Below, piece by piece: positions 1-64,000 of a stretch of 64,000 nt of DNA; within the stretch, counting starts at the first letter, position 1, and each line of letters begins with the position of its first letter. The notes below the pieces were generated by a model. That model did not search any database. It was not told the DNA's origin and saw only the letters and a list, made by a program, of their open reading frames with translations. This stretch comes from Craspedostauros australis (taxonomy: Eukaryota > Bacillariophyta > Bacillariophyceae > Mastogloiales > Achnanthaceae), in contig JAMXDE010000030.1 in the NCBI GenBank assembly GCA_026770025.1, positions 654,001 through 718,000 of the forward strand. Direction: 5' to 3'. The position numbers were made by a program, and so were the translations under genes.

Positions 1-2676
1 CTGTGGGCAGCAGCTGCTAGCACTGCCACCGCCATCGCCAACATCACCGTAGCGAAGAACCAGAAGGAGTCACCACATCGACAATTCTTCGGCAACGATC
101 CACCATATGCGGATGCACTCCGCACGTTTGGAGAGGTGGGTGTTGTGAAGACCACCTACGGCGGGATCACCGCCAAACTCAAGAACAGAGGAGAAGAGAT
201 GGTGTTCATCGGATATGCACACCAACATGCATCAGGAGTCTACAACATGTACAGACCATCGACCAAGTCACTCATTTGTTCACGGGACATCAAGTGGCTC
301 AACCAATCATACGGACAGTTCCGTGGCTGGGCACCAGCACCGAACATATCCAACGAAACAGGAACAACGGACGCAGACGGCTTCACAACCATCGGACGGA
401 AGGGAGCAACGCCAAGGACGGCAACGCGTCAAACATCGGAAGCGAAGAAAGTATCTTTCGCTGACAGCAACAGGTACTACATCCTATCAGACAGTGATGA
501 CGAGGATAATGAGGACGACGGAGTAGTGACTCAACTAATCCAGAATGACGAGGAAGATCGGAGCGAATCCAATCATGAGGATGACGAAATCCTACCCTCC
601 GGCGACGAAGCCGATGACGAGACAGGTGTCACTCCTCCGAACACACCAGTGAGGTCTACACATGACACACCATCTAGATCTCCACCAAGCAAACCAAACA
701 AGCGTGACATAGCTAGAAAGGAGAGGATCCGACGTCACGAAGCACGAGGCAGGAAGGGAGAAGCAAATCCCAAGTCAACTGCAGGGAAGAGTATTCCCAG
801 AGCTCTGCGTGAGCTCGCAGACTTCAACGAACGAGGTCGAAAGGAAGAAGGCTATGAGAGCGATCCATCATCCAGTGAGGCGAGTGACGAACTCAGCGAC
901 GAGATGATCAACGATTCCAACAACGAAACTACAGATGACGAAGAAATCGAAGACGAAGATGAAGAGATCGAGATCACTCACTATAGCACAACAGGACTAT
1001 ACGGAATGAATGCAATCATTACTGAATCACCAGCGATCGACATCGGATTGTCGATGCAAGACGAGAACAAGGAACCAGAGAAGCACATCGAACCTACAAC
1101 GTTCGACGGAGCCTTCAATCACCCAGATCTTATCCATCGAAAGGGATATCGAGCAGCCATCAAGAAAGAGTTCGACTCCATGGATACACGCAAGGTATAC
1201 AGCAAGATCAAACGAGACGCCATCCCACGCGGCCGCAGATGCTGCAAGTGCAAATGGGTCTTCAAGCTGAAGCGTGACGGCACACATCGAGCACGGCTCG
1301 TTGCATGTGGCTATTCACAAGTTGCAGGAGTAGACTTCCAAGAGCATTACTCACCCGTCATCCATGACGTGACCTATCGGGTCATGATGGTGATCATGCT
1401 AATCAAGAAGATGGACTGCGCACTCGTCGATGTCGTAACGGCATTCCTACATGGAGACCTCGACGAGGAGATCTACATGAACTGTCCCAATGGGATGGAT
1501 CATCAACCAGACGAAGCCCTGACCCTACACAAGCCAATCTACGGACTTGTGCAGAGCGCCAGGCAATGGTTCAAGATGTTGGTATCGACCCTCAAGAATA
1601 TCAACTTCGAACAGAGCGCAGCAGACCCGTGCCTGTTCTACAGGAAGACGAACGAGGGAAGCATGATCGTGGCCATCTACGTGGACGATTGCTTCTGTTG
1701 CGGAGACTCCAAGGCACTGGAGACATTCCTGAAGGACATCCAAGGCAGCAAGTTCAAGGTAACAATCGAGCGCGGACTCGGAGACTACCTCAGCTGCAAC
1801 ATCGAATTGAACCATGACAAGACTAGAGCGACACTGCGTCAACCACATCTCATCCGACACCTCATCGAAGAGTTCGGAGCCAAGGTTGAGAAGATGCAAC
1901 GTTATGGGACACCGGGAACCCCGGGTCAAATCATCGTACGACCATCCGAAGATAACGGACTGCAGAAGGTCGGACCGGAAGAACATGCCGAATACCGCCG
2001 AGGCGTCGGTATGCTACTCTTCCTCATCAAGCACTCGCGACCAGATATCGCGAACCCTGTGCGGGAACTCTCCAAGGTATTGATCGGGCCCACCAAGGCC
2101 GCAATGAAGGAGATGTATCGGATCATCAAGTATGTGATCGATACAAAAGACTATGGATTGAAGATCCATCCAGCGCGTCCAGACGACGACGGCTGGGACA
2201 TGGAGCTCTTCTGCGATAGCGAATATGCAGGAGACAAGAACACGAGAATCAGCGTAGGGGGATTCATCCTATACCTGTGCAAGGTACCAATCCTTTGGCG
2301 ATCCAAGGCACAGAAGGCCGTCACACTCAGCTCATCCGAAGCAGAATACGTTGCCCTTTCCGAAGCGGCAAAGGAGATCTTCTTCGTTGTGCAGCTACTC
2401 GAAAGTGTGGGCGTCCCAGTGAAGACACCGATCAAGGTCCGCGTGGACAACATCGGGGCGATCTTCATCGCCAAGAACCCATCAACATCCCAACGATCGC
2501 GGCACATCGACGTGCGCCATCACTACGTGAGGAACATGGTAATTAACAAAACCATCGAAATCGTTTTTGTCAAATCCGAGCAGAACACAAGCGACGGATT
2601 CACCAAGAACATCAAGGCCGACTTGCAACGTGAACATGAGAAGTCGTACCTTGACACATCGAGAACATTCGAATGA
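1..2676 (+). CDS. Family-A copia polyprotein, C-terminal part (unit A1, cut by window edge)
   Basis: The frame is open from base 1, so this is the 3' part of a Gag-Pol polyprotein whose start lies outside the window. It begins in the C-terminal region of integrase, runs through a long acidic Ser/Asp/Glu-rich hinge (about 340-980), then reverse transcriptase with AFLHGDLDEEIYM near 1441 and the catalytic YVDD near 1678, and RNase H with CDSEYAG near 2211, SSSEAEY near 2333 and VDNIGAIF near 2446. The stop is TGA at 2674. There are no stops or frameshifts in the visible part. Its sequence is closer to the two open units at 30230 and 37296 than to its right-hand neighbour A2, so the two units of this tandem pair are of different age or subfamily. 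A purine tract (AGGAAGGG, 2689-2696) directly precedes the LTR. Confidence 0.93.
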   Translation: MWAAAASTATAIANITVAKNQKESPHRQFFGNDPPYADALRTFGEVGVVKTTYGGITAKLKNRGEEMVFIGYAHQHASGVYNMYRPSTKSLICSRDIKWLNQSYGQFRGWAPAPNISNETGTTDADGFTTIGRKGATPRTATRQTSEAKKVSFADSNRYYILSDSDDEDNEDDGVVTQLIQNDEEDRSESNHEDDEILPSGDEADDETGVTPPNTPVRSTHDTPSRSPPSKPNKRDIARKERIRRHEARGRKGEANPKSTAGKSIPRALRELADFNERGRKEEGYESDPSSSEASDELSDEMINDSNNETTDDEEIEDEDEEIEITHYSTTGLYGMNAIITESPAIDIGLSMQDENKEPEKHIEPTTFDGAFNHPDLIHRKGYRAAIKKEFDSMDTRKVYSKIKRDAIPRGRRCCKCKWVFKLKRDGTHRARLVACGYSQVAGVDFQEHYSPVIHDVTYRVMMVIMLIKKMDCALVDVVTAFLHGDLDEEIYMNCPNGMDHQPDEALTLHKPIYGLVQSARQWFKMLVSTLKNINFEQSAADPCLFYRKTNEGSMIVAIYVDDCFCCGDSKALETFLKDIQGSKFKVTIERGLGDYLSCNIELNHDKTRATLRQPHLIRHLIEEFGAKVEKMQRYGTPGTPGQIIVRPSEDNGLQKVGPEEHAEYRRGVGMLLFLIKHSRPDIANPVRELSKVLIGPTKAAMKEMYRIIKYVIDTKDYGLKIHPARPDDDGWDMELFCDSEYAGDKNTRISVGGFILYLCKVPILWRSKAQKAVTLSSSEAEYVALSEAAKEIFFVVQLLESVGVPVKTPIKVRVDNIGAIFIAKNPSTSQRSRHIDVRHHYVRNMVINKTIEIVFVKSEQNTSDGFTKNIKADLQREHEKSYLDTSRTFE

Positions 2677-2696
2677 CCGAATGCACACAGGAAGGG

Positions 2697-3489
2697 TGTC
2701 GAGATGTACATGTGAGTATATATCAAGATGTACGTGTATATGTGCATCGTTCACCCGTTATTCTCTCATACGCACTTGGACGGTATAACTATACTCGTGT
2801 CGATAGTATGCTGTGATTCGTCAGAATTACAGGGGAAATGGAACACACCAAAAGGGGCAAGATTTCTGGAGGAAATTTGCAATCGACGATTTCTGGAAGA
2901 ATCAGAAGATCGTCCGTCCATGCATCAATGGTACCAAGAGAATCTCGAGGTACTTCCCAACTAAACCTCAGATGACGATATCATCTGACAGACTACTGCA
3001 TCACCAATGGAACGTGACATCTGGAGAGCAGAAGGACGCCTACTGACGTCGACAGGATGTCAACATGTCACCACGTCGACAGATGTCTCCAAGTCAGAGC
3101 AGGAAGCGAAGATACGATGACCCATGAAGATCATGGATACTGAAGGTGAACTTCAAATGGTAAGTACTCATGGAATAGAAGCCAGTACTGAATGAACGGA
3201 GTGTCGAATGCGGAGTACGCATCGAACACGAAGCATCATGTAGTACGAGCACATGATGGTGAGAGAGAGAGAGAGAGAATACAGAGAGGAGCGAGAGAGG
3301 ATCTCGCGTACCGACTCATAGTCGGAGACCGAATCTACGAAACAGATTGAAGCGCCGAGAGCATCGGGCAAGAGAACGGGCGTACACCGAGAGCATCAGA
3401 GTAGCCAAGTAATGAAATAGCAAACAGACGACTATCAACCAACACCATCTTCCACGATCGTAGGTTACCGTGCGCGGAACTTGCCAACA
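2697..3489 (+). repeat. Family-A LTR shared by units A1 and A2
   Basis: The LTR starts TGTCGAGATGTAC after the purine tract of A1 and ends TTGCCAACA, giving the usual TG...CA ends and 793 bp. It is the 3' LTR of A1 and the only LTR to the left of A2, so it serves both. Visible contents are a GA microsatellite near 3260, a TGACGTC motif at 3044-3050 followed by a second CGTCGACA copy, a short imperfect hairpin (CAGATGACGATATCATCTG) near 2970-2990, and a GTAAGT consensus splice donor near 3160. The base after it is not the primer-site palindrome of intact units but gag sequence. Confidence 0.92.
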
Positions 3490-6400
3490 AAAATCGAAGA
3501 ATCGGCAACACAGAAACCGACGGAAATCAAGGGCGCGAGCGCACCAACGACGAAACAACGAATCAACATGGCAACATCAGCCAACATGAACAAGCGACGC
3601 ATCAAGGCGCCAATGTTCAGCAGTGAACAGGAAGACTACAGCGCATGGGAGTCCCAAGCGAAGGCATACGCTCGTGCACAGAAGACGAGAGACATGATGT
3701 TGGGCAAGACCAAGGTCCCAACAGTGAGTGAGATCGCGGCAGCCACCGACGATGCCAAGGAAGCGATGGAGGAAATCTACGAACTGGGATGCGACTGCTT
3801 CAGCGATCTGATCCTCATGATGGATGCAGAGAAAGGAGAGGGCAAGCAGGCCATCCAGTACATCAACCAATGCGTCTCCGACGACTACCCCGAAGGAGAT
3901 CCACACGCAGCGTGGAACGTTCCCGCGGAGAAGTTCCGTCCATCCGACTCAGCGACGAAGATCAAGCTCAAGCGTCAGTTCAACAACGAAAAGGTGAAGA
4001 GAGACACGGACCCCGACATCTACATCACACGACTGGAGGGTCTACAATCGCGTCTCCACGATGTCAAGTACGAGATCACGGACGAGGAAATGATCATGCA
4101 AATCCTCAGCACGGTGAGCGTGGAATACAGAACACACATCGTGAACTTCCAACATCAACTCACGTTCAATCCGGAACTGGTTACCATCAACGCGATCAGA
4201 GGAGTACTCCGCACTGCATACGCCACTCATCAAGGAGGCAAAGCATACGTCGACGACTTCCAAGACAGCAACACGAAGAGCAACGACACCGGCTTCACGA
4301 GCACCGGTAACTTCAAGGGTACTTGCCACAACTGTGGTGTGTATGGTCACAGATCCGCCGATTGCCCAGAACGTAAGAAATCGAACAACAAGAAAAACAA
4401 CAACAACAACAAGATGAACGGAAAGCGCAACAACAACCGCAACAAGGGAAGCGGCTTCAAGGGCAAGTGCAACTACTGCGGCATCTTCGGACATTGCGAG
4501 GCGGAGTGCCGAAAGAAGAAGTTCAACGAGAAGAAGAAGACCGACGAACAGGTCAACACAGCAACACAAGGACACGACAAGAGCGGGCACGAGATGGTAC
4601 TCTCGGCAAAAGACATGCCGCTCTGCATGTTGGTGTCCGACGACTACATCGAAGACTCCTTCTTCGATAACTTCGAGTACGTCGGGAGTGACGACGAAGT
4701 GCAGGACGATGAGATCGTCCCGGAGTGGCTCAGCGAGGAGCCAATCATCCACGAGGTGGATCCAAGACGCGAAGTAAGCTACGAATGCTGCTTCAACGCA
4801 AACGACCTGATCGGTCCATACGGCGACGGAGCCGAGATGGACAACGAGGCCAACGATAGCGACATCGAAGAGGCCATGAGCGAAGAGGCCGACGACGAGA
4901 TCAACGAGGATGATAGAGGCCAAGACGAAACGAACGGCGGCACAGCGCCGCCTCCTCCAGCAGCGGGGAACAACAGATCGGGCATCTTCGACAAAGATGA
5001 CAGCGACGAAACCGAGAATCATCCGGACGACAGCTTTAATCCAAACGAGCGCGTCGTCTACCCAGGGAACATCGACTTCCCACCGATTGAGGATCCCAAT
5101 GGCTCCAACTACCTCCATCGTCATGATACCGTTCCATATGCAACAGAGACAGCATCGGTAATCCAGAAGCAACTCATCTTCGATGCAGTGATGGAAGCAG
5201 GAGTGAAGCTGTTCCCAGGAATCGAACGAGGAGTACTCAGACCGATATGGGTGAACATGATGGGATCCATCCTATCCGAGAACTTCAGATCCATCGAAGA
5301 GATTCTCGTCAACGCAGTCGTCATCAACCGCATATTGGAAGCAGCTGACACAGAGACGATCCCGGAGACGGATCTGCATTACATCCTTGGAGGATGCATG
5401 CGCGTACTCTTACGCGAACGACCACGCGTCAACCCCTACGATTCAGTCACAGGATCACATCGGAACAGCGCGGTTCCATCGGACTACGCGCAACTACCCG
5501 ACGACATGGATGATGAGGACCACCAGAATCCATACAACGAAGATGGAGTTCACGAAGATGACGATGACGGCAGCTTCGACGACGAGATAGCTGCGGCAGC
5601 CATGGAACAGCTCCACGAGCTGAGCACCAGACACAAGGACAAGGTCAATAAGGACACCTGGCTCGCCGACAGCGGAGCTTCGTGTCACATCGTCAACTCA
5701 GACGCCGCTCTCTTCAACGTGCGGCACATCAAGTCCTTCGTCCAAGTGGGAGACAGCACAAAGCTGGACTCTCCCAAAATGGGATCCATTCGCTTGAAGG
5801 TCAAGCAACGAGACAACACTGGCCACATCATCCGGCTCGATGATGTGAAGTACACACCGAAAATGGCGGTGGACCTTTTCTCAACGAACAAGGCTCTGTA
5901 CAACGGTTACCAGCTTGGTAACAACGGCATTCTGATGGACATCATCAATGGATCCGGAACGAAGATCGTGTTCGATCGAGTCTTCCCCACATCCAACGGA
6001 TTCATCACGGGAGTACAGATGCATCCCATCATGCCAACAGACGACGACAAGGCTTGCACAGCCATCGTCAAGAATCCATCCAAAGAGATCAGCGCGGTGA
6101 ACCTGCACCGAATGCTCGGCCACGCGCCACTCGAGACCATGAAGCGGACGGCCGCTCAGTACGGATGGAAGATCATTGGCGAGATGCCGGTATGTCGCGA
6201 CTGCGCGGTCGCGAACGCAAGAGTGAAGAACATCCCAAAGGTGACGATTCCAAGAGCAACTCGCCGCGCCGAACGGCTCTTCATTGACATTAGTTACACT
6301 AAACACACAAGCTTTGGAGATAAACGCTACTGGACCCTGATCGTGGACGACTGCACATATCACTGCTGGAGTTTCTTTCTCAAGAACAAGAGTGACCAAC

Positions 6401-9332
6401 CAGGGTACATCAAATGATTCGTTCAGATGATCAAGTCACAGACTGGTGATCAACAAATCATCTTCCGAGGAGACAACAGCGGAGAGAACAAATCCACGCA
6501 GGATACTCTCATCGATGCAGGACTCAACGTGAAATTCGAGTTCACGGCATCAAACACGCCGCAACAGAACGGTAGAGTAGAACGCAAGTTCGCGTACCTC
6601 TACACCAAGATCCGCTCCATGCTCAACGGAGCACAACTCGACGAAGAGTATAGACATGGCCTGTGGGCAGCAGCTGCAAGCACTGCCACCGCCATTGCCA
6701 ACATCACCGTAGCGAAGAAAAAAAAGAGTCACCATATCGCCAATTCTTCGACAGCGATCCACCATATACAGATGCACTCCGCACTTTCGGAGAGGTGGGT
6801 GTTGTGAAGACTACCTACGGCGGGATCACCGCCAAACTCAAGAACAGAGGAGAAGAGATGGTGTTCATTGGATATGCACACCAACATGCATCAGGAGTCT
6901 ACAACATGTACAGACCATCGACCAAATCACTGGTCTGCTCTCGCAACATCAAATGGCTCAACCAATCATACGGACAGTTCCGTGGCTGGGCACCAGCACC
7001 GAACCTATCCAGCGAAGTAGGAACAACGGACGCAGACGGCTTCACAACCATCGGACGGAAGGGAGCAATGCCAAGGACGGCAATGCGTCAAGCATCAGAA
7101 GCAAAGAGAGTATCTTTCGCTGACAGCAACAGATACTACATCCTATCAGACAGCGACGATGAGGATAATGAGGACGACGGAGTAGTGACTCAACTAGCCC
7201 ACAACGAGGAGGAAGATCGGAGCGAATCCAATCATGAGGATGACGAAATCACACCATCCGGCGACGAAGCCGACGATGACACAGGCGTCACTCCTCCGAA
7301 CACACCAGCGAGGTCTACACATGACACACCATCCAGACCTCCACCGAGCAAACCAAGCAAGCGTGATATAGCTAGAAAGGAGAGAATCCAACGTCATGAG
7401 TCACGAGGCAGGAAGGGAGAAACTAATCCTAAGCTGACTACAGGGAAGAGCATTCCTAGAGCTCTGCGTGAGCTCGCAGACTTCAATGAACGAGGTCGAA
7501 AGGAGAAAGGCTATGAGAGCGATCCATCATCCAACGAAGAGAGTAACGAACTCAGCGACGAGGTGATTGACGATTCCAACAACGAAACTATAGATGATGA
7601 AGAAATCATGGATGAAGAAGAGATCGAGATCACTCACCATAGTACAACAGGACTGTACGGGATGAATGCAATCATCACCAAGACACCAGCGATCGACATC
7701 GGACTGTCGATGCAGGACGAGAACAAGGAACCAGAGAAGCACATCGAACCAACGACATTCGATGGAGCCTTCAATCACCCAGATCCCATCCCTCGAAAGG
7801 GATATCGAGCAGCCATCAAAAAGGAGTTCGACTCCATGGACACACGCAAGGTGTATAGCAAGATCAAACGAGACGCCATCCCACGCGGCCGCAGATGCTG
7901 CAAGTGCAAATGGGTCTTCAAGCTGAAGCGTGACGGCACACATCGAGCACGGCTTGTTGCATGTGGCTATTCACAAGTTGCAGGAGTAGACTTCCAAGAA
8001 CATTACTCACCCGTCATCCATGACGTGACCTATCGGGTCATGATGGTGATCATGCTAATCAAGAAGATGGACTGCGCACTCGTCGATGTCGTAACGGCAT
8101 TCCTACATGGAGACCTTGACGAGGAGATCTACATGAACTGTCCCAACAGGATGGATCATCAACCAGACGAAGCCCTGACCCTACACAAGCCAATCTACGG
8201 ACTTGTGCAGAGCGCCAGGCAATGGTTCAAGATGTTGGTATCGACCCTCAAGAATATCAACTTCGAACAGAGCGCAGCAGACCCGTGCCTGTTCTACAGG
8301 AAGACGAACGAAGGAAGCATGATCGTGGCCATCTACGTGGACGATTGCTTCTGCTACAGAGACTCCAAGGCACTGGAGACATTCCTGGAGGACATCCAAG
8401 GCAGCAAGTTCAAGGTGACAATCGAGCGCGGACTCGGAGACTACCTCAGCTGCAACATCGAACTGAACCATGACAAGACCATAGCAACATTGCATCAACC
8501 ACATCTCATCCGACATCTCATCGAAGAGTTCGGAACCAAGGTTGAGAAGATGCAACGCTATGGGACACCGGGAACCCCAGGTCAAATCATCGTACGACCA
8601 TCCGAAGACAACGGACTACAGAAGGTCGGACCGGAAGAACATGCCGAATACCGCCGAGGCGTCGGTATGCTACTCTTCCTCATCAAGCACTCGCGACCAG
8701 ATATCGCGAACCCTGTGAGGGAACTCTCCAAGGTATTGATCGGGCCCACCAAGGCCGCAATGAAGGAGATGTATTGGATCATCAAGTATGTGATCGATAC
8801 AAAGGACTATGGATTGAAGATCCATCCAGCGCGTCCAGACGACGACGGCTGGGACATGGAGCTCTTCTGCGATAGCGAATATGCAGGAGACAAGAACACG
8901 AGAATCAGCATAGGAGGGTTCATCCTATACCTGTGCAAGGTGCCAATCCTTTGGCGATCCAAGGCACAGAAGGCCGTCACACTCAGTTCATCCAAAGCAG
9001 AATACGTTGCCCTTTCCGAAGCGGCAAAGGAGATCTTCTTCGTCATGCAGCTACTCGAAAGTGTGGGCGTCCCAGTGAAGACACCGATCAAGGTCCGCGT
9101 GGACAACATCGGAGCGATCTTCATCGCCAAGAACCCATCGACATCCCAACGATCGCGGCACATCGACGTGCGCCATCACTACGTGAGGAACATGGTAATC
9201 AACAAATCCATCGAAATCATTTTCGTCAAATCCGAGCAGAACACAAGCGACGGATTCACCAAGAACATCAAGGCCGACTTACAACGTGAACACGAGAAGT
9301 CGTACCTTGACACATCGAGAACATTCGAATGA
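3490..9332 (+). pseudogene. Family-A copia Gag-Pol, 5'-truncated and disabled (unit A2)
   Basis: Gag-Pol sequence begins directly at the LTR end, at a point matching about codon 110 of the intact units, so the leader and Gag N-terminus are missing. Two CCHC knuckles lie near 4323 and 4470, the protease DSGAS near 5668, the integrase HHCC region near 6100-6205, its first Asp near 6287, the RT YVDD near 8334 and the RNase H CDSEYAG near 8868. Two further lesions are visible. A TGA at 6415-6417 replaces the CGA arginine codon of the intact copies. A one-base frame change lies in the A-run at 6714-6724, after which the reading frame continues to 9332. RT and RNase H remain open. The element can hardly make a full polyprotein and would need proteins supplied by intact relatives. 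Confidence 0.92.
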
Positions 9333-9352
9333 CTGAATGCACACAGGAAGGG

Positions 9353-10149
9353 TGTCGAGATGTACATGTGAGTATATGTCAAGATGTACGTGTATATGTG
9401 CATCGTTCACCCGTTATTCTCTCATACGCAATTGGACGGTATAACTACATTCATGTCGATAGTATGCTGTGATTCGTCAGAATTACAGGGGAAATGGAAC
9501 ACACGAAAAGGGGCAAGATTTCTGGAGGAAATTTGCAATCGACGATTTCTGAGAGAATTGGAAGATCGTCCGTCCATCCATCAATGGTACCAAGAGAATC
9601 TCGAGGTACTTCCCAACTAAACCTCAGATGACGATATCATCTGACAGACCGTAACATCACCAATGGAACGTGACATCTGGAGAGCAGAAGGACGCCTACT
9701 GACGTCGACAGGATGTCATCGTGTCACCACGTCGACATCTGTCCCCAAGTCAGAGCAGGAGGCGAAGATCCGATGACCGAAGAGGATCAGCATCATGGAT
9801 ACAGAAGGTGAACTTCAAATGGTAAGTACTCATGGAGTAGGAACCAGTACTGAATGAACGGAGTGTCGAATGCGGAGTACGCATCGAACACGGAGTATCG
9901 TGTAGCACGAGCACACGATGTTGAGAGAGAGAGAGAGAATACAGAGAGGAGCGAGAGAGAATCTCGCGTACCGACTCATAGTCGGAGACCGAATCTACGA
10001 AACAGATTGAAGCACCGAGAGCATCGGGCAAGAGAACAGGCGTACACCGAGAGGATCGGAGTAGCCAACTAATGAAATAGCAAACGAACGACTATCAACC
10101 AACACCACCTTCCACGATCGTAGGTTACCGTGAGCGGAACTTGCCAACA
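9353..10149 (+). repeat. Family-A LTR, 3' LTR of unit A2
   Basis: It begins TGTCGAGATG after the purine tract AGGAAGGG and ends TTGCCAACA (797 bp). Its sequence differs from the 2697-3489 LTR at scattered sites, mostly in the right half, so the two LTRs of A2 are not recent twins. The right flank starts ACGGT; the matching left target duplication would lie outside the window because the pair is a tandem. Confidence 0.92.
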
Positions 10150-11463
10150 ACGGTCCCTTCCTCGACACTGAAGAAGAAACACTGCTCTTTGGCCTTTCAT
10201 CAAATCCGGGAATGCATTGCCGCTGGAATCATCGTGTTCGCCCACATCGCGTCAACTGACAACATTGCTGACATACTAACCAAACCGCTTTCCAAGACAC
10301 CATTCCACCACATCACGTCGAGAACGATATTCCAGAACTCAATTCACGAGTCTGGATACCACAGCGAAGCCATATCACAGGCTATAACACAGAACAGAAC
10401 AACCAGAGCAGATGATGATCCTGATCTAACAGCCACGAAGACGCGAGAACCATCACCACCGAAGGAAGAACACACTATGAGCGTGAACATGGCGAGGTAC
10501 CAACAGACCTCTATGAAATACAGCCCGACATCGAAAACCTTCCGGCTAACCAGAACCCAACAAGAACCGAACCCCCTCGAAACAGCACAAAGGAGAACAC
10601 CCAGGCCCATCAGGCGCACCAAGAGTACACCAGCCTCGCCCAACCGCCAACAGACGCGAAATTCCAGTGTCGTATGCGACATGGCCGACACCCATGCCAC
10701 GAATCAAAACCACGTGCCTACCGACAATTTCCTGATCCGGCGTGGTGACACACCACCATCAGCCCTCACCGACGAATTCAGCACACTCTCAAGCATCAAT
10801 CCCTCCGCGGCATCATGTGGAAGCGACGTCCTCTACTACCCAAGAGACATGCTGGAGACAGCACCCATCATGCCATCCAACCAATCACACGTCGCCACAT
10901 CGACCAAGTTCTGGAAACCGCCACCTGGAGCCATCATGCCAGCTATTGAAGAAGGTACCTGCGAAACTTCCTTCCACACGGGCCTGACATCTCGGATTTT
11001 CGTCACACCTGAGCACGAAACATACAGATGTGACATGCTGATTGCTGAACTCCAGGAGGACCTGGCACGGAATGCGACCGCACCCTCTTTTGCATTCCGC
11101 AACATGAACATGACTTCCCCTCAAAAACGGAGCCGACATAACCGAGACCCTGGACACAACCTCACCCCATCCCAGACGAGGACACCCAACATGACGTTCC
11201 CAAAGCACACCCCGTTCTACAATGGCCACCACTGCCCCGTCCCCGGATCCAGGGTGCTATATCCTGCAGGAAAGAAGGGAACCTTCCAAGGAAACGTCGT
11301 TGGGTACAGTGGCCGCAGAGTCCAGATCTACTGCACGAAAGGAACAAGAAGGCACCAACCGGCCTTGTTACCTACGCAGAGAAACAATCCATCTACCCTC
11401 TCACCCTCTCTGAATATATGGACAATGACCTTCAAGCCAACGAGGTCCTCAGCATCGCCATAG
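10150..11463 (+). pseudogene. Old copia-type element remnant: RNase H tail plus unidentified extension
   Basis: The frame is open directly after the family-A LTR. The first 60 or so residues match the end of a copia RNase H: a KKKH motif, HQIRE, then HIASTDNIADILTKPLSKTPFHH, the classic C-terminal signature. The family-A pair therefore landed inside this pol gene and removed or displaced its 5' part. Unusually, the frame does not stop there. It runs on for about 370 residues of Pro/Thr/Ser/Arg-rich sequence, including a more ordered stretch near 11220-11330 (VPGSRVLYPAGKKG...). Coherent sequence then seems to jump to another frame near 11330-11345. I do not recognise the extension. It may be an extra ORF or a decayed fusion. 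Confidence 0.6.
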
Positions 11464-12413
11464 CCGATGGACAGTGCTTCTACTCCACTGAAGACAGTGC
11501 ATGGGGCGAACCACCCGACGAGTTCCGCGCGACCATTCGGAAACCATCCATATGTCACTTCTTCAAAGTAAGGAAGAACCGGATCCCAATCATCCTCGCA
11601 CGCGCAAGGAAGGCACGAGAGGTCCGAAAGCAAAGCGACACCCTCGTCACCAACCTCACGCGAGAGGAGAAAGCGCTCGCGGATGAACCCAATCCCCCCA
11701 CCGACGAGGATGACATGGTCGACGGAATACCAGCCCTCGAAGACACCAGACCCAGTCTCGACGTGGGAGAGACACCAGAGAGCAGATTCTTGGATGAGAT
11801 CCCTGATGGATACTTCGACAAGAAGATGACCGCAGAAGAAGCCAGCCATCACAAATCAGAGACGTATCACGATGGAGACCAACAACCGCAGGACCCAGAA
11901 GGTGTGATTGACGTGGAAGCAAAAATCGCAAGTGGAGCGGTAATCAGCCATCCCAGACCTCCCATCAGGCGATCCTCACGACCATCACCAATGTCCAAAA
12001 TCCTGACAGCCACACGAGATGGACAAGGATACACAGACAAGATTCGACCAAAGCCCGTGATCCCAACCGACCATTCTGTGGACAGCGCGTCCGTCCCAGA
12101 GCCTGGCGACAGTGACGATTCTGGGTCCATCTACCGACCAGAAGACAAGTCGACCAAGCGAAACCAAACGCCGCGACGACACAGCCCTGGAGCCAGCAGC
12201 AAGCGAAGCAACCGCCCCAAGAGAAAGGGGATCTTCGATGAATCCGAGGACTCCACCGTTTCCTCGGGATACTTGGGAGTCAATGAGATCGACAAAACCA
12301 GGTCCGCCAAGAAGACCACTAGTGGGACCATCAACACCGAAAGGGGACCCACTATGACCGCGGAAGAAACCTACCGAGGCGGCAGAACCGGTGCCTCCCA
12401 TAACCCAGGATGA
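11418..12413 (+). CDS. Unidentified acidic, disordered protein frame, probably continues the preceding remnant
   Basis: A 331-residue frame whose sense extends upstream of its first Met: from about 11325 the same frame reads plausibly into LSEYMDNDLQ, suggesting one ancestral frame with 10150-11463 broken by a frameshift. Composition is rich in Asp, Glu, Pro, Ser and Lys/Arg clusters with no recognisable catalytic motif, signal peptide or membrane segment. It ends at 12413, overlapping the next frame. It may be a retroelement extra ORF or host sequence. I give no function. Confidence 0.35.
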   Translation: MDNDLQANEVLSIAIADGQCFYSTEDSAWGEPPDEFRATIRKPSICHFFKVRKNRIPIILARARKAREVRKQSDTLVTNLTREEKALADEPNPPTDEDDMVDGIPALEDTRPSLDVGETPESRFLDEIPDGYFDKKMTAEEASHHKSETYHDGDQQPQDPEGVIDVEAKIASGAVISHPRPPIRRSSRPSPMSKILTATRDGQGYTDKIRPKPVIPTDHSVDSASVPEPGDSDDSGSIYRPEDKSTKRNQTPRRHSPGASSKRSNRPKRKGIFDESEDSTVSSGYLGVNEIDKTRSAKKTTSGTINTERGPTMTAEETYRGGRTGASHNPG

Positions 12414-12933
12414 ACAACCAGAGGTCCCTACACTACCGGAGGAACCAACCGATGATGACGTGCCGGTAGCAACCGCGTACCCAGCACCTGTGAACCACAA
12501 TGAGTGTGCGGACATCAACACTCGCAAACTCCGCGTCTTGAACCATCCATCGACCCCCGACACTCCGGAGACCAGCAACGCTAACAAGAGAGCCCGAACG
12601 GAGCCCCGACCAGCGATCGCATACCTGTCACCCCGACGTCTTCGATCTGGGTACATCATGTCCAGCAATCAAGGACCAACGATGATGCAACCATCCATTT
12701 TCCAGATGCCTCCTGACCCCACCGCTCAGATCAAGGCCGTTCTTCAAACCGACAGCAGGACACTTCCGGCCATCCAAGCTCTCGCCGATGTCCTTTTTCG
12801 CGGAGGGCTTGACCACATCAACCACATCCAACAGGTCAGCATCACCTCCTTGCTCAATGAGGCATTGGAACACATGTCCACCAACCGCCACCAAAGCCGC
12901 AGCTACAACGACGACAACGAACATTCCGAATGA
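12391..12933 (+). CDS. Unidentified 180-residue frame
   Basis: It overlaps the end of the previous frame by 23 bases. The first 90 residues are Pro/Thr-rich. The last 90 (from about 12660) look more ordered and helical, with MQPSIFQMPPDP and a Leu/Ile-rich stretch around IQALADVLF, ending in an Asn/Asp-rich tail. It has some flavour of a capsid-like or accessory retroelement protein but no diagnostic motif. It lies between a copia RNase H tail and an old duplicated segment, so it may be the last frame of that older element. Confidence 0.3.
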   Translation: MPPITQDEQPEVPTLPEEPTDDDVPVATAYPAPVNHNECADINTRKLRVLNHPSTPDTPETSNANKRARTEPRPAIAYLSPRRLRSGYIMSSNQGPTMMQPSIFQMPPDPTAQIKAVLQTDSRTLPAIQALADVLFRGGLDHINHIQQVSITSLLNEALEHMSTNRHQSRSYNDDNEHSE

Positions 12934-13002
12934 AGCCCGCTTGCCGCCATCTTGGGCGGCGGAACGAACCACACTACGATTAGCTTTCTTGCTTTCAGTC
13001 AA

Positions 13003-13020
13003 CTCACGTTTCGACGTGAG
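13003..13020 (+). other. Seven-base-pair hairpin with TTCG loop
   Basis: CTCACGT (13003-13009), loop TTCG, ACGTGAG (13014-13020) is a perfect stem closed by a UUCG-type loop, about 70 bases after the stop of the preceding frame. It could be an RNA structure in a 3' untranslated region or element end. A GC-rich stem (GCCGCC/GGCGG) lies at about 12940-12962. Confidence 0.4.
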
Positions 13021-13031
13021 ATGAAGGGGAG

Positions 13032-13563
13032 TAATAGAGCTACACTAGTACCCATCTTAGAGAGAGAGACTACAAATCATCCGACTCGTCAGCATTCCAG
13101 TGGATCGAACGAATACTTCACCGACCCCCACGTTTGGGGACAGATCCAGAACCTTGAAGCAGATCTTCGGAATTCGTGTCAGGGAACCAACAGGGTTCCG
13201 ATAACCGAGCCACTGACACCCACCATCGCCAAAACACCGACACAGGGAAACAGTACCCCAGCAACGCGCATCATCGCCCATTGTCTCTCACAGAACTCAG
13301 ACAACGGATCTCGACCCACGGTACTCAGGCTACACAACCAACACGCATTGTCAATCAGGACACCACAGGAGATCCCCCTCGAAGGGAAGAACCATAGCAC
13401 TAATCTCATAATCCGCACGTTTCTTCACCATCTACCAGTATTCTAAATTGACTACTTGTGGAACAGAAGACTCACGTTCGGACCGCTTGCCAGTCAAGCC
13501 TCTGCCTACAGCTAAACAACAGCCAACAAGACAACAGCCATTACGTTTGGGCTCTATTATCTC
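13032..13563 (+). repeat. Old duplicated segment, left copy (about 8% diverged from right copy)
   Basis: It aligns with 45744-46220 followed by 48934-48983. The right copy is interrupted by a DNA transposon at the position equal to 13516/13517, so this copy is the empty site. A 164-residue frame at 12952-13446 crosses the segment but is not kept open in the other copy, so I do not call it a gene. Confidence 0.8.
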
Positions 13564-13837
13564 CACATGGGTTCCATTGATCCAAAGCCTAGACAAAGCA
13601 GCAGCCTCGGTATGCCCACCGCCACCACGCAATCCTCAACATTTCGTTACAAGTAACCGCCTCACCCACGTGAAATGTGAGTGTGTCGATGATAGACACG
13701 ACTGGACAGCATGTCGAAACACGACTGACGATTCCGAACCCCATTTGCTCTGCACCGTCCGCACGCTTAACGCTACTAGGCAAAGGCTAATGCGAAAAAT
13801 ATAACTTTGTAACTATAAGGCTCAGGAGTCTATAACT

Positions 13838-14254
13838 TCACGCACACCCAATACAGCATAGCAGGATGAATTCAGTGCTGAAATATTGTATCAGAACGAA
13901 GCTACAATCGTATCCTGAATGGGTCTTATGCTCACGCTGGGTCCACGCAGCAAACAGCTCGAGTCTGTTGTCCATTTGGTATTGGAGAATCACACACAGA
14001 GCCTCGAATGGGTGCACATGGCACTGGTGGCCATGGCGAACAGTGTCGCTCATGGTCTTCAAGTTCTTGATTCGGCAGTTCAAGCGCTCGTGTCGGTAAC
14101 GAGCGCGGCTCTTGAACTTCGCATCATCTTTTCGTGAAAAATCCTGTTCTTGGGGCCTGCACACCAATCGCCAACCCACACACAAACAGCTCAAGCGAGT
14201 CCCGCGACCTGTGTGCTTCCACCAAAAAATGCATTTGGTGTACAAAAATTGCAT
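13838..14254 (-). pseudogene. DDE transposase C-terminal fragment (Harbinger/IS5-like)
   Basis: The 138-residue frame contains KSRARYRHERLN, then RIKNLKTMSDTVRH and FEALCVILQYQMDN. From memory this resembles the last part of DDE_Tnp_4-type (PIF/Harbinger) transposases, where the Glu of RHER is the third catalytic acid (codon at 14087-14089 complement). The N-terminal DD portion is missing, so it is a fragment. Two near-identical relatives lie at 46623-47021 and 50202-50618. The family assignment is from motif recall, not a search. Confidence 0.55.
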
Positions 14255-14320
14255 TTGAAGTGCATTAAATGCAAATGCAGTGCATTAAATGCAAATGGAG
14301 TGCATTAAATGCACTTTCAG
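14222..14320. repeat. Short array of near-palindromic 20-base TGCATTTAATGCA units
   Basis: About four to five units of the form AGTGCATTAAATGCAAATG occur here. The same unit forms longer arrays inside the transposon at 46463-46655 and 48499-48697. The core TGCATTAAATGCA is almost self-complementary. Confidence 0.75.
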
Positions 14321-14799
14321 TTGTGCATCAGATTGATTCGTGACTCAAACAACTACAGTCACAACGGCGGTCATTGGACACCAATAGACGATCTCGTTAA
14401 ATATTGTACTTAACGACACGACATTTACTGGTCATTTTCAGCGAATGCAACGACACAGATTGTGGAGGTAAGACTAATTCGATTAAACAGCCTCGATTCA
14501 TCTCTCTGGTCAAATGAGTCAAACGACGCACGTTTCAATGGGTTTGCCAGGTGTTGCTGTTGATGACGTGGTTGCGAGCGTGCAGCACTCGGGAAGGGAG
14601 TTTTGGGAATAGCAGGAACAGGGTTTACCGCAGCTTCCAACTTAACCCTTTACCGTTAATGACAGTCCCAACTCATGTCCCACAGCAAACTTGTCCGAGC
14701 GGAGTAGTATGTCTCAGTGAGGGCCCAATCATGTCGTAGTTATGTCTTGGGAATTGTGGTTGTGCAGGGAAAGTGCCTGCATAGTCGAAGCGGATGTAC

Positions 14800-15092
14800 G
14801 GTCGAAGTGCATGTGCAGTGCATGCGCACGAGCAGGGAAAATGCAGGCGCAGGAAAAGTGCAGTGCATGTGCATGCGCATGTTCAGTTGAAGTGCAGTGC
14901 ATGTGCGTGCGCAGGGAAAACGCAGGCTCTGGAAAAGTGCAGTGCATGCGCATGCGCATGTTCAGTCGAAGTGCAGGTGCAGTGCAGTCCCTGTGCAGTG
15001 CAGTCCCTGTGCAGTGCAGTCCCTGTGCAGTGCAGTCCATGTGCAGTGCAGTCCATGTGCAATGCAGTCCATGTGCAATGCAGTCCATGTGC
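14800..15092 (+). repeat. GTGCAGTGCA-rich tandem array with 16-base units, left copy
   Basis: A core of 16-base units GTGCAGTGCAGTCCCT (later units ending CAT or AATGCAGTCCAT) spans about 14980-15090. It is preceded by longer degenerate repeats with TGCATGCGCATGCGCATG and CAGGCGCAGGAAAAGTGCAG. The period of 16 is not a multiple of three, so every frame reads as a repetitive Cys-rich peptide by default. The array precedes the SAPT gene by about 1.5 kb and differs in length and unit type from the array in the right block. Confidence 0.85.
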
Positions 15093-16590
15093 ACGCGCGC
15101 ATCCACTTTCCACGTGCAACGACGCAACGATCAGACGCGCGGGGCGACACATGGACAGAAAATTGCATGCCGGCGCAGGTCCGTCGCACACTGTTGGAGC
15201 ACATCGATAATCGCGTTTGTTGATGCATCACGACCAACCAGTTTGCGAATGACATTTATGCTTGTGGTGGAAACAAACGCATGCTTCCAGACGAGAATCA
15301 TTTTACCCTGTCCTCCAGACCTGTAATGCTTTGCTGAAACGAACACGAACGTCAGATGTTGCGCCATTGCTTTGACGCAAATAGCGCACACCACTACTAT
15401 GCTATCATGGAGAAGTGCAATGCAATTGTTCCACCGTATTCGTTGCAAAGTACTATATGCAAGTACATCAACATTACTGGTGGTTACACTTTGATTGGGA
15501 ATCGGCACTCGCTGACCACACAATCTTGCTTCACAGGGGAGGTGCACTAAGAACACCGCGAAACACAGCTCACAGGAATCTCCTCGTTGCCTCCGAAATC
15601 GAAACAAAGTCTCATAAAACAAATCGGTCATCAGATTGAAAACGCCAACAACCAGCAATCAACTGACAACCAGCAATCAACTGACAACCAGCAGTTGCAA
15701 GGAGACGACTCGCCCCTCTGAGGTCGCAACGAAGAGAAACAAACCAAAAAGGTACGCGCACATCACGAAGAAAGGGGGAGGGAAGCTTGGCTGATGGATG
15801 AGGAAGATCGGACAGCACACACGCACACGCGCACGAACACGCTCACCTACACAACGGAGCATGCAGTCATTTGCAAAACCGAGGTCAAGACGCACACGAA
15901 CTGCGGACAGCGTCGCAGATGATGCAGCAGCACTGATGAAACGGCAGCACGCACCAACGCTGGAGATGCAAGATACCTGCGAGTGTGAGCACCATACCTA
16001 CATTCCAGTCAATCTTCGCGGCTCGTTATGCAGCGGTGCTGCGGCCCCTGTCGGTGGCGCCCATCTCGTTCGGGATGCCTCGTATCATGTCAATGTCCAA
16101 CGCGCGCCACTCCACATCCAGGCGCTCAAACTCCGCACCTCCTCCAAGCCGAATTAACCCATGCTCTGCTCTTTTCCATCACCATCATTCCTTCTCTTCC
16201 CTTCCCTTCGCACGCGCAACTGATGCCTCCTGTGTGCGCAATCTTGACGTGATCGAATCGTCACGATGTTGTGTCGATTGATGGATATCGTTGATCTCCA
16301 TTGATTGTCGTCGTTGTCGTTGCTCGCCACCGCGTCTCGCGTCATTTCACACACCAACAATTATGCTCACACAAATGAACACATCGCTACGACACTCACA
16401 ATCGTTGCCGTTCTTCGTGGGACGGAACTCGCTGCCAAACTCACACATGATGCTTGCATTGCCAATCCCAACCCATACGTGATCCGTACCAACCCATTCT
16501 CGTGGCACGTACGCATACATGCACGCAAACAAAATGCCCCCGCCATACAGAACCAACAGTCTCACGACAGCACCGAAGACAACAGCAAAG
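15093..16590 (+). other. Upstream region of left SAPT gene, no supported gene
   Basis: Several frames of 60-175 codons occur on both strands, but none carries a recognisable domain. Since the whole block is duplicated almost unchanged, conservation between the copies is not evidence of coding. A pyrimidine-rich stretch lies at about 16170-16206, and direct copies of AACCAGCAATCAACTGAC at 15650-15685. The promoter of the downstream gene presumably lies here; I cannot place it. Confidence 0.5.
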
Positions 16591-19500
16591 ATGCTCTGCA
16601 CCAACACAGCCTTCGCGGCTTTTATCGCTGTCGCCAACACGGCAACAACCCACGCTATCCTCCGCGGCAACAGGATTCCTGTGGATCCAACCGAGGAACT
16701 CCACATAATGATGATGAAGACCCGCATCCTCAAGGACACCAATGGCGACGTGAAAACCAACAAGAACAACAAGAACAACCAAGTGCCACCCTCTGAAAAC
16801 CCAACTGATCCAGAAACGACCCCGCCAACCGCGTCGCCGACCTCCCAGCCCACGCTCCTACCATCTGCCAAACCATCAGCTGCCCCAATTGTCTTCGATT
16901 CCACCATCTCCGTTGTCTGCAAGCCGGATGGCGCTACCGATCTCACAATGGAAGAGAGAAGCACCAAGACCATCATCTGTAACTCTGCCAAGCCATCATG
17001 CCGCGAAGCCATCACCGCCGTCAAGGAATCCGAGCAGCTGCAGAACTTCTTCGGATGTGCAGGAGACCTCGGCGAAGGAGCTGCACGCAAGCTCTTCAGC
17101 AAGTACGCATCCAGCGATATCCTTGCTGGCCAATTGGCCATGGTCGCTACCACCAATCCAGTCCTGGTCACCGAACGACCAGATGAAATGAACGCAGCGT
17201 GCGCGGCCATCGCGGCGATGCAATCGCCTGCCGTCGCAGACCCATGCTGCCAAGGATCCTCGGGATGCACCTCAGTCACCGGTTCCGCCTCCAACTCTCC
17301 TCCATTCATGACCGTCGCTATCACTGCATGCACCGGTGACAGCGCCTGCAAGGACATGGGCCCCAACCCACTCATTCTCGATTCCTCCTGCACTGGCGCG
17401 AGTGCATGCGAGTTGATGAACGAAAATGAAATCAACCCGTCCATCACAGGAGTCACCTTCGTCGGTGAGATGGCATGCACCACTCCTCAATCTTGTGAGG
17501 GAGTGGGACGTCGTTCTCATGGTGATGTCACCATCCAGACCGGTGCATGCGTTGGGCCAGACGCATGCAAGGCAGCTGGACGCCGTGTCGTGCAGAAGGC
17601 CCTCTCCAACAACCGCAGCCACATCGACATCGGGGCGAATGCGTGCGTCGGCAGCAATGCCTGCAAAGATGCCCATTCCACTGTCAACTATGGTACTGCT
17701 GGCAAGCGTGCAGGCAGCCTGACCATTGGTGCTGGTGGTTGCGGCGCCGATGGGTCATGCGAGAAGATGGGCTTCAATGACAAGATGACAACCGACCTCG
17801 TCGTCCCTCCTGGTGGATGCAGCAGTGTCAAAGGCTGCAGGGGATGCATGACGAAGACAGAGTGCGGCTCCGACGAAGTCTACATCATCAGCGATGTTGA
17901 TGGGGCCTGCCCAAAGGGAGGCAATGACAGCAACATGAATCCCACTGGTGACAAGATGGACGAGTATTGCATTGGCAAGGACACCTTGCCCACAGACTGT
18001 CCGACCTTTTCTCCCACCCCTTTCCCAACACCTGTCACGTCACCTCCCACATCAGCACCCACAGCTCCAACTGCTTCACCGACTTCGGCACCGACCAGTG
18101 CCCCGACAAGCGCCCCAACTTCAGCACCGACCAGTGCCCCAACTTCAGCACCAACAAGCGCTCCGACGTCAGCACCGACCAGTGCCCCGACAAGCGCCCC
18201 AACTTCAGCACCAACAAGCGCTCCGACGCCAGCACCGACGTCAGCACCGACCTCAGCACCGACCAGTGCCCCGACAAGCGCCCCAACTTCAGCACCAACA
18301 AGCGCTCCGACGTCAGCACCGACCTCAGCACCGACCAGTGCCCCGACAAGCGCCCCAACTTCAGCACCAACAAGCGCTCCGACGTCAGCACCGACCTCAG
18401 CACCGACCGGTGCCCCGACCAGCGCCCCAACTTCAGCACCAACAAGCGCTCCGACGTCAGCACCGACCTCGGCACCGACCAGTGCCCCGACAAGCGCCCC
18501 AACTTCAGCACCGACGAGCACTCCGACTTCGGCGCCAACGAGCTCTCCAACAAGCGCCCCGACTTCGGCTCCAACTTCAGCTCCAACATCGGCTCCTACC
18601 TCGGCACCGACGAGCGCACCAAGCGCGCCAACATCCGCGCCAACCAGCGCCCCAACTGCCCTGACATTCCTGTCCGCTCTCGGAACACCAGGCACATCCG
18701 CAGGAAAGACCCTTCTCTCCACTATCCAAAACAAAGCTGATCTCCTCGGGATCTTCGAAAACCAGGCAAGCATTGCTGACGGCGTCGCTCTCTTCAATGT
18801 CATCAGTGGAAAGACCGGTGTCCTCGAGGTCTTCAGCGCTGCCGCTGCCGCCGCCGCCACCGGTGAGATGTTCACTGGAACCGCTCCTGAAGCTATTGAT
18901 TGGTGTGGTATGGCAGGACGCACATGCTGCGATGGAACCGAGGCCTGCTCCTGGACCGGGATCGCGTCTATCGCATCCAACAGTTGCATTGGGATCAAGG
19001 CTTGCAAAAGCATCGAGACTCAGTCCATGATCTTCGAGGGATCCTGCCTCTCTGGCACTTCTCCCGATAAAGACGCATGCTCCTTCTTCAACTTCAACTC
19101 TGGAAGTGACAAGGCCTCCATCATTGGACCAGGATCGTGCACTGGAAACCAGGCATGCTTCTCTCTCGCGCAACAGTCAGATGGCGACGCCATTATTGGC
19201 GCAGGATCATGCGCTGCACCAAGTGCCTGCCGTGAAATGGGTGCTGGACCAGCAAATTACGCGAGCGTAGGACCGACGAATGGCAGCGGCGGTATTGAAA
19301 ACAAGCGCGTGTCCACCACTATTGTGGGAGCCGGGTCCTGTGTCAACGACAGCTCGTGCACGTTCATGAACACTTTCTCCTACGACGTTGACGGACAGTT
19401 GAATCAGTTCGAGGGAGACACAACTATCGGTGATGGTACTTGCGTGCCGGCGGAATCCTGCAAATACTTGGGCTACGACTACGACTTTAACGCGGACATC

Positions 19501-19656
19501 ACCCTCTCCGACGGCGTGTGCAACGATACCCCCATCGCGGATGACATGAAATGCAACCGATGCCAATCCGGCATATTGTCGACATCCACCTGTGCGCCTG
19601 TAACTGCCGTCTTGACCATTGCCTCCGGCAGCTCTTGCCCAGCCACCTGCACCTAA
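16591..19656 (+). CDS. Secreted Cys-repeat protein with SAPT-repeat linker, copy 1
   Basis: I prefer the Met at 16591: it starts a good signal peptide (MLCTNTAFAAFIAVANTATTHA, cleavage about residue 22). The frame is also open from a Met at 16519, which would add 24 polar residues. From 16591 the product is 1021 residues. Order: signal peptide; Pro/Thr-rich spacer; a Cys-rich domain (about 110-465) with repeated C-x5-C motifs such as CTGDSAC, CTGASAC, CVGPDAC and CVGSNAC; a (SAPT)n linker from about 18039 to 18660, which looks mucin-like and O-glycosylatable; a second Cys-repeat domain (about 690-1021) with CDGTEAC, CTGNQAC, CVNDSSC and CVPAESC. Gly-rich strands between motifs suggest a stacked beta-solenoid. 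The protein probably sits on the cell surface or in the extracellular matrix; the exact role is unknown. The gene is intact. Its C-terminal domain differs strongly from copy 2 although the rest is almost identical. Confidence 0.85.
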   Translation: MLCTNTAFAAFIAVANTATTHAILRGNRIPVDPTEELHIMMMKTRILKDTNGDVKTNKNNKNNQVPPSENPTDPETTPPTASPTSQPTLLPSAKPSAAPIVFDSTISVVCKPDGATDLTMEERSTKTIICNSAKPSCREAITAVKESEQLQNFFGCAGDLGEGAARKLFSKYASSDILAGQLAMVATTNPVLVTERPDEMNAACAAIAAMQSPAVADPCCQGSSGCTSVTGSASNSPPFMTVAITACTGDSACKDMGPNPLILDSSCTGASACELMNENEINPSITGVTFVGEMACTTPQSCEGVGRRSHGDVTIQTGACVGPDACKAAGRRVVQKALSNNRSHIDIGANACVGSNACKDAHSTVNYGTAGKRAGSLTIGAGGCGADGSCEKMGFNDKMTTDLVVPPGGCSSVKGCRGCMTKTECGSDEVYIISDVDGACPKGGNDSNMNPTGDKMDEYCIGKDTLPTDCPTFSPTPFPTPVTSPPTSAPTAPTASPTSAPTSAPTSAPTSAPTSAPTSAPTSAPTSAPTSAPTSAPTSAPTSAPTPAPTSAPTSAPTSAPTSAPTSAPTSAPTSAPTSAPTSAPTSAPTSAPTSAPTSAPTSAPTGAPTSAPTSAPTSAPTSAPTSAPTSAPTSAPTSAPTSTPTSAPTSSPTSAPTSAPTSAPTSAPTSAPTSAPSAPTSAPTSAPTALTFLSALGTPGTSAGKTLLSTIQNKADLLGIFENQASIADGVALFNVISGKTGVLEVFSAAAAAAATGEMFTGTAPEAIDWCGMAGRTCCDGTEACSWTGIASIASNSCIGIKACKSIETQSMIFEGSCLSGTSPDKDACSFFNFNSGSDKASIIGPGSCTGNQACFSLAQQSDGDAIIGAGSCAAPSACREMGAGPANYASVGPTNGSGGIENKRVSTTIVGAGSCVNDSSCTFMNTFSYDVDGQLNQFEGDTTIGDGTCVPAESCKYLGYDYDFNADITLSDGVCNDTPIADDMKCNRCQSGILSTSTCAPVTAVLTIASGSSCPATCT
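18039..18660 (+). repeat. SAPT-coding minisatellite, copy 1
   Basis: Twelve-base units encoding Ser-Ala-Pro-Thr, with occasional TPAPT, GAPT, STPT and SSPT variants, are arranged in higher-order blocks of alternating codon usage (TCAGCACCGACC / AGTGCCCCGACA / AGCGCCCCAACT). By my count this copy has five more SAPT units than copy 2 between the TPAPT and GAPT landmarks. Confidence 0.9.
18664..19512 (+). other. Diverged patch in copy 1 C-terminal domain
   Basis: It starts immediately after the SAPT repeat and ends about 145 bases before the stop codon. It is about 14% different (hand count, slightly over 100 mismatches plus a 6-base indel) from 54904-55747, while flanks on both sides are nearly identical between the blocks. 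Confidence 0.85.
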
Positions 19657-21029
19657 ATGGCCTGTGGGAGCAGGAGCACGAACACATCCCTCCTCCGGTT
19701 CCACACCAAATCCAGGTCTTGAAGGGTGTGGGCCAGCTGCCTTATGGATAACAACAAAATCACCCTCTTCATTGGGTCTCCAACGCACCGGAAGTGTCCA
19801 ATGGATCTTGCCGTCCACCCGCATACAGTATCCGCGGGCTTGGGCGAGAGCGTTGTTGGGACAAGAAAGCAATATGGCGCTCAATTTGACCAATGCCTGA
19901 CAGCCCCAACACGCGGCGCACCGGAAAACAGTTCATGTCACGCATCCTCGTATACTCGTAAAACTAACATACGGACATATAATACTTGTCAAAGTGCAGC
20001 ATGAGCCGAACACCATAAGACTAGATTCTTGCTCCGTTCAAATACGACCTGCAGAGAATGTAAAATAGGTCGCGATAACACTAGTTGTGGAGATTTGTTC
20101 GTGATGAGTCATGATAAAGTAGACTAAAATAGAGCACACAGTTGGGATTCAATAAGGGACATGATAGAACAGAATATAATCATAGGGTACTTACTCCAAA
20201 TAAAGACTGATCAGATCCGACAATGAAGTATGTAGATTGTTTTGTATTTTGTTGTGCTCAAGTAATTTGATTGCAATGTTATCGAAGAAAGCTGGCCCAA
20301 TTCTGAATCTGATGAAGTCAGAATTGTGAGCATGAAGAGTGCAATGCAAGATGATGATGATGACGAAATGAGATTGCACAAGTTGCACACAGCAATACTG
20401 CTGTAAAATGATGCCTTGCACTGTTGTATTCACATGTGGGAGGAAATGCATGTTTGCAAGCACAGAGGTGAAGACAAGATTGCTGATACGATGGTGTGCA
20501 ATGATCAAGGTTGTGAATTAGTATTTATGAGGAGCTGCATTGGTTGTTGCAGGTGTTTCGTCTCCTCCTGATCCGCCGCGGTGATCGCGGTGATGTGCGG
20601 CCTTGCGGCGTCTTTCTACTAGGATCCACGGATTGTGTTCCTTGCCCTGGACTGTTCCTGCAGTTCCTTCACCTTCGGCGAACCTCGTCGAAGGCTGGGT
20701 TTGGAACGAGACGTGTTTCGGGCTAGGAAGCGTTTGGATGGTTGCACTTTGCCGTGACTGGCCGGAGGCTGGATTGGCAAAGATCAGATGGCACGTTCAG
20801 GTCCACGATGACCAGTACTGCCATAATTCTGAAGCTGTACAATTGAGGACTTGTTATTCAGATATATTGGATGAACCAATATATCTGAATTGCAAGGTGT
20901 CAACAAGATGGTGTGGAATTGAGGAATCAATATGACCCGTGTGAGTCAATAGCGGTGCGGTCCCTCCAGGATTCTTTGATTATGGACCTTCAATTCAGAT
21001 GAAACTTGGCGCACATACACTCTAACATA
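19657..21029 (+). other. Region downstream of copy 1 SAPT gene, no supported gene
   Basis: No frame with a recognisable domain is present. An AATAAAG motif occurs near 20199. It contains a perfect 15-base-pair inverted repeat at 20856-20890. The whole stretch is repeated almost base for base at 55892-57264. Confidence 0.6.
20856..20890. repeat. Perfect inverted repeat (15-bp stem, 5-base loop), left block
   Basis: ATTCAGATATATTGG, loop ATGAA, then the exact reverse complement ending in CTGAAT. The arm shares TTCAGATATATTGG with the B-family LTR (near 27080 and 58345). Confidence 0.85.
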
Positions 21030-21801
21030 TGTTGGCAAGTTCCGCTCACGGTAACCTACGATCGTGGAAGATAGTGTTGGTTGATAGTCGTTCGTTTGCT
21101 ATTTCATTACGTTGGCACTCCGATCCTCTCGGTGTACACCAGTTGTCTTGCCCGATACTCTTGGCGCTTCAATCTGTTTCGTAGATTCGATCGCCCAACT
21201 ATGAGTCGGTACGCGAGATCCTCTCTCTCTCAACATCGTGTACTTGCGCTACACGATGCTCCGTGTTTGATGCGTATTCCGCATTCCACACTCCGTTCAT
21301 TCAGTACTGGCTCCTACTCCATGAGTACTTACCATTTGAAGTTCACCTTCTGTATCCATGATGCTGATCCTCTTCGGTCATCGGATCTTTGCCTCCTGCT
21401 CTGACTTGGGGACAGATGTCGACGTGGTGACACGATGACATCCTGTCGACGTCAGTAGGCGTCCTTCTGCTCTCCAGATGTCACGTTCCATTGGTGATGC
21501 AGCAGCCTGTCAGATGATATCGTCATCTGAGGTTTGGTTGGGAAGTACCTTGAGATTCTCTTGGTACCATTGATGCATGGACGGACGATCTTCCAATTCT
21601 CCCAGAAATCGTTATTTGCAAATTTCCTCCAGAAATCTTGCCCCTTTTCGTGTGTTCCATTTTCCCTGTAATTCTGACGAATCACAGTATACTATCGACA
21701 CGAGTATAGTTATACCGTCCAAGTGCGTATGAGAGAATAACGGGTGAACGATGCACATATACACGTACATCTTGACATATACTCACATGTACATCTCGAC
21801 A
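21030..21801 (-). repeat. Family-A LTR on minus strand, 3' LTR of unit A4
   Basis: On the plus strand it starts TGTTGGCAAG and ends ACATCTCGACA (772 bp). The complement of the purine tract (CCCTTCCT) follows at 21802. The insertion site is shared with the LTR at 57265. Confidence 0.92.
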
Positions 21802-21821
21802 CCCTTCCTGTGTGCATTCGG

Positions 21822-24249
21822 TCATTCGAATGTTCTCGATGTGTCAAGGTACGACTTCTCGTGTTCACGTTGTAAGTCGGCCTTGATGTTCTTGGTGAAT
21901 CCGTCGCTTGTGTTCTGCTCGGATTTGACGAAAATGATTTCGATGGTCTTGTTGATTACCATGTTCCTCACGTAGTGATGGCGCACGTCGATATGCCGCA
22001 ATCATTGGGATGTTGATGGGTTCTTGGCAATGAAGATCGCTCCGATGTTGTCCACGCGGACCTTGATCGGTGTCTTCACTGGGATGCCCACACTTTCGAG
22101 TAGCTGCACAACGAAGAAGATCTCCTTTGCCGCTTCGGAAAGGGCAACGTATTCTGCTTCGGATGAGCTGAGTGTGACGGCCTTCTGTGCCTTGGATCGC
22201 CAAAGGATTGGTACCTTGCATAGGTATAGGATGAATCCCTCTACGCTGATTCTTGTGTTCTTGTCTCCTGCATATTCGCTATCGCAGAAGAGTTCCATGT
22301 TCCAGCCGTCGTCATCTGGACGCGCTGGATGGATCTTCAATCCATAGTCCTTTGTATCGATCACATACTTGATGATCCAATACATCTCCTTCATTGCGGC
22401 CTTGGTGGGCCCGATCAATACCTTGGAGAGTTCCCGCACAGGGTTTGCGATATCTGGTCGCGAGTGCTTGATGAGGAAGAGTAGCATACCGACGCCTTGG
22501 CGGTATTCGGCATGTTCTTCCGGTCCGACCTTCTGCAGTCCGTTATCTTCGGATGGTCGTACGATGATTTGACCTGGGGTTCCCGGTGTCCCATAGCGTT
22601 GCATCTTCTCAACCTTGGTTCCGAACTCTTCGATGAGGTGTTGGATGAGATGTGGTTGACGCAATGTCGCTCTAGTCTTGTCATGGTTCAGTTCGATGTT
22701 GCAGCTGAGGTAGTCTCCAAGTCCGCGCTCGATTGTTACCTTGAACTTGCTGCCTTGGATGTCCTTCAGGAAGGTCTCCAGTGCCTTGGAGTCTCTGCAG
22801 CAGAAGCAATCGCCCACATAGATGGCCACGATCATGCTTCCTTCGTTCGTCTTCCTGTAGAACAGGCACGGGTCTGCTGCACTCTGTTCGAAGTTGATGT
22901 TCTTGAGGGTCGACACCAACATCTTGAACCATTGCCTGGCGCTCTGCACAAGTCCGTAGATTGGCTTGTGTAGGGTCAGGGCTTCGTCTGGTTGATGATC
23001 CATCCTGTTGGGACAGTTCATGTAGATCTCCTCGTCGAGGTCTCCATGTAGGAATGCCGTTACGACATCGACGAGTGCGCAGTCCATCTTCTTGATCAGC
23101 ATGATCACCATCATGACCTGATAGGTCACGTCATGGATGACGGGTGAATAATGCTCTTGGAAGTCTACTCCTGCGACTTGTGAATAGCCACATGCAACGA
23201 GCCGCGCTCGATGTGTGCCGTCACGCTTCAGCTTGAAGACCCATTTGCACTTGCAGCATCTGCGGCGGCGTGGGATGGCGTCTCGTTTGATCTTACTGTA
23301 CACCTTGCGTGTATCCATGGAGTCGAACTCCTTCTTGATGGCTGCTCGATATCCCTTTCGAGGGATGGGATCTGGGTGATTGAAGGCTCCATCGAATGTT
23401 GTAGGTTCGATGTGCTTCTCTGGTTCCTTGTTCTCGTCCTGCATCGACAATCCGATGTCGATCGCTGGTCTCTCGGTGATGATTGCATTCATCTCGTACA
23501 GTCCTGTTGTACTATGGTGAGTGATCTCGATCTCTTCTTCATCCATGATTTCTTCGTCATCTGTAGTTTCGTTGTTGGATTCGTCAGTTATATCATCGCT
23601 CAGTTCATCACTGTCTTCGTTCGATGATGACTTACTCTCGTAGCCTTCTTCCTTTCGACCTCGTTCGTTGAAGTCTGCGAGCTCACGCAGAGCTCTGGGA
23701 ATGCTCTTCCCTGTAGTTGACTTGGGATTGGTGTCTCCCTTCCTGCCTCGTGCTTTGTGATGTCGGATTCTCTCCTTTCTAGCTATGTCATGCTTGCTTG
23801 GTTTGCTTGGTGGAGGTCTGGATGGTGTGTCATGTGTAGACCTCGCTGGTGTGTTTGGAGGAGTGACGCCTGTGTCATCGTCGGCTTCGTCGCCGGATGG
23901 TATGATCTCGTCATCCTCATGATTGGATTCGCTCCGATCTTCCTTGTCGTTATGGATTAGTTGGGTTACTGCTCCATCGTTCCCATCATCCTCATCGTCG
24001 CTATCCGATAGGATGTAGTAGCTGTTGCTGTCAGCGAAAGATGCTCTCTTTACTTCTGATGTTCGATGCACTGCTGTCTTTGGTGTCGCTCCCTTCCGTC
24101 CGATGGTTGTGAAGCCTTCTGCATCTGTTGTTCCTGCTTCGCTGGATAGGTTCGGTGCTGGTGCCCAGCCACGGAACTGTCCGTATGATTGGTTGAGCCA
24201 CTTGATGTCGCGAGAGCAGACCAGTGATTTGGTCGATGGTCTGTACATA
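21822..24249 (-). pseudogene. Family-A copia polyprotein, C-terminal two fifths, broken (unit A4)
   Basis: Coding runs on the minus strand from the B-family LTR at 24249 through the acidic hinge, RT and RNase H to the expected stop at 21822-21824. A TGA near 22002 replaces an arginine codon (CGA in A1 and A2) about 60 codons before the end, so RNase H loses its tail. The RT catalytic motif reads YVGD instead of YVDD, a change of the second catalytic aspartate to Gly that by itself should inactivate polymerase activity. The 5' part was separated by the insertion of a B element at 24250 and is not found in the window. Confidence 0.9.
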
Positions 24250-25027
24250 TGTCAGGAATCGGGGGTATGACTTTGCAAAGATACCTTATTCTACCGCAGA
24301 TCCCATGAGGACTGACTGGAACCGAAATGGTATTAAGTGCAAAGATACCCATGATTGCCGCAACCCCCAATAGCATCTACCAGACAAACCGCAATCTAGC
24401 AATCGACCAGTTGCACTCGGACAGCCCAATGGCCTTACCTGTCTTATACGACATCCAAGCACCCTCATCCAGTGGCCTACTCGGCCATGTCCCAATAACG
24501 GTCGGGAACGGAGAGATCTATGAGGATGGCAACACACCAGCCCTGAGTGAATCGAATGAGCGCGACAACCAATATATCTGAACAAGTCGACGCGTCCCTG
24601 AGAACCTAATGTGAGAAAGCGAAACAGAGGCGATCCCTATTCACCCAAGACCACGATCCAAATGACAATAAGTTCCAAGCATCCAAAGGCAACCATCGAG
24701 ATGACCGGAGGGAGGAACTGAAATGAAGTGGGACCAGTGAGATGACAGGAGACCGAAGGAGAGGTACCTACAGGTCTACGAGTATGAACTTGACGAATGT
24801 AGGTGCTCTCCAATCCTCAGCCAAGCAAACAATGAACCACGATGAACGCAAGATGGAGATGCAGACGAAAGGAGCCAAGCTAAAGGGTGTAACCTTGGGT
24901 GGCTGCTGCAGATCATGCTTGTTGTGAAAGTGGAATCGAAAGGAGATGAGCATGTTGTGCTCACAGTTCTAAAACGGTACAGACTGATAACAGATTAGTC
25001 TACTACTATAACCCCGGATTTTCAACA
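24250..25027 (+). repeat. Family-B LTR, 5' LTR of a truncated B element
   Basis: It starts TGTCAGGAATCGGGGG and ends GGATTTTCAACA, 778 bp, inserted in unit A4 after TGTACATA. It is followed at once by a 12-base palindrome and the Gag start of family B. The same LTR occurs inverted at 26635-27412, about 1.6 kb away, with high identity. Confidence 0.9.
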
Positions 25028-25039
25028 CGTTTCGAAACG
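25028..25039 (+). promoter_or_regulatory. Palindrome CGTTTCGAAACG at primer-binding-site position, family B
   Basis: A perfect 12-base palindrome abuts the LTR terminus. A full-tRNA primer site would start TGG; this does not. Family A has the analogous CGTTTATAAACG at the same place. Confidence 0.6.
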
Positions 25040-25108
25040 TTACGATTGAAATCCAACGTTTCCATCACCCACCAACACAGCAACAAACATCACCACCACC
25101 ACACCACC

Positions 25109-25405
25109 ATGAGCTCCTATCTCCGCAAGAACGACCGCGTCGTCATCTTCGACGGCAAGCGATCCAGCTGGACAGGTTGGAGCATCAAGTTCCTAGCTCG
25201 AGCCGCGAGCAGGGGCCTTGAGGACTTGTATCTCATGGGTCTAGACGAGGTGGAGGTGAAGCCAGCTCCCTTCGGCCCCAGCGCCCTCATCTCCGATGTG
25301 AAGATCGAAGAGGGTGAGTCTATCGCGAAGAAGATAGCCTCGATGACTGCTGAGCAGAAGGAGGTATACAAGAATGGGCTGGCTAAGTGCGCGTTTGAAG
25401 AACTG
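25109..25405 (+). pseudogene. Family-B Gag N-terminus, truncated by an A-family insertion
   Basis: From the Met at 25109 the sequence reads MSSYLRKNDRVVIFDGKRSS and continues with a Trp/Phe-rich stretch typical of copia Gag N-termini, then an acidic helix (about 99 codons in total). The frame is also open from a Met at 25046 through a His-rich peptide. Coding is cut at 25405 by a family-A LTR. This supplies the Gag start that is cut off from the B unit at 58774-64000, although the two copies do not overlap here. Confidence 0.8.
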
Positions 25406-26200
25406 TGTCGAGATGTACATGTGAGTATATGTCAAGATGTACGTGTATATGTGCATCGTTCACCCGTTATTCTCTCATACGCACTTGGACGGTATAACTA
25501 TACTCGTGTCGATAGTATACTGTGATTCGTCAGAATTACAGGAGAAATGGAACACACGAAAAGGGGCAAGATTTCTGGAAGAAATTTGCAAATAACGATT
25601 TCTGGGAGAATCAGAAGATCGTCCGTCCATGCATCAATGGTACCAAGAGAATCTCGAGGTACTTCCCAACTAAACCTCAGATGACGATATCATCTGACAG
25701 ACTGCTGCATCACCAATGGAACGTGACATCTGGAGAGCAGAAGGACGCCTACTGACGTCGACAAGATGTCAACATGTCACCACGTCGACAGCTGTCTCCA
25801 AGTCAGAGCAGGAGGCAAAGATCCGATGATCCATGAAGATCATGGATACTGAAGGTGAACTTCAAATGGTAAGTACTCATGGAGTAGAAGCCAGTACTGA
25901 ATGAACAGAGTGTCGAATGCGGAGCACGCATCGAACACGGAGTGTCACGTAGCATGAGCACACGATGTTGAGAAAGAGAGAGAGAGAGAATACAGAGAGG
26001 AGCGAGAGAGGATCTCGCGTACCGACTCATAGTCGGAGACCGAATCTACGAAACAGATTGAAGCACCGAGAGCATCGGGCAAGACAACTGGTGTACACCA
26101 AGAGGATCGGAGTAGCCAAGTAATGAAATAGCAAACGAACGACTATCAACCAACATCATCTTCCACGATCGTAGGTTACCGTGAGCGGAACTTGCCAACA
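25406..26200 (+). repeat. Family-A LTR, 5' LTR of unit A3
   Basis: It starts TGTCGAGATG inside B Gag (left flank GAACTG) and ends TTGCCAACA (795 bp), followed by the palindrome CGTTTATAAACG at 26201-26212 and the family-A leader. Confidence 0.92.
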
Positions 26201-26282
26201 CGTTTATAAACGATAGATCAGGGCGAGCCCGCGGATCGGATCGTGCGAGGAAGAGGAACATCATTCAAGAGCAGCAGGCTGA

Positions 26283-26634
26283 ATGAGCGAGGAAGAGGAA
26301 TTGAAAGACATCCCTCTGTCCAATCCGGCTATCAAGAGAGAAGAAGGTGCGAGTGAGACTCCACCACGACAAGAGAAGGAAGCAGCCGCGGCTACTATCC
26401 TATCAGGCGCAGACGCAAGCGCGATCGACGAGACCAAAGAAGAACGGTCTGCAAGACTACATCGTAAGGAGAAGAGGATTCTCAAGGCGATCAAGCAAGA
26501 GGAGACTGGTGTGACGAAGAGCATTCGCACAGCCAAACAGGGTGGAAAAAGTGAGATACCACCAGGAGGAGAATTTGTGAGCAAACCAATCCTCGCGAAA
26601 CAACAGGCGAAAATCGAAGAATCGGCAACACAGA
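26283..26634 (+). pseudogene. Family-A Gag N-terminus, truncated (unit A3)
   Basis: It starts MSEEEELKDIPLSNP, a highly charged N-terminal region as in the two open A units, and stops after about 117 codons where a minus-strand B LTR is inserted (left flank AACACAGA). The rest of A3 is not found beyond the B insertion, so sequence was lost or exchanged there. Confidence 0.88.
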
Positions 26635-27412
26635 TGTTGGAAATCCGGGGTTATAGTAGTAGACTAATCTGTTATCAGCCTGTACCGTTTTAGAACTGTG
26701 AGCACAACATGCTCATCTCCTTTCGATTCCACTTTCACAACAAGCATGATCTGCAGCAGCCACCCAAGGTTACACCCTTTAGCTTGGCTCCTTTCGTCTG
26801 CATCTCCATCTTGCGTTCATCGTGGTTCATTGTTTGCTTGGCTGAGGATTGGAGAGCACCTACATTCGTCAAGTTCATACTCGTAGACCTGTAGGTACCT
26901 CTCCTTCGGTCTCCTGTCATCTCACTGGTCCCACTTCATTTCAGTTCCTCCCTCCGGTCATCTCGATGGTTGCCTTTGGATGCTTGGAACTTATTGTCAT
27001 TTGGATCGTGGTCTTGGGTGAATAGGGATCGCCTCTGTTTCGCTTTCTCACATTAGGTTCTCAGGGACGCGTCGACTTGTTCAGATATATTGGTTGTCGC
27101 GCTCATTCGATTCACTCAGGGCTGGTGTGTTGCCATCCTCATAGATCTCTCCGTTCCCGACCGTTATTGGGACATGGCCGAGTAGGCCACTGGATGAGGG
27201 TGCTTGGATGTCGTATAAGACAGGTAAGGCCATTGGGCTGTCCGAGTGCAACTGGTCGATTGCTAGATTGCGGTTTGTCTGGTAGATGCTATTGGGGGTT
27301 GCGGCAATCATGGGTATCTTTGCACTTAATACCATTCCGGTTCCAGTCAGTCCTCATGGGAGCTGCGGTAGAATAGGGTATCTTTGCAAAGTCGTACCCC
27401 CGATTCCTGACA
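26635..27412 (-). repeat. Family-B LTR on minus strand, 3' LTR
   Basis: On the plus strand it starts TGTTGGAAATCCGGGG and ends GATTCCTGACA, 778 bp. The complement of a purine tract (CCCTTCCA) follows. It forms a long inverted pair with 24250-25027. Confidence 0.92.
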
Positions 27413-27506
27413 CCCTTCCATTGTCGCACTACCATACTCACCCACACACAAATCCTCTCTCGTCACACTCCCTTGCCTCGTTCTTCCACTCATCCCATCT
27501 GTCTCA

Positions 27507-29027
27507 TTAATCCATGGTTGATCTCAATTGAATGATGCTCCCTTTGTGTCTATCGTAGATCTCCTTCTTTGTATTCTTGGTGAAGCCATCTGCGATGTTG
27601 TCCTCTGAGCGCACAAACTGAATTCGTGCCTCTCCGTTGTCTATCAGCTCCCGAGTGAAATGATGTCGTATATCGATGTGTCTCGTTCGCGCTGATGTCG
27701 ACGGATTGGAGGCAATGAAGATAGCTCCCACATTGTCCACGTACACATCCACTGGTTTGGTCATCGTCAAGCCGATGTCCTCCATTAGCTGCGTGAGGAA
27801 GCGAATCTCTTTTCCTGCTTCTGATAGGGCGACGTATTCCGCCTCTGTTGAGCTGAGAGTTACACTTCGTTGTGCCTTTGATCTCCATATGATGGGCACC
27901 CCTTGCAGTAGGACAAGATGTCCCCCGACACTGATTCGGTTATCCTTGTCTCCCGCAAACTCACTGTCTGCGTAGATCTCGATCTTCCATGTGTCGTTCT
28001 CTAATGGGGCTGGTTGCATTCGTAGTCCGTAGTCCTTCGTGTCCGATACGAACTTCATTACTCGCAGCATCTCCTTGTATGCTGCAGCTGATGGTCCGTC
28101 CAGCACCTTGGTAAGTTCCCGCACCGCATTCGCGATGTCTGGTCGCGAATGCTTCACCAAATATAGCAGCATGCCTACTCCGCTTCTGTATCTGCTGTGT
28201 CGGTCACTATCCACTTTGGGTAGGTTGCTGTTTCTCTGGATACCCTGTCCTGGTGTTCCTGGAGTTCCGTATTGTTGTAGAGTCAGCACGTCATCCTTGA
28301 ATGTATCGATGATGTTCTTGATGATGTGTGGCTGGTTCACCCAGCAGTTCGACTGGTCGTTGTTGAAGACGATCTTGCAGCTGAGGTAGTCTTCGAGGTC
28401 GTTTTCCACCTTGATTCCGAATTGCTCAGCTTTGATGTCGATGGTCAGTTGCTTCAACTCCTCCTTTTCTCCGATGCATAGGCAGTCGTCGACGTAGGTG
28501 CCTATTAGCAGTAGTCTCCCTTCCTGATTCCGAATCAGAAGGCATGGATCCACTTTGCTCTGTCGAAATCCCAGCTTGAGTAGAATGTTGACCAGCTTTT
28601 TGTTCCATTGTCTGGCGCTCTGCACTAGTCCGTAGATGGTCTTCTTGAGCAGCAAGCATTCGTCGGCCTCATGCCTCATCCCCTTTGGGCATTGCATGTA
28701 GATCTCTTTGTCAAGTTCTCCATGCAAGAATGCTGTCTCGAAGTCGATGATCATACTATCCATGTGCAGCAGCATCTTCATAGTGAGCATGATGCGGTAG
28801 GTTGCATCATGAATCACTGGTGCGTGGTGTGCTGAGAAGTCCACTCCTGCGATCTGTGAGTAGCCGCAGGCGACGAGTCTGGCCCGGAAGACTCCGTTCC
28901 TCTTCTCCTTGAATACCCACTTGGTCTTCACGCATCGCCGATCCCTCGGCATTCGGTTCCTCTTGATCTTCTCCCATACTCCTCTTCTGGTCATATCGTT
29001 GAACTCTTTATTGATGGCCTCTCTCCA
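27507..29027 (-). pseudogene. Family-B copia polyprotein, RT and RNase H only
   Basis: About 507 codons on the minus strand start at WREAINKEFND and run through RT (AFLHGELDKEIYM, YVDDCLCIG) and RNase H (ADSEFAGDKDN, SSTEAEY, VDNVGAIF) to the stop at 27507. It is uninterrupted but cut at 29027, within the start of RT, by a family-A LTR fragment. It is highly similar to the intact frame at 58774-64000. Confidence 0.9.
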
Positions 29028-29354
29028 TGTCGAGATGTACATGTGAGTATATGTCAAGATGTACGTGTATATGTGCATCGTTCACCCGTTATTCTCTCAT
29101 ACGCACTTGGACGGTATAACTATACTCGTGTCGATAGTATGCTGTGATTCGTCAGAATTACAGAGGAAACGGAACACACAAAAAGGGGCAAGATTTCTGG
29201 AGGAAATTTGCAAATAACGATTTCTGGAAGAATCAGAAGATCGTCCGTCCATGCATCAATGGTACCAAGAGAATCTCGAGGTACTTCCCAACTAAACCTC
29301 AGATGACGATATCATCTGACAGACTACTGCATCACCAATGGAACGTGACATCTG
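29028..29354 (+). repeat. Family-A LTR fragment (first 327 bases)
   Basis: It has an intact LTR start inside B pol (left flank CTCTCTCCA) but stops after GACATCTG, where the next family-A LTR begins. No family-B sequence resumes on the far side of the A cluster. Confidence 0.9.
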
Positions 29355-30147
29355 TGTCGAGATGTACATGTGAGTATATGTCAAGATGTACGTGTATATG
29401 TGCATCGTTCACCCGTTATTCTCTCATACGCACTTGGACGGTATAACTATACTCGTGTCGATAGTATGCTGTGATTCGTCAGAATTACAGAGGAAACGGA
29501 ACACACAAAAAGGGGCAAGATTTCTGGAAGAAATTTGCAAATAACGATTTCTGGAAGAATCAGAAGATCGTCCGTCCATGCATCAATGGTACCAAGAGAA
29601 TCTCGAGGTACTTCCCAACTAAACCTCAGATGACGATATCATCTGACAGACTACTGCATCACCAATGGAACGTGACATCTGGAGAGCAGAAGGACGCCTA
29701 CTGACGTTGACAGGATGTCATCGTGTCACCACGTCGGCAGCTGTCTCCAAGTCAGAGCAGGAGGCGAAGATACGATGACCCATGAAGATCATGGATACTG
29801 AAGGTGAACTTCAAATGGTAAGTACTCATGGAGTAGAAGCCAGTACTGAATGAACAGAGTGTCGAATGCGGAGTACGCATCAAACACGGAGGATCGTGTA
29901 GCACGAGCACATGATGGTGAGAGAGAGAGAGAGAGAATACAGAGAGGAGCGAGAGAGGATCTCGCGTACCGACTCATAGTCGGAGACCGAATCTACGAAA
30001 CAGATTGAACCGCCGAGAGCATCGGGCAAGAGAACAAACGGACACCGAGAGTATCCGAGTGCCAACGTAATGAAATAGCAAACAGACGACTATCAACCAA
30101 CACCATCTTCCACGATCGTAGGTTACCGTGAGCGGAACTTGCCAACA
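29355..30147 (+). repeat. Family-A LTR, 5' LTR of unit A5
   Basis: 793 bp, TGTCGAG...TTGCCAACA. Diagnostic bases: CAGAGGAAACGG near 29484 and GACGTTGACAGGATGTCATCG near 29704 on the left side; AACACGGAGGATCG near 29884 and CAAACGGACACC near 30035 on the right side. Confidence 0.93.
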
Positions 30148-30159
30148 CGTTTATAAACG
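30148..30159 (+). promoter_or_regulatory. Palindrome CGTTTATAAACG at primer-binding-site position, unit A5
   Basis: A perfect 12-base palindrome directly after the 5' LTR. The 82-base leader continues to the Gag start codon at 30230, which is preceded in frame by TGA. Confidence 0.6.
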
Positions 30160-30229
30160 ATAGATCAGGGCGAGCCCGCGAATCGTATCGTGCGAGGAAG
30201 ACGAACATCATTCAAGAGCAGCAGGCTGA

Positions 30230-33200
30230 ATGAGCGAGGAAGAGGAATTGAAAGACATCCCTCTGTCCAATCCGACTATCAAGAGAGAAGAAGGTGCGAG
30301 TGATACTCCACCACGAGAAGAGAAGGAAGCAGCCGCGGCTACTGTCCTATTAGGCGCAGACGCAAGCGCGATCGACGAGACCGAAGAAGAACGGTCTGCA
30401 AGACTACATCGTAAGGAGAAGAGGATTCTCAAGGCGATCAAGCAAGAGGAGACTGGTGTGACGAAGAGCATTCGCACAGCCAAACAGGGTGGGAAAAGTG
30501 AGACACCACCAGGAGGAGAATTTGTGACGAAAACAATCTCCGCGCAACAACAGGCGAAAATCGAAGAATCGACAACACAGAAACAAACGGAAACCAAGGG
30601 CGCGAGCGCACCAACGACGAAACAACGAACCAACATGGCGACATTAGCCAACATGAACAAGCGACGCATCAAGGCGCCGATGTTCAGCGGTGAACAGGAA
30701 GACTACAGCGCATGGGAGTCCCAAGCGAAGGCATACGCTCGTGCACAGAAGACGAGAGACGTGATGTTGGGCAAGACCAAGGTGCCAACAGTGAGCGAGA
30801 TCGCGGCAGCCACCGATGAAGACAAGGAAGCGATGGAGGAGATCTACGAGCTGGGATGCGACTGCTTCAGCGATCTGATCCTCATGATGGACGCAGAGAA
30901 AGGAAAAGGCAAGCAGGCCATCCAGTACATCAACCAATGCATCTCCGACGACTACCCTGAAGGAGACGCACACGCAGCGTGGAACGTTCTCGCGGAGAAG
31001 TTCCGACCATCCGATGCGGTGACGAAGATCAAACTCAAGCGCCAATTCAACAACGAAAAGATGAAGAGAGACACGGACCCTGACATCTACATCACGCAAC
31101 TTGAGAGTCTACGATCGCGTCTCCACGATGTCAAGTACGAGATCACGGACGAGGAAATGATCATGCAGATTCTCAGCACGGTGAGCATGGAATACAAAAC
31201 CCACGTCGTGAACCTTCAACATCAACTCACGTTCAATCCGGAACTGATTACCATCAACACGATCAGAGGAGTACTCCGTACTGCATACGCCACACACAGA
31301 GGAGGCAAAGCATACGTCGACGACTTCCAAGACAGCAACACGAAGAGCAACGACACCGGCTTCACAAGCACCGGTAACTTCAAGGGTACTTGTCACAACT
31401 GTGGCGTGTATGGCCATAGATCCGCCAATTGCCCAGAACGCAAGAAACCGAACAACAAGAAAAACAACAACAACAACAACAAGATGAACGGAAAGCGCAA
31501 CAAGGGAAGCGGCTTCAAGGGCAAGTGCAACTACTGCGGTATCTCTGGACATCGCGAGGCGGAGTGCCGAAAGAAGAAGTTCAACGAGAAGAAGAAGGCC
31601 GACGAACAGGCCAACACAGCAACGCAAGGACACGACAAGAGCGGGCACGAGATGGTACTCTCTGCGAAGGACATGCCGCTCTGCATGTTGGTGTCCGACG
31701 ACTACATCGAAGACTCCTTCTTCGATAACTTCGAATACGTCAGGAGTGACGACGAAGTACAGGATGATGAGATCATCCCGGAGTGGCTCAGCGAGGAGCC
31801 AATCATCCACGAGGTGGATCCAAGACGCGAAGTGAGCTACGAATGCTGCTTCAACGCGCACGACCTGATCGGTTCATACGGCGACGAAGCTGAGATGGAC
31901 GACGAGGCCAACGATAGCGACATCGAAGAGGCCATGAGCGATGACGACGACGACGCCGACGAGGGCGGCGCAGACGAAGACAATGAGGCGGACCGCGGCG
32001 CGGCGCCTCCTCCTCCAGCGGCGGGGAACAACAGATCGGGCATCTTCGATGAGGATGACAGCGACGAATCCGAGGACGGCAATCATCCAGACGACAGCTT
32101 CAATCCAAACGAGCGTGTCGTGTACCCAGGGAATATTGACTTCCCACCAATCGATGATCCCAACAGGTCCAACTATCTCCATCGTCATGACACCGTCCCA
32201 TATGCAACAGAGACAGCATTAGTGATCCAGAAGCAACTCATATTCGATGCAGTGATGGAAGCAGGAGTGAGCCTGTTCCCAGGAGTCGCACAAGGAGTGC
32301 TGAGACCAATATGGGTGAACATGATGGGATCCATCCTATCCGAGAACTTCAGATCGATTGAAGAGATTCTCGCCAATTCAGTTGTGATCAATCGCATACT
32401 GGAAGCAGCCGAGACAGAGACAATCCCAGAGACGGATCTTCATTACATCCTTGGAGGATGTATGCGCGTACTCTTACGCGAACGACCACGGGTCCATCCA
32501 TACGATCCAGCCACAGGATCTCATCGGAACAGTACGATTCCATCGGACTACGCGCAATTACCCGATGACATGGATGACGGAGATCATCATCCTCCATACA
32601 ACGAAGATGGAGTCCACGAAGACGATGATGACGGCAGCTTCAACGACGAGATAGCTGCGGCAGCTGTGGAGCAACTCCACGAGCTGAGCACCAAGTACAA
32701 GGACAAGGTCAACAAGGACACCTGGCTCGCTGACAGCGGAGCTTCGTGTCACATCGTCAATTCAGACGCCGCTCTCTTCAACGTACGGCATATCAAGTCC
32801 TTCGTCCAAGTGGGAGACAGCACGAAGCTGGACTCTCCCAAGATGGGATCCATTCGCTTGAAGATCAAGCAGCGAGACAACACTGGCCACGTCATCCGGC
32901 TCGATGATGTGAAGTACACACCGAAAATGGCGGTGAACCTTTTCTCCACGAACAAGGCTCTGTACAACGGTTACCAGCTTGGTAACAACGGCATTCTGAT
33001 GGACATCATCAACGGATCCGGAACGAAGATCGTGTTCGATCGAGTCTTCCCCACATCCAACGGATTCATCACGGGAGTGCAGATGCATTCCATCATGCCA
33101 ACAGTCGACGACAAGGCTTGCACAGCCATCATCAAGAATCCATCCAAGGAGATCAGCGCAGTGAACTTGCATCGAATGCTCGGCCACGCGCCACTCGAGA

Positions 33201-36200
33201 CCATGAAGCGGACGGCCGCTCAGTATGGATGGAAGATTATCGGCGAGATGCCAGTGTGTCGCGACTGCGCGGTCGCGAACGCAAGAGTGAAGAATATTCC
33301 GAAGGCAACCATTCCAAGAGCCACTCGCCGCGGCGAACGGTTCTTCATTGACATTAGTTATACTAAACACATAAGCTTCGGAGATAAACGCTACTGGACC
33401 CTGATCGTGGACGACTGCACGGATCACTGCTGGAGTTTCTTTCTCAAGAACAAGAGTGATCAACCAGGATACATCAAACGATTCATCCAGACGATCAAGT
33501 CACAGACTGGTGACCAACAGATCATCTTCCGAGGTGACAACAGCGGAGAGAACAAATCCACGGAGGATATTCTCATCGATGCAGGACTCAACGTGAAATT
33601 TGAATACACGGCATCGAACACGCCGCAACAGAACGGAAGAGTGGAACGCAAGTTCGCGTACCTCTACACCAAGATTCGCTCCATGCTCAACGGAGCACAG
33701 CTCGACGAAGAGTATAGGCATGGCCTGTGGGCAGCAGCTGCTAGCACTGCCACCGCCATCGCCAACATCACCGTAGCGAAGAACCAGAAGGAGTCACCAC
33801 ATCGACAATTCTTCGGCAACGATCCACCATATGCAGATGCACTCCGCACGTTTGGAGAGGTGGGTGTTGTGAAGACTACCTACGGCGGGATCACCGCCAA
33901 ACTCAAGAACAGAGGAGAAGAGATGGTGTTCATTGGATATGCACACCAACATGCATCAGGGGTCTACAACATGTACAGACCATCGACCAAGTCACTCATC
34001 TGTTCACGGGACATCAAATGGCTCAACCAATCATATGGACAGTTCCGTGGCTGGGCACCAGCACCGAACATATCCAACGAAACAGGAACAACAGACGCAG
34101 ACGGTTTCACAACCATCGGACGAAAGGGAGCAACGCCAAGGACGGCAACGCGTCAAACATCGGAAGCAAAGAGAGTTTCTTTTGCTGACAGCAACAGGTA
34201 CTACATCCTATCAGACAGCGATGATGAGGATAATGAGGACGACGGAGTAGTGACTCAACTAATTCAGAATGACGAGGAAGATCGGAGCGAATCCAATCAT
34301 GAGGATGACGAAATCCTACCCTCCGGCGACGAAGCCGATGACGAGACAGGTGTCACTCCTCCGAACACACCAGCAAGGTCTACACATGACACACCATCTA
34401 GATTTCCACCAAGCAAACCAAATAAGCGTGACACAACTAGAAAGGAGAGGATCCGACGTCACGAAGCACGAGGCAGGAAGGGAGAAGCTAATCCCAAGCC
34501 AACCGCAGGGAAGAGTATTCCCAGAGCTCTGCGCGAGCTCGAAGACTTCAACGAACGAGGTCGAAAGGAAGAAGGCTATGAGAGTGATCCATCATCCAAT
34601 GAGGCAAGTGACGAACTCAGCGACGAGATGATCGACAACTCCAACAACGAAACTACAGATGATGAAGAAATCATGGATGAAGATGAAGAGATCGAGATCA
34701 CTCATCATAGCACAACAGGACTATACGGAATGAATGCAATCATTACCGAATCACCAGCGATCGACATCGGATTGTCGATGCAGGACGAGAACAAGGAACC
34801 AGAGAAGCACATCGAACCTACAACGTTCGACGGAGCCTTCAATCATCCAGATCCCATCCATCGGAAGGGATATCGAGCAGCCATCAAGAAGGAGCTCGAC
34901 TCCATGGATACACGCAAGGTGTATAGCAAGATCAAACGAGACGCCATCCCACGCGGCCGCAGATGCTGCAAGTGCAAATGGGTCTTCAAGCTGAAGCGTG
35001 ACGGCACACATCGAGCGCGGCTCGTTGCATGTGGCTATTCACAAGTCGCAGGAGTAGACTTCCAAGAGCATTATTCACCCGTCATCCATGACGTGACCTA
35101 TCGAGTCATGATGGTGATCATGCTAATCAAGAAGATGGACTGCGCACTCGTCGATGTCGTAACGGCATTCCTACATGGAGACCTCGACGAGGAGATCTAC
35201 ATGAACTGTCCCAACGGAATGGATCATCAACCAGACGAAGCCCTGACCCTACACAAGCCAATCTACGGACTTGTGCAGAGCGCCAGGCAATGGTTCAAGA
35301 TGTTGGTATCGACCCTCAAGAATATCAACTTCGAACAGAGCGCAGCAGACCCGTGCCTGTTCTACAGGAAGACGAACGAAGGAAGCATGATCGTGGCCAT
35401 CTACGTGGACGATTGCTTCTGTTGCGGAGACTCCAAGGCATTGGAGACATTCCTGAAGGACATCCAAGGCAGCAAGTTCAAGGTGACAATCGAGCGCGGA
35501 CTCGGAGACTACCTCAGCTGCAACATCGAACTGAACCATGACAAGACTAGAGCGACATTGCGTCAACCACATCTCATCCGACACCTCATCGAAGAGTTCG
35601 GAACCAAGGTTGAGAAGATGCAACGTTATGGGACACCGGGAACCCCGGGTCAAATCATTGTACGACCATCCGAAGATAACGGACTGCAGAAGGTCGGACC
35701 GGAAGAACATGCCGAATACCGCCGAGGCGTCGGTATGCTACTCTTCCTCATCAAGCACTCGCGACCAGATATCGCGAACCCTGTGAGGGAACTCTCCAAG
35801 GTATTGATCGGGCCCACCAAGGCCGCAATGAAGGAGATGTATCGGATCATCAAGTATGTGATCGATACAAAGGACTATGGATTGAAGATCCATCCAGCGC
35901 GTCCAGATGACGACGGCTGGGACATGGAGCTCTTCTGCGATAGCGAATATGCAGGAGACAAGAACACAAGAATTAGCGTAGGGGGATTCATCCTATACCT
36001 GTGCAAGGTACCAATCCTTTGGCGATCCAAGGCACAGAAGGCCGTCACACTCAGCTCATCCGAAGCAGAATACGTTGCCCTTTCCGAAGCGGCAAAGGAG
36101 ATCTTCTTCGTTGTGCAGCTACTCGAAAGTGTGGGCGTCCCAGTGAAGACACCGATCAAGGTCCGTGTGGACAACATCGGAGCAATCTTCATCGCCAAGA

Positions 36201-36400
36201 ACCCATCGACATCCCAACAATCGCGGCACATCGACGTGCGCCATCACTACGTGAGGAACATGGTAATCAACAAAACCATCGAAATCATTTTTGTCAAATC
36301 CGAGCAGAATACAAGCGACGGATTCACCAAGAACATCAAGGCCGACTTACAACGTGAACATGAGAAGTCGTACCTTGACACATCGAGAACATTCGAATGA
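30230..36400 (+). CDS. Family-A copia Gag-Pol polyprotein, complete (unit A5)
   Basis: 2056 residues in one frame from MSEEEELK to TGA at 36398. Gag: charged N-terminus, then the conserved EDYSAWESQAKAY region near residue 150 and two CCHC knuckles (388-401 and 433-446). An acidic region of unknown role (about 490-830) separates these from the protease, DSGAS at 835. Integrase: HHCC with H981, H986, C1010, C1013, and a DD35E core D1041, D1103, E1139. A second acidic hinge (about 1270-1560) precedes RT, AFLHG at 1646 and YVDD at 1725-1728. RNase H: D1904, E1945, D1982. All catalytic residues are present and both flanking LTRs are complete, so it appears capable of autonomous movement. There is no visible Gag-Pol frameshift, so Gag excess must come from splicing, processing or another route. 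Confidence 0.96.
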   Translation: MSEEEELKDIPLSNPTIKREEGASDTPPREEKEAAAATVLLGADASAIDETEEERSARLHRKEKRILKAIKQEETGVTKSIRTAKQGGKSETPPGGEFVTKTISAQQQAKIEESTTQKQTETKGASAPTTKQRTNMATLANMNKRRIKAPMFSGEQEDYSAWESQAKAYARAQKTRDVMLGKTKVPTVSEIAAATDEDKEAMEEIYELGCDCFSDLILMMDAEKGKGKQAIQYINQCISDDYPEGDAHAAWNVLAEKFRPSDAVTKIKLKRQFNNEKMKRDTDPDIYITQLESLRSRLHDVKYEITDEEMIMQILSTVSMEYKTHVVNLQHQLTFNPELITINTIRGVLRTAYATHRGGKAYVDDFQDSNTKSNDTGFTSTGNFKGTCHNCGVYGHRSANCPERKKPNNKKNNNNNNKMNGKRNKGSGFKGKCNYCGISGHREAECRKKKFNEKKKADEQANTATQGHDKSGHEMVLSAKDMPLCMLVSDDYIEDSFFDNFEYVRSDDEVQDDEIIPEWLSEEPIIHEVDPRREVSYECCFNAHDLIGSYGDEAEMDDEANDSDIEEAMSDDDDDADEGGADEDNEADRGAAPPPPAAGNNRSGIFDEDDSDESEDGNHPDDSFNPNERVVYPGNIDFPPIDDPNRSNYLHRHDTVPYATETALVIQKQLIFDAVMEAGVSLFPGVAQGVLRPIWVNMMGSILSENFRSIEEILANSVVINRILEAAETETIPETDLHYILGGCMRVLLRERPRVHPYDPATGSHRNSTIPSDYAQLPDDMDDGDHHPPYNEDGVHEDDDDGSFNDEIAAAAVEQLHELSTKYKDKVNKDTWLADSGASCHIVNSDAALFNVRHIKSFVQVGDSTKLDSPKMGSIRLKIKQRDNTGHVIRLDDVKYTPKMAVNLFSTNKALYNGYQLGNNGILMDIINGSGTKIVFDRVFPTSNGFITGVQMHSIMPTVDDKACTAIIKNPSKEISAVNLHRMLGHAPLETMKRTAAQYGWKIIGEMPVCRDCAVANARVKNIPKATIPRATRRGERFFIDISYTKHISFGDKRYWTLIVDDCTDHCWSFFLKNKSDQPGYIKRFIQTIKSQTGDQQIIFRGDNSGENKSTEDILIDAGLNVKFEYTASNTPQQNGRVERKFAYLYTKIRSMLNGAQLDEEYRHGLWAAAASTATAIANITVAKNQKESPHRQFFGNDPPYADALRTFGEVGVVKTTYGGITAKLKNRGEEMVFIGYAHQHASGVYNMYRPSTKSLICSRDIKWLNQSYGQFRGWAPAPNISNETGTTDADGFTTIGRKGATPRTATRQTSEAKRVSFADSNRYYILSDSDDEDNEDDGVVTQLIQNDEEDRSESNHEDDEILPSGDEADDETGVTPPNTPARSTHDTPSRFPPSKPNKRDTTRKERIRRHEARGRKGEANPKPTAGKSIPRALRELEDFNERGRKEEGYESDPSSNEASDELSDEMIDNSNNETTDDEEIMDEDEEIEITHHSTTGLYGMNAIITESPAIDIGLSMQDENKEPEKHIEPTTFDGAFNHPDPIHRKGYRAAIKKELDSMDTRKVYSKIKRDAIPRGRRCCKCKWVFKLKRDGTHRARLVACGYSQVAGVDFQEHYSPVIHDVTYRVMMVIMLIKKMDCALVDVVTAFLHGDLDEEIYMNCPNGMDHQPDEALTLHKPIYGLVQSARQWFKMLVSTLKNINFEQSAADPCLFYRKTNEGSMIVAIYVDDCFCCGDSKALETFLKDIQGSKFKVTIERGLGDYLSCNIELNHDKTRATLRQPHLIRHLIEEFGTKVEKMQRYGTPGTPGQIIVRPSEDNGLQKVGPEEHAEYRRGVGMLLFLIKHSRPDIANPVRELSKVLIGPTKAAMKEMYRIIKYVIDTKDYGLKIHPARPDDDGWDMELFCDSEYAGDKNTRISVGGFILYLCKVPILWRSKAQKAVTLSSSEAEYVALSEAAKEIFFVVQLLESVGVPVKTPIKVRVDNIGAIFIAKNPSTSQQSRHIDVRHHYVRNMVINKTIEIIFVKSEQNTSDGFTKNIKADLQREHEKSYLDTSRTFE

Positions 36401-36420
36401 CCGAATGCACATAGGAAGGG

Positions 36421-37213
36421 TGTCGAGATGTACATGTGAGTATATGTCAAGATGTACGTGTATATGTGCATCGTTCACCCGTTATTCTCTCATACGCACT
36501 TGGACGGTATAACTATACTCGTGTCGATAGTATGCTGTGATTCGTCAGAATTACAGAGGAAACGGAACACACAAAAAGGGGCAAGATTTCTGGAAGAAAT
36601 TTGCAAATAACGATTTCTGGAAGAATCAGAAGATCGTCCGTCCATGCATCAATGGTACCAAGAGAATCTCGAGGTACTTCCCAACTAAACCTCAGATGAC
36701 GATATCATCTGACAGACTACTGCATCACCAATGGAACGTGACATCTGGAGAGCAGAAGGACGCCTACTGACGTTGACAGGATGTCATCGTGTCACCACGT
36801 CGACAGCTGTCTCCAAGTCAGAGCAGGAGGCGAAGATACGATGACCCATGAAGATCATGGATACTGAAGGTGAACTTCAAATGGTAAGTACTCATGGAGT
36901 AGAAGCCAGTACTGAATGAACAGAGTGTCGAATGCGGAGTACGCATCGAACACGAAGCATCGTGTAGCACGAGCACATGATGGTGAGAGAGAGAGAGAGA
37001 GAATACAGAGAGGAGCGAGAGAGGATCTCGCATACCGACTCATAGTCGGAGACCGAATCTACGAAACAGATTGAAGCGCCGAGAGCATCGGGCAAGAGAA
37101 CGGGCGTACACCGAGAGCATCGGAGTGGCCAAGTAATGAAATAGCAAACAGACGACTATCAACCAACACCATCTTCCACGATTGTAGGTTACCGTGCGCG
37201 GAACTTGCCAACA
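36421..37213 (+). repeat. Family-A hybrid LTR shared by units A5 and A6
   Basis: 793 bp. It is preceded by the A5 purine tract (AGGAAGGG) and followed by the primer-site palindrome of A6, so it has both 3' and 5' LTR context. Its left part carries the diagnostic bases of the 29355 LTR and its right part those of the 43487 LTR. The switch falls between about 36808 and 36947. Confidence 0.93.
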
Positions 37214-37225
37214 CGTTTATAAACG
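37214..37225 (+). promoter_or_regulatory. Palindrome CGTTTATAAACG at primer-binding-site position, unit A6
   Basis: It follows the hybrid LTR directly and is the same as in A3 and A5. Confidence 0.6.
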
Positions 37226-37295
37226 ATAGATCAGGGCGAGCCCGCGAATCGTATCGTGCGAGGAAGACGAACATCATTCAAGAGCAGCAGGCTGA

Positions 37296-40200
37296 ATGAG
37301 CGAGGAAGAGGAATTGAATGACATCCCTCTGTCCAATCCGACTATCAAGAGAGAAGAAGGTGCGAGTGAGACTCCACCACGAGAAGAGAAGGAAGCAGCC
37401 GCGGCTACTGTCCTATCAGGCGCAGACGCAAGCGCGATCGACGAGACCGAAGAAGAACGGTCTGCAAGACTACATCGTAAGGAGAAGAGGATTCTCAAGG
37501 CGATCAAGCAAGAGGAGACTGGTGTGACGAAGAGCATTCGCACAGCCAAACAGGGTGGGAAAAGTGAGACACCACCAGGAGGAGAATTTGTGAGCAAATC
37601 AGTCCTCGCGAAACAACAAGCGAAAATCGAAAAAGTGACAACACAGAAACAGACGGAAATCAAGGGCGCGAGCGCACCAACGACGAAACAACGAACCAAC
37701 ATGGCGACATCAGCCAACGTGAACAAGCGACGCATCAAGGCGCCAATGTTCAGCGGTGAACAGGAAGACTACAGCGCATGGGAGTCCCAAGCGAAGGCAT
37801 ACGCTCGTGCACAGAAGACGAGAGACGTGATGTTGGGCAAGACCAAGGTGCCAACAGTGAGTGAGATCGCGGCAGCCACCGATGAAGACAAGGAAGCGAT
37901 GGAGGAAATCTACGAGCTGGGATGCGACTGCTTCAGCGATCTGATCCTCATGATGGATGCAGAGAAAGGAAAAGGCAAGCAGGCCATCCAATACATCAAC
38001 CAATGCGTCTCCGACGACTACCCTGAAGGAGACGCACACGCAGCGTGGAACGTTCTCGCGGAGAAGTTCCGACCATCCGACGCGGTGACGAAGATCAAAC
38101 TCAAGCGCCAATTTAACAACGAAAAGATGAAGAGAGACACGGACCCCGACATCTACATCACGCAACTCGAGAGTCTACGATCGCGTCTCCACGATGTCAA
38201 GTATGAGATCTCGGACGAGGAAATGATCATGCAAATCCTCAGCACGGTGAGCAACGAATACAAAACCCACGTCGTGAACCTTCAACATCAACTCACGTTC
38301 AATCCGGAACTGGTCACCATCAACACGATCAGAGGAGTACTCCGCACTGCATACGCCACACACAGAGGAGGCAAAGCATACGTCGACGACTTCCAAGACA
38401 GTAACACGAAGAGCAACGACACCGGCTTCACAAGCACCGGTAACTTCAAGGGTACTTGTCACAACTGTGGCGTGTATGGCCATAGATCCGCCGATTGCCC
38501 AGAACGCAAGAAACCGAACAACAAGAAAAACAACAACAACAACAACAAGATGAACGGAAAGCGCAACAAGGGAAGCGGCTTCAAGGGCAAGTGCAACTAC
38601 TGCGGTATCTCTGGACATCGCGAGGCGGAGTGCCGAAAGAAGAAGTTCAACGAGAAGAAGAAGGCCGACGAACAGGCCAACACAGCAACGCAAGGACACG
38701 ACAAGAGCGGGCACGAGATGGTACTCTCTGCGAAGGACATGCCGCTCTGCATGTTGGTGTCCGACGACTACATCGAAGACTCCTTCTTCGATAACTTCGA
38801 ATACGTCAGGAGTGACGACGAAGTACAGGATGATGAGATCATCCCGGAGTGGCTCAGCGAGGAGCCAATCATCCACGAGGTGGATCCAAGACGCGAAGTG
38901 AGCTACGAATGCTGCTTCAACGCGCACGACCTGATCGGTTCATACGGCGACGAAGCTGAGATGGACGACGAGGCCAACGATAGCGACATCGAAGAGGCCA
39001 TGAGCGATGACGACGACGACGCCGACGAGGACGGCGCAGACGAAGACAATGAGGCGGACCGCGGCGCGGCGCCTCCTCCTCCAGCGGCGGGGAACAACAG
39101 ATCGGGCATCTTCGATGAGGATGACAGCGACGAATCCGAGGACGGCAATCATCCAGACGACAGCTTCAATCCAAACGAGCGTGTCGTGTACCCAGGGAAT
39201 ATTGACTTCCCACCAATCGAGGATCCCAACAGGTCCAACTACCTCCATCGTCATGACACCATCCCATATGCAACAGAAACAGCATTGGTGATCCAGAAGC
39301 AACTCATCTTCGATGCAGTGATGGAAGCAGGAGTGAGCCTATTCCCAGGAATCGAACGAGGAGTACTCAGACCGATATGGGTCAACATGATGGGATCCAT
39401 CCTATCCGAGAACTTCAGATCGATTGAAGAGATTCTCGCCAATTCGGTTGTGATCAATCGCATACTGGAAGCAGCCGAGACAGAGACGATCCCAGAGACG
39501 GATCTTCATTACATCCTTGGAGGATGTATGCGCGTACTCTTACGCGAACGACCACGGGTCCATCCATACGATCCAGCCACAGGATCTCATCGGAACAGTA
39601 CGATTCCATCGGACTACGCACAACTACCCGATGACATGGATGACGGAGATCATCATCCTCCATACAACGAAGATGGAGTTCACGAAGACGATGATGATGG
39701 CAGCTTCAACGACGAGATAGCTGCAGCAGCTGTGGAGCAACTCCACGAGCTGAGCACCAAGTACAAGGACAAGGTCAACAAGGACACCTGGCTCGCCGAC
39801 AGCGGAGCTTCGTGTCACATCGTCAATTCAGACGCCGCTCTTTTCAACGTGCGGCACATCAAGTCCTTCGTCCAAGTGGGAGACAGTACGAAGCTGGATT
39901 CTCCCAAGATGGGATCCATTCGCTTGAAAGTCAAGCAGCGAGACAACACTGGCCACATCATCCGGCTCGATGACGTGAAGTACACACCAAAAATGGCGGT
40001 GAACCTTTTCTCCACGAACAAGGCTCTGTACAACGGTTACCAGCTTGGTAGCAACGGTATTCTGATGGACATCATCAACGGATCCGGAATGAAGATCGTA
40101 TTCGACCGAGTCTTCCCCACATCCAACGGGTTCATCACGGGAGTGCAGATGCATCCCATCATGCCAACAGACGACGACAAGGCTTGCACAGCCATCGTCA

Positions 40201-43200
40201 AGAATCCATCCAAAGAGATCAGCGCGGTGAACCTGCACCGAATGCTCGGGCACGCGCCACTCGAGACCATGAAGCGGACGGCCGCTCAGTACGGATGGAA
40301 AATCATCGGCGAGATGCCGGTATGTCGTGACTGCGCGGTCGCGAACGCAAGAATGAAGAATATTCCGAAGGCAACCATTCCAAGAGCTACTCGCCGCGGC
40401 GAACGGTTCTTTATTGACATTAGTTACACTAAACACATAAGCTTCGGAGATAAACGCTACTGGACCCTGATCGTGGACGACTGCACGGATCACTGCTGGA
40501 GTTTCTTTCTCAAGAACAAGAGTGATCAACCAGGGTACATCAAACGATTCGTTCAAACGATCAAGTCACAGACTGGTGACCAACAGATCATCTTCCGAGG
40601 TGACAACAGCGGAGAGAACAAATCCACGGAGGATATTCTCATCGATGCAGGACTCAACGTGAAATTCGAATACACGGCATCGAACACGCCGCAACAGAAC
40701 GGAAGAGTGGAACGCAAGTTCGCGTACCTCTACACCAAGATTCGCTCCATGCTCAACGGAGCACAGCTCGATGAAGAGTATAGGCATGGCCTGTGGGCAG
40801 CAGCTGCTAGCACTGCCACCGCCATCGCCAACATCACCGTAGCGAAGAACCAGAGAGAGTCACCACATCGACAATTCTTCGGCAACGATCCACCATATGC
40901 GGACGCGCTCCGCACGTTTGGAGAGGTGGGTGTTGTGAAGACTACCTACGGCGGGATTACCGCGAAACTCAAGAACAGAGGAGAAGAGATGGTGTTCATT
41001 GGATATGCACACCAACATGCATCAGGGGTCTACAACATGTACAGACCATCGACCAAGTCACTCATCTGTTCACGGGACATCAAATGGCTCAACCAATCAT
41101 ACGGACAGTTCCGTGGCTGGGCACCAGCACCGAACATATCCAACGAAACAGGAACAACGGACGCAGACGGCTTCACAACCATCGGACGGAAGGGAGCAAC
41201 GCCAAGGACGGCAACGCGTCAAACATCGGAAGCGAAGAGAGTATCTTTCGCTGACAGCAACAGGTACTACATCCTATCAGACAGCGATGATGAGGATAAT
41301 GAGGACGACGGAGTAGTGACTCAACTAATCCAGAATGACGAGGAAGATCGGAGCGAATCCAATCATGAGGATGACGAAATCCTACCCTCCGGCGACGAAG
41401 CCGATGACGAGACAGGTGTCACTCCTCCGAACACACCAGCGAGGTCTACACATGATACACCATCCAGATCTCCACCGAGCAAGCCAAACAAGCGTGACAT
41501 AGCTAGAAAGGAGAGGATCCGACGTCACGAAGCACGAGGCAGGAAGGGAGAAGCTAATCCCAAGCCAACCGCAGGGAAGAGTATTCCCAGAGCTCTGCGC
41601 GAGCTCGAAGACTTCAACGAACGAGGTCGAAAGGAAGAAGGCTATGAGAGTGATCCATCATCCAATGAGGAAAGTGATGAACTCAGCGACGAGATGATCG
41701 ACAACTCCAACAACGAAACTACAGATGATGAAGAAATCGAAGATGAAGATGAAGAGATCGAGATCACTCATCATAGCACAACAGGACTATACGGAATGAA
41801 TGCAATCATTACCGAATCACCAGCGATCGACATCGGATTGTCGATGCAGGACGAGAACAAGGAACCAGAGAAGCACATCGAACCTACAACGTTCGACGGA
41901 GCCTTCAATCACCCAGATCCTATCCATCGGAAGGGATATCGAGCAGCCATCAAGAAGGAGTTCGACTCCATGGATACACGCAAGGTGTATAGCAAGATCA
42001 AACGAGACGCCATCCCACGCGGCCGCAGATGCTGCAAGTGCAAATGGGTCTTCAAGCTGAAGCGTGACGGCACACATCGAGCACGGCTCGTTGCATGTGG
42101 CTATTCACAAGTCGCAGGAGTAGACTTCCAAGAACATTACTCACCCGTCATTCATGACGTGACCTATCGGGTCATGATGGTGATCATGCTAATCAAGAAG
42201 ATGGACTGCGCACTCGTCGATGTCGTAACGGCATTCCTACATGGAGACCTCGACGAGGAGATCTACATGAACTGTCCCAACGGGATGGATCATCAACCAG
42301 ACGAAGCCCTGACCCTACACAAGCCAATCTACGGACTTGTACAGAGCGCCAGGCAATGGTTCAAGATGTTGGTATCGACCCTCAAGAATATCAACTTCGA
42401 ACAGAGCGCAGCAGACCCGTGCCTGTTCTACAGGAAGACGAACGAAGGAAGCATGATCGTGGCCATCTACGTGGACGATTGCTTCTGTTGCGGAGACTCC
42501 AAGGCACTGGAGACATTCCTGAAGGATATCCAAGGCAGCAAGTTCAAGGTGACAATCGAGCGCGGACTCGGAGACTACCTCAGCTGCAACATCGAACTGA
42601 ACCATGACAAGACTAGAGCGACATTGCGTCAACCACATCTCATCCGACACCTAATCGAAGAGTTCGGAACCAAGGTTGAGAAGATGCAACGCTATGGGAC
42701 ACCGGGAACCCCGGGTCAAATCATTGTACGACCATCCGAAGATAACGGACTGCAGAAGGTCGGACCGGAAGAACATGCCGAATACCGCCGAGGCGTCGGT
42801 ATGCTACTCTTCCTCATCAAGCACTCGCGACCGGATATCGCGAACCCTGTGAGGGAACTCTCCAAGGTATTGATCGGGCCCACCAAGGCTGCAATGAAGG
42901 AGATGTATCGGATCATCAAGTATGTGATCGATACAAAGGACTATGGATTGAAGATCCATCCAGCGCGTCCAGATGACGACGGCTGGGACATGGAGCTCTT
43001 CTGCGATAGCGAATATGCAGGAGACAAGAACACAAGAATCAGCGTAGGGGGATTCATCCTACACCTGTGCAAGGTACCAATCCTTTGGCGATCCAAGGCA
43101 CAGAAGGCCGTCACACTCAGCTCATCCGAAGCAGAATACGTTGCCCTTTCCGAAGCGGCAAAGGAGATCTTCTTCGTTGTGCAGCTACTCGAAAGTGTGG

Positions 43201-43466
43201 GCATCCCAGTGAAGACACCGATCAAGGTCCGCGTGGACAACATCGGAGCAATCTTCATCGCCAAGAACCCATCAACATCCCAACAATCGCGGCACATAGA
43301 CGTGCGCCATCACTACGTGAGGAACATGGTAATCAACAAAACCATCGAAATCATTTTTGTCAAATCCGAGCAGAACACAAGCGACGTATTCACCAAGAAC
43401 ATCAAGGCCGACTTGCAACGTGAACATGAGAAGTCGTACCTTGACACATCGAGAACATTCGAATGA
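37296..43466 (+). CDS. Family-A copia Gag-Pol polyprotein, complete (unit A6)
   Basis: 2056 residues, collinear with A5 and without stops or frameshifts. Zinc knuckles, protease DSGAS, integrase HHCC and DD35E, RT YVDD and the RNase H acids are all present at the same positions as in A5. Differences from A5 are scattered, with a cluster around residues 100-125 of Gag (SKSVLAKQQAKIEKV versus TKTISAQQQAKIEES). Near the C-terminus a Gly that is conserved in the other copies is Val (SDVFTKN). The differences show that A5 and A6 are separate lineages joined in tandem, not a fresh duplication of one unit. Confidence 0.96.
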   Translation: MSEEEELNDIPLSNPTIKREEGASETPPREEKEAAAATVLSGADASAIDETEEERSARLHRKEKRILKAIKQEETGVTKSIRTAKQGGKSETPPGGEFVSKSVLAKQQAKIEKVTTQKQTEIKGASAPTTKQRTNMATSANVNKRRIKAPMFSGEQEDYSAWESQAKAYARAQKTRDVMLGKTKVPTVSEIAAATDEDKEAMEEIYELGCDCFSDLILMMDAEKGKGKQAIQYINQCVSDDYPEGDAHAAWNVLAEKFRPSDAVTKIKLKRQFNNEKMKRDTDPDIYITQLESLRSRLHDVKYEISDEEMIMQILSTVSNEYKTHVVNLQHQLTFNPELVTINTIRGVLRTAYATHRGGKAYVDDFQDSNTKSNDTGFTSTGNFKGTCHNCGVYGHRSADCPERKKPNNKKNNNNNNKMNGKRNKGSGFKGKCNYCGISGHREAECRKKKFNEKKKADEQANTATQGHDKSGHEMVLSAKDMPLCMLVSDDYIEDSFFDNFEYVRSDDEVQDDEIIPEWLSEEPIIHEVDPRREVSYECCFNAHDLIGSYGDEAEMDDEANDSDIEEAMSDDDDDADEDGADEDNEADRGAAPPPPAAGNNRSGIFDEDDSDESEDGNHPDDSFNPNERVVYPGNIDFPPIEDPNRSNYLHRHDTIPYATETALVIQKQLIFDAVMEAGVSLFPGIERGVLRPIWVNMMGSILSENFRSIEEILANSVVINRILEAAETETIPETDLHYILGGCMRVLLRERPRVHPYDPATGSHRNSTIPSDYAQLPDDMDDGDHHPPYNEDGVHEDDDDGSFNDEIAAAAVEQLHELSTKYKDKVNKDTWLADSGASCHIVNSDAALFNVRHIKSFVQVGDSTKLDSPKMGSIRLKVKQRDNTGHIIRLDDVKYTPKMAVNLFSTNKALYNGYQLGSNGILMDIINGSGMKIVFDRVFPTSNGFITGVQMHPIMPTDDDKACTAIVKNPSKEISAVNLHRMLGHAPLETMKRTAAQYGWKIIGEMPVCRDCAVANARMKNIPKATIPRATRRGERFFIDISYTKHISFGDKRYWTLIVDDCTDHCWSFFLKNKSDQPGYIKRFVQTIKSQTGDQQIIFRGDNSGENKSTEDILIDAGLNVKFEYTASNTPQQNGRVERKFAYLYTKIRSMLNGAQLDEEYRHGLWAAAASTATAIANITVAKNQRESPHRQFFGNDPPYADALRTFGEVGVVKTTYGGITAKLKNRGEEMVFIGYAHQHASGVYNMYRPSTKSLICSRDIKWLNQSYGQFRGWAPAPNISNETGTTDADGFTTIGRKGATPRTATRQTSEAKRVSFADSNRYYILSDSDDEDNEDDGVVTQLIQNDEEDRSESNHEDDEILPSGDEADDETGVTPPNTPARSTHDTPSRSPPSKPNKRDIARKERIRRHEARGRKGEANPKPTAGKSIPRALRELEDFNERGRKEEGYESDPSSNEESDELSDEMIDNSNNETTDDEEIEDEDEEIEITHHSTTGLYGMNAIITESPAIDIGLSMQDENKEPEKHIEPTTFDGAFNHPDPIHRKGYRAAIKKEFDSMDTRKVYSKIKRDAIPRGRRCCKCKWVFKLKRDGTHRARLVACGYSQVAGVDFQEHYSPVIHDVTYRVMMVIMLIKKMDCALVDVVTAFLHGDLDEEIYMNCPNGMDHQPDEALTLHKPIYGLVQSARQWFKMLVSTLKNINFEQSAADPCLFYRKTNEGSMIVAIYVDDCFCCGDSKALETFLKDIQGSKFKVTIERGLGDYLSCNIELNHDKTRATLRQPHLIRHLIEEFGTKVEKMQRYGTPGTPGQIIVRPSEDNGLQKVGPEEHAEYRRGVGMLLFLIKHSRPDIANPVRELSKVLIGPTKAAMKEMYRIIKYVIDTKDYGLKIHPARPDDDGWDMELFCDSEYAGDKNTRISVGGFILHLCKVPILWRSKAQKAVTLSSSEAEYVALSEAAKEIFFVVQLLESVGIPVKTPIKVRVDNIGAIFIAKNPSTSQQSRHIDVRHHYVRNMVINKTIEIIFVKSEQNTSDVFTKNIKADLQREHEKSYLDTSRTFE

Positions 43467-43486
43467 CCGAATGCACATAGGAAGGG

Positions 43487-44279
43487 TGTCGAGATGTACA
43501 TGTGAGTATATGTCAAGATGTACGTGTATATGTGCATCGTTCACCCGTTATTCTCTCATACGCACTTGGACGGTATAACTATACTCGTGTCGATAGTATG
43601 CTGTGATTCGTCAGAATTACAGGGGAAATGGAACACACGAAAAGGGGCAAGATTTCTGGAAGAAATTTGCAAATAACGATTTCTGAGAGAATCAGAAGAT
43701 CGTCCGTCCATGCATCAATGGTACCAAGAGAATCTCGAGGTACTTCCCAACTAAACCTCAGATGACGATATCATCTGACAGACCACTGCATCACCAATGG
43801 AACGTGACATCTGGAGAGCAGAAGGACGCCTACTGACGTCGACAGGATGTCAACATGTCACCACGTCGACAGATGTCTCCAAGTCAGAGCAGGAGGCGAA
43901 GATACGATGACCCATGAAGATCATGGATACTGAAGGTGAACTTCAAATGGTAAGTACTCATGGAGTAGAAGCCAGTACTGAATGAACAGAGTGTCGAATG
44001 CGGAGTACGCATCGAACACGAAGCATCGTGTAGCACGAGCACATGATGGTGAGAGAGAGAGAGAGAGAATACAGAGAGGAGCGAGAGAGGATCTCGCATA
44101 CCGACTCATAGTCGGAGACCGAATCTACGAAACAGATTGAAGCGCCGAGAGCATCGGGCAAGAGAACGGGCGTACACCGAGAGCATCGGAGTGGCCAAGT
44201 AATGAAATAGCAAACAGACGACTATCAACCAACACCATCTTCCACGATTGTAGGTTACCGTGCGCGGAACTTGCCAACA
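43487..44279 (+). repeat. Family-A LTR, 3' LTR of unit A6
   Basis: 793 bp, TGTCGAG...TTGCCAACA. Diagnostic bases: CAGGGGAAATGG near 43619, GACGTCGACAGGATGTCAACATG near 43836, AACACGAAGCATCG near 44015 and GGGCGTACACC near 44168. The right flank is an internal point of another A LTR. Confidence 0.93.
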
Positions 44280-44541
44280 TACGCATCAAACACGGAGGAT
44301 CGTGTAGCACGAGCACACGATGTAGAGAGAATACAGAGAGGAGCGAGAGAGGATCTCGCGTACTGACTCATAGTCGGAGACCGAATCTACGAAACAGATT
44401 GAAGCGCCGAGAGCATCGGGCAAGAGAACAAACGGACACCAAGAGTATCGGAGTGCCAACGTCATGAAATAGCAAACAGACGACTATCAACCAACACCAT
44501 CTTCCACGATCGTAGGTTACCGTGAGCGGAACTTGCCAACA
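44280..44541 (+). repeat. Family-A LTR fragment (3' third)
   Basis: It begins at TACGCATCAAACACGG, about position 530 of the LTR, and runs to TTGCCAACA. It has a shortened GA microsatellite. Confidence 0.88.
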
Positions 44542-44631
44542 ACAGCTGTCTCCAAGTCAGAGCAGGAGGCGAAGATCCGATGATCCATGAAGATCATGGA
44601 TACTGAAGGTGAACTTCAAATGGTAAGTACT
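44542..44631 (+). repeat. Family-A LTR fragment, left piece, interrupted by LTR-C
   Basis: It starts inside the LTR at ACAGCTGTCTCC and continues to GGTAAGTACT, where a C-family LTR is inserted. The remainder of the same LTR is at 45422-45743. Confidence 0.88.
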
Positions 44632-45421
44632 TGTCAGGAATCGGGTGTTATAAAACGCGTGATTGCCGCACCTCCCAAGAGTGAGGAGACAAGTGCCATG
44701 AAACACTATATTACCGCACCTCCCACTGTGACATTGTGAACACCAAAATGTGAGGTACATGACAGGGCGAATGGTATCCTGAGACGAATGGTGAATGGCA
44801 AGTGTGGATCGGATGATGACTGTGAAGGGTAATGCAATCATCCAATACACAGTTGCATGTCACACGTGGCTGGAATGATGCACTCGTGACCACCATCAGG
44901 TACAAGCGAATACAGCCCTCAAGTAATGACGAACAAAGAACTGAGGAGTCGGAATATCCCATTACCACGAAGTACAAAAAGGACCGTGAGAGAACTCTCC
45001 GGTGATCATGGATGAAGCTGGTGACGAACCAGCGAAATGAATGTGATAAGGGATGGCTGCCTCAACACGAGACATCGTGTGAGAAATCGTGAGAACAACG
45101 GTTCAACCGTGAGAACAGTTGTGTCTCTTGTGTCTTGTGAAAAACACGAAGATGATGATCCGACCGAGTGAATCGAATCGGTAATGCCTGTGAATCAACG
45201 ATGTCTACGATGATGAATCTATCAGAGGAAAGACAGAGTGCATTCACGAGATGGGCAACCTTGCAAGATGAATGCATGGTAGATCAACAGATGCAACCAT
45301 GAGGATTGCAGCAGGAGATCGATCATCAAGATGAAAGAGCAATGAAGAGCTCACAGTTCGAAAGAGTAGATTCTAATATTGATTAGTCTTCTACTACTAA
45401 CACCACCCCGGATTTCCAACA
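44632..45421 (+). repeat. Solo LTR of family C inserted in a family-A LTR
   Basis: It starts TGTCAGGAATCGGGTG and ends CCGGATTTCCAACA, 790 bp. Host bases AGTAC occur on both sides (44626-44630 and 45422-45426), giving a 5-base target duplication (or 6 with one later change). No internal retroelement sequence is present. LTR-C shares terminal bases with LTR-B but differs inside. Confidence 0.85.
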
Positions 45422-45743
45422 AGTACCCATGGAGTAGAAACCAGTACTGAATGAACAGAGTGTCGAATGCGGAGTACGCATCGAACACAAAGTATCGTGT
45501 AGCATGAGCACACGATGTTGAGAAAGAGAGAGAATACAGAGAGGAGCGAGAGAGGATCTCGCGTACCGACTCATAGTCGGAGACTGAATCTACGAAACAG
45601 ATTGAAGCGCCGAGAGCATTGGGCAAGAGAACGGCGTACACCAAGAGCATTGGAGTAGCCAAGTAATGAAATAGCAAACAGACGACTATCAACCAACACT
45701 ATCTTCCATGATCGTAGGTTACCGTGAGCGGAACTTGCCAACA
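45422..45743 (+). repeat. Family-A LTR fragment, right piece
   Basis: It continues the LTR interrupted at 44631 and ends TTGCCAACA directly against host sequence AATAGAGCTACAC, which in the left block (13032) is preceded by GGGGAGT. Confidence 0.88.
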
Positions 45744-46220
45744 AATAGAGCTACACTAGTACCCATCTTAGAGAGAGACTACAAATCATCCGACCTGTCA
45801 GCATTCCAGTAGATCGAACAAATACTTCACCGGCCCCCACGTTTGGGGACAGATCCAGAACATTGAAGCAAATCTTTGGAACCCGTGTCAAGGAACCATT
45901 GGGGTTCCGATAACCAAGTTTCTGACACCCACCATCGCCAAAACGCTGACACAGGGAAACGGTGCCCCAGCAACGCACATCATCGCCCATTGTCTCTCAC
46001 GGAACTCAGACAACGGATCTCGACCCACGGTACATGGGCTACACAACCCACACGCATTGTCATTCAGGACACCACAGGAGATCATCCCCAAAGGGAAGAA
46101 CCATAGCACTAATCTCATAATCCGTACGTTTCTTCACCATCTACCAGTATTCTCAATTGACTACTTGTGGAACAGAAGACTCATCTTCGGACCGCTTGCC
46201 AGTCAAGCCTCTGCCTACAG
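45744..46220 (+). repeat. Old duplicated segment, right copy
   Basis: It aligns to 13032-13516 at about 92% by eye, with small indels. No gene supported. It ends at the transposon insertion point CTGCCTACAG. Confidence 0.8.
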
Positions 46221-46462
46221 GGACACCCGGCAAGTCCATTGGAACGTGCGTCGTTTGACTCATTTGACCAAAGAGATGAATCGAGGCTGTTTAATCGAAT
46301 TAGTCTTTCCTCCACAACCTGTGTCGTTGCATTCGCTGAAAATGACCTATTGATGTCGTACCGTTAAGTATTATATTTAACGAGATCGTCTATTGGTGTC
46401 CAATGACCGCCGTTGTGACTGTAGTTGTTTAAGTCACGAATCCATCTGATGCACAGCTGAAA

Positions 46463-46655
46463 GTGCATTTAACGCACTCCAAATGCATTTAATGCACTTC
46501 AATTGCATTTAATGCACTCCATTTGCATTTAATGCACTGCATTTGCATTTAATGCACTCCATTTGCATTTAATGCACTTCAAATGCATTTTTTGAACTCC
46601 AAGTGCATTTAATGCACTGCAAATGCATTTTTTGCACACCAAATGCATTTTTTGG
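46463..46655. repeat. Left subterminal array of the DNA transposon
   Basis: About nine units of TGCATTTAATGCACTCCATT and variants, some with TTTTTTG in place of TTTAATG. The start is about 243 bases from the left end. Confidence 0.85.
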
Positions 46656-47021
46656 TGGAAGCACACAGGTCACGGGACTCGCTTGAGCTGTTTGTGTGTG
46701 GGTTGGCGATTGGTGTGCAGGCCCCAAGAACAGGATTTTTTGCGAAAAGATGGCGCGAAGTTCAAGAGCCGCGCTCGTTGCCGACACGAGCGCTTGAACT
46801 GCCGAATCAAGAACTTGAAGACCACGAGCGACACTGTTCGCCATGCCCACCAATACCATGTGCACCCATTCGAGGCTCTGTGTGTGATTCTCCAATACCA
46901 AATGGACAACAGACTCGAGTTGTTTGCTGTGTGGACCCAGCGCGAGCACAAGACCCATTCAGGATACGATTGCAACTTCGTTCTGATACAATATTTCAGC
47001 ACTGAATTCATTCTGTTATGA
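46623..47021 (+). pseudogene. DDE transposase C-terminal fragment inside the DNA transposon
   Basis: A 132-residue frame whose first 30 residues are read through the end of the array. The recognisable part runs from about 46710 (RPQEQDFLRKDGAKF) through RHERLN (candidate catalytic Glu at 46788-46790), RIKNLKTTSDTVRH and FEALCVILQYQMDN to the stop. The catalytic DD part is missing, so it cannot act alone. It is the same fragment as at 13838 and 50202 in the opposite orientation. Confidence 0.55.
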
Positions 47022-48498
47022 TTTATTGGGTGTGCGTGAAGTTATAGACTCCTGAGCCTTATAGTTACAAAGTTATATTTTTCGAATTAGCCTTTGCCTA
47101 AAACCGTCAAGCGTGCGGACGGGAGAGGGCAAATGGGTTCGGAATCGTCAGTCGTGTTTCGACATGCTGTCCAGTCGTGTCTATCATCGACACACTCACA
47201 TTTCACGTGGGTGAGGCAGTTACTTGTAACGAAATGTTGAGGATTGCGTGGTGGCAGTGGGCATGCCGAGGCTGCTGCTTTGTCTGGGCTTTGGATCAAT
47301 GGAATCCATGTGGAGAAGAATACATATGGTGGTGAGCGGGTTGCAGGCTCCATGCTACCCACAGTGGGTACACCCCAATTCAACCTTTGCCCTCACCCTT
47401 AACTTGACCTGCATCATGCCTTGTTCTTGGTCTGCTGCTGTTCATGGTCCAGGAGGTTCAGCTTCGTCCACATCTCAATCAGCACATGCTGCCTTCCCTC
47501 CATATACCTACTCTATAGTACAGCCTTGTCCTTGCTTCAGGTCTATTCCCTGCCTGTGTGTTTGGACCTCCTCTCTGCTCGTCGTCGCCAATTGCCATCA
47601 TTGGCTTTGAACTGTTGCTCATCTGCTCCACCTCTTTACTTCTTGTTTCAGTGGTATTGAATCCACAAGCACTTGAATCATGATGCAAGAAACAACAAGG
47701 AGAACAACACTACAGTCACCAGTCTCTTTCTGCACCATGCCAACAGCTCAGCAGATGATCATGGCGTCCCATGTCCAAGGGGGACAAAGCAGGTTGTGCA
47801 GGACTTTGTAGAACATCCACAAACTATGCCAAGTATTATTTAGTATTGCATTTTGTTGTGCATAGCAAAGGATAAGTCACTGCCCTCCATTACATTACAT
47901 TACATAATATTATGTTGTGTACCATTCACACGTGTGGCTGGTGTGGCCAACATGTAGGGATGACACCACCAATGCTTTGCTGCTTGACACAACACCGCCA
48001 GGAGGAAACACCCAAAGGAGCCAAATCACCAACAGCGTGAGCAACCAACATGGCACTGGACCTGTCACAACATCACCATCCACACCATTGATTACAATTT
48101 CGGTCTGTCATCGACCGTCAATGACGTCATGCATTTTGTCCGCGTTGAGGACAAGCCAGCCAGTATTTGTGTCGTAGACTCTAGCTAAATATATATGACC
48201 CTATTGGACAACACGTTACATCACCGTCTAAGAAAGTAGAGTTGTCCGATTATGGATCTTCAGGAAAACATGATGGTACCCAGCATGGGACTTATAGACA
48301 ACACGATGGTACCCAGCATGGGGCTTGCAAGAACCACTGAATTGGCAGCAGGAGAATTGTTCTTGCTCACCACGACCACCTTCCGTTCGCAAACAGTACG
48401 TCTGGCTCATGCAACCACCAGTTTTGCGCCCAGCGGTTGGATGTGGCGAGTTGACACCAGGAGGATCCATTCACGAATTGTGGACAGCAAAACCGATG
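47022..48498. other. Transposon interior, no supported gene
   Basis: Homology to the remnant in the host blocks continues to about 47308; after that the sequence is unique in this window. Frames on both strands are short and without recognisable domains. A doubled GATGGTACCCAGCATGGG occurs at about 48271-48323, and a TGACGTCA palindrome near 48122. Confidence 0.6.
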
Positions 48499-48697
48499 AA
48501 GTGCATTTAATGCACTTCAAATGCATTTTTTGCACTCCAAATGCATTTAATGCACTCCAATTGCATTTTTTGAACCCCGAATGCATTTAATGCACTCCAT
48601 TTGCATTTAATGCACTCCAATTGCATTTAATGCACTTCAAATGCATTTTTTTAACCCCAAGTGCATTAAATGCACTACAAATGCATTAAATGCAAAA
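48499..48697. repeat. Right subterminal array of the DNA transposon
   Basis: About nine units of the same 20-base family as the left array. It ends about 236 bases before the right end, which mirrors the left array's distance. Confidence 0.85.
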
Positions 48698-48933
48698 GGA
48701 AGCAGGTTCGACGGGACTCGATGACACTTCAACCAAACGGAAGCAATGACCAAATTTGTCCGAGTATCACCGATTGATAAAGTATTAATATCAATGAATC
48801 AAACAAAGACGTCGCTGCGACATTTGCTTTGTCAACATCTCACAAACAACGAAGAAACACAACAAATGACAAAAAGCACTTTGGAGTCGTACTAGTCGTA
48901 AACTGAAGTATTTGATGCACTTGCCGGGTGTCC

Positions 48934-48983
48934 CAGCTAAACAACAGCCAACAAGACAACAGCCATTACATTTGGGCTCTATT
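48934..48983 (+). repeat. Host segment between two insertions
   Basis: The fifty bases match 13514-13563 with one difference. They are bounded by the DNA transposon on the left and a solo LTR-C on the right. Confidence 0.85.
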
Positions 48984-49916
48984 TGTCAGGAATCGGGTGT
49001 TGTGAAACACCGAATTGCCGCACCTCCCAAGAGTGTGGAGTTGAGCATTGTGGAATGCTACATTACCGCACCTCCCAAGAAGTCAAGAGTCAGGAGTCGA
49101 ATGTCATGAAATTATACATTACCGCAACTCCCACGTTTGATCATTGTGACACAGAAAAATGTGAGCTGCACGTAACTTGTGGTGGAGAACGCCACGTGCC
49201 GAATGCGAACCGGACTATGGTGTCCGTGACCTCAATGCAGGAATGCCAATCACACGTGTATGTCGCAGGGGGCGGGGATGTTGGAATCGTGACCAACATC
49301 ACGATACGAGCGACTACGGCCCCCATGTCGCAACCAATGAAAAAGAGTACTGGAGGAAGGCCAATGTCACGAAGTGTGAGACGGCCTGTGAACGAACCAG
49401 TGATGACGAACTTCCAGGAAGCCGGTGAAGTGATCGGCGAAGTAATGGGAGAAACGACAGGAGAAGCATCGGAGAAGATCGGAGATGATCGGAGATGTTT
49501 GATGGTCGAGGAGCTGAATGAGCTCCCAACCAAGGTGCTCCTGTGACGAGTGGGAAATCGTGATCTGATCGAATGAACCGATCTGTGTGATGCCTACGAC
49601 TCGGCGATGTCTACGCTAATGAAACTATTGGTAGAGGGCAGGAGATGGAATATCTGAGATGCATGATGAGATGCATGATGAGATGAACCAATACTGCAAG
49701 ATGAGATGTACATGGAGTACATGCTGCATGACATGATGAAGCAGGAGGACAGCACTGCATGAGCAAGGGCAAGACTGTGTGCTACTGTGGATTATGTATG
49801 CTTTGGCAAATGGAATTGAAAGTGATGATGTTGTACTCACAGTTCCAACAATGCAATAACAGGAATAGGTAACCAGAGACTACTACTAGAGACTGGGGTA
49901 CCCCGAATTTCCAACA
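48984..49916 (+). repeat. Solo LTR of family C with target duplication
   Basis: 933 bp from TGTCAGGAATCGGGTG to CCCCGAATTTCCAACA. TCTATT flanks it on both sides (48978-48983 and 49917-49922). The left block keeps the empty site GGGCTCTATTATCTCC at 13550-13565. Duplication length is 5 or 6, depending on whether the first T belongs to the LTR. It is about 140 bp longer than the other LTR-C copy. A 187-residue frame across it (48983-49546) has no recognisable domain. Confidence 0.88.
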
Positions 49917-50201
49917 TCTATTATCTCCACATGGGTTCCATTGATCCAAAGCCCAGACAAAGCAGCAGCCTTGGCATGCCCACCGCCACCACGCAATCCT
50001 CAACATTTCGTTACAAGTAACCGCCTCACCCACGTGAAATGTGAGTGTGTCGATGATAGACACGACTGGACAGCATGTCGAAACACGACTGACGATTCCG
50101 AACCCCATTTGCTCTGCACCGTCCGCACGCTTAACGCTACTAGGCAAAGGCTAATGCGAAAAATATAACTTTGTAACTATAAGGCTCAGGAGTCTATAAC
50201 T

Positions 50202-50618
50202 TCACGCACACCCAATACAGCATAGCAGAATGAATTCAGTGCTGAAATATTGTATCAGAACGAAGTTACAATCGTATCCTGAATGGGTCTTATGCTCACG
50301 CTGGGTCCACGCAGCAAACAGCTCGAGTCTGTTGTCCATTTGGTATTGGAGAATCACACACAGAGCCTCGAATGGGTGCACATGGCACTGGTGGCCATGG
50401 CGAACAGTGTCGCTCATGGTCTTCAAGTTCTTGATTCGGCAGTTCAAGCGCTCGTGTCGGTAACGAGCGCGGCTCTTGAACTTCGCATCATCTTTTCGTG
50501 AAAAATCCTGTTCTTGGGGCCTGCACACCAATCGCCAACCCACACACAAACAGCTCAAGCGAGTCCCGCGACCTGTGTGCTTCCACCAAAAAATGCATTT
50601 GGTGTACAAAAATTGCAT
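50202..50618 (-). pseudogene. DDE transposase C-terminal fragment, right block
   Basis: 138 residues, differing from the left-block copy by about one residue (DCN for DCS). It has the same RHERLN...SDTVRH...LQYQMDN pattern and lacks the catalytic aspartates. Confidence 0.55.
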
Positions 50619-50690
50619 TTGAAGTGCATTAAATGCAAATGCAGTGCATTAAATGCAAATGGAGTGCATTAAATGCACTTTCAGTTGTGC
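50586..50690. repeat. Short array of 20-base TGCATTAAATGCA units, right block
   Basis: It is the same as the array at 14222-14320. Confidence 0.75.
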
Positions 50691-51174
50691 ATCAGATTGA
50701 TTCGTGACTCAAACAACTACAGTCACAACGGCGGTCATTGGACACCAATAGACGATCTCGTTAAATATTGTACTTAACGACACGACATTTACTGGTCATT
50801 TTCAGCGAATGCAACGACACAGATTGTGGAGGTAAGACTAATTCGATTAAACAGCCTCGATTCATCTCTCTGGTCAAATGAGTCAAACGACGCACGTTTC
50901 AATGGGCTTGCCGGGTGTTCCTGTTGATGACGTGGTTGCGAGCGTGCAGCACTCGGGAAGGGAGTTTTGGGAATAGCAGGAACAGGGTTTACCGCAGCTT
51001 CCAACTTAACCCTTTACCGTTAATGACAGTCCCAACTCATGTCCCACAGCAAACTTGTCCGAGCGGAGTAGTATGTCTCAGTGAGGGCCCGATCATGTCG
51101 TAGTTATGTCTTGGGAATTGTGGTTGTGCAGGGAAAGTGCCTGCATAGTCGAAGCGGATGTACGGTCGAAGTGC

Positions 51175-51395
51175 ATGTGCAGTGCATGCGCACGAGCAGG
51201 GAAAATGCAGGCGCAGGAAAAGTGCAGTGCATGCGCATGCGCATGTTCAGTCGAAGTGCAGGTGCAGTGCAGTCCCTGTGCAGTGCAGTCCCTGTGCAGT
51301 GCAGTCCCTGTGCAGTGCAGTCCCTGTGCAGTGCAGTCCCTGTGCAGTGCAGTCCCTGTGCAGTGCAGTCCCTGTGCAGTGCAGTCCATGTGCAC
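51175..51395 (+). repeat. GTGCAGTGCAGTCCCT tandem array, right copy
   Basis: It has seven or eight consecutive 16-base units with the CCCT ending and one ending CCAT. The left copy has fewer CCCT units, additional CAT units and an extra upstream repeat of about 100 bases. Confidence 0.85.
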
Positions 51396-52891
51396 GCGCG
51401 CATCCACTTTCCACGTGCAACGACGCAACGATCAGACGCGCGGGGCGACACATGGACAGAAAATTGCATGCCGGCGCAGGTCCGTCGCACACTGTTGGAG
51501 CACATCGATAATCGCGTTTGTTGATGCATCACGACCAACCAGTTTGCGAATGACATTTATGCTTGTGGTGGAAACAAACGCATGCTTCCAGACGAGAATC
51601 ATTTTACCCTGTCCTCCAGACCTGTAATGCTTTGCTGAAACGAACACGAACGTCAGATGTTGCGCCATTGCTTTGACGCAAATAGCGCACACCACTACTA
51701 TGCTATCATGGAGAAGTGCAATGCAATTGTTCCACCGTATTCGTTGCAAAGTACTATATGCAAGTACATCAACATTACTGGTGGTTACACTTTGATTGGG
51801 AATCGGCACTCGCTGACCACACAATCTTGCTTCACAGGGGAGGTGCACTAAGAACACCGCGAAACACAGCTCACAGGAATCTCCTCGTTGCCTCCGAAAT
51901 CGAAACAAAGTCTCATAAAACAAATCGGTCATCAGATTGAAAACGCCAACAACCAGCAATCAACTGACAACCAGCAATCAACTGACAACCAGCAGTTGCA
52001 AGGAGACGACTCGCCCCTCTGAGGTCGCAACGAAGAGAAACAAACCAAAAAGGTACGCGCACATCACGAAGAAAGGGGGAGGGAAGCTTGGCTGATGGAT
52101 GAGGAAGATCGGACAGCACACACGCACACGCGCACGAACACGCTCACCTACACAACGGAGCATGCAGTCATTTGCAAAACCGAGGTCAAGACGCACACGA
52201 ACTGCGGACAGCGTCGCAGATGATGCAGCAGCACTGATGAAACGGCAGCACGCACCAACGCTGGAGATGCAAGATACCTGCGAGTGTGAGCACCATACCT
52301 ACATTCCAGTCAATCTTCGCGGCTCGTTATGCAGCGGTGCTGCGGCCCCTGTCGGTGGCGCCCATCTCGTTCGGGATGCCTCGTATCATGTCAATGTCCA
52401 ACGCGCGCCACTCCACATCCAGGCGCTCAAACTCCGCACCTCCTCCAAGCCGAATTAACCCATGCTCTGCTCTTTTCCATCACCATCATTCCTTCTCTTC
52501 CCTTCCCTTCGCACGCGCAACTGATGCCTCCTGTGTGCGCAATCTTGACGTGATCGAATCGTCACGATGTTGTGTCGATTGATGGATATCGTTGATCTCC
52601 ATTGATTGTCGTCGTTGTCGTTGCTCGCCACCGCGTCTCGCGTCATTTCACACACCAACAATTATGCTCACACAAATGAACACATCGCTACGACACTCAC
52701 AATCGTTGCCGTTCTTCGTGGGACGGAACTCGCTGCCAAACTCACACATGATGCTTGCATTGCCAATCCCAACCCATACGTGATCCGTACCAACCCATTC
52801 TCGTGGCACGTACGCATACATGCACGCAAACAAAATGCCCCCGCCATACAGAACCAACAGTCTCACGACAGCACCGAAGACAACAGCAAAG
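51396..52891 (+). other. Upstream region of right SAPT gene, no supported gene
   Basis: Essentially identical to 15093-16590. Nothing additional is seen. Confidence 0.5.
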
Positions 52892-55891
52892 ATGCTCTGC
52901 ACCAACACAGCCTTCGCGGCTTTTATCGCTGTCGCCAACACGGCAACAACCCACGCTATCCTCCGCGGCAACAGGATTCCTGTGGATCCAACCGAGGAAC
53001 TCCACATAATGATGATGAAGACCCGCATCCTCAAGGACACCAACGGCGACGTGAAAACCAACAAGAACAACAAGAACAACCAAGTGCCACCCTCTGAAAA
53101 CCCAACTGATCCAGAAACGACCCCGCCAACCGCGTCGCCGACCTCCCAGCCCACGCTCCTACCATCTGCCAAACCATCAGCTGCCCCAATTGTCTTCGAT
53201 TCCACCATCTCCGTTGTCTGCAAGCCGGATGGCGCTACCGATCTCACAATGGAAGAGAGAAGCACCAAGACCATCATCTGTAACTCTGCCAAGCCATCAT
53301 GCCGCGAAGCCATCACCGCCGTCAAGGAATCCGAGCAGCTGCAGAACTTCTTCGGATGTGCAGGAGACCTCGGCGAAGGAGCTGCACGCAAGCTCTTCAG
53401 CAAGTACGCATCCAGCGATATCCTTGCTGGCCAATTGGCCATGGTCGCTACCACCAATCCAGTCCTGGTCACCGAACGACCAGATGAAATGAACGCAGCG
53501 TGCGCGGCCATCGCGGCGATGCAATCGCCTGCCGTCGCAGACCCATGCTGCCAAGGATCCTCGGGATGCACCTCAGTCACCGGTTCCGCCTCCAACTCTC
53601 CTCCATTCATGACCGTCGCTATCACTGCATGCACCGGTGACAGCGCCTGCAAGGACATGGGCCCCAACCCACTCATTCTCGATTCCTCCTGCACTGGCGC
53701 GAGTGCATGCGAGTTGATGAACGAAAATGAAATCAACCCGTCCATCACAGGAGTCACCTTCGTCGGTGAGATGGCATGCACCACTCCTCAATCTTGTGAG
53801 GGAGTGGGACGTCGTTCTCATGGTGATGTCACCATCCAGACCGGTGCATGCGTTGGGCCAGACGCATGCAAGGCAGCTGGACGCCGTGTCGTGCAGAAGG
53901 CCCTCTCCAACAACCGCAGCCACATCGACATCGGGGCGAATGCGTGCGTCGGCAGCAATGCCTGCAAAGATGCCCATTCCACTGTCAACTATGGTACTGC
54001 TGGCAAGCGTGCAGGCAGCCTGACCATTGGTGCTGGTGGTTGCGGCGCCGATGGGTCATGCGAGAAGATGGGCTTCAATGACAAGATGACAACCGACCTC
54101 GTCGTCCCTCCTGGTGGATGCAGCAGTGTCAAAGGCTGCAGGGGATGCATGACGAAGACAGAGTGCGGCTCCGACGAAGTCTACATCATCAGCGATGTTG
54201 ATGGGGCCTGCCCAAAGGGAGGCAATGACAGCAACATGAATCCCACTGGTGACAAGATGGACGAGTATTGCATTGGCAAGGACACCTTGCCCACAGACTG
54301 TCCGACCTTTTCTCCCACCCCTTTCCCAACACCTGTCACGTCACCTCCCACATCAGCACCCACAGCTCCAACTGCTTCACCGACTTCGGCACCGACCAGT
54401 GCCCCGACAAGCGCCCCAACTTCAGCACCGACCAGTGCCCCAACTTCAGCACCAACAAGCGCTCCGACGTCAGCACCGACCAGTGCCCCGACAAGCGCCC
54501 CAACTTCAGCACCAACAAGCGCTCCGACGCCAGCACCGACGTCAGCACCGACGTCAGCACCGACCAGTGCCCCGACCAGTGCCCCGACAAGCGCCCCAAC
54601 TTCAGCACCAACAAGCGCTCCGACGTCAGCACCGACCTCAGCACCGACCGGTGCCCCGACCAGCGCCCCAACTTCAGCACCAACAAGCGCTCCGACGTCA
54701 GCACCGACCTCGGCACCGACCAGTGCCCCGACAAGCGCCCCAACTTCAGCACCGACGAGCACTCCGACTTCGGCGCCAACGAGCTCTCCAACAAGCGCCC
54801 CGACTTCGGCTCCAACTTCAGCTCCAACATCGGCTCCTACCTCGGCACCGACGAGCGCACCAAGCGCGCCAACATCCGCGCCAACCAGCGCCCCAACTGC
54901 CCTGGCATTTCTGGATGCCCTCGGAACACCAGACACACTCCCGGGATTAATCCTTTTCTCCATTATCCAAAACGAAGCTGATCTCCTCGGGATCTTCGAA
55001 AACCAGGCAAGCATTGCTGACGGCGTCGCTCTCTTCAATACCATCAGCGGAAGGACCGGTGTCTTCTATATCTTCAGCGCGGCCACCACCGCCACCGGTG
55101 AGATGTTCACGGGGACCGATGCTGAGGCTATGGCTTGGTGTGGTATGGCAGGACGCACATGCTGCGATGGAACCGAGGCCTGCTCCTGGACCGGCATCGC
55201 GTCTATCGCATCCAACAGTTGCATTGGGGACAAGGCCTGCAAAAGCATCGAGACTCAGTCCATGATCTTCGAGGGATCCTGCCTCTCTGGCTCTTTTCCC
55301 AGTTCTAACGCATGCTCCTTCTTCAACTTCAACTCTGGAAGTGATAAGGCCTCCATCATTGGACAAGAATCGTGCACTGGAAACCAGGCATGCCACTCCT
55401 TTGCGCAGCAGTCAGATGGCGACGCCATTATTGGCGCAGGATCATGCGCTGCATCACATGCCTGCGTTGCCATGGGTGCTGGACCAGAAGACTACAAGAC
55501 CATAACACCCACTCAGGGCAACGGCACCACCGACAACAAGCGCGTGTCTACCACTGATGTGGGAGCCGGGTCCTGTGTCAACGACAGCTCGTGCGAGTAC
55601 ATGAACTCTTTCTCCTACGGCTGCGGCAAAAACTTCAATCAGTTCGAGGGAGACACACTTATCGGTGATGGTACTTGCGTGCCGGCGGAATCCTGCAAAT
55701 ACTTGGGCTACGACTACGACTTTAACGCGGACATCACCCTCTTCAGCGGCGTGTGCAACGATACCCCCATCGCGGATGACATGAAATGCAACCGATGCCA
55801 ATCCGGCATATTGTCGACATCCACCTGTGCGCCTGTAACTGCCGTCTTGACCATTGCCTCCGGCAGCTCTTGCCCAGCCACCTGCACCTAA
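52892..55891 (+). CDS. Secreted Cys-repeat protein with SAPT-repeat linker, copy 2
   Basis: 999 residues from the preferred Met at 52892 (frame also open from 52820). The signal peptide and N-terminal Cys-repeat domain are the same as in copy 1; I saw one silent base difference over the first 1.5 kb. The SAPT linker (about 54340-54901) is five units shorter. The C-terminal Cys-repeat domain keeps the spacing of its C-x5-C motifs (CDGTEAC, CIGDKAC, CTGNQAC, CAASHAC, CVNDSSC, CVPAESC), but the segments between them are heavily substituted, and it has an extra Cys in SYGCGKNFNQ where copy 1 has SYDVDGQLNQ. The last 48 or so codons are again identical. Both copies are intact, which favours function. 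Secretion and surface location are inferred; ligand or role unknown. Confidence 0.85.
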   Translation: MLCTNTAFAAFIAVANTATTHAILRGNRIPVDPTEELHIMMMKTRILKDTNGDVKTNKNNKNNQVPPSENPTDPETTPPTASPTSQPTLLPSAKPSAAPIVFDSTISVVCKPDGATDLTMEERSTKTIICNSAKPSCREAITAVKESEQLQNFFGCAGDLGEGAARKLFSKYASSDILAGQLAMVATTNPVLVTERPDEMNAACAAIAAMQSPAVADPCCQGSSGCTSVTGSASNSPPFMTVAITACTGDSACKDMGPNPLILDSSCTGASACELMNENEINPSITGVTFVGEMACTTPQSCEGVGRRSHGDVTIQTGACVGPDACKAAGRRVVQKALSNNRSHIDIGANACVGSNACKDAHSTVNYGTAGKRAGSLTIGAGGCGADGSCEKMGFNDKMTTDLVVPPGGCSSVKGCRGCMTKTECGSDEVYIISDVDGACPKGGNDSNMNPTGDKMDEYCIGKDTLPTDCPTFSPTPFPTPVTSPPTSAPTAPTASPTSAPTSAPTSAPTSAPTSAPTSAPTSAPTSAPTSAPTSAPTSAPTSAPTPAPTSAPTSAPTSAPTSAPTSAPTSAPTSAPTSAPTSAPTGAPTSAPTSAPTSAPTSAPTSAPTSAPTSAPTSAPTSTPTSAPTSSPTSAPTSAPTSAPTSAPTSAPTSAPSAPTSAPTSAPTALAFLDALGTPDTLPGLILFSIIQNEADLLGIFENQASIADGVALFNTISGRTGVFYIFSAATTATGEMFTGTDAEAMAWCGMAGRTCCDGTEACSWTGIASIASNSCIGDKACKSIETQSMIFEGSCLSGSFPSSNACSFFNFNSGSDKASIIGQESCTGNQACHSFAQQSDGDAIIGAGSCAASHACVAMGAGPEDYKTITPTQGNGTTDNKRVSTTDVGAGSCVNDSSCEYMNSFSYGCGKNFNQFEGDTLIGDGTCVPAESCKYLGYDYDFNADITLFSGVCNDTPIADDMKCNRCQSGILSTSTCAPVTAVLTIASGSSCPATCT
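54340..54901 (+). repeat. SAPT-coding minisatellite, copy 2
   Basis: Same 12-base units as copy 1, with nine SAPT units between the TPAPT and GAPT landmarks against fourteen in copy 1 by my count. Confidence 0.9.
54904..55747 (+). other. Diverged patch in copy 2 C-terminal domain
   Basis: Counterpart of 18664-19512. In the first 245 bases I count about 28 changed codons, of which about 21 change the amino acid. Confidence 0.85.
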
Positions 55892-57264
55892 ATGGCCTGT
55901 GGGAGCAGGAGCACGAACACATCCCTCCTCCGGTTCCACACCAAATCCAGGTCTTGAAGGGTGTGGGCCAGCTGCCTTATGGATAACAACAAAATCACCC
56001 TCTTCATTGGGTCTCCAACGCACCGGAAGTGTCCAATGGATCTTGCCGTCCACCCGCATACAGTATCCGCGGGCTTGGGCGAGAGCGTTGTTGGGACAAG
56101 AAAGCAATATGGCGCTCAATTTGACCAATGCCTGACAGCCCCAACACGCGGCGCACCGGAAAACAGTTCATGTCACGCATCCTCGTATACTCGTAAAACT
56201 AACATACGGACATATAATACTTGTCAAAGTGCAGCATGAGCCGAACACCATAAGACTAGATTCTTGCTCCGTTCAAATACGACCTGCAGAGAATGTAAAA
56301 TAGGTCGCGATAACACTAGTTGTGGAGATTTGTTCGTGATGAGTCATGATAAAGTAGACTAAAATAGAGCACACAGTTGGGATTCAATAAGGGACATGAT
56401 AGAACAGAATATAATCATAGGGTACTTACTCCAAATAAAGACTGATCAGATCCGACAATGAAGTATGTAGATTGTTTTGTATTTTGTTGTGCTCAAGTAA
56501 TTTGATTGCAATGTTATCGAAGAAAGCTGGCCCAATTCTGAATCTGATGAAGTCAGAATTGTGAGCATGAAGAGTGCAATGCAAGATGATGATGATGACG
56601 AAATGAGATTGCACAAGTTGCACACAGCAATACTGCTGTAAAATGATGCCTTGCACTGTTGTATTCACATGTGGGAGGAAATGCATGTTTGCAAGCACAG
56701 AGGTGAAGACAAGATTGCTGATACGATGGTGTGCAATGATCAAGGTTGTGAATTAGTATTTATGAGGAGCTGCATTGGTTGTTGCAGGTGTTTCGTCTCC
56801 TCCTGATCCGCCGCGGTGATCGCGGTGATGTGCGGCCTTGCGGCGTCTTTCTACTAGGATCCACGGATTGTGTTCCTTGCCCTGGACTGTTCCTGCAGTT
56901 CCTTCACCTTCGGCGAACCTCGTCGAAGGCTGGGTTTGGAACGAGACGTGTTTCGGGCTAGGAAGCGTTTGGATGGTTGCACTTTGCCGTGACTGGCCGG
57001 AGGCTGGATTGGCAAAGATCAGATGGCACGTTCAGGTCCACGATGACCAGTACTGCCATAATTCTGAAGCTGTACAATTGAGGACTTGTTATTCAGATAT
57101 ATTGGATGAACCAATATATCTGAATTGCAAGGTGTCAACAAGATGGTGTGGAATTGAGGAATCAATATGACCCGTGTGAGTCAATAGCGGTGCGGTCCCT
57201 CCAGGATTCTTTGATTATGGACCTTCAATTCAGATGAAACTTGGCGCACATACACTCTAACATA
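55892..57264 (+). other. Region downstream of copy 2 SAPT gene, no supported gene
   Basis: Same as 19657-21029, including the inverted repeat at 57091-57125. No domain-bearing frame. Confidence 0.6.
57091..57125. repeat. Perfect inverted repeat (15-bp stem), right block
   Basis: Identical to 20856-20890. Confidence 0.85.
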
Positions 57265-57895
57265 TGTTGGCAAGTTCCGCTCACGGTAACCTACGATCGT
57301 GGAAGATAGTGTTGGTTGATAGTCGTTCGTTTGCTATTTCATTACGTTGGCACTCCGATCCTCTCGGTGTACACCAGTTGTCTTGCCCGATACTCTTGGC
57401 GCTTCAATCTGTTTCGTAGATTCGATCGCCCAACTATGAGTCGGTACGCGAGATCCTCTCTCTCTCAACATCGTGTACTTGCGCTACACGATGCTCCGTG
57501 TTTGATGCGTATTCCGCATTCCACACTCCGTTCATTCAGTACTGGCTCCTACTCCATGAGTACTTACCATTTGAACTTCACCTTCTGTATCCATGATGCT
57601 GATCCTCTTCGGTCATTGGATCTTTGCCTTCTGCTCTGACTTGGAGACAGATGTCAACGTGGTGACATGATGACATCCTGTCGACGTCAGTAGGCGTCCT
57701 TCTGCTCTCCAGATGTCACGTTCCATTGGTGATGCAGCAGCCTGTCAGATGATATCGTCATCTGAGGTTTGGTTGGGAAGTACCTTGAGATTCTCTTGGT
57801 ACCATTGATGGATGGACAGACGATCTTCCAATTCTCCCAGAAATCGTTATTTGCAAATTTCCTCCAGAAATCTTGCTCCTTTTCATGTGTTCCAT
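57265..57895 (-). repeat. Family-A LTR on minus strand, cut by a B element
   Basis: It starts TGTTGGCAAG at the same host position as the LTR at 21030 and is interrupted after TGTGTTCCAT. The first 305 bases match the left copy exactly; the rest has about 3% differences. Confidence 0.9.
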
Positions 57896-58677
57896 TGTTG
57901 GAAATCCGGGGTTATAGTAGTAGACTAATCTGTTATCAGTCTGTACCGTTTTAGAACTGTGAGCACAACATGCTCATCTCCTTTCGATTCCAATTCACAA
58001 CAAGCATGATCTGCAGCAGCCACCCAAGGTTACACCTTTTGGCTTGGCTCCTTTCGTCTGCATTTCCATCTTGCGTTCATCATGGTTCATCGCTTGCTTA
58101 GCTGGGAGTTGGAGAGTACCTACATTCGTCAAGTTCATACTCGTAGACCTGTAGGTACCTCTCCTTCGGTCTCCTGTCACTTCACTGGTCCCACTTCATT
58201 TCAGTTCCTCCCTCCGGTCATCTCGATGGTTGGGTTGCCTTTGGATGTTTGGAACTTATTGTCATCTGGATCGTGGTCTTGGGTGAATAGGGATCGCCTC
58301 TGTTTCGCTTTCTCACATTAGGTTCTCAGAGACGCGTCGACTTGTTCAGATATATTGGTTGTCGCGCTCGTTCGATTCACTCAGGGCTGGTGTGTTGCCA
58401 TCCTCATAGATCTCTCCGTTCCCGACCGTTATTGGGACATGGCCGAGTAGGCCACTGGATGAGGGTGCTTGGATGTCGCATAAGACAGGTAAGGCCATTG
58501 GGCTGTCCGAGTGCAACGGATCGATTGCTAGGTTGCGGTTTGTCTGGTAGATGCTATTGGGGGTTGCGGCAATCATGGGTATCTTTGCACTTAATACCAT
58601 TCCGGTTCCGGTCAGTTCTCATGGGATCTGCGGTAGAATAAGGTATCTTTGCAAAGTCGTACCCCCGATTCCTGACA
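57896..58677 (-). repeat. Family-B LTR on minus strand, 3' LTR of the open B element
   Basis: On the plus strand it starts TGTTGGAAATCCGGGG and ends GATTCCTGACA, 782 bp. The complement of the purine tract (CCCTTCCATT) follows, then about 90 bases to the stop codon of the polyprotein. Confidence 0.92.
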
Positions 58678-58773
58678 CCCTTCCATTGTCGCATCACCAT
58701 ACTCACTCACACTCACAAATCATCTCTCGTCACACTCCCTTGTCTCGCTCTCGCACTCATCTCTTCTGTCCCA

Positions 58774-61700
58774 TTAATCCATGGTCGATCTCAATTGAAT
58801 GATACTCCCTTTGTGTCTTTCGTAGATCTCCTTCTTTGTGTTCTTCGTGAAGCCGTCTGCGATGTTGTCCTCTGAGCGCACAAACTGAATTCGTGCCTCT
58901 CCGTTGTCTATCAGCTCCCGGGTGAAATGATGTCGTATATCGATGTGTCTCTTTCGTGCTGATGTAGACGGATTGGAGGCAATGAAGATGGCCCCCACAT
59001 TGTCCACATACACATCCACTGGTTTGGTCATCGTCAAGCCAATGTCCTCCATCAGTTGTGTGAGGAAGCGAATCTCTTTTCCTGCTTCTGATAAGGCGAC
59101 GTATTCCGCCTCTGTTGAGCTGAGAGTTACACTTCGTTGTGCCTTCGATCTCCATACAATGGGCACCCCTTGCAATAGGACGAGATGTCCCCCGACACTG
59201 ATCCGGTTATCCTTGTCTCCCGCAAACTCGCTGTCTGCGTAGATCTCGATTTTCCATGCGTCGTTCTCCAGTGGGGTTGGTTGGATTCGTAGCCCGTATT
59301 CCCTCGTGTCCGATACGAACTTCATTACTCGCAGCATCTCCTTGTATGCAGCAGCTGATGGTCCGTCCAATACTTTGGTAAGCTCACGTACCGCATTCGC
59401 GATGTCTGGTCGCGAGTGCTTCACCAAGTATAGCAGCATACCTACTCCGCTTCGGTATCTGCTGTGTCTGTCACTGTCCACTTTGGGTAGGTCGCTGTTT
59501 CTCTGGATACCCTGTCCTGGTGTTCCTGGAGTTCCGTATCGTTGTAGAGTCAGCACATCATCCTTGAATGTATCGATGATGTTCTTGATGATGTGTGGCT
59601 GGTTCACCCAGCAATTCGACTGGTCGTTGTTGAAGATGATCTTGCAGCTGAGGTAGTCTTCGAGGTCGTTCTCCACCTTGATTCCGAATCGTTCAGCCTT
59701 AATGTCGATCGTCAGTTGCTTCAACTCCTCCTTTTCTCCGATGCATAGGCAGTCGTCGACGTAGGTGCCTATTAGCAGCAGTTTCCCTTCCTGATTCCGT
59801 ATCAGAAGGCATGGATCCACAGCGCTCTGTCGAAATCCCAGTTTGAGTAGAATGTCGACCAGCTTTTTGTTCCATTGTCTGGCGCTCTGCACTAGTCCGT
59901 AAATGGTTTTCTTGAGCAGCAAGCATTCGTCGGCCTCATGCCTCATCCCCTTGGGGCATTGCATGTAGATCTCTTCGTCAAGTTCTCCATGCAGGAATGC
60001 TGTCTCGAAGTCGATGATTATACTGTCCATGTGCAACACCATCTTCATAGTGAGCATGATGCGGTAGGTTGCGTCATGAATCACTGGTGCGTGGTGTGCT
60101 GAGAAGTCTACTCCTGCGATCTGTGAGTAGCCGCAGGCGACGAGTCTGGCCCGGAAGACTCCGTTCCTCTTCTCCTTGAATACCCACTTGGTCTTCACGC
60201 ATCGCCGATCTCTCGGCATTCGGTTCCTCTTGATCTTCTCCCATACTCCTCTTCTGATCATATCGTTGAACTCCTTATTGATGGCCTCTCTCCACTTCGT
60301 TCTCTTCTCGGGATCTGCATGGTCCCAGCATTCTTCGAAGGTGGTAGGGTCTAGCATCATAGCTACGCTTGCTTGCTCGGGTCTGACTCGATCATTCGTC
60401 ACTTGGCTCGCAGCGATGAAGTCATCCAATCGCATCTTTCCGTGAGTGGTGTCTATCATCATCCCTGCGACGTCTCTGTTGAACATGGACCCGTCTGTAT
60501 GGAAGCTCGGCCCCTCTGTCGCCGCTGTTTCGGCTTCTGTCTCTTGGGCAGTCTCTTGCTTCTCATCGTCGGATTCGGAGGTCTCGCTGGATCCGTAGTC
60601 TCTATCCTCCTTAGGAACGGGCGAGTTGTTGTACCCTGCGAGATCTCTGACCATCCTTGGTACGTACGCAACAGGTGTTGCGACTGGAGTTGAGGGCGGT
60701 TCTTTTTCTACCGTTCTTTCCTCACTCCTTTCATCCTCGTCCCTTCCGGATTCATCCCCGACGTCATCGTCTGGTTCCTGATCCTCTTGGACGGGTAGCA
60801 GGTCGTCCTGGTCTAGCGCGGCTTCCTCTGTATCGCCTTGTTCTTTGGTTCTGCTGCGCTGGTCATCGTCATCGGTCTCTATATCATTCATACTATTCGA
60901 TTGACGAAGCCAAGTCACTCCTCTCTCTGGAGACGAGTCTCTTGATGAGGAGTCGTCGTCTGAGTTCATCACTCTGGATCTGTTGGCATCCTTGATACCA
61001 TTGAACTCTCCATACGACTTATTCAACCATGTTACGTCTCGAGTCATTAGGATTCTCGAGGTAGCAAGGTTCATCATGCGGTACACTCCTTTCGCGTGCG
61101 ACTGTCCGTATCCCACGAACATGGCAGGTTTGGAGCGGTCGTCTAGCTTGGCCTTGATAGCCTGTCCACCGATGTGTGCCATCCCCATCTCACCGAACAC
61201 ACGCAGGTCATTTGCATACTTCGGGATTTTTCCGTTTAACAGTATACACGCTGGCTCCCTTGACTTCGTGCCAATAATGTTCTCCAGCTGCGTAGCTGTG
61301 TGAGCAGCCTCTGCCCACAGTTTGCCTCGCGTTGTTTTTGGTAGATGGGTTTGGTTCAGCATGGCGCGTACTTTGCCGTAGAGTGTCGCGAATTTCCTTT
61401 CGACGCGACCGTTCTGTTGGGGAGTCGATGCCGCAGTGTACTCGAAGGTTGGGGCGAATCCCTTGTTAAGTAAGAGTTTCTCTGTAGAACGATTCTCTCC
61501 TGCGTTGTCACATCTGACATTTTGAACCGTTACTCGCTGATTCGCCTGGAGCCATTGGAACAACAAAAGCATCTTCGACCCCACGTCGCTTTTCTCTGTG
61601 ATGAAGTAACTCCAGCAGTAGTCACTGTAATCGTCGATCACAAGAAGCCAGTATTTGCCCCTTCCCAGGCTGTGTGTCTGAACACTTGATGTATCCATGA

Positions 61701-64000
61701 ACAATCGATCCCCGACTCCTTTCGCTCGTTGTTGAGTCGATTTCGACATCGGTCTCTGTCGCGATTTCCCAATCGCGCAGTCAACACACACGTTCAGTTT
61801 TCCTGTCACGTTCCAGCCGTACCTCCCTGCTGTTCGAGAGATGGTGTACGCGTCAACGTGACCTAACTTTTTATGAATTGTGTTGATGTCGACTGGTGCG
61901 TCGGTCGACACGCCAACATGAGCTTGGTCGTCGGCCTTGGCGTTGCTCACCATGTTCACTCCGCACACGAAACCGCTCTGGGTTGCCATGATGCGGTCGA
62001 AGCTGATGCGCACGCTGCCTTTCTTCAGACTGATCACGATGCCGCGGTTGCTAATGTCGAAACCATTCTCGAGAGCTTTGTTAATGCTCAGTAGGTTCAC
62101 CCACAGCTTCGGCACGTACTTCACTGACTTGAGCACAACAATGGATGTCTTTCCATTCTTCTGCATGACGGTCATGCGCTTGTCCCCGACCTTGGTTGCC
62201 TTGAGGAAGCGCCCGCTTCCGATCTTCACGTCCTGATCGGAGACGCGAACGTTGGTCATTCCTTCGTCGCTGTTGGTGAGATGGCACGATGCGCCCGAAT
62301 CGCCCAACCAGGTGTTACTCTCGTAGTTGTCCGGTGCGATGGAGGAGCGCCTTGCGCTCACGTTGTCCGTGTTGCCGATCATCATGGCTACTTTGTGTTG
62401 TTCATCATGCTCAGAGTAGAGCGGCAGCACCCAGAGCTCTGGCTTTGGATCTCGGACTCCGTTGTTGCTAGGATGATAGGTCCAAAGGATGGAGTTCATA
62501 GCATGAAGGGTCATGCACGAAATTAGGTCGTTGGGGAAAGGTTGAAAGTGACGAGATTCCAAACTGTTGTTGATGTTGCACGGGTTGCGACACACACTCA
62601 CTGTGGTCATCATCCCGATCTCGTGCAGCTTGAAGTACACTGTCCGCGGATCGATCTGTAGAGTGCGGTCCCCAGTGTGGGTATCCACAGCATCGTAGCA
62701 TAATAAGGCGAGCTCACCTCGCACATTGTCAGCTGGGAGCACGTTGCTCAGCGATGCTCGAATCGCATTACGGAGAGAGCCAGCTCTTTCGAGTCTGGTA
62801 CGGCGTTCTGCACGTTCTACTTCGTTGATTGGTACGTTGCCGCGTGGCTCGGTCGCGAGCTGGATGAAGAAGGGGACTTGGGGGCATTCCACGCACCAGG
62901 CGTAGAGTGGTCCTCGCTTGAGGCACAGAGGGCACCAGGCCGTGTTGGTGACGAGTCCTGTCGAGTTCCCGATCATGCGATCCACACGAGAGAGCTCTGG
63001 AGCGAAGTTGAATACTGGACGACGTGCCGTTCCTTCTCGGTTGGCATCGCCCATATCATCATCGGCATCTTCGGTGTCGGTGGCCCCTTCATTGGTGAGG
63101 CTTGCGTCGTAGTAGGACTCATGTCCTGGGTTGGAATTGCTCATCTTGTTGTTGACGTTGTGTGGTCTCAAGGAAAGAATGGGAGATGTGTCAGTCTGTT
63201 CGACGATGGCTGCAAAGGCGACGTCCTCCATTACCTTGGAGTTGGCTTGGTAATTGCTGTCGTTGTCACGGATTTTCGCCTCGCCTGTGTTCGCAGACAA
63301 CTTGGTCACATTTTCCGATTCGTTTGTGTTTCCCGAGGTCGGCACACAAATTAATTCGTCTGTCATCACAAGAGCTACGTCGTTGTTTCCCTCCATCCCA
63401 TCAGTCGCCACATTGGCCGAGTCTGCCTCTTTCATGGCTGCCTTCAGCTTGAAACACTGTAGGATCTTGTGTCCCTTCTTACCGCAGTACTTACACTCCC
63501 CATTGAACTTGGGCTTGCTGTTGTTGTCTCCTTGGCCACTCTTCTTGTTCTTGCCGTTGCCTTTCTTGGGGGCGGAGCGACAGTCTGCCTTCTTGTGGCC
63601 GTAGGCGCCACAGTTGCGGCAGTGACCTTTGAAGCCTCCTACTGCAGCGAATGCAGTCTCTTCCCTGTTACTGTTGTTCTCACGTCTGTTGCCGCCGAGT
63701 TTGAGGTATCGGCCGTCGTAGGTGGCACTGACAGCCTCGCGGATGTCTTCGAGGGTCATGGTATCCTCCATACCGTCGAACTTGAGCTCCAAGAGCTTCA
63801 CGTCCGTCTCGTATTCCCTTCCGAGGGCGTTGAGTACGAGCATGTGGTACTGTTGCATATCTATCTTGATACCAGTACTACCTAGGCGATTACGCAGCAC
63901 TTCCATCTCGGTCAGGAACGTGTCTGGGTGCTCGCCTTTCTTCAACCGCATCCCGTTGAGTTGAGCCAACAACTTTGCCTTGATAGGCGCGGTACGTTGC
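58774..64000 (-). CDS. Family-B copia Gag-Pol polyprotein, open, cut by window edge
   Basis: About 1740 residues on the minus strand; the frame stays open to the window edge (reading KAKLLAQLNGMRLKKGE), so the Gag N-terminus lies outside. Two CCHC knuckles lie near 63580-63620 and 63452-63493, the protease DSGASCH near 62282-62302, integrase HHCC near 61770-61870, its acids in MDTSS (about 61695), CDNAGEN (about 61510) and NGRVERK (about 61400). RT has AFLHGELDEEIYM near 59980 and YVDD near 59755; RNase H has ADSEFAG near 59230, SSTEAEY near 59105 and VDNVGAIF near 58995. No stop or frameshift is visible, so this unit may be active if its 5' end is intact. It is related to family A but clearly separate, and shares its C-terminal part with 27507-29027. 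Confidence 0.95.
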   Translation of the reverse strand, partial: QRTAPIKAKLLAQLNGMRLKKGEHPDTFLTEMEVLRNRLGSTGIKIDMQQYHMLVLNALGREYETDVKLLELKFDGMEDTMTLEDIREAVSATYDGRYLKLGGNRRENNSNREETAFAAVGGFKGHCRNCGAYGHKKADCRSAPKKGNGKNKKSGQGDNNSKPKFNGECKYCGKKGHKILQCFKLKAAMKEADSANVATDGMEGNNDVALVMTDELICVPTSGNTNESENVTKLSANTGEAKIRDNDSNYQANSKVMEDVAFAAIVEQTDTSPILSLRPHNVNNKMSNSNPGHESYYDASLTNEGATDTEDADDDMGDANREGTARRPVFNFAPELSRVDRMIGNSTGLVTNTAWCPLCLKRGPLYAWCVECPQVPFFIQLATEPRGNVPINEVERAERRTRLERAGSLRNAIRASLSNVLPADNVRGELALLCYDAVDTHTGDRTLQIDPRTVYFKLHEIGMMTTVSVCRNPCNINNSLESRHFQPFPNDLISCMTLHAMNSILWTYHPSNNGVRDPKPELWVLPLYSEHDEQHKVAMMIGNTDNVSARRSSIAPDNYESNTWLGDSGASCHLTNSDEGMTNVRVSDQDVKIGSGRFLKATKVGDKRMTVMQKNGKTSIVVLKSVKYVPKLWVNLLSINKALENGFDISNRGIVISLKKGSVRISFDRIMATQSGFVCGVNMVSNAKADDQAHVGVSTDAPVDINTIHKKLGHVDAYTISRTAGRYGWNVTGKLNVCVDCAIGKSRQRPMSKSTQQRAKGVGDRLFMDTSSVQTHSLGRGKYWLLVIDDYSDYCWSYFITEKSDVGSKMLLLFQWLQANQRVTVQNVRCDNAGENRSTEKLLLNKGFAPTFEYTAASTPQQNGRVERKFATLYGKVRAMLNQTHLPKTTRGKLWAEAAHTATQLENIIGTKSREPACILLNGKIPKYANDLRVFGEMGMAHIGGQAIKAKLDDRSKPAMFVGYGQSHAKGVYRMMNLATSRILMTRDVTWLNKSYGEFNGIKDANRSRVMNSDDDSSSRDSSPERGVTWLRQSNSMNDIETDDDDQRSRTKEQGDTEEAALDQDDLLPVQEDQEPDDDVGDESGRDEDERSEERTVEKEPPSTPVATPVAYVPRMVRDLAGYNNSPVPKEDRDYGSSETSESDDEKQETAQETEAETAATEGPSFHTDGSMFNRDVAGMMIDTTHGKMRLDDFIAASQVTNDRVRPEQASVAMMLDPTTFEECWDHADPEKRTKWREAINKEFNDMIRRGVWEKIKRNRMPRDRRCVKTKWVFKEKRNGVFRARLVACGYSQIAGVDFSAHHAPVIHDATYRIMLTMKMVLHMDSIIIDFETAFLHGELDEEIYMQCPKGMRHEADECLLLKKTIYGLVQSARQWNKKLVDILLKLGFRQSAVDPCLLIRNQEGKLLLIGTYVDDCLCIGEKEELKQLTIDIKAERFGIKVENDLEDYLSCKIIFNNDQSNCWVNQPHIIKNIIDTFKDDVLTLQRYGTPGTPGQGIQRNSDLPKVDSDRHSRYRSGVGMLLYLVKHSRPDIANAVRELTKVLDGPSAAAYKEMLRVMKFVSDTREYGLRIQPTPLENDAWKIEIYADSEFAGDKDNRISVGGHLVLLQGVPIVWRSKAQRSVTLSSTEAEYVALSEAGKEIRFLTQLMEDIGLTMTKPVDVYVDNVGAIFIASNPSTSARKRHIDIRHHFTRELIDNGEARIQFVRSEDNIADGFTKNTKKEIYERHKGSIIQLRSTMD

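Follow-up and report, generated by a model that had tools for sequence, protein, structure and literature searches.

A diverged C-terminal domain within a near-identical pair of SAPT-repeat genes in the diatom Craspedostauros australis

Gene architecture of the locus

We analyzed a 64,000-nucleotide window of the genome of Craspedostauros australis, a raphid biofilm diatom and model organism in work on gliding and on adhesion under water (contig JAMXDE010000030.1). The window contains two copies of a 7.8-kb block, A and B, each carrying one gene with SAPT repeats (Table 1). Gene A begins with a plausible methionine followed by a segment that resembles a signal peptide, as judged by eye, and the proteins of this family are probably secreted. 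The profile of PF24646 (DUF7640), a domain of unknown function whose profile spans only 121 positions, scores 29.5 bits against A (cut-off 28.1) and 23.1 bits against B, with the best stretches in the C-domain; it has 163 matches in this genome and none in 14 control genomes. A search against solved structures returned a single match (E 0.26), which we took as chance, and an AlphaFold prediction of the C-domain from a three-sequence input is unusable (mean pLDDT 36). By eye, we would guess at a beta-solenoid fold. An Rfam search of the whole window gave no match.

Table 1. Features of the two copies, in window coordinates
Feature	Span	Strand	Details
Dispersed repeat abutting copy A	13000..13562	.	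Genome search
Shared block, copy A	13560..21340	+	Matches B 49924-57575 except the island; alignment
Gene A, 1021 aa	16591..19656	+	Stop included in span; open frame 16483-19656
A, signal-like segment, short PT stretch and conserved Cys-rich N-domain (to YCIG)	16591..17976	+	
A, linker, mostly SAPT repeats, 226 aa	17977..18654	+	
A, hypervariable Cys-rich C-domain, 333 aa	18655..19653	+	Weak match to Pfam DUF7640
Diverged island in A	18664..19511	+	A/B alignment
C-domain end and 3' flank of A	19512..21340	+	Identical to B (0 substitutions)
LTR downstream of A	21030..21661	.	B equivalent 57265-57896
Mostly dispersed repeats, upstream of copy B	46217..49917	.	Genome searches; the extra 3.7 kb of B
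Shared block, copy B	49924..57575	+	A/B alignment, repeat searches
Gene B, 999 aa	52892..55891	+	Layout as A; open frame 52784-55891
Diverged island in B	54905..55746	+	A/B alignment; also on contig C84

A diverged island between young flanks

We aligned A (13553-21700) to B (49910-57940). Divergence along the alignment is uneven, with 106 substitutions in an island within the C-domain and zero to two in the adjoining flanks. The island also contains one 6-base indel, and its substitutions affect 12.6% of 842 aligned bases. A preliminary description of the locus had placed the island edges at 18664 and 19512, which is exact to the single base, and had reported more than 100 mismatches and the indel correctly, together with a divergence of about 14% that is too high. 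The island adjoins the SAPT repeat, as described there, and starts 7 bases past the last SAPT codon rather than exactly at the repeat end. Both copies remain open and in frame and keep their cysteines.

The flanks are young. Between 15079 and 18663 there are two substitutions (16743 and 18252) and one 60-base repeat-unit indel, and the identity reported from 19513 to about 21335 extends over the whole of the 3' flank. At this rate (2 substitutions in 5,414 bases), approximately 0.3 changes would be expected per 848 bases. The near-identity claimed for 13625-18660 holds for the part downstream of 15079; upstream of that position there are 19 further substitutions and two indels, of which nine substitutions fall in 13560-14800 and ten, with both indels, in the tandem repeat at 14870-15078.

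Copy A begins within a dispersed repeat and ends inside an LTR. The first half of the LTR is identical between A and B, and its outer (second) half is 2.8% different (10 substitutions in 21341-21661). We considered 13032-13600 as an old paralogous flank, having been described as a host block about 8% diverged from its counterpart (45744-46220), and dropped it after genome searches identified dispersed repeats, with 91-95% identity on many contigs. It is uninformative on the divergence of A and B. The stretch 13560-14554 is also a dispersed repeat, present in both copies, and an inverted relative of 13560-14560 lies among the repeats upstream of copy B.

Support for the two islands in the assembly

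The A/B locus is near a contig end and is overlapped by an unpolished contig, C84. The segment C84:73507-79106 was considered as a third copy with a third island and rejected; it is the B locus with sequencing-type indels (59 indels and 6 mismatches over 4.7 kb, with 1 mismatch in the island), and the stretch beside it equals the downstream part of the window. The B island is thus supported in two contigs, and the A island only on the contig of the window. Because of the position at the contig end and the overlapping unpolished contig, some room for assembly error is left.

A dispersed family with a variable C-domain

The search for other family members suggested in the preliminary description found many on dispersed contigs. 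We identified at least 34 near-full-length C-domain sequences at ≥50% identity, A and B included, a lower bound from 121 scored candidates out of 374. All but one (33 of 34) are without a stop, the exception being the unpolished copy of B on C84, and no silent or broken donor archive was found among these near-full-length sequences. A telomere search gave, among the approximately 100 of 1073 matches listed, contigs C3, C5 and C11.

We compared 18 genes that combine a homologous C-domain, a SAPT-type linker and an N-domain. From this set we removed L044 (the unpolished B on C84) and L053, whose locus is already represented by L022. Split or partial C-domains led to the removal of L058 and of the genes on C5 and C76, and every relative with ≤71% DNA identity to A was dropped as well. 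The linker is 206 aa in B and 36-175 aa in the 16 genes other than A and B. All 18 genes entered the dN/dS and N/C comparisons, with the N-domain partly covered in some.

Across the family, median omega is 0.26 for the N-domain, which is conserved, and 0.85 for the variable C-domain. The median ratio of synonymous divergence in the C-domain to that in the N-domain is 0.90, and a raised mutation rate thus does not account for the island. The unusual feature of A and B is instead the youth of their flanks, with dS 0.003 and dN 0 in the N-domain versus dS 0.108 and omega 1.07 in the C-domain, where framework codons have dS 0.091. This N/C contrast is the strongest of 153 pairs (p = 2e-9). Four pairs pass Bonferroni correction, and in the three others the two genes sit on different contigs. 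L026 and L034, approximately 29 kb apart on C41, were rejected as a second case: their 3' flank is 3% different and their C-domain about 18%, and the N-domain pS of 0.166 equals the C-domain pS of 0.154. The 3' flank could be aligned in 81 pairs; in 28 of these, C-domain pS lies above flank divergence (p < 0.01), and 13 show the reverse. Flank constraint could explain much of this.

Amino-acid change is concentrated at hypervariable positions of the C-domain, and these are enriched next to repeated cysteines. Of the 46 columns classed as hypervariable from the remaining 16 genes, A and B differ at 18, versus 41 out of 288 columns elsewhere (p = 2e-4), and at those 46 columns pN is 0.26 versus a pS of 0.09. 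The island had been called rich in amino-acid changes, and the excess is indeed found where other family members vary too. Given the median omega of 0.85 and the value of 1.07 for A and B, positive selection is visible only in subsets of columns.

Ancestry of the islands and exchange within the family

The 106 island differences are spread evenly over codon positions (38, 37 and 31) and comprise 60 transitions and 46 transversions (AG 33, CT 27, AC 15, GT 11, CG 10, AT 10). For 82 of them, each of the two bases is also present somewhere in the 16 genes besides A and B. A further 10 involve a base seen in A alone, 14 a base seen in B alone, and none falls in both classes, which gives both islands the look of old family sequence. 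The nearest C-domain to A is 12% different (30 family loci other than B) and the nearest to B 11% different (16 genes), the C84 copy being excluded in each case. No near-identical donor for either island was present among the assembled family loci compared; with the closest relatives 11-12% away, no assembled paralog shows up as the source of a recent import.

In 120-column windows, the nearest relative of A changes from L041/L043 (18898-19194) to L042 (19195-19374), and that of B passes through L051, L041, L047 and L048 in turn; over 19315-19476, B itself is nearest to A. At the 3' edge, counting polymorphic columns without gaps, A and L041 are the same over 19429-19563, and B and L041 only over 19429-19507. 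The C-domains of A and B are sisters at 96% support when the identical tail is included, and an island-only tree does not group them (weak support, 49-53).

We assessed recombination in the family with several tests. A 3SEQ-type test found significant mosaics in 10 out of 18 genes after Bonferroni correction over 4896 triplets. Recombination-free simulations with site rates kept, on a tree built from the island itself, gave no significant mosaic in any of the 28 (out of 60) that were put through this test. The PHI statistic of the island (z -4.0) lies beyond the minimum of 60 simulations (-2.2). Seven simulations gave p ≤ 0.05 and one reached the lowest p attainable; PHI p-values are thus too small here, and only the comparison of z counts. 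PHI on four-fold sites alone was not significant (18 informative sites, p = 0.13). A Sawyer-type longest-run test gave p ≤ 0.01 for 42 of 153 pairs; it is confounded by uneven constraint and is superseded by the 3SEQ-type and PHI tests. In the N-domain (13 of the 18 genes for both tests), PHI was significant, as were 12 of the 13 sequences in the 3SEQ-type test, here run without the simulation control. These signals indicate that exchange is not peculiar to the C-domain. N-domain and C-domain trees of 16 of the 18 genes (the N-domain being partial in some loci) are mutually incompatible in AU tests (p = 0.002 one way and about 1e-81 the other). Phylogenetic switching along the genes exceeds the expectation from mutation alone, as in a mosaic family, and the data support exchange between dispersed members.

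Origin of the A/B pair

On balance, we favor a history in which the flanks of A and B were recently homogenized or duplicated and an older C-domain was spared, within a dispersed family that exchanges segments ectopically. Proteins of the family join a cysteine-rich, conserved N-domain through a SAPT linker to a C-domain that is also cysteine-rich but hypervariable, and members on different contigs would swap segments by ectopic recombination, most simply by gene conversion. In this pair, near-identity would be recent in both flanks, the N-domain, the linker and the tail of the C-domain, while the C-domains kept sequence lineages that match those of other paralogs in age. Conversion or duplication may have acted on both sides of the island, and the SAPT repeat array may have helped to set one edge. 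Selection for C-domain diversity, perhaps in surface contact (adhesion, partner or microbe recognition), could keep the islands different. Against this history, B itself is the nearest relative of A over 19315-19476, and the 2.8% difference in the outer LTR half is smaller than the 10.8% dS of the C-domain, an outcome not predicted by a plain model of old paralogs with homogenized flanks. The LTR may have a separate history of its own.

The preliminary description had offered two explanations, homogenized old paralogs or a cassette imported from a third paralog. High dS in the island beside near-zero dS, together with the family mosaics, favors recombination over local mutation and makes no choice between the two. 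It is possible, though we consider it unlikely, that a recent duplication of the 7.8-kb block was followed by a single conversion event in which a third gene gave one copy a C-domain tract of about 850 bp, an ordinary length for gene conversion. This would be the simplest history (one duplication, one event), the family contains many candidate donors, and B is the odd copy at the 3' edge, where its match to L041 ends at 19507 versus 19563 in A. However, no close donor was found among the family loci compared, both islands carry private changes, and neither follows one relative throughout.

Diatoms are diploid, and A and B might instead be former alleles, with long-lived C-domains and recombining flanks, placed in tandem by unequal exchange through LTRs or repeats. 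Old islands within young flanks would then need no donor, and the block edges do fall in repeats, but ectopic exchange happens anyway, as the three N/C-contrast pairs on different contigs indicate, and we regard this origin as rather improbable. We give little credence to an artefact of assembly or polishing, in which two haplotypes or diverged copies were joined or the flanks were forced to one consensus. The C84 overlap with its indels would suit such an error, as would the differences upstream of 15079, which lie in and around dispersed and tandem repeats where reads are hard to place. Against it, each island has an open, in-frame sequence that resembles the family, the B island recurs on a second contig, and the sequence beside A differs from that beside B (other repeats), which does not fit a simple join of haplotypes. 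Targeted hypermutation, or very strong selection on C-domain point mutations after duplication, is highly improbable: the even spread over codon positions and the enrichment at hypervariable columns would agree with it, but the synonymous and framework divergence of the C-domain, the family-wide C/N ratio and the 82 differences with both states in other genes do not, and the biased, non-templated changes of a diversity-generating retroelement or hypermutation were not seen in the comparison of A with B.

Significance and comparison with known systems

A dedicated diversification system, as first proposed, does not follow from these data, in that the N-domain also shows exchange and A/B is the extreme of 153 pairs rather than a repeated event. 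The pattern is suggestive of an evolving repertoire for recognition or adhesion, a function read here from sequence. A stronger version, which we consider doubtful, is that C-domain cassettes or segments are swapped among dozens of loci, the repeat linker serving as a border prone to recombination, and that selection keeps neighbors different to form a recognition repertoire. If so, cells or strains would carry distinct surface or trail "fingerprints" for contact with partners, substrates and microbes. For C. australis, a secreted family of such variability would be relevant to how the cells tell these apart. The A/B pair offers a natural experiment, in which one domain differs and function can be compared domain for domain.

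Families that join a scaffold to a recombination-shuffled hypervariable domain are known in parasites, animal immunity and allorecognition. Among the matches listed in the open-licence literature, we found no paper on such a family in diatoms. The var and VSG genes are multigene surface-protein families diversified by ectopic recombination. The SAPT family resembles them in its many dispersed copies, conserved scaffold, variable domain and inter-locus mosaics, and differs in that its genes are open, with no silent archive found among the near-full-length copies. The fester locus of Botryllus schlosseri, an animal allorecognition locus set beside the SAPT family by description only, is reported as a recognition-type gene under selection (PMC3549757). 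CaTrailin4, Ca5609 and CaFAP1 are described as adhesive-trail or mucin-like surface proteins of C. australis, a species for which transformation with GFP fusions has also been described (PMC11420354). Compared by description, they share with the SAPT family the species, a mucin-like or modular build and an extracellular location, which for the SAPT proteins is a probable one. The sizes reported for CaTrailin4 (~900 kDa) and Ca5609 (>1 MDa) in PMC11420354 contrast with the approximately 1000 aa of the SAPT genes.

A diverged island within a near-identical gene duplication

We aligned the two copies of the duplicated block, A and B, which both lie in the window, C28:654001-718000, and recorded their differences interval by interval in the table below. 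Genes A and B share one layout: a signal-like start (judged by eye) and a short PT stretch are followed by two cysteine-rich domains, the N-domain and the C-domain, with a SAPT linker between them. The edges of the diverged island within the C-domain, as placed in the preliminary description, were exact in the A/B alignment. That description also took 13032-13600 for a diverged outer part of the duplication; this stretch is dispersed repeat and thus gives no evidence on the duplication. The 3.7 kb upstream of B are mostly dispersed repeats.

Features of the duplicated locus and of related loci (window positions unless a contig is named; substitutions are A versus B)
Feature	Coordinates	Observation
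Copy A; gene A	13560-21340; 16591-19656	
Copy B; gene B	49924-57575; 52892-55891	
Left part of block	13560-14800	9 substitutions, mostly within dispersed repeat
Tandem repeat	14870-15078	10 substitutions, two indels
Left flank of island	15079-18663	2 substitutions, one 60-base repeat-unit indel
Island (in A)	18664-19511	106 substitutions, 6-base indel
Island (in B)	54905-55746	
Right flank of island	19512-21340	0 substitutions
LTR half	21341-21661	10 substitutions, 2.8% difference
Copia-type elements (named by eye)	1-3489; 29354-44279	head to tail, period 7066 bases, ~97% alike
Direct duplication	29028-29681	327 bases, with the Copia-type elements
Overlapping contig	C84:67072-79106	overlaps end part of window, including copy B
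Densest C84 indels	54374-56600	sparser farther on
Tandem C-domain-like matches	G000:C11:1343158-1356507	single 4711-aa open frame; 12 matches among those listed, spacing ~1125 bases, 8 of 12 sharing one score
Distant family matches	G000:C73:7997, 16712, 25427	three, equal scores, exactly 8715 bases apart
N-domain relatives	G000:C2:1728446-1730763 and ~20 other places	82-89% DNA identity, no close DNA match to C-domain

Contig C84 ends within copy B and repeats it over 4.7 kb apart from 59 indels and 6 mismatches; its next stretch matches window 60300-64000 at a reported 100%. C84 is either an overlap that was left unmerged or a second haplotype, and it confirms the island of B. The island of A is seen on one contig only (C28), without a second witness.

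Between A and B, dS is 0.003 and dN 0 in the N-domain, as against 0.108 and 0.116 in the C-domain. The latter dS lies at the low end of the values for other paralog pairs (e.g. 0.11-0.17 among the nearest), so the island is of ordinary family age and the flanks are young. The framework codons of the C-domain carry synonymous change too (dS 0.091), which disfavours hypermutation as well as selection on point mutations alone. At 82 of the 106 island differences, both states are found in other genes.

A family with a hypervariable C-domain

The genome of C. australis, a raphid marine diatom (74.8 Mb, 90 contigs), contains at least 125 stretches matching the C-domain of A. At least 34 near-full C-domain rows have ≥ 50% identity, A and B included; 33 of these 34 are stop-free, the remaining one being C84. 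Among Craspedostauros transcriptome proteins, one aligns with family locus L027 in two pieces (97.6% and 99.2%). Pfam matches were to the PT repeat and, weakly, DUF7640. In the genome search, the C-domain query also matched the N-domain of A and B (28% identity, E 7e-9); the two domains are distant relatives. The C73 trio looks like a tandem triplication or a repeat of the assembly, and the N-domain relatives on C2 and elsewhere perhaps carry other C-terminal modules. A 729-aa JGI metagenome protein (P0002) contains the N-domain (73% identity, 78% of the query covered); its C-terminal part is cysteine-rich and, by eye, different from the C-domain. This suggests that a related organism has the family as well.

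For the 153 pairs from a codon alignment of 18 family genes, median omega was 0.26 in the N-domain and 0.85 in the C-domain (median dS 0.30 and 0.24), and the median C/N ratio was 0.90 for pS and 2.7 for pN. Entropy reached ≥ 2 bits in 44 of the 325 well-filled C-domain columns, versus 2 of 439 in the N-domain. These hypervariable columns are enriched at -3, -2, +1 and +2 of the second cysteine in repeated C-x-C pairs (14 of 29 columns in this register versus 30 of 296 others, p 2e-6); further ones lie at residues 237-249 (9, of which 1 in register) and in 292-314 (12). Without A and B, the other 16 genes gave pooled pN 0.56 versus pS 0.38 in hypervariable columns and 0.12 versus 0.18 in the remaining columns.

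Exchange between members and the history of the island

The N-domain and C-domain trees of 16 genes reject each other. The N/C synonymous contrast passed Bonferroni correction in 4 of 153 pairs (A-B, B-L054, L041-L047 and L049-L054). On the island, a 3SEQ-type test found 10 of 18 genes mosaic, A and B included, versus none in each of 28 recombination-free simulations with the same site rates. PHI on the island gave z -4.0, versus a minimum of -2.2 in 60 recombination-free simulations, 7 of which reached p 0.05, a caveat for the PHI p-value. Four-fold sites alone (18 informative) gave no significant PHI signal. In the N-domain, PHI was significant as well, as were 12 of 13 N-domains in the 3SEQ-type test, there run with no simulation control and with A and B almost identical; exchange thus seems to run along the entire gene. 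Two other pairs show the reverse of A/B: L032/L033 (C6), with C-domains 93% alike versus 70% upstream, and L035/L036 (C38), with 98% versus 78%, the pattern that movement or homogenisation of the C-domain itself would leave.

Old islands in young flanks fit three histories, of which we rank homogenisation of the flanks around the island first, without certainty. Alternatively, two old alleles may have been set in tandem. A plain old-paralog history would predict more than the 2.8% difference found in the LTR half beyond 21341; LTRs recombine among themselves. The third candidate is import of the island into one copy. If recent, it would be expected to have an almost identical donor; none was found among 30 loci (for A) or 16 genes (for B), and private changes are present in both islands.

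Possible function and background

With its signal-like start, its mucin-like linker and hypervariable positions next to repeated cysteines, the product looks like a surface or trail protein that has a contact face; a role in adhesion, in partner recognition or in contact with microbes is a guess. The structure model of the C-domain (pLDDT 36) was too poor for use. Our search of open-licence papers found no description of the SAPT two-domain family. The nearest background is the benthic diatom Seminavis, for which many tandem duplicates and expanded families are reported (PMC7335047).
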